Positions 1-30,292 of a DNA stretch of 30,292 nt are shown here, in pieces. Position 1 is the first letter of the stretch; each line of letters opens with the position of its first letter. The translations under genes were made by a program, and so were the position numbers. Origin of the DNA: a virus; the IMG/VR virus record IMGVR_UViG_3300046816_000632, positions 1-30,292 of that record; one strand, 5' to 3'. The notes beneath the pieces are model-generated. The model saw only the letters and a list, made by a program, of their open reading frames with translations, made no database searches and was not told the DNA's origin.

Positions 1-447
1 GATCACGAGACCGAGCGTCGCCTGCACCGTCGCCGCGTCCGCGTCGTCCACGAAGGTGCGCGCGAAGGCCGAGAGCGTCGTGAGGGCTGCCGTTCCGGAC
101 CCCGTGAAGTAGGGGAGCGAGTCGGCCGCCGAAATCAGGCCCGCGAGCGCCGCGAGCTCGGCGTCGAAGGCTTGCACGTTCGTGCCGATCACCAGGCCGA
201 GCGTCCCGCGCACCGTCGCCGCGTCCGCGTCGTCGAGGAAGGTGCGCGCGAAGGCCGAGAGCGTCGTGGTCGCGAGGACCTTCGAGCCCGTGAAGTACGG
301 GAGCGCGTTCGCCGAGGTCGAGAGGCCCGCGAGCGCGAGGAGCGCGTCGTCGTAGGCCTGGACGTTGACTCCGATCGCCAATCCGAGGGAGGCGCGCTGC
401 GTGGCGAGGTCAGCGCCGGGGACTAGTCCACCAGGGTCGACGGGCAT
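1..447 (-). CDS. Tail fibre-like repeat protein, partial (3' end outside window)
   Basis: An open frame of 149 codons runs from an ATG at 447 off the left edge with no stop. Residues 21-82 and 83-144 are two copies of a 62-residue repeat and a third copy starts at 145. Each copy has the pattern LGL-x-I-G, then NVQA[YF]D, LALAGL or similar, LPYFTGS, TTLSAFARTF and DDADAAT. This pattern is typical of phage tail fibre and appendage proteins, where the repeats form the shaft. The gene starts 9 bases after the stop of the membrane protein gene upstream. The role as a fibre is inferred from the repeat type and the late position; the receptor-binding end is not visible. Confidence 0.8.
   Translation of the reverse strand, partial: MPVDPGGLVPGADLATQRASLGLAIGVNVQAYDDALLALAGLSTSANALPYFTGSKVLATTTLSAFARTFLDDADAATVRGTLGLVIGTNVQAFDAELAALAGLISAADSLPYFTGSGTAALTTLSAFARTFVDDADAATVQATLGLVI
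16..387 (-). repeat. Two tandem 186-bp coding repeats
   Basis: Positions 387-202 and 201-16 (read on the minus strand) encode the two 62-residue fibre repeats. They match closely at DNA level, for example over the stretch coding for TTLSAFARTF and DDADAAT. Tandem repeats of this kind can gain or lose copies by recombination and can also break assemblies. Confidence 0.85.
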
Positions 448-456
448 GGCCGGAAG

Positions 457-1155
457 CTACCCTCCGGCGGGGCCGTTGTCTCGGGTCGGTGCGGTCGAGG
501 GCGCGGGCGCTGCGGCCGTAGGGGGGTCAACCTTCGGGGCGGCAGGGGCGTGCAGCGAAGAGGGCTTCGCGAGGGAGACCGCGACGGACCAGAGTTGCAG
601 CGCGCGGGCTCTCGCGCTGTTCCAGGCCCACACGGCGAGCGTGCGCAGCGCGGACTGCGCCTTCGGGTGGTTCAGTACCCACCCGAGCAGGAACGCGCCA
701 GCGAGGAGCCAGCCAGCGAGGCGGACGAGCTCGAGCGAGCGCGAGAAGAACCCCTCGGTGACCTGCTTCGGCAGCCCCTTCACGTCCGGAGCCGGGAGTT
801 CGAGGTTGCCCTTCTTCCCGGTCTCGGAGGTGTCGAACGTGTCGACCCTGGGCTTGCCAGGAGTGCCGTCCTTCGCCGGAACCGGGGTCTGGACCACGTA
901 GACGCGCTCCTTGACCTTCTCGGGCGGGGCGAGTTCGGCGTCGACCAGCATGGCGAGGAAGACCGCGCCGGCGAAGATCGGGATGCCCGCGGGGCCGCCG
1001 ACCACGACGGAGAGCATTCCGCCAACGGCCGCAGTCGTCGCGGCGGCGCCGTGCTCCTTGAACTTCTGGTAGCCCGTGTCCGTGCAACTCGAGCACGGGA
1101 GCGCGAGGACGAGAGCGAGGACGAAGAAGAGCCAGAACCGGGGGGGCTTGTGCAC
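457..1155 (-). CDS. Membrane protein with lipoprotein-like N-terminus
   Basis: The protein has 232 residues. The start is a GTG at 1155, preceded by AGGAG with a 5-base spacing, which decides against longer upstream starts. The N-terminus is basic, then hydrophobic (residues 7-20), then cysteine-containing (C21, C24). This looks like an export or lipoprotein signal, but the lipobox is not canonical. A glycine/alanine/valine-rich hydrophobic stretch spans 42-72 and a clear membrane helix spans 144-162. The C-terminus is rich in proline and alanine. The gene follows three small genes, two with membrane helices, between the tail fibre and a second fibre gene, where lysis genes often sit. A lysis role is only inferred from position. 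Confidence 0.7.
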   Translation of the reverse strand: MHKPPRFWLFFVLALVLALPCSSCTDTGYQKFKEHGAAATTAAVGGMLSVVVGGPAGIPIFAGAVFLAMLVDAELAPPEKVKERVYVVQTPVPAKDGTPGKPRVDTFDTSETGKKGNLELPAPDVKGLPKQVTEGFFSRSLELVRLAGWLLAGAFLLGWVLNHPKAQSALRTLAVWAWNSARARALQLWSVAVSLAKPSSLHAPAAPKVDPPTAAAPAPSTAPTRDNGPAGG

Positions 1156-1166
1156 GCTTGCTCCTA

Positions 1167-1460
1167 TCACTTGTCGGGCGGACTCGATCCCATCTTGCCT
1201 CGGACGATCCCGAAGTGCCGCGAGAGCCAGTGCTCGAGCGTCTCCGGCGGCTCGTAGGGGGTCGACACCTCGATCGGCTGGCCTCCGCTCGTCCACGTCG
1301 ACACGATCGGGTAGGCCGTGTCGGGCGGGTAGGACGTCGCGGACGAGTCGACTGCAGCGACGTGCGTGTCGAGCCAGTCGGCGAGGGTCTGGCCGAGTTG
1401 GTAGTAGGTCTGCGTCGGACCGCTCGATCCCGTCCAGTCCGAGGAAATCGGGTGCGACAC
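1167..1460 (-). CDS. Small protein with two WLxxH motifs
   Basis: This 97-residue protein starts with GTG at 1460 and has no membrane helix. It has two copies of a short motif: WLDTHVAAV at residues 29-37 and WLSRHFGIV at 78-86. The gene just upstream carries the same motif once (WLDEHVAVV). I do not recognise a family. The gene starts 3 bases after the preceding stop, so the two are probably translated together. A virion or lysis-associated role is possible from context only. Confidence 0.65.
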   Translation of the reverse strand: MSHPISSDWTGSSGPTQTYYQLGQTLADWLDTHVAAVDSSATSYPPDTAYPIVSTWTSGGQPIEVSTPYEPPETLEHWLSRHFGIVRGKMGSSPPDK

Positions 1461-1463
1461 TCG

Positions 1464-1745
1464 CTACCTGCCTTCCAGGGCCGGGAAGCGAGCCTGCGCG
1501 AGTTCGACGACCGCAACGTGCTCGTCGAGCCACGCGCTGTAGTCGCGACGCTCTCCGACGAGGCTCCACGCCCGGTTCGTGCCGCGCGCGCTGCGCCAGG
1601 AGGTCTCGATCCCGTGGACTGCTCCGCGGGCGAACGCTTCCTCGGGAATCCGGTCCCGGACCTCGCTGAAGGTGCGCACGCCCCAGAACCCGACGGCGAG
1701 AATTGCGACGAGCATGGAGAAGAAGACGACTTGAACTCGCGTCAC
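1464..1745 (-). CDS. Small membrane protein, N-terminal helix
   Basis: This 93-residue protein has one strong membrane helix at residues 7-23 followed by a charged soluble part, as in a type II inner-membrane protein. After the helix comes SEVRDRIPEEAFAR (27-40), closely resembling SDIRDKLSSDDFSR in the gene upstream. WLDEHVAVV at 72-80 resembles motifs in the gene downstream. Its start overlaps the last base of the upstream stop codon. The topology would fit an inner-membrane spanin or a small accessory protein, but no family match can be claimed. Confidence 0.65.
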   Translation of the reverse strand: MTRVQVVFFSMLVAILAVGFWGVRTFSEVRDRIPEEAFARGAVHGIETSWRSARGTNRAWSLVGERRDYSAWLDEHVAVVELAQARFPALEGR

Positions 1746-2056
1746 TACTTTTTTTCTCCTTCGCTCCGCCGATACAGGTACGGGTCGTACTCCGAGGCGG
1801 AGCCGCGCTCGGGGAGCCAGATCGGCGCGTCGAAGCTGCCCTTCGCGGCCTGGTTCAGTCGGAGCGTGTACCTCGAGAAGTCGTCGCTTGAGAGCTTGTC
1901 TCGGATGTCGCTGCGCAGGTCCTTCAGGTAGCCCGCGATCGCGAAGGCCGAGAGGAGCGCGCCGGTCATGAAGATCCAGTCGAACGTCGACCGAGCGCCA
2001 ATCGGACGCGCTGGCTTCTGTTCCTGCTCCGGCTCGAGCTCGGGACGGTGCGTCAC
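1745..2056 (-). CDS. Small single-helix membrane protein
   Basis: This 103-residue protein starts with GTG at 2056. A good ribosome binding site (AGGAGA) lies just upstream and overlaps the stop region of the preceding gene. Residues 1-25 are charged and proline-rich, one membrane helix spans 26-43, and a charged part follows with SDIRDKLSSDDFSR at 49-62. That motif is shared with the next gene, suggesting a tandem duplication. The acidic C-terminal part has DPYLYRR near the end. It could be a holin-like or spanin-like protein; position between fibre genes is the only support. Confidence 0.65.
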   Translation of the reverse strand: MTHRPELEPEQEQKPARPIGARSTFDWIFMTGALLSAFAIAGYLKDLRSDIRDKLSSDDFSRYTLRLNQAAKGSFDAPIWLPERGSASEYDPYLYRRSEGEKK

Positions 2057-2067
2057 GGGACTCTCTC

Positions 2068-2586
2068 CTAGGGGATGAGGTCGAGGGCGTCGACGGCGGC
2101 CTGACAGTCGACCTCGGTCGTGGCGGCGTTGATTGCCACGTTCGCGGCGTTCACGGCGGAGTCGACGAAGGCGAGGTTCGTTTTGAGCGTCGCGAGTTGC
2201 GTCAGGTAGAAGGTGTGCACGAGCAGCACGGAGGCGCCGTGCGTCCCGACCTGCGCCCCGAGCAGCGGGTAGTCGCCGTCGGATGGAGCGATCGCCGCGT
2301 CGTAGTCCTGCGCTTCCTTGTAGCGCAGCGCGTTCAGGAGTTGGTCCGGGTCAGCGACCAGGGCCGTGCGGCGGTCGCCCGCGAGGGACGCGACGCGACC
2401 GACGTAGCGCGCGTGCAGCGCGTCGAGGCTCTCCGGAGTCGCGGACGTCGTCGATCCGCCGCCGGCCGTGAAGGTGAGCCAGTCGACGTAGGCCGAGTTG
2501 CTCGGGTCGCGCGGGAACTCGTAGCCGTCCGATCGAAGGATCGTCGAGTCCGAGGCCGTGCTCGTGAAAGAGTAGGTGTAGCCCAT
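2068..2586 (-). CDS. Hypothetical tail-fibre-associated protein
   Basis: This 172-residue protein starts with ATG at 2586 with AAGGGA 5 bases upstream. It begins MGYTYSFTST, and YVDWLTFTAGGG follows at about residue 33. The middle is charged and the C-terminal third is alanine-rich and helical. It follows the tail fibre gene after a 15-base gap. In Mu-like phages this slot usually holds a fibre assembly chaperone or an accessory fibre protein, but I see no diagnostic motif. Function is unassigned. Confidence 0.65.
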   Translation of the reverse strand: MGYTYSFTSTASDSTILRSDGYEFPRDPSNSAYVDWLTFTAGGGSTTSATPESLDALHARYVGRVASLAGDRRTALVADPDQLLNALRYKEAQDYDAAIAPSDGDYPLLGAQVGTHGASVLLVHTFYLTQLATLKTNLAFVDSAVNAANVAINAATTEVDCQAAVDALDLIP

Positions 2587-2601
2587 CGCGTTCCCTTCGG
2601 T

Positions 2602-3783
2602 TCAGAGTTCGGCGTCCGCGGCCCAGTGCGCCTGCCCGACGCCGGCGACCTCGCTCGTCCCCTGCGGGGAACCGGTTGCCTGTCTCGAGGTTCCGGTCGT
2701 CGAGCTGACGGTGTGCCCGGCGGCCGATACGACGATCGATCCGACCGCGCCGGTGTCGGGCCTGTACCACGAAATCGAAGGCGTACCGCGCTTCTCGACC
2801 GTGAAGCGCGTCTCCGCGTCCGCGTAGTCGCCGCCGTTGTTGCCCCAGTTGTACCAGCGTTTCTGGGCGACGGTCGACGCCGTCGCGGGGTCCGTGTCGA
2901 ACTCGTAGCTTTTCTCGAAGAAGCGCCGGCAGAGCGCGAGTTCGGTCGCGATCTGGCGCACCTCGAAGCTCGAGGCGTTGTCGCCGAACTCGAACTGCGC
3001 CCTCGAGTAGTCGAGGGTGTAGGTCGTTCCGGTCGGCCCGAGGAAGGCGAGCTCGAGGTAGTCGTTCCCGGCGGTACCGAGCGTCTTGCCCCCGATGCCC
3101 GGCATCGCGAAGGTGACCTGGTAGAAGGCCCACGACGTCGTCACGGAGAGCGTCGTGGTTCCGACGACCACGGGGCTCGACGGGCTCCCGCCGGTGCCGA
3201 AGTTCTGCGTAGCGCGCGCCGAGACCGTGATCGGAGCGGACGCCTTGAGCCAGATTCCGACGGTCACGTCGACGCCCGAGAACCCGCGCACGCCCTCGAT
3301 CCGCTGGACGTCGCTCGGAGTGCCCACGCTCGAGCCCGTGGTCTGCGCGTGGCGCATGAAGTAGACCGGGTCGCCCGGAACCGCGCTCTGCCCGACGGTG
3401 TGCGCTTGGCGCGACACGGTCGCGACTCCCGTTCCCGAGGAGTCCGCCGCTGCGAGCCAGCGGTCGAGCACGAGGCCGGAGACAGCGCCGCCAGCGACCG
3501 AGAGCGCCGCGGTCTTGCGGCGCTGCGCGAACTTGAAGTCGCCGTTGATCAGCAGGTTCCGCGAGCCCGCGCGCAGGCCGACGAGCGCCTGGATCGACGC
3601 GACGACCTGCGAGGAGTTGTTTTTGTCGGGCGTGATCCCCGCGGCGTCGAGGACGTGCTGCAGTTCGTCCTGGACGGAGTTGAGCCAGCCGGCGTTGACG
3701 ACGGTCGCGGGGATGCCCTGGCTCGGGTCGCCCTGAGTGAAGTGGTTGTCGCCCGTCGCGCCCTGGGAGTCGATCTTGTACAA
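2602..3783 (-). CDS. Tail fibre protein
   Basis: This 393-residue protein probably starts at a TTG at 3783, because AAGGGG lies 5 bases upstream and a longer reading would overlap the previous gene. Residues 1-65 match the common fibre N-terminus, with IDSQGATGDNHFTQGDPSQG, PATVVNAGWLNSVQDEL and AAGITPDKNNSSQ. This part is known to attach fibres to the baseplate. From about residue 80, NLLINGDFKFAQR opens a beta-rich domain common in fibres and spikes that bind surface sugars. The C-terminus (GTPSISWYRPDTG and after) would be the tip. It follows the gp48-like gene, the expected place in Mu-type order. The host receptor cannot be told. Confidence 0.88.
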   Translation of the reverse strand: MYKIDSQGATGDNHFTQGDPSQGIPATVVNAGWLNSVQDELQHVLDAAGITPDKNNSSQVVASIQALVGLRAGSRNLLINGDFKFAQRRKTAALSVAGGAVSGLVLDRWLAAADSSGTGVATVSRQAHTVGQSAVPGDPVYFMRHAQTTGSSVGTPSDVQRIEGVRGFSGVDVTVGIWLKASAPITVSARATQNFGTGGSPSSPVVVGTTTLSVTTSWAFYQVTFAMPGIGGKTLGTAGNDYLELAFLGPTGTTYTLDYSRAQFEFGDNASSFEVRQIATELALCRRFFEKSYEFDTDPATASTVAQKRWYNWGNNGGDYADAETRFTVEKRGTPSISWYRPDTGAVGSIVVSAAGHTVSSTTGTSRQATGSPQGTSEVAGVGQAHWAADAEL

Positions 3784-3794
3784 GGGGTCCCCTT

Positions 3795-4508
3795 CTAGGA
3801 AACGGTGGCCGGTGGCGTCCCGAGAGTGACGACCACGGGGTCGGGGTGCAAGAGCAGCACGTAGAGGAACCGCACGAAGACGTGCGCCGGGGCCGCCTCC
3901 GAGAGCGAGCACTCGAGCAGGGAGTTACCCCAGACGGCGAGCGCCTCGCCGACGAGCGAACCGGCGGAGAAATACTGGGTCGTGATCGGTGCCGACACGA
4001 CGTCCATCGTGAAGGGCCACGCCAGCGGGAGGCCCAGCCTGTCGCCCGCGCGCGCGTACCCCGCGAGGAAGGCCTCGCCCGGGTTCGTGAGCAGGTCGCC
4101 GGCCCGCGAGCCCGCGCGGAAGGCCTGGTAGTCGACGACCGTGACCGAGAACCCGAGCGACGCGGCGAGCTCGACGAAGTACGCCGGGCTCTGCCCTCCC
4201 TGCTCGAGCAGTCGCGCGAGGACCGCGCCGCGGCGCGCTTCGAGGCCCTCGAGAGGCCCGGTGCACGGGCTCGGCAGGCCGAGGAAGGTTTCCCAGTCCT
4301 CGAGGAGTTCGACCGTCGCTCGAGGGTCGCCTTCCCTCCGAAGGTCGCCCGCTCTCCCATGCACGCGCGCGAGTTCCCCGGCCATCCCGAGCAGCAGCTT
4401 CCGCAGGTTCGAGTCCGGAGACGGTCCCCACGCGCGCCCGGGCGGCAGCAGGGAGCGTAGTTGCTCGGCGTAGCTCGACTCGACGGCGGTGGGGCTGGAA
4501 AGTCCCAC
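3795..4508 (-). CDS. Mu gp48-like baseplate protein (DUF2313/YmfQ family)
   Basis: This 237-residue protein starts with GTG at 4508. It has the family pattern: LLPPGRAWGP near the N-terminus, LLLGMAGELARVHGRAGDL, RATVELLEDWETFLGLP, and near the C-terminus LLECSLSEAAPAHVFVRFLY. In Mu-like phages this protein is part of the baseplate periphery linking baseplate and fibre. It lies directly between the gp47-like gene (3-base gap) and the tail fibre, exactly as in Mu. The length is typical for the family. Confidence 0.88.
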   Translation of the reverse strand: MGLSSPTAVESSYAEQLRSLLPPGRAWGPSPDSNLRKLLLGMAGELARVHGRAGDLRREGDPRATVELLEDWETFLGLPSPCTGPLEGLEARRGAVLARLLEQGGQSPAYFVELAASLGFSVTVVDYQAFRAGSRAGDLLTNPGEAFLAGYARAGDRLGLPLAWPFTMDVVSAPITTQYFSAGSLVGEALAVWGNSLLECSLSEAAPAHVFVRFLYVLLLHPDPVVVTLGTPPATVS

Positions 4509-4511
4509 GGC

Positions 4512-5567
4512 CTACGAGAACGAGACGGTGCCGAGGACCGGGAGGCGACCGAACGGAGCCACGACGTCGGCGCTCGGGCTCGAGAGGACGTGGTCGTGCT
4601 CGCCGTCCGCGAGCGAGATTGCCTCCTGGAGGTGCGAGAGGAGGATCGTGCCTCCCGGGGCGGCCTCGCGCTTGAAGAGGTCCTCGAGCGCGGCCTCGAC
4701 GGCGGCCTGGGTCGGAGCGTCGCTCGGGTCGACGTGCAGCGCGACGTCGACCGGCAGCGCGACGGGCGCGAAGACGAAGAGTTGGGCCGTGACGGGCCTG
4801 TTGACCTGGAGGTGCGCGAGAACCGCCGCGACCTGCGCGTCGTTCGGGATCGGGCCGCCGCTCGCGTCGTCGACCGTGAATGTGACCGTGACGGCGCCGA
4901 CCTGCGGGGTCTGCGGGTAGACCCACGCCCCGACCACGCCCGCAACCTCGCGCGTCCACGCGATCCAGTCGTCTGCCGATCCGCCGCGCGCGGGCTCGCG
5001 CCACGCTTCGAGCACGCGCGCGCGCAGCGCGTCGTCGCTCTCCGCGTCGGATCCGCCGGCGAGTCCCGCGGGGTCGATGGTGGCGGAGGGCGAGACGCCC
5101 GGGATCGAGGACGAGAGCGTGAGCATCGTTCCCGAGACGGAGTTGCTCGAGGCTCCCGCGACCTTCGCCTGCACGGTGGTAGAGACCGTGCCGTCGCTTC
5201 CGACCGTCGCCGGCGCGCGCGTGCGGAAGACCGCGCCGTCCGCGCGCTGCAGTTGCACGTTCGGCCCGAAGGTCGTTCCGACCTGCCCGGTGAACGTCGC
5301 CGTGCCCGTCGCGAACTGCGCGGGGATGCGCACGACGCCGCGCAGGTCTGCCCACTGGAGCAGCCCGTCGAGGTCCGAGGTCTGCGGGAACTGCTGCCGC
5401 GAGAGCCAGTCGAGGTAGCCGTACAGGAGGTGAACGGCGCCCGCGACCACGTAGGCGAGCGCGAGCAGCACGGAGCGCGGGAGCAGTCCGGAGAGGCCGA
5501 GGCGGCCGGCGAGGTCGGCCGACACCCTCGAGCGCAGGTCGGCGAGGGTCGGGCGTTGGAAGCTCAC
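4512..5567 (-). CDS. Baseplate protein J / Mu gp47-like wedge protein
   Basis: This 351-residue protein starts with GTG at 5567. The N-terminal third is helical with SRQQFPQTSDLDGLLQWADL, a usual J-protein element. The central hallmark is GGSDAESDDALRARVLEAWR followed by GSADDWIAWTREVAGV. The C-terminus carries the repeated beta-domain region. J proteins form the baseplate wedges that connect hub and fibres and trigger sheath contraction. The gene sits between gp46-like and gp48-like genes. Confidence 0.92.
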   Translation of the reverse strand: MSFQRPTLADLRSRVSADLAGRLGLSGLLPRSVLLALAYVVAGAVHLLYGYLDWLSRQQFPQTSDLDGLLQWADLRGVVRIPAQFATGTATFTGQVGTTFGPNVQLQRADGAVFRTRAPATVGSDGTVSTTVQAKVAGASSNSVSGTMLTLSSSIPGVSPSATIDPAGLAGGSDAESDDALRARVLEAWREPARGGSADDWIAWTREVAGVVGAWVYPQTPQVGAVTVTFTVDDASGGPIPNDAQVAAVLAHLQVNRPVTAQLFVFAPVALPVDVALHVDPSDAPTQAAVEAALEDLFKREAAPGGTILLSHLQEAISLADGEHDHVLSSPSADVVAPFGRLPVLGTVSFS

Positions 5568-5583
5568 GGGCTCGAAGCGTGCG

Positions 5584-6090
5584 TCAGCCCGGCGAAACTT
5601 GCAAGAGCAGCCCCTCCGAGCGCAGGAGGAGGGCCTCGGCGTCGGTCCAGAGCGACGCCCACTTCTTCGACGTCCCCCTGGTCAGCGAGACCGCAAGCTG
5701 CAGCGTCCCGTCCGAGAGGTAGGACGCCGAAGCGGAGGCCGAGGCCGCGATCCCTTCCGTCTTGAGCCACTGCAGCGCGCTCGTCGCGGAGTCGGCCGCG
5801 AGAGCCGCGCTGGCGGCCGTCGCCTTCGCGCGGTCGAGGAGCCAGAGGGAAGACCCATAGGAGTCTCCGGCGACCTCGGCCCAGTACCCGCGGAGGTCCT
5901 GGTCGAGCAGCGGCCGGGAGTCGTCCGCGGGCACCTTCGCGTCCGAGAAGAGCGAGAGCAGCACGGCGGTCACGACGCCGCCGGAGTCGGACAGGTCCCC
6001 GCTCTCGAGGATGAGGTCGCCCCCTCCGGGTCCCCAGGAAAGCTCGAGGTCCACGCGCGCGAGGGTCGCTCGCCGCGCTCCGGCGGTCAA
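5584..6090 (-). CDS. Mu gp46-like baseplate protein
   Basis: The 168-residue reading starts at a TTG (6090) that overlaps the upstream TGA as TTGA. A shorter reading from GTG at 6054 (VDLELSWGPGGGDL) fits family N-termini better, so the start is uncertain. Family features are the opening acidic segment, LILESGDLSDSGGVVTAVLLS, LFSDAKVPADDSRP and GYWAEVAGDSYGSSLWLLDR. In Mu-type baseplates this is the small wedge protein similar to P2 W and T4 gp25. Its order between spike and J genes agrees. Confidence 0.86.
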   Translation of the reverse strand: MTAGARRATLARVDLELSWGPGGGDLILESGDLSDSGGVVTAVLLSLFSDAKVPADDSRPLLDQDLRGYWAEVAGDSYGSSLWLLDRAKATAASAALAADSATSALQWLKTEGIAASASASASYLSDGTLQLAVSLTRGTSKKWASLWTDAEALLLRSEGLLLQVSPG

Positions 6091-6629
6091 GCCTGCGGCG
6101 TCGGCGGACCGGTGGAACCGCCGTCGTGCTCGGGGTGCACGTGCACGTCGTAGAGGTCCCGGAAGTCCTGGAGCGAGCCCGCGCCGTCCGAAACGTCGCC
6201 CGTGGCGACGACGTCGCCCTCGACGCGGAGTAGGGGAGCGATCACGCGGACCTCGGCGGCAGCGGTCACCTCGACGACCCCGCCGCGGCGCAGGACGATC
6301 CGGGTTCCCTCGAAGGTGTAGAGGCAGGCCTCGCCCGGCTTGAGGTCCTTCGGTCGGTAGCGCGGGTCTCCGTCCGCGACGCAGACCCCGTGAGAGCGGT
6401 CGCCCCCGACGAAGAGGACGAAGACCTCGTCTCCAGGCAGCGGGCTTGACGTGAACCCGTAGAACTGCGGCCGCTCGACCCGGTTGCGCGTCTCGCCCTT
6501 CAAGAGGCCCACCTGGAGGCGCTGGGTCCCGGCGCTCTCGTCGACCAGGCGCAGGGAACCCCTGGAGAAAGTGCCCACGACGCGCCGCCAGAGCGGGGCC
6601 AGGGCGCGGTTGAAGTCCTGGAGCTTCAC
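6087..6629 (-). CDS. Mu gp45-like baseplate spike protein
   Basis: This 180-residue protein starts with GTG at 6629, overlapping the hub gene stop as GTGA. The N-terminal part forms the OB-like region (VERPQFYGFTSSPLPGDEVF) and then a beta-rich stretch TRIVLRRGGVVEVTAAAEVR leads to LLRVEGDVVATGDVSDG. The end, VHVHPEHDGGSTGPPTP, is histidine-rich and typical of the trimeric spike, where histidines bind a metal ion at the tip. It is the membrane-piercing spike under the hub. The short length is normal for Mu gp45. Confidence 0.9.
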   Translation of the reverse strand: MKLQDFNRALAPLWRRVVGTFSRGSLRLVDESAGTQRLQVGLLKGETRNRVERPQFYGFTSSPLPGDEVFVLFVGGDRSHGVCVADGDPRYRPKDLKPGEACLYTFEGTRIVLRRGGVVEVTAAAEVRVIAPLLRVEGDVVATGDVSDGAGSLQDFRDLYDVHVHPEHDGGSTGPPTPQA

Positions 6630-7744
6630 GGGGGCGCGTCCAACTCCCCTTGGTCGCCTCCGCCCTCGAGGTCGGAGCCGAAGACCGGCTCGTCCTCGAG
6701 GCGCGGCGGCTCGGGGATCCAGGCGTCCGGACGGGTCAGGGTGAGCTCGGTGACCTGGCCGCGCGCGCGACTCTTGTGGAAGCGCACGCCGGAAATGAGC
6801 CAGTCCCCGTCGGCGCGGCACCTCGGGATTTTCACCTGGACGACCTGGTTCGGGACCCAGAGCGGGCCCGTCGTGACGTTCTGGCGCCAGCCCGACACGG
6901 TCACGGCCAGCGTCGACCCGCGGGCGGCCCTGGTCGTCGCCTCCCACTGCGCGCGCTCGAGCGCGCGGACGTCGTCGACTGCGGCCTCGGCCACGATCAC
7001 GGTCGTGCGCTCCTGCCTGGGGACCGGGTCGACGGCCACGCCCTCGAGCTCGGCGCAGTCGGAGCCCCAGGCAAGGGCGCTCCCGGGCTGCTGCCCGCGC
7101 ACGTAGTAGCGCGAGAACCTCGCCGAGCGGTCGAGCCGCACGGACGCGGACTTGACGTTCACGCCCTCGCGCAGGCCCACGCTGGCGCGGCCCGTGGACG
7201 CTTGGGTCAGCAGGACGGCGCCCGCCGCGGTCGAGCCCAGGAGCACGCGGCGGAGCCTGCAGGCGCGCTCGAGCGCCTCGTGCGACGTCTCTCCGGGGCG
7301 CAGCCCGAAGACCTGGAACGGGTCGCCGAGGTCGAGTCCGTCCTGGACCAGGACCGTGATCCCGAACGGTTCGCAGAGCGTCTCGGCGAGCTCGAGCAGC
7401 CCGACCTCGTAGTACTCGACGTCGAGGCCCGCCGGCGTGCAGTCGACCAGGTCGCCGGCCAGGTCGCGTCCCTCCACCGAGACGGTGTGCTCCCGCGGCC
7501 CGAAGCTCGACTCGACCGCGTCCACGTACCCCGAGAGCCAGACGTCGCCCCCCACGACGAGCTCGCAGGCTGCTCCCTCGGGCACGGGAAAGAGGCCGAG
7601 CGCGTCGGCCGATCGGTCCGAGACCTTCAGCCGGAACGAGCCGCAGAGGGCCTCCATTGTGCGCGCGCAGTCGACCTCCTCCCAGCCGGCGAAGGACTGG
7701 CCGTCGACGGTCAGGACGACGTCGGGCGCGCCGGTGCTAGGCAT
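6626..7744 (-). CDS. Mu gp44-like baseplate hub protein (late control D family)
   Basis: This 372-residue protein starts with ATG at 7744, overlapping the end of the preceding gene by 8 bases. It begins with the beta-barrel pattern PDVVLTVDGQSFAGWEEV, then LKVSDRS and VWLSGYVDAVESSF, HTVSVEGRDLAGDLVDC and ETLCEPFGITVLV, as in gp44 and P2 D-type hubs. The C-terminal half has WVPNQVVQVKIPR and GDWLISGVRFHKS. The hub is a trimer that joins the tube to the spike. The proline- and glutamate-rich C-terminal tail is variable in the family. Confidence 0.92.
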   Translation of the reverse strand: MPSTGAPDVVLTVDGQSFAGWEEVDCARTMEALCGSFRLKVSDRSADALGLFPVPEGAACELVVGGDVWLSGYVDAVESSFGPREHTVSVEGRDLAGDLVDCTPAGLDVEYYEVGLLELAETLCEPFGITVLVQDGLDLGDPFQVFGLRPGETSHEALERACRLRRVLLGSTAAGAVLLTQASTGRASVGLREGVNVKSASVRLDRSARFSRYYVRGQQPGSALAWGSDCAELEGVAVDPVPRQERTTVIVAEAAVDDVRALERAQWEATTRAARGSTLAVTVSGWRQNVTTGPLWVPNQVVQVKIPRCRADGDWLISGVRFHKSRARGQVTELTLTRPDAWIPEPPRLEDEPVFGSDLEGGGDQGELDAPP

Positions 7745-8924
7745 CGACGAGGACCTCGAGCGGGTCGCTCGGCGCGAGGAAGCCGGGGAGCTTGGGGTGG
7801 TTGCGGTCGACGATTTCCTGGTCGCGCGAGGCGTCCCCGTACAGTCGCCACGCGAGCAGAAGGGACGACGTGGAAGCCCGGAGCGTCACGCTCTGGAGGT
7901 GCGGCAGCGTTTCCGCCTCGGGCGGCACGGACTGGTTCACGGCCGCGGCGAGGGCCTGGAGTTGCGAGAAGAGGTCGTCGCCGACGAGCACGGAGAGCGC
8001 GTCGATCCGCGCGAGCAGTTCGTCGCGCGTCGCCTGCGCGTCCTCGCTCGAGAGCCAGGAGTTCGTCGCCGCCGAGCTCGCCGCCGCTGCGAGCGCCTGC
8101 GCGCGCGCGAGTTGCTCGACCGCCTCGGCGTTCCCGTCGGCGTAGAGCCCCGTCGTGCTCGAGAACCCAAGCTGCGTCGAGCGGTAGTCGTCGAGGCCGA
8201 AGAAGGCGTCGATAGCGGCCTTTTTCGAGCCGAAGAGGCCCTCGACGTTCGCGACGAGGTCCTGCAGTTGGTGCGGCAGCAGACCGCCGCGGAGCACGTC
8301 GATAGCGGCGTCCGCGAGCGCGTCGACCGAGTAGAGGAAGTCCGCGACCTCTGCGAATCCGCCCTGCGAGAGGTCGAGCGTCCGCAGGTAGTTCAAGACC
8401 TCGAGCACGGAGTTGACCGCCGACGTGACGACCCACTCCGGCTGCGCCTCGACCTTCGCGCTCGCCGCGAAGGCGTCGGCGGCCGCGGCGTTCACGCCCG
8501 CGCCGGCGGTGCGCGAGAGCGAGGGCCCGTTGACGAAGGTCTCGGGGTAGAACGGGACCGACGTCCGCGTGAACACCATCCGGAAGCGCGCGACGCGGCC
8601 TTCGGACGTGGAGTGCCTGACGACGAAGGGCTCCGAGAGCGAGACCTCGAGGGTCCCGTAGTACGGGTGCACGAGGGTGCCACTGCCCTCCTTCTCGAGC
8701 GCGTCGACCAGCGCGTCGCGCTTCTCGAGGAAGTCGTCGCCCACGACGTAGCCCTCGACGGCGAACGACTGCGGCAGCTTCCCGAGGTCCTCTACGTAGG
8801 GCTCGTCGCGCCCCGGGTACTCGTGCGTCACGGTCGCGCGGCCGCCCTGAAACTCGTTCGCGTCGACCTCGAACGGGATCCCGCGGAAGGACGCGGGCCG
8901 GAGCTTGTCGCGCCAGGACGTCAC
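7737..8924 (-). CDS. Mu gpN-like tail/DNA circularisation protein
   Basis: This 395-residue protein starts with GTG at 8924. The N-terminal domain has RDKLRPASFRGIPFEVD, GGRATVTHEYPGRDEPYVED and GYVVGDDFLEKRDALV, followed by GTLVHPYYGTLEV. This is the classic DNA-circulation N-terminal domain, found in Mu gpN and similar proteins, which attach at the tube end near the hub. The C-terminal two thirds are alanine-rich and helical. Its place between tape measure and hub is the expected one. Confidence 0.9.
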   Translation of the reverse strand: MTSWRDKLRPASFRGIPFEVDANEFQGGRATVTHEYPGRDEPYVEDLGKLPQSFAVEGYVVGDDFLEKRDALVDALEKEGSGTLVHPYYGTLEVSLSEPFVVRHSTSEGRVARFRMVFTRTSVPFYPETFVNGPSLSRTAGAGVNAAAADAFAASAKVEAQPEWVVTSAVNSVLEVLNYLRTLDLSQGGFAEVADFLYSVDALADAAIDVLRGGLLPHQLQDLVANVEGLFGSKKAAIDAFFGLDDYRSTQLGFSSTTGLYADGNAEAVEQLARAQALAAAASSAATNSWLSSEDAQATRDELLARIDALSVLVGDDLFSQLQALAAAVNQSVPPEAETLPHLQSVTLRASTSSLLLAWRLYGDASRDQEIVDRNHPKLPGFLAPSDPLEVLVDA

Positions 8925-8925
8925 G

Positions 8926-10536
8926 CTAGAACCCGTCCAGGTTGGAGTAGCCGAGGGAGAGGTCGAGGTCGACGCCCTGGTTCCCAGCCTCGGACACGCG
9001 CGCGCCCTTCGGGAGGTTCTGGAACTCGACCTTCACGTGCGTCGAGCCGGGAACCGGCGTCACGGTTGCGCCGCCCTGCGCGCGGCGCACGAGCGAGTCC
9101 GTCAGGCGCGCGGGACCGACCGCGACCTCGCCCGCGAGCTTCAGCGGCGCGAACGCCCAGCCCGGGATTGCGTCCTTGATCTCCGCCCAGAGGTTCGAGA
9201 AGAAGCCCGGGAGCTTCGACCACTCGTCCTCGATCCAGCGCACGGGCGCGAGCAGTTGCCAGACTGCTCCCTTGAGGTAGAACTTGAAGACGTCGAACTC
9301 GATCCGCATCGCCTGCCAAATAAACTTCCACTGCGACGCGAGGAGCAGCACGTCGACGATCAGAAGTCCGATCGCGAGCACGACGGCGGTGATTGCGAGC
9401 ACGACCCAGCCTGCGGGCGTTCCGACGAGCGCGGCGGACAGCGTGTAGAGCGCGGCGACGGACGAGAGGACGGCGGGCACGACCGTGACTGCGAGGACGG
9501 TTCCGATCGCTCCGAGCAGGACGGGCACGGGCCCAACCGTGTCGACGAGCCACGCGAAGGCCTTGACCAGCGGCTCGAGGGCGTCGAGCAACTCGCCCAT
9601 AACGCGCACGAGCTTGTCGACGGCGGCCGGCAGGTCTCGAGCGAACTTCCGCGCCCACTCGGAGAGTTCGGCGCGGTGCCCGACGAGGAAGTCGCGCAGC
9701 TTGACCGCGAGTTCCTGGAACGCGGGCAGCAGCGCGACGCCGATCACGTTTCGCGCGCCCGTGAGTGCTTCTTCGACTTGGTGCCAGGAGTGAACGAACT
9801 CCTTCGAGGCCTCGGCGTCCTCCTTCGAGAGGACGACGCCGAGTTCGTGCGCCTCGGCGCCCATTTTCGCGAAGCCGGCGGCGCCGCCCTTCAGGAACTC
9901 GGTCAGCCGGGAACCCTGACGCCCGAAGAGGAGCGATGAGATTGCGGCGCGCTTCAGCGGGTCGTCGAGTTGGTTGAGCCTGTCGGCCACCTCGCCGAGG
10001 AGTTCGTCGATCGGCCGCAGCCGGTGGTCCGCGTCGAAGACGTTGATTCCGAGGCGCCGGAAGCCCTCGTTCGCGGCCTTGTTGCGCAGCGCCACCTGGC
10101 CGATCGTGCGCGAGAACTTCGCCATGCTCGCGTCGAAGTCCTCCGTCTCGAGACCGGCCGCGCGCGCGGCGTACGCGAGCTCCTGGTACTTCTCGACCGT
10201 GAGTCCGATGCGTCCCGCGGCGCGCACGGCGTTGACTCCCGCGCGCGCGGTGCCTCCGACGACCTCGTACAGGGCGAACCCGACGCCGGCGAGGATCGCT
10301 CCGACCTTCAGGAAGCCCGAGGCGAGGCTGTGGACGAGTTCGCTTCCCGCGCGCGCGACGCCCTGGAACCCCTCGACGACCTTGTTCAGGCCGGAGGCTT
10401 CGGAGAGCGCGCCGAGCTTCGTTCCGACCTCGCGGAGCGGCGCGAAGGTCTTCTTGACGCTCGCTTGCATCTTCGCGAGCGGCGCCGTCCACCTGTCGGT
10501 GGCCGAAATAACGACGGACAGCGGGAAGGTGATCAC
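8926..10536 (-). CDS. Tail tape measure protein
   Basis: This 536-residue protein starts with GTG at 10536. It begins with a charged helical segment (ISATDRWTAPLAKMQASVKK), has a glycine/alanine-rich hydrophobic region at about 76-95, and another at about 333-401. The C-terminal end has VEFQNLPKGARVSEAGNQG and DLDLSLGYSN, a recurrent end of Mu-type tape measures. The protein sets tail length and is ejected with the DNA. By the usual ratio of about 0.15 nm per residue, this size would suggest a tail near 80 nm, an inference only. It lies directly after the frameshifted chaperone gene. Confidence 0.92.
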   Translation of the reverse strand: MITFPLSVVISATDRWTAPLAKMQASVKKTFAPLREVGTKLGALSEASGLNKVVEGFQGVARAGSELVHSLASGFLKVGAILAGVGFALYEVVGGTARAGVNAVRAAGRIGLTVEKYQELAYAARAAGLETEDFDASMAKFSRTIGQVALRNKAANEGFRRLGINVFDADHRLRPIDELLGEVADRLNQLDDPLKRAAISSLLFGRQGSRLTEFLKGGAAGFAKMGAEAHELGVVLSKEDAEASKEFVHSWHQVEEALTGARNVIGVALLPAFQELAVKLRDFLVGHRAELSEWARKFARDLPAAVDKLVRVMGELLDALEPLVKAFAWLVDTVGPVPVLLGAIGTVLAVTVVPAVLSSVAALYTLSAALVGTPAGWVVLAITAVVLAIGLLIVDVLLLASQWKFIWQAMRIEFDVFKFYLKGAVWQLLAPVRWIEDEWSKLPGFFSNLWAEIKDAIPGWAFAPLKLAGEVAVGPARLTDSLVRRAQGGATVTPVPGSTHVKVEFQNLPKGARVSEAGNQGVDLDLSLGYSNLDGF

Positions 10537-10545
10537 GCCCGGAGT

Positions 10546-10964
10546 CTACCCTTCGGAGGCTTTCTGGCGAGCCCTCGCGAGGGTCTCCGCCGCCTCCCAC
10601 CAGAACGCGAGTTCCTCGACGTCGAGGTCGAGCAACTCGTCTCGCCCGAAGTGCAGTTCCGACCCGAGGAGGGCTAGGCGCCCGGGCCAGTCGGAGGGAA
10701 ACCCTGGACGAGTCCCTGGACCACGTCCGAGATTGCCTTGTAGTCGGCTGCGTCGAGCTCGTCGACCTGCTCGGCCGTGAGGCCGCAGATTTTCGCGAGG
10801 AACGGGTGCAGGTCGCCCAGCGTCTTCACCTCGGAGGGGAAGAGGCGCATCTCCTTCCCCTTCGGTCGCTTGACGTAGACGGTGTCGATCTTCTCGCCCG
10901 AGGCCTCGATCGGCACCTTGAGCTTGTAGACCTCGTGCGCCCTGTCGGGAGCCTGGTTGCTCAC
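10546..10964 (-). CDS. Tail assembly chaperone, -1 frameshift long form
   Basis: A ribosome that slips back one base at GGGTTTC (10698-10704) leaves the short chaperone frame after its residue 89 and reads 50 more codons to TAG at 10546-10548. The product has 139 residues. The extension starts PSDWPGRLALLGSELHFGRD and ends with an acidic, tryptophan-bearing segment (LDVEELAFWWEAAETLARA), typical of the second part of such chaperones. The extension fills the otherwise empty gap before the tape measure gene. In lambda (G-GT), P2 (E-E') and Mu-like phages the long form binds the tape measure and recruits tail tube subunits. The coordinates cover both frames; residue counts assume the slip. Confidence 0.82.
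10674..10964 (-). CDS. Tail assembly chaperone, short form (Mu gp41-like)
   Basis: This 96-residue protein starts with GTG at 10964, overlapping the tube gene stop as GTGA. It has KLKVPIEASGEKIDTVYVKR, LRLF-type spacing (MRLFPSEVKTLGD) and CGLTAEQVDELDAADYKAI, the hallmark of the E/gp41 chaperone family. The gene ends QGFPPTGPGA and its last codons overlap the slippery site that makes the long form. In related phages the short form is made in excess over the long form and both are needed for tail assembly but are absent from the virion. Confidence 0.9.
   Translation of the reverse strand: MSNQAPDRAHEVYKLKVPIEASGEKIDTVYVKRPKGKEMRLFPSEVKTLGDLHPFLAKICGLTAEQVDELDAADYKAISDVVQGLVQGFPPTGPGA
10698..10704 (-). 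promoter_or_regulatory. -1 ribosomal frameshift slippery heptamer GGGTTTC
   Basis: On the minus strand the short chaperone frame reads CAG GGT TTC. With the last base of CAG this gives G GGT TTC, a perfect X-XXY-YYZ heptamer that allows re-pairing as GGG TTT in the -1 frame. The alternative frame then stays open for 50 codons and ends just before the tape measure gene. Confidence 0.82.
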
Positions 10965-11341
10965 TGGCTGAACTCGTCGGCGCGCATCGCCTGGAAGACG
11001 ACGTCGACCTTGCCGTCCTCGGACTGCACGGTGCCGGCGCCCGCGTACCAGGCCTCCGAGAGCGTGACGCCCTTGCCGTTGCGACCGGTCCAGATCACGG
11101 TCGCTCCGGAGACGTTGAAGAACCCGCGCAGGTCGAAGCCCTGGCGGTCCGTCACCTCGAGCTTCAGGTATGGCACCTTCGGCTTCTCGGAGAAGCCGTG
11201 CACCCGGTCGGCTCCGACGATCGCCTCGCGCTGCGGCTCGCCGAGGTCATACTCGACGTTGCCGACGACGTCGACGATTTCGCCGTTCACCTTGACGGAC
11301 AGGGTCCCGCCTCGGGCCCTCTTCGGTTGAGTTGTTGCCAT
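10961..11341 (-). CDS. Tail tube protein (Mu gpM family)
   Basis: This 126-residue protein starts with ATG at 11341. Family features are RARGGTLSVKVNGEIVDVVG, YDLGEPQREAIVGADRVHGF, SEKPKVPYLKLEVTDRQGFD and, near the end, LSEAWYAGAGTVQSEDGKVD. The tube forms the rigid inner channel of contractile tails. The gene follows the sheath gene with only a 30-base gap that contains a small hairpin, matching the sheath-tube order of Mu and P2. Confidence 0.92.
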   Translation of the reverse strand: MATTQPKRARGGTLSVKVNGEIVDVVGNVEYDLGEPQREAIVGADRVHGFSEKPKVPYLKLEVTDRQGFDLRGFFNVSGATVIWTGRNGKGVTLSEAWYAGAGTVQSEDGKVDVVFQAMRADEFSQ

Positions 11342-11354
11342 CGTTTCGAGTTCC

Positions 11355-11371
11355 CCGGGGACGAGCCCCGG
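11355..11371 (-). other. Short hairpin between sheath and tube genes
   Basis: CCGGGG (11355-11360) pairs with CCCCGG (11366-11371) around a 5-base loop. It lies directly behind the sheath stop codon. There is no T-run, so it is not a standard terminator. It may mark mRNA processing or partial attenuation. Confidence 0.45.
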
Positions 11372-12838
11372 CTAGAGGATGAAGCCGATCTTCGCGGCGA
11401 GCACGCGCAGGCCGTTGACCAGGTTCGGCGGCATGTAGACGTCCATGCGCGAGGGGTCCGAGGCGTTGCGCTCGACGATCAGGTCGTTCTTGAACTGGTC
11501 GACGTCCTCGACGAGGCCGAGCGCCTCCCACTGGCCGAAGAGCGAGAGGATTTCCGCCTTCACGAGCGACGGCGTCACGATCGACTGACCGCCAGCGAAG
11601 CGCGTGTCGTCGTCGGCGACCTTCACGCGCCCGTAGCGCGACGCCATGAGGTTGGTGAAGTCCCAGCGCAGGCGCGAGAGCACGAGCGGCGTGTTCGCGT
11701 CGAGGTAGGCCGGGTCCGACGCGCCCTGCGGGTTCGTCTTGTACGTCCCGATCACGCGCTCGAGTTGGCACGTGCCGTCCGCCGCGACCGTGAAGGTCGA
11801 GATTCCGGAGTAGAGCAGCGAGTTGCGCTGCGCCTGCGTCCAACGGTCCGAGGTCGCGGGCGCGAGCGCCCCGACGAGCGGGAGGGTCTGGAAGGGGAGC
11901 GCCTGGTCGATCTGGGCCGACCCGGAGACCTGGGCCGCGGCCATCGCGGCGAACTCCCAGGGCGTCGTCGGGCTCTTGCTGTTCGGGATGATCGCGCAGC
12001 GCTTCGCGTTGCGTTGGTTCCCGAGCGTGGAGACGGTCGAGAAGTCGCCCGCCTTGCTGACGATCGCGTAGGCGTCCACGTGGCGCCCGGCGCTCGCGCG
12101 CGAGTCGAGCTCGGCCTCGATCCCGGTCAGGTTCGTCGCGTCGGTGGCGGCGAAGGTGATCAGGTTGAACCAGACGTCGCCGAGCTTCGGCCAGACGCCC
12201 GAGAGGTCGACGTCGCCGGTGCCCCCCGACATCGCGGTCACGGTCACGCCGAGGCCCGCGGGGCGCGCCTCGCCGTCCTGGTAGGAGTCGCGCAGGTCGA
12301 CGTCGTTGCCGAGGACGCCGACGTTGCGCGCGGTCAGCGTGACGGTTCCCAGGCTCGAGGACGCGGTCACGGCGCAGGACGTGTCGGCGTTGATCGCCGC
12401 GGCGAGCGCGCTGGCGATCGCGGTCGTGCTCTCCCCGATCGTCACGGACACGGGGTAGCGCTTGCCTCCGACGTAGGCCGCGAAGGTCGCGTTCTCCGTT
12501 GCCGATCCCGAGAAGGCGTAGGTGCCGGTCGCGGCGGTTCCCGACGGGTCCGCGACCGCGATTGCCCACGTGGGCGTCTCGAGGTTGTTCGCGAAGTGCG
12601 CGGCGGCCATCTGCGCGAGTTGGCTTCCCGCGCCGAAGAACTGCGAGGCCTGGTCCTTCGAGAGGAGGCGGACGAGGGTCAGCGCCGCGACCGTGCCGGC
12701 GCCCGTGCGCTTCTGGCCGATCAAGAGGTGTTGGTAGGGCTGCGCCTGCAGGCCTTGGGCCGCGCGCGTCGCGTCGAACTCGACGAAGACGAAGGGGGTC
12801 CGGGTCGTCGGCGCGATTTCGTTGAAGTTGACGGTCAC
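11372..12838 (-). CDS. Tail sheath protein (Mu gpL family)
   Basis: This 488-residue protein starts with GTG at 12838, overlapping the upstream stop as GTGA. The N-terminus has TPFVFVEFDATRAAQGLQ and YQHLLIGQKRTGAGT, then SQFFGAGSQLAQMAAAHFAN and the insertion AATGTYAFSGSATE, all typical of Mu-like sheaths. Later parts include GNQRNAKRCAIIPNSKSPTT and the C-terminal domain with DVYMPPNLVNGLRVLAAKIG. The sheath contracts to drive the tube through the cell envelope. The size is close to Mu gpL. Confidence 0.94.
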   Translation of the reverse strand: MTVNFNEIAPTTRTPFVFVEFDATRAAQGLQAQPYQHLLIGQKRTGAGTVAALTLVRLLSKDQASQFFGAGSQLAQMAAAHFANNLETPTWAIAVADPSGTAATGTYAFSGSATENATFAAYVGGKRYPVSVTIGESTTAIASALAAAINADTSCAVTASSSLGTVTLTARNVGVLGNDVDLRDSYQDGEARPAGLGVTVTAMSGGTGDVDLSGVWPKLGDVWFNLITFAATDATNLTGIEAELDSRASAGRHVDAYAIVSKAGDFSTVSTLGNQRNAKRCAIIPNSKSPTTPWEFAAMAAAQVSGSAQIDQALPFQTLPLVGALAPATSDRWTQAQRNSLLYSGISTFTVAADGTCQLERVIGTYKTNPQGASDPAYLDANTPLVLSRLRWDFTNLMASRYGRVKVADDDTRFAGGQSIVTPSLVKAEILSLFGQWEALGLVEDVDQFKNDLIVERNASDPSRMDVYMPPNLVNGLRVLAAKIGFIL

Positions 12839-13038
12839 GGGTTCGGCTCCTCGTTCTGTTCGTTCTGTTCGACTTGTTCCTCGGGAGTGTCCTCCTCGAC
12901 GTCCCCGTCCGCCAGAAGGCGGCTCCAGAAGGAGTTCCGGGGCAACTCCTCTCCGTCGGTCGCAAGCCTACCCGTTTCCGGGTCCCGGATCAGCACGCCC
13001 GGACGCAGGCTCAGCACGAAGAAGGGGGACTGGCTCAA
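12835..13038 (-). CDS. DUF2635-type tail protein (Mu gp38-like)
   Basis: This is a small gene of 67 codons starting with TTG at 13038, which overlaps the upstream TGA as TTGA. It has LRPGVLIRDPETGRLATDGE, then ELPRNSFWSRLLADGDVEED, the core of the DUF2635 family found immediately before the sheath gene in Mu-like phages. The C-terminal 15 residues are rich in glutamate, glutamine and asparagine. The exact role is unknown. Confidence 0.85.
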   Translation of the reverse strand: MSQSPFFVLSLRPGVLIRDPETGRLATDGEELPRNSFWSRLLADGDVEEDTPEEQVEQNEQNEEPNP

Positions 13039-13607
13039 GGTTGTGCTCCCGTCGCGAGCTCGACTTCGGTGGTGGCGCCTTCGGCCGCGATCTCGGCGCG
13101 CACGCTGCGCAGGTTGTCGAACCCGCCGACCGGGTGCTCGCCGACCTCGGTGGGGTAGGTTACCTCGTAGGTCATGGTAGCGAACCCGAAGTAGTCGGCG
13201 CCCTCGTTCACGAGGTCGAACTCCCAGCCCTTCTCCTTCGTCGACTCGACGAGGCCGCCGAGGGTTTCGTCGCGCTCGATCTGCTCGGAGACCTGGTTGC
13301 AGAGCACGTCGACTGCGTCGCTCGTCCCAGAGTCGGGCGCCGGGGTCTGGATTCCGACCGCCAGTTCGATCTTGAGCTCGAGCTTCCGCACGTAGTCGCG
13401 CGGGGCCTCGTTCCCGAGCTCGCACGACTCGCGCAGGGCGTAGACCGCGCAGTTCGGCAAGGTCTTCGGCCAGAAGGGGCGCGCGCGCTGGGGAAAGACC
13501 TTCTGCTCGAAGTCGAGGTCGAGGCCCTTCAAGCGCTCGACGACCGCTGCGACGATCTGCGCGCGGGTGACGCGGTAGTTCGGGTCGCGCACGCTCGAGA
13601 AGATCAC
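13035..13607 (-). CDS. Putative tail terminator/completion protein
   Basis: This 190-residue protein starts with GTG at 13607, overlapping the upstream stop as GTGA. The layout fits tail terminators: an N-terminal helix (RVTRAQIVAAVVERLKGLD), the strand-turn PNCAVYALRESCEL, a central strand KLELKIELAVGIQTP, a helix with LCNQVSEQIERDETLGGLV, and a final strand FGFATMTYEVTYPTEVG. Terminators cap the tail tube and join it to the head. Its position between the connector and the DUF2635/sheath genes agrees. The family was assigned by pattern, not by search. Confidence 0.72.
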   Translation of the reverse strand: MIFSSVRDPNYRVTRAQIVAAVVERLKGLDLDFEQKVFPQRARPFWPKTLPNCAVYALRESCELGNEAPRDYVRKLELKIELAVGIQTPAPDSGTSDAVDVLCNQVSEQIERDETLGGLVESTKEKGWEFDLVNEGADYFGFATMTYEVTYPTEVGEHPVGGFDNLRSVRAEIAAEGATTEVELATGAQP

Positions 13608-13927
13608 GAGGGGAGCCTCCGGCCCACGATCAAGACCGACCCGGTCCCGTCTACTCGAGCTTCCTCGACTCGGAACGAGTCGCCGCGGCACTCGAAGACG
13701 TCGCCGTCCTGCGGCTCGGGTCCGCCGAGGTCGGCGAGGCGCAAGAGGATGTTCGGCTTCGTGGACACGATCGCGGCCCCGCTCGAGGGCTCGACCTCGA
13801 CGTACTCCTCGGAGTACGGGCACTGGATCGAAACGGGAGAGCCTCCGGTCGGCCGGTACGTGACCGGCTCTCCGAAGGCTCCTCGCACGGCCAGGTTGCC
13901 GGCGTCGATCGTGTCCCGCCAGCCCAC
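13604..13927 (-). CDS. Head-tail connector (lambda gpFII / Gifsy-2-like)
   Basis: This 107-residue protein has its likely start at GTG 13927, 11 bases after the decoration protein stop; longer readings would overlap that gene. It reads GWRDTIDAGNLAVRGAFGEP, then VTYRPTGGSPVSIQCPYSEE, AIVSTKPNILLRLADLGGPE, DGDVFECRGDSFRVEEARVD. This is the pattern of small connector proteins of the lambda FII / Gifsy-2 type, often misnamed ATP-binding sugar transporter. They attach below the portal ring. Context between capsid and tail genes agrees. Confidence 0.82.
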   Translation of the reverse strand: MGWRDTIDAGNLAVRGAFGEPVTYRPTGGSPVSIQCPYSEEYVEVEPSSGAAIVSTKPNILLRLADLGGPEPQDGDVFECRGDSFRVEEARVDGTGSVLIVGRRLPS

Positions 13928-13938
13928 GGCGACGCCGT

Positions 13939-14277
13939 CTAGACGGTGCCGTTGAGCTTGATGATCACGGTGGGCGCGCTCGTGACCGTGATCACGAGAC
14001 CCACGCAGACGCCCACCTTCGTGTTGCTGCTGCTCGTCTTCGTGAGCCGGTGGTTCGTGTTGTCCCAGTACAGGATGTCGCCCGGGGAGCAGTCGTCGGT
14101 CGTGAGCTTCGGGAGCTCGAAGATTCCCTCGGTGTCGAGGGCGACGAGGTCGCCGGTCCCGCCCGCTGCGCCGGCGACGCCGAAGAGCGTCGTTCCGATC
14201 AGGTAGGCCGTTCCGGACACCATCGCCGACGGCGCGACGACGGTGATCGTTTTCCCGCTTCCTTGGTTGTTGTTCAC
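13939..14277 (-). CDS. Capsid decoration protein (DUF2190-type)
   Basis: This 112-residue protein starts with GTG at 14277 with GAGGGA upstream. It has GKTITVVAPSAMVSGTAYLI, GTTLFGVAGAAGGTGDLVAL, GIFELPKLTTDDCSPGDILY and TKVGVCVGLVI, matching DUF2190-type proteins that follow capsid genes and probably decorate the capsid. It lies directly after the protease/capsid gene and a hairpin. No lambda gpD-like gene is seen, so this protein may fill the capsid-stabilising role. Confidence 0.85.
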   Translation of the reverse strand: MNNNQGSGKTITVVAPSAMVSGTAYLIGTTLFGVAGAAGGTGDLVALDTEGIFELPKLTTDDCSPGDILYWDNTNHRLTKTSSSNTKVGVCVGLVITVTSAPTVIIKLNGTV

Positions 14278-14307
14278 GTTCTGGTTCCCTCGTCTCGGTT
14301 TTCTCGA

Positions 14308-14330
14308 GGGGAGGAGCAGCGCCCCTCCCC
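14308..14330 (-). other. Hairpin between capsid and decoration genes
   Basis: GGGGAGG (14308-14314) and CCTCCCC (14324-14330) form a 7-base stem with a 9-base loop, 24 bases after the capsid stop codon. No T-run follows on the minus strand. It may tune expression of genes behind the capsid gene. Confidence 0.5.
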
Positions 14331-14354
14331 GTTGGCTTCACGTCTCGCTCAGGA

Positions 14355-16454
14355 CTAGGCGCCGACGCTGCGGTCGAGGCCGCGGTAGTCGATCGCCTTC
14401 GTGCCGACGTCGAGGACGCACTTGATCTCCATGCCCTCGGACTCGAACGAGAGCTGCGACTCGATCCGCGGGCCCTCGTTCCCCTCGAGGAAGCCCACCT
14501 CGATCGTGTCGATGAAGGTCGGGTCGGCCGAGAGGTACCACGACGTCAGGCCGTTCGTCGCGCCGTCGAGGCGCGGCTGCACGATCACCTCGAGAAGGCC
14601 CATGAAGGGGTTCACGCCGCCAGCGGTGACCGCGTTGATCAGGACGGTGTTCTGCTGCGCGACCGTCTCGAGCGCCGCGGGCACGATCAGGAACCGCGGC
14701 GAGAGGTTCAGGTACTTGCCCTCGATGCTCTTCTGCGCGCGCATACGGGCGCGCGCGGTCGAGAGACCGCCGGTCGAGAGGCTCGAGCCCGGCGAGCCGG
14801 TCCCGTTGTTGTTGTGGCCGGTTCCGCCGAAGAGCGCGAACGTGTCGGCCATGTTCGGGTTGCTCGTCAGGATCGCGTAGACGAGGTCTTCGATCAGGAC
14901 CGAGGCCGAGATGGCGAAGTCCGACGGGATCCGCATGAACGCGGACAGGTCGTCGTTGATCAGCGCCTTGCGCGTGATCATGACGATCTTCCCGTACGTC
15001 TTCAGGGCGTACTTCTCGGCGGCGTCCGTGATCTTCCCGCGGGTGATCTCGCCGTTTTCGGGCACCTCGAGCAGCGACGGAGCGCCGCTCGTCTGGACGC
15101 GCGAGTTCGTCTTGAAGTCGGGCACGCTCGCCTTGCGGCACCAGGGCCGCCAGGTGTTCGGCATCGACTGGTACTGGTCGCGCAGCGTCTTGTTGACGGT
15201 GCCGGCGAGCAGCTCGGGGAAGTCCGAGGACGAGAGCATCGCGCGCTCGACGAGGTCGCTCTTCGAGAGGCCCTTCCAGTTCTTGCCCTGGCGCTCGACG
15301 AAGTGGCGGCAGAGGTCGAGGAGCGAGTAGCTCCGGAAGAAGCGCGCCTGGTCGGTGAGCTTGTCCTCCTTGACGAGGTGCGGGAGCGAGCGGTGGATCA
15401 GGGCCGTCTGGATCGCCTCGTCCTCGCCCGCGCGCTGGGTCTCGGTCACGCGCGTCGCGACGGGCTGCTCCGCCACCTCGGGCGTCGAGCCCGGGTAGAG
15501 CTCGGCGACCTTCAGGCGCGCCTCGTCGTACGTGCGCGTGCTCTGGATCACGCCCGCGATCGCGGCTTCGGAGAGGCCGAAGCGCTTCCCGAACTTCTGC
15601 ACGTCGAGGACGCGCTTCTGCTCGGCGGCGCGGACCTGGTCGTCGTCGGCGGCCGGACGCTCGAGCGTCGCAACGCGGGTCGCCTCCGCGCTCGCGGGAG
15701 CCTGGGTTCCGTCGCCGGCGGGAGCGCCGTCGGTGCGGACTTCGGTCGTGGCGGGAGCGTCGGGCTTCTGCTCGTTCTTTTTCATGGTTCGCGTTCCGTC
15801 CTTGTTGTCGGCGAGCTCCACGAGCTCGCAGCGGTTCTTCTTCTGTTCGTCGCCGCGCGTGCGCACGTAGGCCTCGGACTCCGCGGGGCAGGCGGTGATC
15901 GAGACTTCCGTGATCTCCCAGTCGGTCGCCCGCATTACGGGCGGCGCGCCAGCCGTGCGCTCAACGACCTCCATCTTGTAGACGCGGTAGCCGGCCGAGC
16001 ACTGAGCGAGAACGCCGCTCGCGACGTCCTTGCGGTAGCCGGCGAGCTCCTCGCGGTCGGAGAGTTGGAAGCGCGCGACGACGGCCTTTTCGCCGGTCGA
16101 GAGTTGCTCGACTCGCGCGGTGCCCGGAATCACGACGCCGCGCACGTTCTTCGACGCGAAGCGCGACGGCCCGTACGCGCCGTCCACGTAGCCGTGGTTG
16201 TCGAGCAGGTTGAGTCGGCCCGAAGCGAGGCGCCCCATGCGCAGTTCGCCGTCGTCGAGGCCGAGTTCTTCGTAGTAGGGACCGTCCCAGCCGTCGCGTA
16301 GCACGCGCTCGCCGGTCGTGAGTTGCAGGTCGACCTGCAGAGTCTTCGGGTCGAAGCTCGCGCTCCGGCACAAGGCGCGGCCGACCTGCGGCTCGAGTTC
16401 GACTTGGCGGCTGCTCACGCCCCGGAAGTTGCCCCGCGCGCCCGGGTCGTTCAA
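14355..16454 (-). CDS. Fused prohead protease / major capsid protein
   Basis: This 699-residue protein is read from TTG at 16454; a GTG at 16418 is an alternative start. Residues 20-200 are an HK97-type prohead protease. Candidate catalytic residues are H87 in LLDNHGYVDG, S153 in LAQCSAGYRV and E183 in WEITEVSITACP. Residues 205-345 are charged and low in hydrophobicity, like the scaffolding delta region. Residues from about 350 are an HK97-fold capsid with NKTLRDQYQSMPNTWRPWCR, FLIVPAALETVAQQN and IDTIEVGFLEGNEGPRIESQ. Such fusions are known in Mu-like and lambda-like prophages. An in-frame ATG at 15785 (MKKNEQKPD) sits at the domain border and could give a separate scaffold/capsid product. 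Confidence 0.92.
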   Translation of the reverse strand: MNDPGARGNFRGVSSRQVELEPQVGRALCRSASFDPKTLQVDLQLTTGERVLRDGWDGPYYEELGLDDGELRMGRLASGRLNLLDNHGYVDGAYGPSRFASKNVRGVVIPGTARVEQLSTGEKAVVARFQLSDREELAGYRKDVASGVLAQCSAGYRVYKMEVVERTAGAPPVMRATDWEITEVSITACPAESEAYVRTRGDEQKKNRCELVELADNKDGTRTMKKNEQKPDAPATTEVRTDGAPAGDGTQAPASAEATRVATLERPAADDDQVRAAEQKRVLDVQKFGKRFGLSEAAIAGVIQSTRTYDEARLKVAELYPGSTPEVAEQPVATRVTETQRAGEDEAIQTALIHRSLPHLVKEDKLTDQARFFRSYSLLDLCRHFVERQGKNWKGLSKSDLVERAMLSSSDFPELLAGTVNKTLRDQYQSMPNTWRPWCRKASVPDFKTNSRVQTSGAPSLLEVPENGEITRGKITDAAEKYALKTYGKIVMITRKALINDDLSAFMRIPSDFAISASVLIEDLVYAILTSNPNMADTFALFGGTGHNNNGTGSPGSSLSTGGLSTARARMRAQKSIEGKYLNLSPRFLIVPAALETVAQQNTVLINAVTAGGVNPFMGLLEVIVQPRLDGATNGLTSWYLSADPTFIDTIEVGFLEGNEGPRIESQLSFESEGMEIKCVLDVGTKAIDYRGLDRSVGA

Positions 16455-16455
16455 G

Positions 16456-16472
16456 GGGTAGGAAACCTACCC
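16456..16472. promoter_or_regulatory. 17-base perfect dyad at portal/capsid junction
   Basis: GGGTAGGAAACCTACCC is a perfect dyad with 7-base arms around AAA. It covers the portal stop codon and ends one base before the proposed capsid TTG start. Its core AGGAAACCT is the same as that of the 11-base dyads in the regulatory regions. As RNA it can also form a hairpin that hides the start region. Confidence 0.5.
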
Positions 16473-17981
16473 GCCGGCCGGCGCGGCTTCGGACTGGGTT
16501 CCCTCGCCTCCGGCGGGAGTCCCCGTGCGCAGCGGGACTCGCGGGTCGCTCTCGACCTTCAGGCCGAGCGCGTCGAGCTTCTCGAAGTCGCTCGCGAGCT
16601 CGGCGAAGACCTGGTCGGGGTCGAGGCCGTCCTCGCGCAGGACCTCGGAGAGCGAGCACTGACCGGCGCGCACGGCGTCGCGGCGCGCGGGAACCTCGGT
16701 CTTCGGGTCGAGCATCGCGCGGCGCGGCGGCGTCCAGGTCACGGCGATCGGCTCGTCCATCGGGATGCGCCCGGCGAGGACGGCGGCCTCCGCGACCCAC
16801 TGGACGAGCGGGTTGAGGAGTTGGGTGACGAGGACGTGCTCCCTGAACCGGTCGACGGTGCGGGAGTTCTGCAGGAACCCCATGCGCGCGCTCGAGTAGT
16901 TGACCCCTGACCAGTCGCCCGAGAGCGCCTCGTAGGTGACGTGGGCGCCGGCCGCGACGCCGCGGAGGATCGAGCGCACGTAGGCCTCGTACCCCTCGAC
17001 TGACGGAGGCGTGGAGAACTCGACCGTCTTCCCGCTGGGCAGGTTCACGATCGCGCCGGGCTCAAGCGCGTCGAGCGGCTGCGAGGGCTTGTCCCCGTTC
17101 GGGTTCGGCGGCGGCATTTCCTCCCCGTCGGCGATGTCCGTCACGAAGGCCGTGAGGCAGGCGGAAATCTTCTGCTTCAGGAGTTGCGCGTCCTCGTACT
17201 CGTCGCCGTCGCGCAGCTTGATCAGGACCGAAGCGAGCGCGGGCACGCCGCGAAGCTGCTTCGGGCGCTTCACCCGGTAGGCGTGGAGCACCTCGCTCGC
17301 AGGCACGAGCTTCGAGGGGAGGTAGGGCACGTTGCCCTCGCCCGGGTGGTTCGGCAGGAGCCAGTACCCCTCGCGGCGCCCGAGCGGGTCGAGTTGGATC
17401 GCGTAGCGGATGCGACCGCCGTTCGCGAGGAGCCAGAAGTCGCGTACCGGGTCGAGGTGGTCGGGCTCGAGCGTCTCGACCTGGAACTGCAGCGGGAGCC
17501 CGTCGGACGGAAGCCGCTTGCGCCGGCGCCAGAGAACCTCGCCCGACTCGATCGTCGTGCGCGTGGCGAGCGCCTGAAGGCCGTAGACGTCGAGCCGGCC
17601 GTCGGCGTCGATTGCCGTCGTCTCGCAGTGCTCCTTCCAGACCTGCTGCATGGCGGCGGCGACGCTCGCGCGCTGCGCCGTGAACCGCGGCACGATCCCG
17701 GGGCCGACGATTTCCGACTCGTAGAGCTCGACGACGTGGTCGGCCCACGGGTTGTTGCGGCAGAGGTCGCGCGAGCGGTCGCGCAACTTCGCGATGCTGC
17801 CCTGCATCGAAGTGTTCGCGCTCGTGCTCGGCGCGCGCCACCCGGCCGTGCGCCGCGACTGCGCCGCACCCTCGTAGTGGCGCAGCACGGTCTCGACCGC
17901 CGCGCGCGCGCGCATCCGCGAGAACTGGGCGCGCGGCGAGAAGATCCCGACCAGGTTGTCGAGCGAGCGGCCGAGGTCCAA
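16467..17981 (-). CDS. Portal protein (lambda gpB family)
   Basis: This 504-residue protein starts with TTG at 17981, immediately after the gpW-like gene stop. Hallmarks are RDRSRDLCRNNPWADHVVEL followed by VGPGIVPRF at 65-100, VETLEPDHLD near 168-177, YRVKRPKQLRGVPALA near 235-250, and YEALSGDWSGVNYSSARMG at 350-368, the best signature of lambda-type portals. The portal is the dodecameric ring through which DNA enters and leaves. The C-terminal 60 residues are acidic and proline-rich. Confidence 0.95.
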   Translation of the reverse strand: MDLGRSLDNLVGIFSPRAQFSRMRARAAVETVLRHYEGAAQSRRTAGWRAPSTSANTSMQGSIAKLRDRSRDLCRNNPWADHVVELYESEIVGPGIVPRFTAQRASVAAAMQQVWKEHCETTAIDADGRLDVYGLQALATRTTIESGEVLWRRRKRLPSDGLPLQFQVETLEPDHLDPVRDFWLLANGGRIRYAIQLDPLGRREGYWLLPNHPGEGNVPYLPSKLVPASEVLHAYRVKRPKQLRGVPALASVLIKLRDGDEYEDAQLLKQKISACLTAFVTDIADGEEMPPPNPNGDKPSQPLDALEPGAIVNLPSGKTVEFSTPPSVEGYEAYVRSILRGVAAGAHVTYEALSGDWSGVNYSSARMGFLQNSRTVDRFREHVLVTQLLNPLVQWVAEAAVLAGRIPMDEPIAVTWTPPRRAMLDPKTEVPARRDAVRAGQCSLSEVLREDGLDPDQVFAELASDFEKLDALGLKVESDPRVPLRTGTPAGGEGTQSEAAPAGG

Positions 17982-18182
17982 CTAGACGTCCTTCCTGGTC
18001 TCGTAGTAGGTGAACCGAAGCCCGCGGCGGGAGAGTCCGAGCTCGCGCCTCATTTCCTCGCGCAGGCTGCGCATGTCCTTCAGACTGCGGTAGGTGACCT
18101 CGCGGTCGCTGTACTTCACGCTCAGCGCGCCGGTCTTGATCGCGCCCTCGAGGGCGGTCAGGTCGTCCGAGGTGTACGCCAT
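17982..18182 (-). CDS. gpW-like head-tail joining protein
   Basis: This is a small gene of 66 codons starting with ATG at 18182, overlapping the terminase end by 25 bases. The protein begins MAYTSDDLTALEGAIKTGAL, then SVKYSDREVTYRSLKDMRSL and a basic helix, the pattern of the gpW family (helix, beta hairpin, helix). In lambda gpW plugs the portal before tail joining. The order terminase-gpW-portal is the lambda order. The C-terminus LRFTYYETRKDV is a usual short tail. Confidence 0.88.
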   Translation of the reverse strand: MAYTSDDLTALEGAIKTGALSVKYSDREVTYRSLKDMRSLREEMRRELGLSRRGLRFTYYETRKDV

Positions 18183-20125
18183 CGCGATAGGTAGCCCCCT
18201 CCGCCCCTTCTCTCGTCGTCCGTGCTCGACTGCGGAGAGCCTGGGGTGGGAGGGGTCTGCTCGCCATCCTGTCGGGGTGCTTCCTTGGAGGCAAGCCCCA
18301 GCACCCGCTCGAGCTCGTCCCACTGGGCGGTCTGGTAGCGGTCGACCCCTGCAATCGCCGCGGCTGCCCGGGCGTAGACCCTGCAGTCGAGGCCCTCGTT
18401 CCTCTCCCTGGTCTTGACCCAGGCCGTGACGGTGCGCCGGGCGTGCCCCTGGATCACCCGCGAGACCAGTTGCTCGGAGGTGAGTTGCCTGAACCACTCC
18501 TCCCCGCGCTCGGGAAAGTGCATGAACCCGGGCGGGAAGGGCTCGCCCTCGTGCAGCGGCGGCTGCAGGCGGAGCCAGGAGTAGAGTTGTGCCTTCACGA
18601 TCCCGGTCCCGACCGGCCAGACCCGCGCGCCGCGCTTGCGCTTCTTCCCGGTCGTCGCGACGTCGACCCTCGAGGGGATGCCGACGACCAGCGGGAGGTT
18701 GTCGCGCCCGCGGACGGCCGCGACTCGATGGACCGAGTGCCTGCGGCTCCAGGCGTACACGGTGGCGGTCTCGTAGCCGGCGTCGCACGCGAGCATCCGG
18801 AGCGGGAGGTTGCCCCCAGACTCGAGCGGCCAAGTCCTGTCGACGACCGCGTCGAGGTCCTTCCAGACCTGCTCCCCGGCCGTGTCGCCCGGGAGGACTA
18901 GGTACTCGACCGACCAGGACTCGAGGCGCCGGCCCCAGGCGACGACTTCGAGCTCGAGGCGGTCGCGCTGCACGTCGACGCCGGCCGTGAGCACGAGTCC
19001 TCCGCGCGGCACGGTGCCCTCGCGGTACTTCTCGCGCCGGCGGTAGAGGTTCTCCCAGTCCGGGGCCTCGCCGCGCTCCTTCCACGTCTCCGCGAGGACG
19101 GTGTTGACGAAGACGCGGCGCTGCTCGGGGTCGTCGCTCGAGGCCTCGAAGTCGCGAACTGCGCGCTCCCAGGAGTACCAGCCGAGCGGCGCGTAGAGGC
19201 TCGAGAGGTGAAAGCTGCGCACGTGCGGGACGCCGTCGGGGTTCGTCGGCGTCCACCTTCCGCCGGCGAGCATGGTGAGCTTGTGCCGCTCCTCGATCGC
19301 CGCCGCGCACGAGGAGCAGCGGTACGCGACCGTCTCCGGTTCGCCCCTCTCCCAGGCAAGGCCGTTCCACTCGAGGGTCTGGAAGACGCCGCAGAACGGA
19401 CAGGGCACCTCGTAGCGCGATTGGTCGCCCGCCTCGTACGCCTGCTCGATCCTCGACGTCCCCGAGAACGTAGGCGTCGAGGTCTTCAGGATCTTGTAGT
19501 TGTGGAAGTTGCGCGTGCGCGCTTCGGCGAGCTTGACCGGGTCGCCTTCTCCCTCGACGTCGAGCGGGTAGGCGTCGACCTCGTCCATGAAGACGAAACG
19601 CACTGGCATCGAACGAAGGCCCGCGGCGGAGTTCGCTCCCGTGAGAATCAGGATCCCGCCAGGGAAGAGCTTCTCGAGCCGGTTGTTGCCCGAGTCGCGC
19701 GAGCGCTTGTCGCGCAGCTTCCCCGACAACCGAGGCGACTCCGCGAAGAGCGGATCGAGCCGCTGGCGCGAGGCGCGCTTCGCGAGTTCGACCGTCGGCA
19801 GGACGAGCATGGTTGGCGCCGGCGACTGGTCGACGACGTAGCCCACCCAGTTGTTTCCGGTCTCGGTCTTCCCGAGTTGTGCGCCGAACATGAGGACAAC
19901 CTCGCGCACGTCGGACGTCGGCGAGAGGCAATCCATTACCTCGCGCAGGTACGGCGTGCGAGCCGTGCGCCACTGCCCTTTTTCGGCGGAGGAAATCGAC
20001 GAGAGGACGCGGTAGCGGTCAGCCCACTCGGAGACGGGCAGGCGTTGGTCGGGGCGGAGCGCCTCCGCGATCGTCGCGAGCAGCGCGCGCTCGGCGGTCT
20101 CGTGCGGGTTAGAGGAGCTCGACAC
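18158..20125 (-). CDS. terL: Terminase large subunit (GpA family)
   Basis: This 655-residue protein starts with GTG at 20125, overlapping the small subunit gene by 17 bases. The N-terminal ATPase has the Walker A-like GAQLGKTE (81-88) and Walker B VRFVFMDE (176-183). A zinc ribbon has C242/C245 and C270/C273. The C-terminal nuclease opens with LVLTAGVDVQRDRLELEVVA, where D383 is a likely metal ligand. GpA-type terminases cut and package DNA; lambda gpA does so at cos sites. The C-terminus is low-complexity and glycine-rich. No cos site was identified. Confidence 0.95.
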   Translation of the reverse strand: MSSSSNPHETAERALLATIAEALRPDQRLPVSEWADRYRVLSSISSAEKGQWRTARTPYLREVMDCLSPTSDVREVVLMFGAQLGKTETGNNWVGYVVDQSPAPTMLVLPTVELAKRASRQRLDPLFAESPRLSGKLRDKRSRDSGNNRLEKLFPGGILILTGANSAAGLRSMPVRFVFMDEVDAYPLDVEGEGDPVKLAEARTRNFHNYKILKTSTPTFSGTSRIEQAYEAGDQSRYEVPCPFCGVFQTLEWNGLAWERGEPETVAYRCSSCAAAIEERHKLTMLAGGRWTPTNPDGVPHVRSFHLSSLYAPLGWYSWERAVRDFEASSDDPEQRRVFVNTVLAETWKERGEAPDWENLYRRREKYREGTVPRGGLVLTAGVDVQRDRLELEVVAWGRRLESWSVEYLVLPGDTAGEQVWKDLDAVVDRTWPLESGGNLPLRMLACDAGYETATVYAWSRRHSVHRVAAVRGRDNLPLVVGIPSRVDVATTGKKRKRGARVWPVGTGIVKAQLYSWLRLQPPLHEGEPFPPGFMHFPERGEEWFRQLTSEQLVSRVIQGHARRTVTAWVKTRERNEGLDCRVYARAAAAIAGVDRYQTAQWDELERVLGLASKEAPRQDGEQTPPTPGSPQSSTDDERRGGGGYLSRWRTPRTT

Positions 20126-20765
20126 GCGAGAGGTCCTGCAGCACGGTCTCGAACTCCTTCGTCAGTCGCTCCTCGACGCGCGCCGGCGACGTCTCGGCTG
20201 CAAGGTCGTGCGAGACGCGAACCGGGAGTGAGAGCAGGCCGTCGCGGACGTTGCGGAAGGCGCGGAAGAAGAGTTCGCGCACGCGCGCGGCACTGACGAG
20301 CTCGCCCGCGACCTGCCGGTAGCGCAACTCGGCCAGGTGGCCCGCCCAGACCTCGCGGTTGACGCGCACGCTCGCGAACGTGGCTCCGCCTCCGTCTCCG
20401 AGCCTCTCCTCCTTCGCGACCGGCTCGAGGTCCTGGTCGAAGAGGTCGCGCCCGGGCTTGACGATCGGCCCGGAGTTCTCCTTCTTCGAGTCGAGTTGAG
20501 GCGCGCTCGTCTCAGGGACGTCGCTCTTCGTCTCAGGTTCGGGCGTTTTCGTCTCGGGAGCGGGCGGTCGCTGCTGCGCCTGGTCGGTGTTCGCGACCCA
20601 GAGCCGGTCGGCCGCCTCGACGTCGATAGCGTCGCGCTTCCCCTTCGCACGCACGATCGCAGCGGCGATCCGCCCCGTCTTGATTGCCTTCTGGACTGCG
20701 GTGTGCGACACGCCGCGGTGTCGCGCGTACTCGCGGACTCCTGCGAGCTTGCGCGAGGACGTCAC
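20109..20765 (-). CDS. terS: Putative terminase small subunit
   Basis: This 218-residue protein starts with GTG at 20765, overlapping the preceding stop as GTGA. Residues 5-33 form a likely helix-turn-helix (LAGVREYARHRGVSHTAVQK), suited to binding the packaging site. A proline/glutamate-rich linker spans about 60-110. The C-terminal helical part has REVWAGHLAELRYRQVAGEL and an acidic end that would bind the large subunit, as in Nu1-type proteins. Assignment rests on the DNA-binding domain, the architecture and the position right before terL. Confidence 0.78.
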   Translation of the reverse strand: MTSSRKLAGVREYARHRGVSHTAVQKAIKTGRIAAAIVRAKGKRDAIDVEAADRLWVANTDQAQQRPPAPETKTPEPETKSDVPETSAPQLDSKKENSGPIVKPGRDLFDQDLEPVAKEERLGDGGGATFASVRVNREVWAGHLAELRYRQVAGELVSAARVRELFFRAFRNVRDGLLSLPVRVSHDLAAETSPARVEERLTKEFETVLQDLSRVELL

Positions 20766-21109
20766 GTTCCGACGGTCTCTCCGTCCTCCCAGGTGAACTC
20801 GGAGACGGGAAGGTGCGCGCGGCACTCGACGCAGAAGGTAGACCCGTAGAACTTCGGCTCGCGCGCGTAGGTCTCGGCGATCGCGGACCCCATGCGCGTC
20901 GACGTTCCGCAGGCTCGGTGCCGGTAGGTCCGGCGCACTGGGCGGCAGAAGCCCTTCGCGCGCTCCTCGTCCGAGAGAACCCAGTACGCGCGGTGCTGGC
21001 CGGTCTCTGGGTTGACGGGCTGGGGCGCAGGCGAGTTCTGGCCCGAGAACTCCGGGTGCGTGGGCTTTCCGTCGGAAGTCTGGTACTTGCTCGGGTCGCG
21101 CTCGATCAC
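20762..21109 (-). CDS. Conserved small cysteine-containing phage protein
   Basis: This 115-residue protein starts with GTG at 21109 with GAGGGA 6 bases upstream. The C-terminal half has RTYRHRACGTSTRMGSAIAE, TYAREPKFYGSTFCVECRAH and LPVSEFTWEDGETVG. The cysteine/histidine set suggests a zinc site. I recall similar unnamed proteins in phages, but no function is known to me. It precedes the small terminase with a 4-base overlap and may act in packaging or DNA handling, which is a guess from context. Confidence 0.72.
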   Translation of the reverse strand: MIERDPSKYQTSDGKPTHPEFSGQNSPAPQPVNPETGQHRAYWVLSDEERAKGFCRPVRRTYRHRACGTSTRMGSAIAETYAREPKFYGSTFCVECRAHLPVSEFTWEDGETVGT

Positions 21110-21111
21110 GC

Positions 21112-21243
21112 TCAGTCCCTCCACCAATCTCGTGCCTCGCGCAGGAAGTACGAGCACGCGCTCGCGACGCAGCCCACGACCACGATCGTGAGGCCGACGC
21201 CGACGGCGGCGAGACACCAAAGCAGAATGGTCGTCGGTTGCAT
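21112..21243 (-). CDS. Tiny membrane protein
   Basis: This gene has 43 codons, starting with ATG at 21243, two bases after the upstream stop codon. Nearly all of residues 6-33 are hydrophobic (ILLWCLAAVGVGLTIVVVGC), followed by a basic/acidic tail ending in DWWRD. A single membrane helix with a charged cytoplasmic end is likely. Coupling to both neighbours by very short gaps supports it as real. The function is unknown. Confidence 0.6.
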   Translation of the reverse strand: MQPTTILLWCLAAVGVGLTIVVVGCVASACSYFLREARDWWRD

Positions 21244-21245
21244 GA

Positions 21246-21518
21246 TCAGGGAAGCAAGGACGGAGGCCTGAAGACGAAGACCAGGTCGTCCGAGCGGGAT
21301 CCCTCGCCCACCTTTCTGAGGATGTTGCACGACACGAGAACGTCGATCGCGTTCAGCCCTAGCCACGTCTCGCCGACGTTGGCTCTGCGCAGGAGCGCAA
21401 ACGTCGTGCAGGAACCGGTCGTCTTGTCTGCTTCCTCCGCGGTCGCGTAGATGCGCAGGAGCGCGCGCACTCCCTCGCTCGTGTAGACCTTGTGCTGCTC
21501 GCTGCGGTAGTCGCCCAC
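21246..21518 (-). CDS. Hypothetical protein, possible winged-helix fold
   Basis: This 90-residue protein starts with GTG at 21518 with GAGGA 7 bases upstream. It reads YTSEGVRALLRIYATAEEAD, TTFALLRRANVGETWLGLNA, IDVLVSCNILRKVGEGSRSD, DLVFVFRPP. The run of short helices followed by two strands could be a winged helix, but no family is recognised. It lies in the leading part of the structural operon. Confidence 0.6.
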   Translation of the reverse strand: MGDYRSEQHKVYTSEGVRALLRIYATAEEADKTTGSCTTFALLRRANVGETWLGLNAIDVLVSCNILRKVGEGSRSDDLVFVFRPPSLLP

Positions 21519-21520
21519 TC

Positions 21521-21823
21521 TCAGTTCCTCGAGGGCGGTTCGTTTTGATCGGACAGGGAGTCGTCGCCGCTCAATCCGATCCGATCGAGGTGCCCCTTGA
21601 TCGCCGCACCGAGCGCGCACACGAGTCGCGCGGTCGTGACCGACTGCGCGCGCGCCAGCGTGCCGTCCGGCAGTTCGACCGTGAACGTGAAGCAGACGGC
21701 CGGCGCCCCGTCGATCGTCGCGCCGTCCTTCACGATTGCCTCGAGGTCGCCCCCTTCAGGTAGGCCGTCGTGTACTGCGGCGTCGAAGCGCTCGTCGTCG
21801 AACTCGATTCGGAGCACGTTCAC
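21521..21823 (-). CDS. Hypothetical phage protein
   Basis: This 100-residue protein starts with GTG at 21823. It is acidic, with FDDERFDAAVHDGL near the start, a middle strand AVCFTFTVELPDGTLARAQS and a helix TTARLVCALGAAIKGHL. The beta-beta-helix layout resembles small phage proteins of unknown role. It is 3 bases from the upstream gene and 2 bases from the downstream gene. Confidence 0.6.
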   Translation of the reverse strand: MNVLRIEFDDERFDAAVHDGLPEGGDLEAIVKDGATIDGAPAVCFTFTVELPDGTLARAQSVTTARLVCALGAAIKGHLDRIGLSGDDSLSDQNEPPSRN

Positions 21824-21826
21824 GGT

Positions 21827-22420
21827 TCAGGGCGCGACGGCCGGCGCGGCCTCGTTCGCGGAGATGTTCGTGATCACGGGGTCCGGCGTGAGCACGCGCG
21901 CGGCCGGCTGCGGTTGCGCGTCGGGGACGGTGTCCTGGGCGGAGACGTCCGACGCGGGAACCGAGAGCGTCGGCTCGGGCGCGCTCGGCTGCTCCTCGGC
22001 AGTCGCGGGTGCCGGGATCTGCAGTCCGGCCCCGAGCACGGTCTCGACGATTCCGGGAAGCTGCGCGAGGTCCCCGGGTCCGCCGGCGAACTTCCCGCCG
22101 ACGGCGACCGCCTTCGAGCGCGTGCGCTGGAGGCCGTCGCGCTGCGCAGCGGGCATTTCCTCGACCCAGCGGCGCACCTCGAGCGCGTGCTTCTCGCCGC
22201 GCGCGGCGAACGGATTGAGCGCGAGCGCTCCGGCCCAGTTGCCTCCGCCGTGCACGCCGTTCGCGACGGGGTTCTCGGGTCCGAGCGCCAGTCCAGCTTC
22301 GCGGAGTGCCAGCGCGATCGAAGGCAAGTCGTCCGCCTCGACGGCGACGCGCACGCGGTAGCGGCGCGGAGGAGGGGGGAGAAACTGCACGGTCTGGGGT
22401 CCGTTCGCTGCGTCGGGCAT
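21827..22420 (-). CDS. Hypothetical first gene of the structural operon
   Basis: This 197-residue protein starts with ATG at 22420, with a strong ribosome binding site (GAGGAAAC) that is also part of an 11-base dyad. Residues 1-110 have VQFLPPPPRRYRVRVAVEAD, GGGNWAGALALNPFAARGEK and LQRTRSKAVAVGGKFAGGPG. The last 70 residues are rich in proline, alanine and glutamine. I do not recognise it. Being first after the regulatory region, it is the best reporter of that promoter. Confidence 0.65.
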   Translation of the reverse strand: MPDAANGPQTVQFLPPPPRRYRVRVAVEADDLPSIALALREAGLALGPENPVANGVHGGGNWAGALALNPFAARGEKHALEVRRWVEEMPAAQRDGLQRTRSKAVAVGGKFAGGPGDLAQLPGIVETVLGAGLQIPAPATAEEQPSAPEPTLSVPASDVSAQDTVPDAQPQPAARVLTPDPVITNISANEAAPAVAP

Positions 22421-22422
22421 CG

Positions 22423-22433
22423 GAGGTTTCCTC
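22423..22433. promoter_or_regulatory. 11-base dyad GAGGTTTCCTC at structural operon RBS
   Basis: This perfect dyad has 4-base arms around TTT. It overlaps the ribosome binding site of the first structural-operon gene. The same 11-mer is found at 22593-22603 and, in reverse orientation, at 27394-27404. Confidence 0.6.
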
Positions 22434-22438
22434 TGTTA

Positions 22439-22479
22439 GGGTTGCCAGAGTTCTACCCTCCTGGCAACCCGGTTGCCAG
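22439..22479. promoter_or_regulatory. Operator-like inverted repeats of GGTTGCCAG
   Basis: GGGTTGCCAG (22439-22448) is repeated inverted as CTGGCAACCC (22461-22470), and GGTTGCCAG follows at 22471-22479. The last two form a perfect 19-base palindrome around a central C. This is a typical multi-site repressor or activator operator just upstream of the structural operon. A degenerate copy (AGTTGCCAC) lies at 22698-22706. Confidence 0.72.
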
Positions 22480-22592
22480 CCTGGGGGCGGAGGTTTATCG
22501 GGGTCCGCGTCACCCGTCTCTCGGGGTGGTCAGGAAGGACCCATACCCCCCCAGGGGGGCCCCAGGAGGCCTGCGCTGGAGGGTCTGACGTC

Positions 22593-22603
22593 GAGGTTTC
22601 CTC
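22593..22603. promoter_or_regulatory. 11-base dyad GAGGTTTCCTC, mid-region copy
   Basis: This is an exact second copy of the 11-base dyad, in the middle of the divergent control region and 170 bases from the first copy. No gene overlaps it. Confidence 0.6.
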
Positions 22604-22632
22604 CGTCTCTCGCAGGAAAAATCGCGGGCGCG

Positions 22633-22650
22633 CCTCCGGCGCGCCGGAGG
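22633..22650. repeat. 18-base perfect palindrome
   Basis: CCTCCGGCGCGCCGGAGG is fully self-complementary and lies between the second dyad and the regulator promoter. It has no T-run, so it is not a terminator. It may be a protein site or simply a product of high GC content. Confidence 0.45.
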
Positions 22651-22738
22651 CCGCCCCCCGCGGAGTGCCCAAGCGCGAAGCCCGCGCTCGAGCGAGCAGT
22701 TGCCACGTTCACGTTCCCTCGCGCGCGGCCGCCGGCGC

Positions 22739-22767
22739 TCGACGAGCGCTGCGCGCCGGGCTATGGT
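22739..22767 (+). promoter_or_regulatory. Candidate leaderless promoter of the XRE gene
   Basis: TCGACG (22739-22744, four of six bases of the -35 consensus) and TATGGT (22762-22767, four of six of the -10 consensus) are spaced 17 bases apart. Only six bases separate the -10 from the ATG, so transcription should start at the start codon itself. No ribosome binding site precedes the ATG, which agrees. Confidence 0.6.
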
Positions 22768-22773
22768 TACCTC

Positions 22774-23064
22774 ATGAACGACGCCAGCGACGAGAACTCG
22801 AAGGACAAGGGAGGTCGACCCAGGAACCCCGCGATCAAGGGCGAGGTCTTGCTGGCCGCGCGCCGCGCGCTGCGGTTGTCGCGCGCGAAGGTCGTGAAGG
22901 GCATGGCCGAGCTCGGCTATCCGGTCTCGATCGACACGCTGCACTCCTGGGAGACCGGGCAGTACAGACCGCCCGCGTCGCGGCTCGCCGCAGTGTGCGC
23001 CGTCCTGAAGCTCAAGGCGGAAGACGTGCTCGTCGGAAGTGCAGCGAGCCAATCCGCCGCGTGA
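22774..23064 (+). CDS. XRE-type helix-turn-helix regulator
   Basis: This 96-residue protein is the only plus-strand gene I support. Residues 10-20 are lysine/glycine/arginine-rich (DKGGRPRNP). Residues 24-86 form a helix-turn-helix domain of the lambda-repressor type, with LLAARRALRLSRAKVVKGMA, the recognition region PVSIDTLHSWETGQYRPPAS and a final helix LAAVCAVLKLKAEDVLV. There is no C-terminal cleavage or dimerisation domain, so it is a Cro-sized regulator. It faces away from the structural operon and probably controls the region between. The start at 22774 is chosen for domain fit and the promoter spacing. Confidence 0.85.
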   Translation: MNDASDENSKDKGGRPRNPAIKGEVLLAARRALRLSRAKVVKGMAELGYPVSIDTLHSWETGQYRPPASRLAAVCAVLKLKAEDVLVGSAASQSAA

Positions 23065-23078
23065 TCTCCGCGAGAGAA

Positions 23079-23094
23079 CCGGTCTGCAGACCGG
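23079..23094. repeat. 16-base palindrome before the terminator
   Basis: CCGGTCTGCAGACCGG is a perfect palindrome between the XRE stop codon and the terminator hairpin. It could be an operator or add a second stem to the terminator. Nothing else supports a role. Confidence 0.4.
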
Positions 23095-23095
23095 C

Positions 23096-23137
23096 GTGGC
23101 TCGCTCTGCGGTTGTGCGCCGAGCGAGCCACTTTTCT
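23096..23137 (+). terminator. Intrinsic terminator of the XRE gene
   Basis: GTGGCTCGCT (23096-23105) pairs perfectly with AGCGAGCCAC (23122-23131) across a 16-base loop, followed by TTTTCT. It ends the plus-strand transcript; its T-run overlaps the stop codon of the converging minus-strand gene. On the minus strand there is no T-run after the stem. Confidence 0.85.
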
Positions 23138-23777
23138 ACCTGCGCACGCTGCGCGGCTGCAGCGCTTGGTAGAGCGCCTGCCTGAAGGTGACGCCCCACG
23201 CCGCTGCGACGACCTTTTCGACCGTTGGTCTGAACCCGAAGCGCGGCTGCAGGTGCGCGCTGCGACGGAAGAGGTAGAGCACCTGCAGCGGGTATCGGTC
23301 TTTCCCAGAACGACGAAGGATCGCGACGGAGCCTGCGCTCTGGCCGCGCACGAGGGTCTGCTTGAAGATGCCGCGGCGGTCCAGCGCGCGCCGCGGGCGC
23401 AGCGCCAGCGGGATCTTTCCTCCGGCTCCGACGCGCACCGTATCGCTCGGCAGCGCGAGGTCGCGACCCGTCTTCGGCGTCTTCGTTCCTCCGGTCTCCT
23501 GCAACTCGAGGAACTGGTCGCGCGCACCGACGACTGCGAACGGGTTGGGGTAGTCGCTCTTGTTCGCGGGCACGGCCTGTATCCCGCGCGAGAGCCACGT
23601 CGAGCGGATCTTGAAGTGCGACGGAAGATCGGAGCGCACCTGGTCGCGCGCGAGAACCGCGAGCCGCGAGAGCGCCTTCGCCGTCGCGAACGGAACCTGC
23701 TTTCCGACGGCGAACGAAACCCACTCGTCGAAGTCTCGAGTGTCGACCTGGACCTTGATTGTCTCGCCTCCGTTCAC
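23136..23777 (-). CDS. Putative tail completion / HK97 gp10-like virion protein
   Basis: This 213-residue protein overlaps the upstream gene by 4 bases. The pattern is that of small neck/tail completion proteins: KQVPFATAKALSRLAVLARD, LPSHFKIRSTWLSRGIQAVP, VVGARDQFLELQETGGTKTP and PLALRPRRAL, then YLFRRSAHLQPRFGFRPTVE near the end. Such proteins usually lie beside the connector and terminator genes. Here it is the last gene of the accessory operon, on the far side of the regulator. Family assignment is by pattern and moderately sure. Confidence 0.68.
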   Translation of the reverse strand: MNGGETIKVQVDTRDFDEWVSFAVGKQVPFATAKALSRLAVLARDQVRSDLPSHFKIRSTWLSRGIQAVPANKSDYPNPFAVVGARDQFLELQETGGTKTPKTGRDLALPSDTVRVGAGGKIPLALRPRRALDRRGIFKQTLVRGQSAGSVAILRRSGKDRYPLQVLYLFRRSAHLQPRFGFRPTVEKVVAAAWGVTFRQALYQALQPRSVRR

Positions 23778-24031
23778 GGGATCACTCTATCGGAGACGCG
23801 GACGCAGTGCCGCGCCGGGTTCTTCAGACAGATCCAGGGCGCGTAGGGGTCGGCCAGTGTCCTCTTCTCGCCGCAGGCCTCGCACTTCAGGTAGAGCCGG
23901 AAAGGGTGCCCTGGCGGTTCGGAGTGCGCCGTCTCGAGCGGAGGAGAAGAAGGCGGCCTTCGATTCGGGTGCGACTGCGCCAGCCCGAGCTTGAGGTGGT
24001 CGAACGCCTCGCTCGCGGGACGCGCGCTCAC
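23774..24031 (-). CDS. Small putative zinc-binding protein
   Basis: This 85-residue protein has a C-terminal half containing LKCEACGEKRTLADPYAPWI then CLKNPARHCVRV. Four cysteines with a CxxC pair suggest a zinc ribbon. The N-terminal half is proline-rich and probably disordered. It overlaps both neighbours by 4 bases. No function is recognised. Confidence 0.62.
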   Translation of the reverse strand: MSARPASEAFDHLKLGLAQSHPNRRPPSSPPLETAHSEPPGHPFRLYLKCEACGEKRTLADPYAPWICLKNPARHCVRVSDRVIP

Positions 24032-24333
24032 GAAGGCCGCTTCGCCAGCTTTTCACGGTCAGCGATGCGGGCCTGGGCTTCTCGCAGATATCGCCGATTG
24101 AACCGAGCCGTTCTGCGCCTCGTGAAGCGCGCGGTGCCGTAGTAGGCACCGTCGAATCCGAGCAGGTGTCCGACCGCGATCGCGTGCCAAGCACCTATCC
24201 ACCAATGCCACGTCCAGAAGAACTGCCGCACGCGGCGCTTCTCGATCGCGTGCCTGAGAGCGATACGGAAAGCGTAGGTCAGCGCCCAGAGTTGCGCGCT
24301 GCGCCACGCGAGGTACGTCGGTTCCTTGCTCAT
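24028..24333 (-). CDS. Hypothetical tryptophan-rich basic protein
   Basis: This 101-residue protein starts with ATG at 24333, overlapping the upstream stop as ATGA. It has LAWRSAQLWALTYAFRIALR, FFWTWHWWIGAWHAIAVGHL and GAYYGTARFTRRRTARF, then a basic helical end. The tryptophan-rich hydrophobic middle may sit at or in the membrane. I do not recognise a family. Confidence 0.6.
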   Translation of the reverse strand: MSKEPTYLAWRSAQLWALTYAFRIALRHAIEKRRVRQFFWTWHWWIGAWHAIAVGHLLGFDGAYYGTARFTRRRTARFNRRYLREAQARIADREKLAKRPS

Positions 24334-24578
24334 GAATCGGATTCCAGAATGCGCAGCGCCTCGCGCGCGCGTGCTGCGTCGTTCGTGATCGCTCCTTCGC
24401 AGTGCCCGCGTTCCATCCGGTTGAGCACTCCGCCGAGCCAGCGCCAGAATCCGTTGTGCTCGTTCGGGTGACGCAGCGCGAGGCCGCACCTCGCCGAAAT
24501 CGTCAGGCCCGAGTCGCGCCAAAGCAGCGCCTCGCCGAGTTGGTCGAGGTAGAGCAGGATCTTCAGGACGTAGCTCAC
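24330..24578 (-). CDS. Conserved small phage protein (LDQLGEALLW type)
   Basis: This 82-residue protein starts with GTG at 24578 with a GTGA overlap. It begins VSYVLKILLYLDQLGEALLW, then LTISARCGLALR, GFWRWLGGVLNRMERGHCEG. The order of a hydrophobic start, an LxALLxG-like segment, an R/C patch and a final GHC motif is known from small phage proteins of unknown function near lysis genes. A 40-base segment is 90 percent identical to part of the gene at 26818. Confidence 0.65.
   Translation of the reverse strand: MSYVLKILLYLDQLGEALLWRDSGLTISARCGLALRHPNEHNGFWRWLGGVLNRMERGHCEGAITNDAARAREALRILESDS
24519..24558 (-). repeat. 40-base repeat, copy 1 (partner at 26908-26947)
   Basis: I count 36 of 40 bases identical to 26908-26947. 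Both copies encode LDQLGEALLW in the same reading frame. Confidence 0.75.
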
Positions 24579-24733
24579 GACTCGGCCTCCGACTTGATCT
24601 GCTCGAGCTTCTCGAGCGTGTAGGGCTTTTCGCTGCTCCCGATCTTGCCCAGCGTCACGACGTCCTTCACGACCGCGACTGGGAGCGTGGCGACGTTGAT
24701 TGTAGTTCGGACGATCGCTGCAAAGAGGCTCAT
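24575..24733 (-). CDS. Small conserved phage protein
   Basis: This gene has 52 codons, starting with ATG at 24733, which overlaps the upstream stop as ATGA; its own TGA overlaps the next GTG. It reads MSLFAAIVRTTINVATLPVA, VVKDVVTLGKIGSSEKPYTL, then an acidic helix. This amphipathic start with a VATLPVAVVKDV-like core is common in short phage proteins of unknown role. Confidence 0.7.
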   Translation of the reverse strand: MSLFAAIVRTTINVATLPVAVVKDVVTLGKIGSSEKPYTLEKLEQIKSEAES

Positions 24734-24954
24734 TCGAGTTCCTTAGCCATTTTTCGCAAGCACTGGAACATATTGTGAGTTGCCTGTTGAGAATCTCCGC
24801 AGTCGTCGAGCGTGGCATGGAGCTCGCATTCAATCTCCAGCGCTGCCTCGTTCAGAACCGCAATGCAGGCCCACTCGAATACCCAGGGAACGTACAACCC
24901 TTGTACGCCTACGAACTGGGCTTTTCGCTGCTGCATCCGCTCGCGAAAGCTCAC
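24730..24954 (-). CDS. Small protein, paralogue of its upstream neighbour
   Basis: This 74-residue protein starts MSFRERMQQRKAQF, has NEAALEIECELHATLDDC in the middle and ends QCLRKMAKELE. Start, AALEI core and end match the next gene upstream (MSFLEKMQDRMRSF, AALEI, LRRLAKEIE), so the pair came from a tandem duplication. Both are coupled by 4-base overlaps. The function is unknown. Its DNA looks more AT-rich than the rest of the window. Confidence 0.65.
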   Translation of the reverse strand: MSFRERMQQRKAQFVGVQGLYVPWVFEWACIAVLNEAALEIECELHATLDDCGDSQQATHNMFQCLRKMAKELE

Positions 24955-25193
24955 TCGATTTCCTTCGCTAGGCGGCGCAATTCCCGCGCCTCTCGAGTTC
25001 GTGTCGCGCGAGCCGGCCCTTCGTCGTAACAGAGGTCTTTCGCCCGGTTGGTCATTTCGGCTGCGGCAATCTCTAGCGCGGCGCGGGCTCCGAAGAGAAT
25101 CGCGCGGTGCTGTTCCGGAGTGATCGCGTCGGCGAGGTTCTCCTGCCTGCCGAAGGAGCGCATCCGATCCTGCATCTTCTCGAGGAAACTCAT
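24951..25193 (-). CDS. Small protein, paralogue of its downstream neighbour
   Basis: This 80-residue protein starts with ATG at 25193 with an ATGA overlap. It reads MSFLEKMQDRMRSFGRQENL, AITPEQHRAILFGARAALEI, then an arginine-rich helix ending LRRLAKEIE. It is mostly helical and shares start, middle and end with the gene downstream. The function is unknown. Confidence 0.65.
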   Translation of the reverse strand: MSFLEKMQDRMRSFGRQENLADAITPEQHRAILFGARAALEIAAAEMTNRAKDLCYDEGPARATRTREARELRRLAKEIE

Positions 25194-25375
25194 CGGTTGC
25201 GCCTCCGCGCGTCCTTCGACTCTCGACGCCGCGCGCGCCGTTGCTTGTCGCACTTTGCGCAGCACGTCCTGCGCGCTCGGGACAGAAATCCGGGGTCGTC
25301 GTCGCGTCCCTTGCGCGGCGGCTGCGAGAGCGCTGCCAGCGCGTAGACGACGGCCAAGTTATTCGCCCCCTTCAC
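25190..25375 (-). CDS. Small basic cysteine-containing protein
   Basis: This gene has 61 codons, starting with GTG at 25375 with a GTGA overlap. It begins VKGANNLAVVYALAALSQPP and continues with the basic SRARRTCCAKCDKQRRARRR. Three cysteines (CCxxC) and many arginines would suit nucleic-acid or metal binding. The C-terminus is almost all arginine, lysine and acidic residues. No family is recognised. Confidence 0.5.
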   Translation of the reverse strand: MKGANNLAVVYALAALSQPPRKGRDDDPGFLSRARRTCCAKCDKQRRARRRESKDARRRNR

Positions 25376-25800
25376 GCGAACCACGCTCGCATGAAGCGCA
25401 AGGCGCCGACGACTCCGATTGCGACTCCCACTCCGGCTGCCGAACCTAGGACGACGATTCCGCCAGCGACGAGGGTGGTGTCCCACAACTGCCGCGCTTC
25501 GCGCACGATCCAGACTCGAGCGACGTCGAGCGGGAACGTCTGCGGCTCCTCCTGACGGACGCGCACGATCTCGCCCGGTTGATTGCGAGCGCGGCCATCC
25601 TGCTCCAACTGAGCGACGCGCTGGAATAGGCCGCTCACTCTCTGGTCGTTTTCGATGTACCGCTGGCTCTCGAGCCCGACGCGGGAGAGCGCCCTCGATT
25701 CAAACGCGACTAGGTGCCTCCGCAACTCCGACACGTTTTCGCATTCTGCGAAGCTCGCCCGATCTGCGGTCCCTTCCGCGCTCGACACGTCAGCCGGCAT
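25372..25800 (-). CDS. Coiled-coil protein with C-terminal membrane helix
   Basis: This 142-residue protein has helical heptad-like stretches at residues 24-65 (SELRRHLVAFESRALSRVGL and following), a polar middle, and a strong membrane helix at 110-134 (VAGGIVVLGSAAGVGVAIGV). The layout of coiled coil plus C-terminal anchor resembles XhlA-like lysis accessory proteins and some superinfection-exclusion proteins. It overlaps the upstream gene by 11 bases. The exact role is not known. Confidence 0.62.
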   Translation of the reverse strand: MPADVSSAEGTADRASFAECENVSELRRHLVAFESRALSRVGLESQRYIENDQRVSGLFQRVAQLEQDGRARNQPGEIVRVRQEEPQTFPLDVARVWIVREARQLWDTTLVAGGIVVLGSAAGVGVAIGVVGALRFMRAWFA

Positions 25801-26047
25801 TCCCGCCCTCTTCCTTGACCGGCGTTCCCGCGGAGTGCCCGTGTTCCGGCACGAAGTACACGAACTCGACTCCAGGAGTCGCGGCTGCGGCCGCGTGCGC
25901 GGCGGCCGCTGTCTTCTTCGCCGTGTTGGGCTTCAGCCCGTCGTTCCTGTCGTCTCCACCGATCGCTCGAACGAAGATCGTCTTGCCGACGAGCGGCGTA
26001 CCCGGCGTAAAAGTCCCGTCGTCGTGCCTCAGTTCTCGCGCGCCCAT
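25790..26047 (-). CDS. Short protein with beta-helix entry motif (copy A)
   Basis: This 85-residue protein starts with ATG at 26047, with a perfect AGGAGG 6 bases upstream. A GTG at 26104 that overlaps the upstream stop is the alternative and would add 19 residues. The core is FVRAIGGDDRNDGLKPNTAK followed by KTAAAAHAAAA and VYFVPEHG. This is the opening motif of right-handed beta-helix proteins (G-x-D-xx-DG-xx-P-xx-A-x-x-T). The rungs that should follow are missing, so only the cap is present. It aligns with the next gene upstream. Confidence 0.68.
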   Translation of the reverse strand: MGARELRHDDGTFTPGTPLVGKTIFVRAIGGDDRNDGLKPNTAKKTAAAAHAAAAATPGVEFVYFVPEHGHSAGTPVKEEGGNAG

Positions 26048-26100
26048 TTCGTTCCTCCTCTTCGGTTGTTGGTTGGGTTCGTGAAGGTCCGTTCGAGCGT

Positions 26101-26442
26101 TCACCTAGTCGCGTCGCCGTCGAGGGGTCGCGTCATAGGGGCTGGATCGAAAGCGCCGCATCCGTCCACGAATGGAACTCCAGTCGGAACAATGATCAGC
26201 CTGCACGCTGGGCTGTCGCGGAGCAACTCTGCCGCTGCTGCGAGCGTGCGCTTCGCGCGATAGGGTCTCGATCCGTCGAATTCGTCGCTTCCGTTGACGT
26301 TGTCGACGAAGACCGTTCCTGGCGGGACGGGTCCGAGGTTCGAGGCGAACGCGCGCGCGCGTTGTGCAGCGTCGAGCTCTCGCCGCAAGGCCGAATCCTT
26401 CGGGTGCGGAACGTGCTCGACGTCGTAGTCGCGCCAGTCCAC
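26101..26442 (-). CDS. Short protein with beta-helix entry motif (copy B)
   Basis: This 113-residue protein starts with GTG at 26442, one base after the preceding stop codon. After a helical, charged N-terminal part (residues 1-40) it has VFVDNVNGSDEFDGSRPYRA, then KRTLAAAAELL and LIIVPTGVPFVDG. This is the same beta-helix opening motif as in the gene downstream. No further rungs follow. It could be a remnant of a spike protein or a stand-alone fold; the data do not decide. Confidence 0.68.
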   Translation of the reverse strand: MDWRDYDVEHVPHPKDSALRRELDAAQRARAFASNLGPVPPGTVFVDNVNGSDEFDGSRPYRAKRTLAAAAELLRDSPACRLIIVPTGVPFVDGCGAFDPAPMTRPLDGDATR

Positions 26443-26443
26443 G

Positions 26444-26821
26444 TCACACTCCCGCGAGCGCTGCGGGCCGCGTACCCGCGTTCGTGACCGTGGGGTCGGG
26501 CCGGAGCACCAACTCCGGCGCCGAGGCGTTGGGTGCGACCCAGAGGTCTTCGACGCGCCCGCGGGTGTGCTCGCTCGGCCCGACGAGCTCGACCTGCGCG
26601 CGCCACTGGCCCCACTCGTCGAGGTCGAGCGCCTGCGTCGCGTACGAGACCGTGCTCGAAGCCGGGTCCACTGCCGCCGTGTAGCGCGCGCGGCGTCCGC
26701 TCGGCGACTCGAGGAGCAGGAACGCTGACGTGATCCCCGTGAGGTCGCGGGGCGCGCCGGCTTGGTCGAGCACCTTGTAGGCGAGGCTGAAACCGACGTC
26801 GAACTGCTGGCACTGTTTCAT
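26444..26821 (-). CDS. BppU N-terminal-like appendage protein
   Basis: This 125-residue protein starts with ATG at 26821 with GGGAGA upstream and an ATGA overlap. It reads FDVGFSLAYKVLDQAGAPRD, LTGITSAFLLLESPSGRRAR, SSTVSYATQALDLDEWGQW and a last strand WRAQVELVG. This pattern (D-x-G, dLTG, PSG, W-x-x-x-V) is that of the BppU N-terminal domain and similar immunoglobulin-like folds in phage baseplate and fibre genes. Its place inside an otherwise early operon is unusual. Confidence 0.66.
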   Translation of the reverse strand: MKQCQQFDVGFSLAYKVLDQAGAPRDLTGITSAFLLLESPSGRRARYTAAVDPASSTVSYATQALDLDEWGQWRAQVELVGPSEHTRGRVEDLWVAPNASAPELVLRPDPTVTNAGTRPAALAGV

Positions 26822-27108
26822 TGGATTTCTCCCAGGTGAAAGTTGCGCATCGCTTCCTCGTTTTCGACTTCCACGACGGCGACGGCGACGAGCAGGGGGG
26901 GATTGTTCCAGAGCAGCGCTTCGCCGAGTTGATCGAGGGAGAGCAGGGTCGGGGTCGCGGTGCCCGAGTTGTCTTTCTTGAGGAGTTCCTCGCCTTGGAT
27001 CGCGAGCAGGAACGAGCGCACGGACTCCACGTAAGCCCGCGCTGTTTGCTCGGACTCCTGGAACGACTCGGGAACCTCGAAGGTGGCCCGCACGTGCAGA
27101 ACCTTCAC
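26818..27108 (-). CDS. Hypothetical protein with LDQLGEALLW segment
   Basis: This 96-residue protein overlaps both neighbours by 4 bases. It begins MKVLHVRATFEVPESFQESE, with a helix RAYVESVRSFLLAIQGEELL, then LLSLDQLGEALLWNNPPLLV and a final strand VAVAVVEVENEE. The LDQLGEALLW stretch and its DNA match the gene at 24330. The alternating strand-helix layout suggests a small ferredoxin-like fold. The function is unknown. Confidence 0.62.
   Translation of the reverse strand: MKVLHVRATFEVPESFQESEQTARAYVESVRSFLLAIQGEELLKKDNSGTATPTLLSLDQLGEALLWNNPPLLVAVAVVEVENEEAMRNFHLGEIQ
26908..26947 (-). repeat. 40-base repeat, copy 2 (partner at 24519-24558)
   Basis: This copy differs from 24519-24558 at four of 40 positions and encodes the same ten residues LDQLGEALLW. 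Confidence 0.75.
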
Positions 27109-27380
27109 GACGCGCCGCCTTGCATCGCGCGCGCCTCGCGGCGCGCTCCCTCGAGGTCGAGCGCTACTGCCTCGCGCAGCGTCCAGTCCTCCGGACTCCC
27201 AACGAGCAGCCGGCCGCGCACGTAGGTCGCGAAGTCGACCCCGAGTGCCTTCGCCGCCCGCTCGAGCAGCGCGAGGTCCGACGGCCTGACGCGCACGTGC
27301 AGAACTGCGGTTCGAGCCTTGCCTTCAGGCAGCGGACGCGGGCCGGGTTTCTGTCTCACGGTTGAGGAGGTAACTTCCAC
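27105..27380 (-). CDS. Ribbon-helix-helix regulator (Arc/CopG-like)
   Basis: This 91-residue protein starts with GTG at 27380; a GTG at 27359 is a shorter option. After a basic proline-rich arm (QKPGPRPLPEGKAR) comes a strand TAVLHVRV at 24-31, helix SDLALLERAAKALG at 34-47 and helix DFATYVRGRLLV at 49-60. This is the order of ribbon-helix-helix DNA-binding proteins that act as dimers on short palindromes. It is the first gene of the accessory operon and two dyads lie at its own promoter, so self-control is likely. It may control the structural operon too, where the same dyad occurs. Confidence 0.78.
   Translation of the reverse strand: MEVTSSTVRQKPGPRPLPEGKARTAVLHVRVRPSDLALLERAAKALGVDFATYVRGRLLVGSPEDWTLREAVALDLEGARREARAMQGGAS
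27366..27378. promoter_or_regulatory. Imperfect second dyad at the RHH start codon
   Basis: GGAGGTAACTTCC has four of five arm pairs matching. It begins inside the GTG start codon and lies 27 bases centre-to-centre from the perfect dyad. Two such sites would let two dimers bind together. Confidence 0.5.
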
Positions 27381-27386
27381 GGCCGC

Positions 27387-27415
27387 AGACTAGGAGGAAA
27401 CCTCCGGCCCGTCAA
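27387..27415 (-). promoter_or_regulatory. Candidate leaderless promoter of the accessory operon
   Basis: On the minus strand TTGACG (27415-27410, five of six of the consensus) and TAGTCT (27392-27387) are exactly 17 bases apart. The -10 ends six bases before the GTG start, so the mRNA would start at or next to the start codon. The spacer contains the perfect dyad GGAGGTTTCCTCC. The -35 overlaps the stop codon of the preceding 480-residue gene. Confidence 0.72.
27393..27405. promoter_or_regulatory. 13-base perfect dyad inside the promoter spacer
   Basis: GGAGGAAACCTCC has 5-base arms around AAA and contains the same 11-mer (reverse orientation) as 22423-22433 and 22593-22603. Being wholly inside the -35/-10 spacer, a bound protein would block RNA polymerase. 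Confidence 0.72.
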
Positions 27416-28854
27416 CCCTCGAGCCTGGTTTGCCCCGGCGCGCGGGTCTTCGTCGTGACGACCGGCCCAGCGACGGTCCACTGGAAGCAGTTCGCGACCG
27501 GAACCGCGCTTGCGACGGCCAGCGCGTCCGCGAGGAGCGAGTGCGGCCCGGAGAACACGACCGAGGCGGCCGGGACGGCGGAGTGCGACTCGATCGGCGC
27601 CGGGATGCCGTGGATCTTCGCCTTCAAGACCTGGTTCACGCTGGGGACCGTGGAGGTCGCGGTCGCCGGGCTCGGGGTCAGGAACCTCTGGAACGCCGCC
27701 GCTGCGTCGAGGACCGCCGCGCCGCACGCGACGGCGTCGGGCGTCAGGAAGAGGTCCGATGGCCCTCCCACGGCCGGCGGGACGGCCGCGCGCGCGGCGA
27801 CGGCCGAGGGGTGGAGGAAGAGGGTTCCGGTCGAGACGGTCACGGCGGCCGCGCCCGCGGCGACCACGACGGCGGAGGGCAGGAGCGTCAGCGTTCCAGC
27901 GCTCAGGACTTGCGCGCTCGGGACGCCGGAGGCGACCGCGACGGGGTCCGGCGTGAGGGTCAACGCCGAGAACCCCTGGGCGACGTGCGCGACGAAGGCG
28001 CGCGCGCCGTCGGCGAGCGGAGGAGGAGTCAACACCAGCGTCCCGAGGTCGAGGCTCGCGACGAAGGCGCGCGCGCCGCTCGTGACCGGGTCCGGGGTCA
28101 GGAAGAGCTGCGGGATCCCGAAGACGAGCGTGACGTGCGGGACGCGCGACGCGGCCTCAGCGGGGTCGGGCGTCGCGACGTCGAGCCAGAGCGGGACGGG
28201 GTGGGCGACGCCCGCGAGGTCGCGGACGAGCAGGTTGCCGTCCGGCGCCGGCACGTCGGGGAGGTTCGCGACTTCCTGGGTCGACCCGTCGCGGAGGCGC
28301 ACGTACGCGAACCCGTCGGCCGCCGCGGGCACCTCGAAGGGCGCGCCGGGCGTGCCGACCGAGTGCACGGGCACGTAGCTTGAGGAGGCGCAGGGGTCGG
28401 GGTAGAGGACCAGGCCTTCGCCGACGAGCGCCGCGGGCACGACGGAGCCGCAGGCGACGGGCGAGGGGGTCAGGATCGTGCCGCCGCCGAACGAGACGGT
28501 AGCGGCGGGCACGTTCGTCGCGGCCTGGGTCGCCTGCGGCGAGATTCGGAGCGTCCCGAGGAAGACCTGCGCCGCCGGGACGTTCGTGGCGGCCGTCGCG
28601 GCGGCCGGGTACTGGGGCCCGCGGAGCGCCGCGGGAACCGAGCTCGTCGAGACGACGGGGTCGGGCGTCGCGATCGCGAGGAAGACGGGCACGACCGCTG
28701 CGGCGCCGGAGAGCAGGCGCACGCGCACGCCGCCGGCGGGCGGGTCGACGTCGGGTTCGTTCGCGACGTCGTGGAGCAGCCCGTCGCCGAGCGTGCGCAC
28801 TTGCATGCGCCCGTCGGAGGCGAGCGGGACCTCGAAGGCGAGGAAGGTAGGCAC
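27412..28854 (-). CDS. Two-module repeat protein of the virion (appendage)
   Basis: This 480-residue protein starts with GTG at 28854. Residues 7-66 and 173-230 are two copies of a header domain (FEVP, DG, EVAN-x-PDV or similar, then ATPDP). Each header is followed by short repeats of about 25 residues with LTPDPV or similar and VPxAxV, for example FLTPDPVTSGARAFVASLDL and LTLTPDPVAVASGVPSAQVL. Such alanine/valine/proline repeats occur in phage tail and fibre proteins. There is no signal peptide or membrane helix. The gene is the last before the accessory promoter. A virion role is inferred. Confidence 0.72.
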   Translation of the reverse strand: MPTFLAFEVPLASDGRMQVRTLGDGLLHDVANEPDVDPPAGGVRVRLLSGAAAVVPVFLAIATPDPVVSTSSVPAALRGPQYPAAATAATNVPAAQVFLGTLRISPQATQAATNVPAATVSFGGGTILTPSPVACGSVVPAALVGEGLVLYPDPCASSSYVPVHSVGTPGAPFEVPAAADGFAYVRLRDGSTQEVANLPDVPAPDGNLLVRDLAGVAHPVPLWLDVATPDPAEAASRVPHVTLVFGIPQLFLTPDPVTSGARAFVASLDLGTLVLTPPPLADGARAFVAHVAQGFSALTLTPDPVAVASGVPSAQVLSAGTLTLLPSAVVVAAGAAAVTVSTGTLFLHPSAVAARAAVPPAVGGPSDLFLTPDAVACGAAVLDAAAAFQRFLTPSPATATSTVPSVNQVLKAKIHGIPAPIESHSAVPAASVVFSGPHSLLADALAVASAVPVANCFQWTVAGPVVTTKTRAPGQTRLEG

Positions 28855-28861
28855 GGTCCGC

Positions 28862-29590
28862 CTACGCTTGGATCAGCGCGAGCCGCCCCCAGGCGATCGA
28901 CTTCGCGACGTTCTCGAGGGTGCGCACGCGCGCGACGGGCCCGAGGCCGGTGGAAGACGCGGGCAGGTTGACGGTGTGCGACGCGGCGAGCACGCCGTTG
29001 ACCCAGAAGCGCCAGGCCCCGTCAGGGCAGAGCGCGACGCGCAGGCGGTAACTCGTGCCCGCGGCGATCGCTGGGCCGTCGTGTATTTCGGCGGTCGCGC
29101 CGTCGGACGTGACGGTCTTCCAGTTTGAATCCGTCGCCGAGCGGTAGCAGAACGCGGCGAGTTGGTGACTCGCGGGGTTCGTGACGCCGTCGACGGCGGA
29201 GTCGACGAGGCCGACCCAGAGAACCTGGTTCGCGAGGCTCGCGCCCGGCCGCACGAGCATGGAGAAGTCCGGCGTCCAGAGCGCGCGCGTTTCGCCGAAG
29301 CTCGGGCCCGTGACGCCGGCGTCGGCGTTCGTCGAGGCTGCGCCGGTGTGGACGAGCAAGTGCCCCTTCGAGTCGCTCTCGAGGGCCGAGAGCGTGCCGT
29401 CGAAGGTGCCGGCACTGGCGAAGCCGATAGCGCGCGCCGTCGTCGTCCCGGGGACCGTGAGGATCTGCGCGACGCGCTTCTCCCACTCCGCCTGCCCGAG
29501 CGAGAGCAGGTCGAGCGGGTCGAGCGGCGGGTCGCCGAGCTCGCGAATCTCGTTCGGAGTCCCGGGAACGAAAACTAGCGGGCGTCCCAT
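28862..29590 (-). CDS. Putative lectin-like tail/appendage protein
   Basis: This 242-residue protein starts with ATG at 29590. It begins GRPLVFVPGTPNEIRELGDP with a helical part to about residue 45. From about residue 85 it is beta-rich with DFSMLVRPGASLANQVLWVG, RSATDSNWKTVTSDGA, SYRLRVALCPDGAWRFWVNG and ASHTVNLPASSTGLGPV. This matches the layout of concanavalin/laminin-G-like domains that bind sugars in phage fibres. The family was not confirmed by search. Confidence 0.7.
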   Translation of the reverse strand: MGRPLVFVPGTPNEIRELGDPPLDPLDLLSLGQAEWEKRVAQILTVPGTTTARAIGFASAGTFDGTLSALESDSKGHLLVHTGAASTNADAGVTGPSFGETRALWTPDFSMLVRPGASLANQVLWVGLVDSAVDGVTNPASHQLAAFCYRSATDSNWKTVTSDGATAEIHDGPAIAAGTSYRLRVALCPDGAWRFWVNGVLAASHTVNLPASSTGLGPVARVRTLENVAKSIAWGRLALIQA

Positions 29591-29620
29591 CTTGAGGTTC
29601 CGGAGCGGCGGTCAGGGAGC

Positions 29621-29657
29621 GGGGCCGCGCCGCGCCCGCTCGACGCGGCGCGGCCCC
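29621..29657 (-). other. Strong 14-base-stem hairpin
   Basis: GGGGCCGCGCCGCG (29621-29634) pairs perfectly with 29644-29657 around a 9-base loop. It lies 16 bases after the stop of the 147-residue structural gene. No T-run follows on either strand, so it is more likely an attenuator or mRNA-stabilising end than a classical terminator. Confidence 0.65.
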
Positions 29658-29673
29658 AGGGGAGGGGTTCTCG

Positions 29674-30117
29674 CTACGTGATCTGCCCGATGCCCGCCGC
29701 GTTCCACTGGATCGTCACGTTCGAGCCGTTGCCCGAGAACGGCCAGCCGCCCGTGTCGACGTAGTAGAGCGGGACCGAGGCGCCGAACGAGCCGCGCCAG
29801 CAGTAGACGACGGCGGCCTGGCACGGCCGAGTTCCGACGCCGAGCGCCGTGAACGTCAGGTCGTTGCCGTCGAAGATCGCCCGGTGGTTCGTGCCGTCGA
29901 GCGACACGGCCTCGCCGATGATCGACGCGCCGCCGGCCGTATAGCCGGAGCCGACGTACTCGTCGAGGGTTGTGAACCCGGCCATCGTCGTGGCCCCGGG
30001 CTGCGAGTTCGCGGTCGTGTTCGTGCTCACGAGGGCGACGCGCACGTCCTCCGTCGCGAGGTTCAGGCCCGCGGTCATGAAGAGGAGCTTCGCGTTGTCG
30101 TAGGTGAAGTTGGCCAT
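29674..30117 (-). CDS. Conserved phage structural protein
   Basis: This 147-residue protein starts with ATG at 30117. It has FTYDNAKLLFMTAGLNLATE, DVRVALVSTNTT, LDEYVGSGYTAGGASIIGEA, AIFDGNDLTFTALG and CQAAVVYCWRGSFGA. This pattern (VALV, GxGYxxGG, D-x-x-x-F, AVVY) is shared by a family of small virion proteins found in many phages near tail and fibre genes. The gene is followed by a strong hairpin. Whether it sits on tail or capsid is unknown. Confidence 0.75.
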   Translation of the reverse strand: MANFTYDNAKLLFMTAGLNLATEDVRVALVSTNTTANSQPGATTMAGFTTLDEYVGSGYTAGGASIIGEAVSLDGTNHRAIFDGNDLTFTALGVGTRPCQAAVVYCWRGSFGASVPLYYVDTGGWPFSGNGSNVTIQWNAAGIGQIT

Positions 30118-30145
30118 TTTCGAGCCGCCCGCGGCGGAGCGGTCC

Positions 30146-30292
30146 TCAAGGGTTCGGTTGTCTGGTCGGCACGGGGAGAGACTGCGAAAGGCCCGGGCCG
30201 CGCGCAAGCTCGAAGGAGGCACCTCCCGCGCGCTCGAGCTCGTCGAGGCTCTCCGCGAGGAAGGCGGCCTGGAAGGCGCAGGCCTCGAGGGA
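30146..30292 (-). CDS. C-terminal end of a gene cut by the right window edge
   Basis: The last 48 codons of a minus-strand gene end at TGA (30146-30148), 28 bases before the next start. The part seen reads SLEACAFQAAFLAESLDELE, then RAGGASFELARGPG and a proline/threonine-rich end. The body of the gene lies beyond the right edge. If the window is circular, this frame joins in phase with the fibre gene at the left edge. Confidence 0.6.
   Translation of the reverse strand, partial: SLEACAFQAAFLAESLDELERAGGASFELARGPGLSQSLPVPTRQPNP

Follow-up and report, generated by a model that had tools for sequence, protein, structure and literature searches.

The window, the whole stretch of 30,292 nt that was analysed here, carries four short dyads (sites A to D, Table 1) with the consensus GRGGTTTCCTCY and the core AGGTTTCCT, which we read, at a probability of roughly one half, as double-stranded DNA operators of one phage-encoded dimeric regulator. 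This reading is favoured by the location of all four cores in non-coding DNA, by a 6-bit gap between the four sites and all other matches to their matrix, by the conservation of site C, and by two small DNA-binding proteins encoded nearby. The dyads are likely to be a small, lineage-specific set of putative phage operators. The dimer would read both arms of each dyad; at A, and perhaps at B, it would control the passage from the control region into the late operon, and at C and D, which lie inside strings of co-directional genes, it may act as a local roadblock or at a secondary promoter/operator. Should a single protein read all four, they would form a compact regulon that links capsid expression with a regulator gene; if they have no single reader, they would be plain operator or leader sequence.

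By its gene content, the window is a contractile-tailed phage, an uncharacterised GC-rich myovirus whose minus strand encodes the terminase, portal, head protease, sheath, tape measure, baseplate and fibre proteins. The best identity of its terminase is ~50%, to the terminases of Rhodobacter and Wolbachia phages, and a terminase-based prophage search in GTDB genomes gave distant ones only (43% and 33%). The proteins scanned included none recognisable as serving replication, integration or lysis, and the contig is therefore probably incomplete. Non-coding DNA, as defined by a simple gene call, makes up 1399 of the 30,292 bases (4.6%).

Table 1. Location of the dyads, neighbouring genes and other features in the window.
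Feature	Positions	Strand	Remark
Window	1..30292		IMGVR_UViG_3300046816_000632, positions 1-30,292; 30.3-kb virus record, bacterial virus
Head maturation protease/major head protein gene	14355..16454	-	downstream of site C; phrog_4523, E 4e-172
Site C, GGGTAGGTTTCCTACCC	16456..16472	-	17-bp perfect dyad; 12-nt portal/head-protease junction
Portal protein gene	16467..17981	-	upstream of site C; phrog_21, E 3e-94
First late-operon gene	21827..22420	-	ATG at 22420; no family assigned; L002 homologue 55% identical
Site A, GGAGGTTTCCTCT	22422..22434	+	ends 1-2 nt short of the first late-operon ATG (22420)
Separate dyad, CTGGCAACC-C-GGTTGCCAG	22461..22479	.	third half-site copy at 22440-22448
Site B, CGAGGTTTCCTCC	22592..22604	+	control region, between the minus-strand terminator and site A
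Intrinsic-terminator-like hairpin	22617..22645	-	would end leftward transcription right before site B
Cro/C1-type HTH protein, candidate repressor	22774..23064	+	gene adjoins sites A and B
RHH-like (NikA/MobC/Arc-type) small protein, candidate binder	27105..27380	-	
Site D, GGAGGTTTCCTCC	27393..27405	-	31-nt intergenic gap ahead of the RHH-like gene

The original prediction held that the 11-mer GAGGTTTCCTC occurs at three places, that it is expected well under once by chance, and that its copies all lie in non-coding control sites. These points agree with our counts: exact copies are found at 22423-22433 (+), 22593-22603 (+) and 27394-27404 (-) and nowhere else in the window, compared to ~0.034 copies expected on both strands by a second-order Markov model, and each of them lies in non-coding DNA at a control point or gene junction. 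No equally good copy was found inside genes, and the loose dyad GAGGNNNCCTC matches the same three places only. Three such matches against 1.9 expected are no over-representation, and 11 copies of GAGGTTTCCTC with two mismatches against 11.06 expected are no enrichment; with both at chance level, the excess is specific to the word with the AAA/TTT centre. A literature search for the 11-mer gave unrelated human and animal studies among the matches listed, and no site pair 145-175 bases apart was found in the viral contigs searched.

A fourth, stronger copy at the portal/head-protease junction, site C, had gone unnoticed. It consists of the arms GGGTAGG and CCTACCC on either side of TTT, with the core AGGAAACCT at 16460-16468, and it overlaps the portal stop codon. 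With this copy included, the nine-base core (AGGTTTCCT/AGGAAACCT) is present four times in the window compared to ~0.14 expected, always in non-coding DNA except for two bases of site C in the stop codon, and no 9-mer other than AGGAAACCT has four or more copies with each one touching non-coding DNA. Of 300 control sequences, generated by shuffling codons within genes and resampling the non-coding DNA, 3% held any such 9-mer, which counts against the operator reading. The window also has five 9-mers with at least three all-non-coding copies, and only 0.3% of the 300 controls reach five or more. With every 9-mer taken into account, the excess of the non-coding word is of moderate significance only. 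A matrix derived from the four sites gives them scores of 20.0-21.3 bits, the best other match in the window is at 14.1 bits, and no further degenerate copies above chance were found there. The imperfect copy proposed at 27366-27378 is not regarded as an additional site: its score of 12.9 bits is in the range of chance matches within genes (14.1, 13.0 and 12.6 bits), and it overlaps the beginning of the 27105-27380 reading frame.

For comparison with relatives, three viral contigs (L001-L003) that are 82-84% identical over the shared DNA were used, of which L002 alone extends to site A. All three share an identical site C inside a 31-nt unchanged run, and the 12-nt gap of this site is 100% conserved, compared to 68-83% for most other gaps compared. 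This run is only the 19th longest of 1704 conserved runs, and L001-L003 may be a single phage population, so that their conservation counts as one comparison; both points weigh against operators. So does site A of L002, where GGAAACCTCCG-ATG is kept and the other arm is lost (AGAGG to CCTGG), which indicates that this position can do without a complete dyad. No relative covering site B or D was found among the viral contigs and phages searched, another point on that side. The portal/head junctions of eight distant relatives (L004, L013, L015, L025-L027, L031 and L046) contain no dyad of 6 bp or longer, and that of L040 contains short dyads only, unrelated to site C.

It is also conceivable, in our view unlikely, that the four sites have no common function, A being a Shine-Dalgarno sequence that happens to be symmetric, C a hairpin at a gene junction, B a product of local duplication in the control region and D a chance occurrence. 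The chance-level counts of loose dyads and two-mismatch copies, the total of only four copies, the 3% of controls with a comparable 9-mer, and the resemblance of A and B, which share 13 of 14 bases, would all be expected from this. However, the conserved AAA/TTT centre lies outside the Shine-Dalgarno sequence, the specific word is present at ~30 times expectation and absent from genes, and GGTTTCC is again exclusively non-coding (4 of 4) in L002, where it marks sites A and C and each arm of the control-region dyad.

The distances of the dyads to start codons (2, 4, 13 and ~170 nt) bear on a different explanation, an RNA element in which the dyad is a short mRNA-leader hairpin over the Shine-Dalgarno region that tunes translation and, at C, would couple translation of the portal and the head protease. 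Sites A and C stop 2-4 nt short of a start codon, the GAGG of A is a well-spaced Shine-Dalgarno sequence, and C, which is unchanged in relatives, folds into a 7-bp stem and UUU loop that adjoin the start. On the other hand, the loop would read UUU at C and D but AAA at A, the start codon nearest to B is ~170 nt away, D stands 13 nt before the GTG of the RHH-like gene and prefers a different fold, the fold energies of the four sites are no better than those of shuffles (z from -1.3 to +0.2), and L002 retains GGAAACCTCCG at A without the stem. A search of Rfam for known structured RNA gave no match. We consider such an element unlikely. Orientation relative to the genes is mixed, the mRNA strand reading AAA at A and TTT at C and D, and this together with the unsupported RNA hairpins makes DNA binding likelier than a translation signal. 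The outer bases differ between sites yet stay paired (GGAGG/CCTCC at D, GTAGG/CCTAC at C), and both these in-step changes and the mixed orientation are explained by a dimer that recognises a DNA dyad.

The notion that 27394 marks the promoter of an accessory operon is not supported, since this position falls in a gap of 31 nt between two co-directional minus-strand genes and has no promoter-like match. A promoter scan beside A, B and D gave no sigma-70-like match, which also counts against the operator reading. What stands of the proposed regulon is a rare non-coding dyad at control points or junctions of the late operon and before a probable ribbon-helix-helix (RHH) gene; the promoter at 27394 and the inclusion of the 27366 copy are not supported. 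A sigma-54 promoter was considered as well, because CTGGCAACCCGGTTGCC has GG-N10-GC spacing, and was rejected: the GC is missing in L002 (TTTCC), and the spacing is taken to be a side effect of the dyad.

The RHH assignment of the gene behind site D, made in the original prediction, appears probable, if weakly so. Its protein matches PF21983 (NikA-like) with an E-value of 1.4e-4 and 22.4 bits, below the Pfam cut-off of 27, and a single-sequence model has helices at residues 33-46, 50-57 and 66-88, placed as in RHH proteins, with no strand formed in the monomer. The upper part of the Foldseek list is rich in RHH proteins (NikA, KacA, Arc, AtaR and VapB12), with weak E-values. No relatives of the protein were found in viral contigs, phages or genomes of the loci, and a comparison with plasmids gave two insignificant matches only (E 0.7). 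The second candidate, the Cro/C1-type HTH protein, matches HTH_31 (PF13560) with an E-value of 2.6e-5 and 24.9 bits, just under the cut-off of 27; its model is composed of five helices with a core pLDDT of ~95 and has the HTH fold. It likewise has no relatives in viral contigs or phages, and this shortage of relatives for both regulators is a further argument against operators.

The RHH-like protein is plausibly the simplest candidate binder of the four sites, with the HTH protein nearly as good a candidate, and a regulator encoded outside the contig could equally read them. If the possibilities are weighed against each other, we would tentatively name the RHH-like protein, regard a reader other than these two as possible but doubtful, and the HTH protein as rather unlikely. 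Binding of the dyads by the RHH-like protein, whose gene lies directly behind D, would amount to autoregulation. A lone 11-13-bp dyad fits one RHH dimer, and the use of adjacent site pairs by many RHH repressors argues against an RHH operator here. The known autoregulators of this type offer a partial parallel: MobC of plasmid RA3, an RHH protein, represses its own promoter via an imperfect palindrome (PMC4175270), and in the window, too, a small RHH-like protein is encoded right behind a palindrome. The differences are the Pfam match below cut-off, the lack of a recognised promoter at D and the extra copies among the capsid genes.

Among phage systems, the stoperators of cluster A mycobacteriophages (L5, TipsytheTRex) are proposed to halt initiation or elongation when repressor-bound, and are asymmetric 13-mers present in more than 20 copies, oriented with transcription and read by a two-domain monomeric repressor (PMC9283540). 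Like A-D, they are short words scattered over phage promoter regions and short intergenic gaps. Unlike them, A-D are symmetric apart from AAA/TTT, have mixed orientation to the genes, number four in 30.3 kb of a probably incomplete genome with none degenerate, and are accompanied only by small single-domain regulators. The SAS/ESAS elements of cluster K mycobacteriophages are asymmetric as well, with the consensus GGGATAGGAGCCC and 11-19 copies that with few exceptions share one orientation, located 3-7 bp before starts in the non-structural half, and their function is unproven (PMC3203893). They resemble A-D as a short repeated word just ahead of starts, sometimes including the upstream stop codon, but A-D have a different word, are symmetric, number four, occur in both orientations and lie among structural genes. 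As the defining features of stoperators and SAS (symmetry, orientation, copy number and word) fail here, A-D appear to be a new operator-like dyad set of a known general kind. A symmetric stoperator-like system, in which a small phage protein binds a few dyads of the structural operon (at its start and at the portal/capsid junction) and one before its own gene, is improbable in our estimate; as a direction-independent roadblock it would determine how much capsid is made relative to other late products. A single reader for all four dyads would in any case make them a symmetric counterpart to the mycobacteriophage stoperators and a cheap target for gel shift or DAP-seq.

The control region contains another dyad, CTGGCAACCCGGTTGCCAG, a different word from A-D, which is likely the operator of the adjacent HTH protein. 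When compared with phage records, the sole match of control-region DNA was a 31-37-base stretch of coding sequence. As in classical Cro/C1-type systems, the HTH gene is divergent from the operon, with a dyad and repeated half-sites in between; what differs is that the clear HTH-type dyad is CTGGCAACCCGGTTGCCAG and not the A-D word. One version of the DNA-operator reading, with which its confidence overlaps, gives all sites to the HTH repressor through a half-site GGTTKCC, with the best affinity for the 22461-22479 dyad and weaker affinity for A-D. It would be in keeping with the HTH gene adjoining A and B, with the presence of CTGGAAACC both at site A of L002 and in the arms of the control-region dyad, and with the non-coding location of 7 of the 14 GGTTTCC and GGTTGCC words in the window. 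We find it distinctly unlikely, given that the control-region words GGCAACC and the A-D words GGAAACC, the latter with their own symmetric flanks, look like two classes, and that GGTTGCC occurs five times inside genes. In L002 the 22461-22479 dyad reads GTGGAAACC-C-GGTTTCCAG, both arms being altered together (C to A, G to T), a pattern that would fit an operator keeping pace with its protein, or a stem.

In the control region upstream of the late operon, CTGGCAACC/GGTTGCCAG is present in three copies within 22440-22479, two of which make a 19-bp dyad. These copies are a likely operator for the neighbouring helix-turn-helix (HTH) protein. Both arms of the dyad are altered in L002, a related viral contig. 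Also upstream of the late operon, 22488-22514 (GGTGACGCGGACCCCGAYAAACCTCCG) is nearly identical in L002 while the flanking DNA is divergent, and GGTGACGCGGACCCCGAYAAACCTCCG is possibly a promoter or binding element. All occurrences of AAACCTCCG in the whole window (3/3) are non-coding.

The protease and major head protein appear to be fused in a single 699-aa gene at 14355-16454, which possibly starts at a TTG immediately after site C, the dyad at the portal/head-protease junction, or at a GTG ~12 codons further on.

In L002, the stretch that separates the second late gene from the terminase region contains a 315-aa gene (L002:965-1912) weakly matching a radical SAM mobile-pair family; the window has other small genes in this place. 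The minus strand at 23774-27108 holds a run of overlapping small genes of unknown family and weak coding character.

Possible products encoded within the 23774-27108 string
Feature	Coordinates	Strand
Possible zinc ribbon	23774-24031	minus
Possible membrane protein	25372-25800	minus
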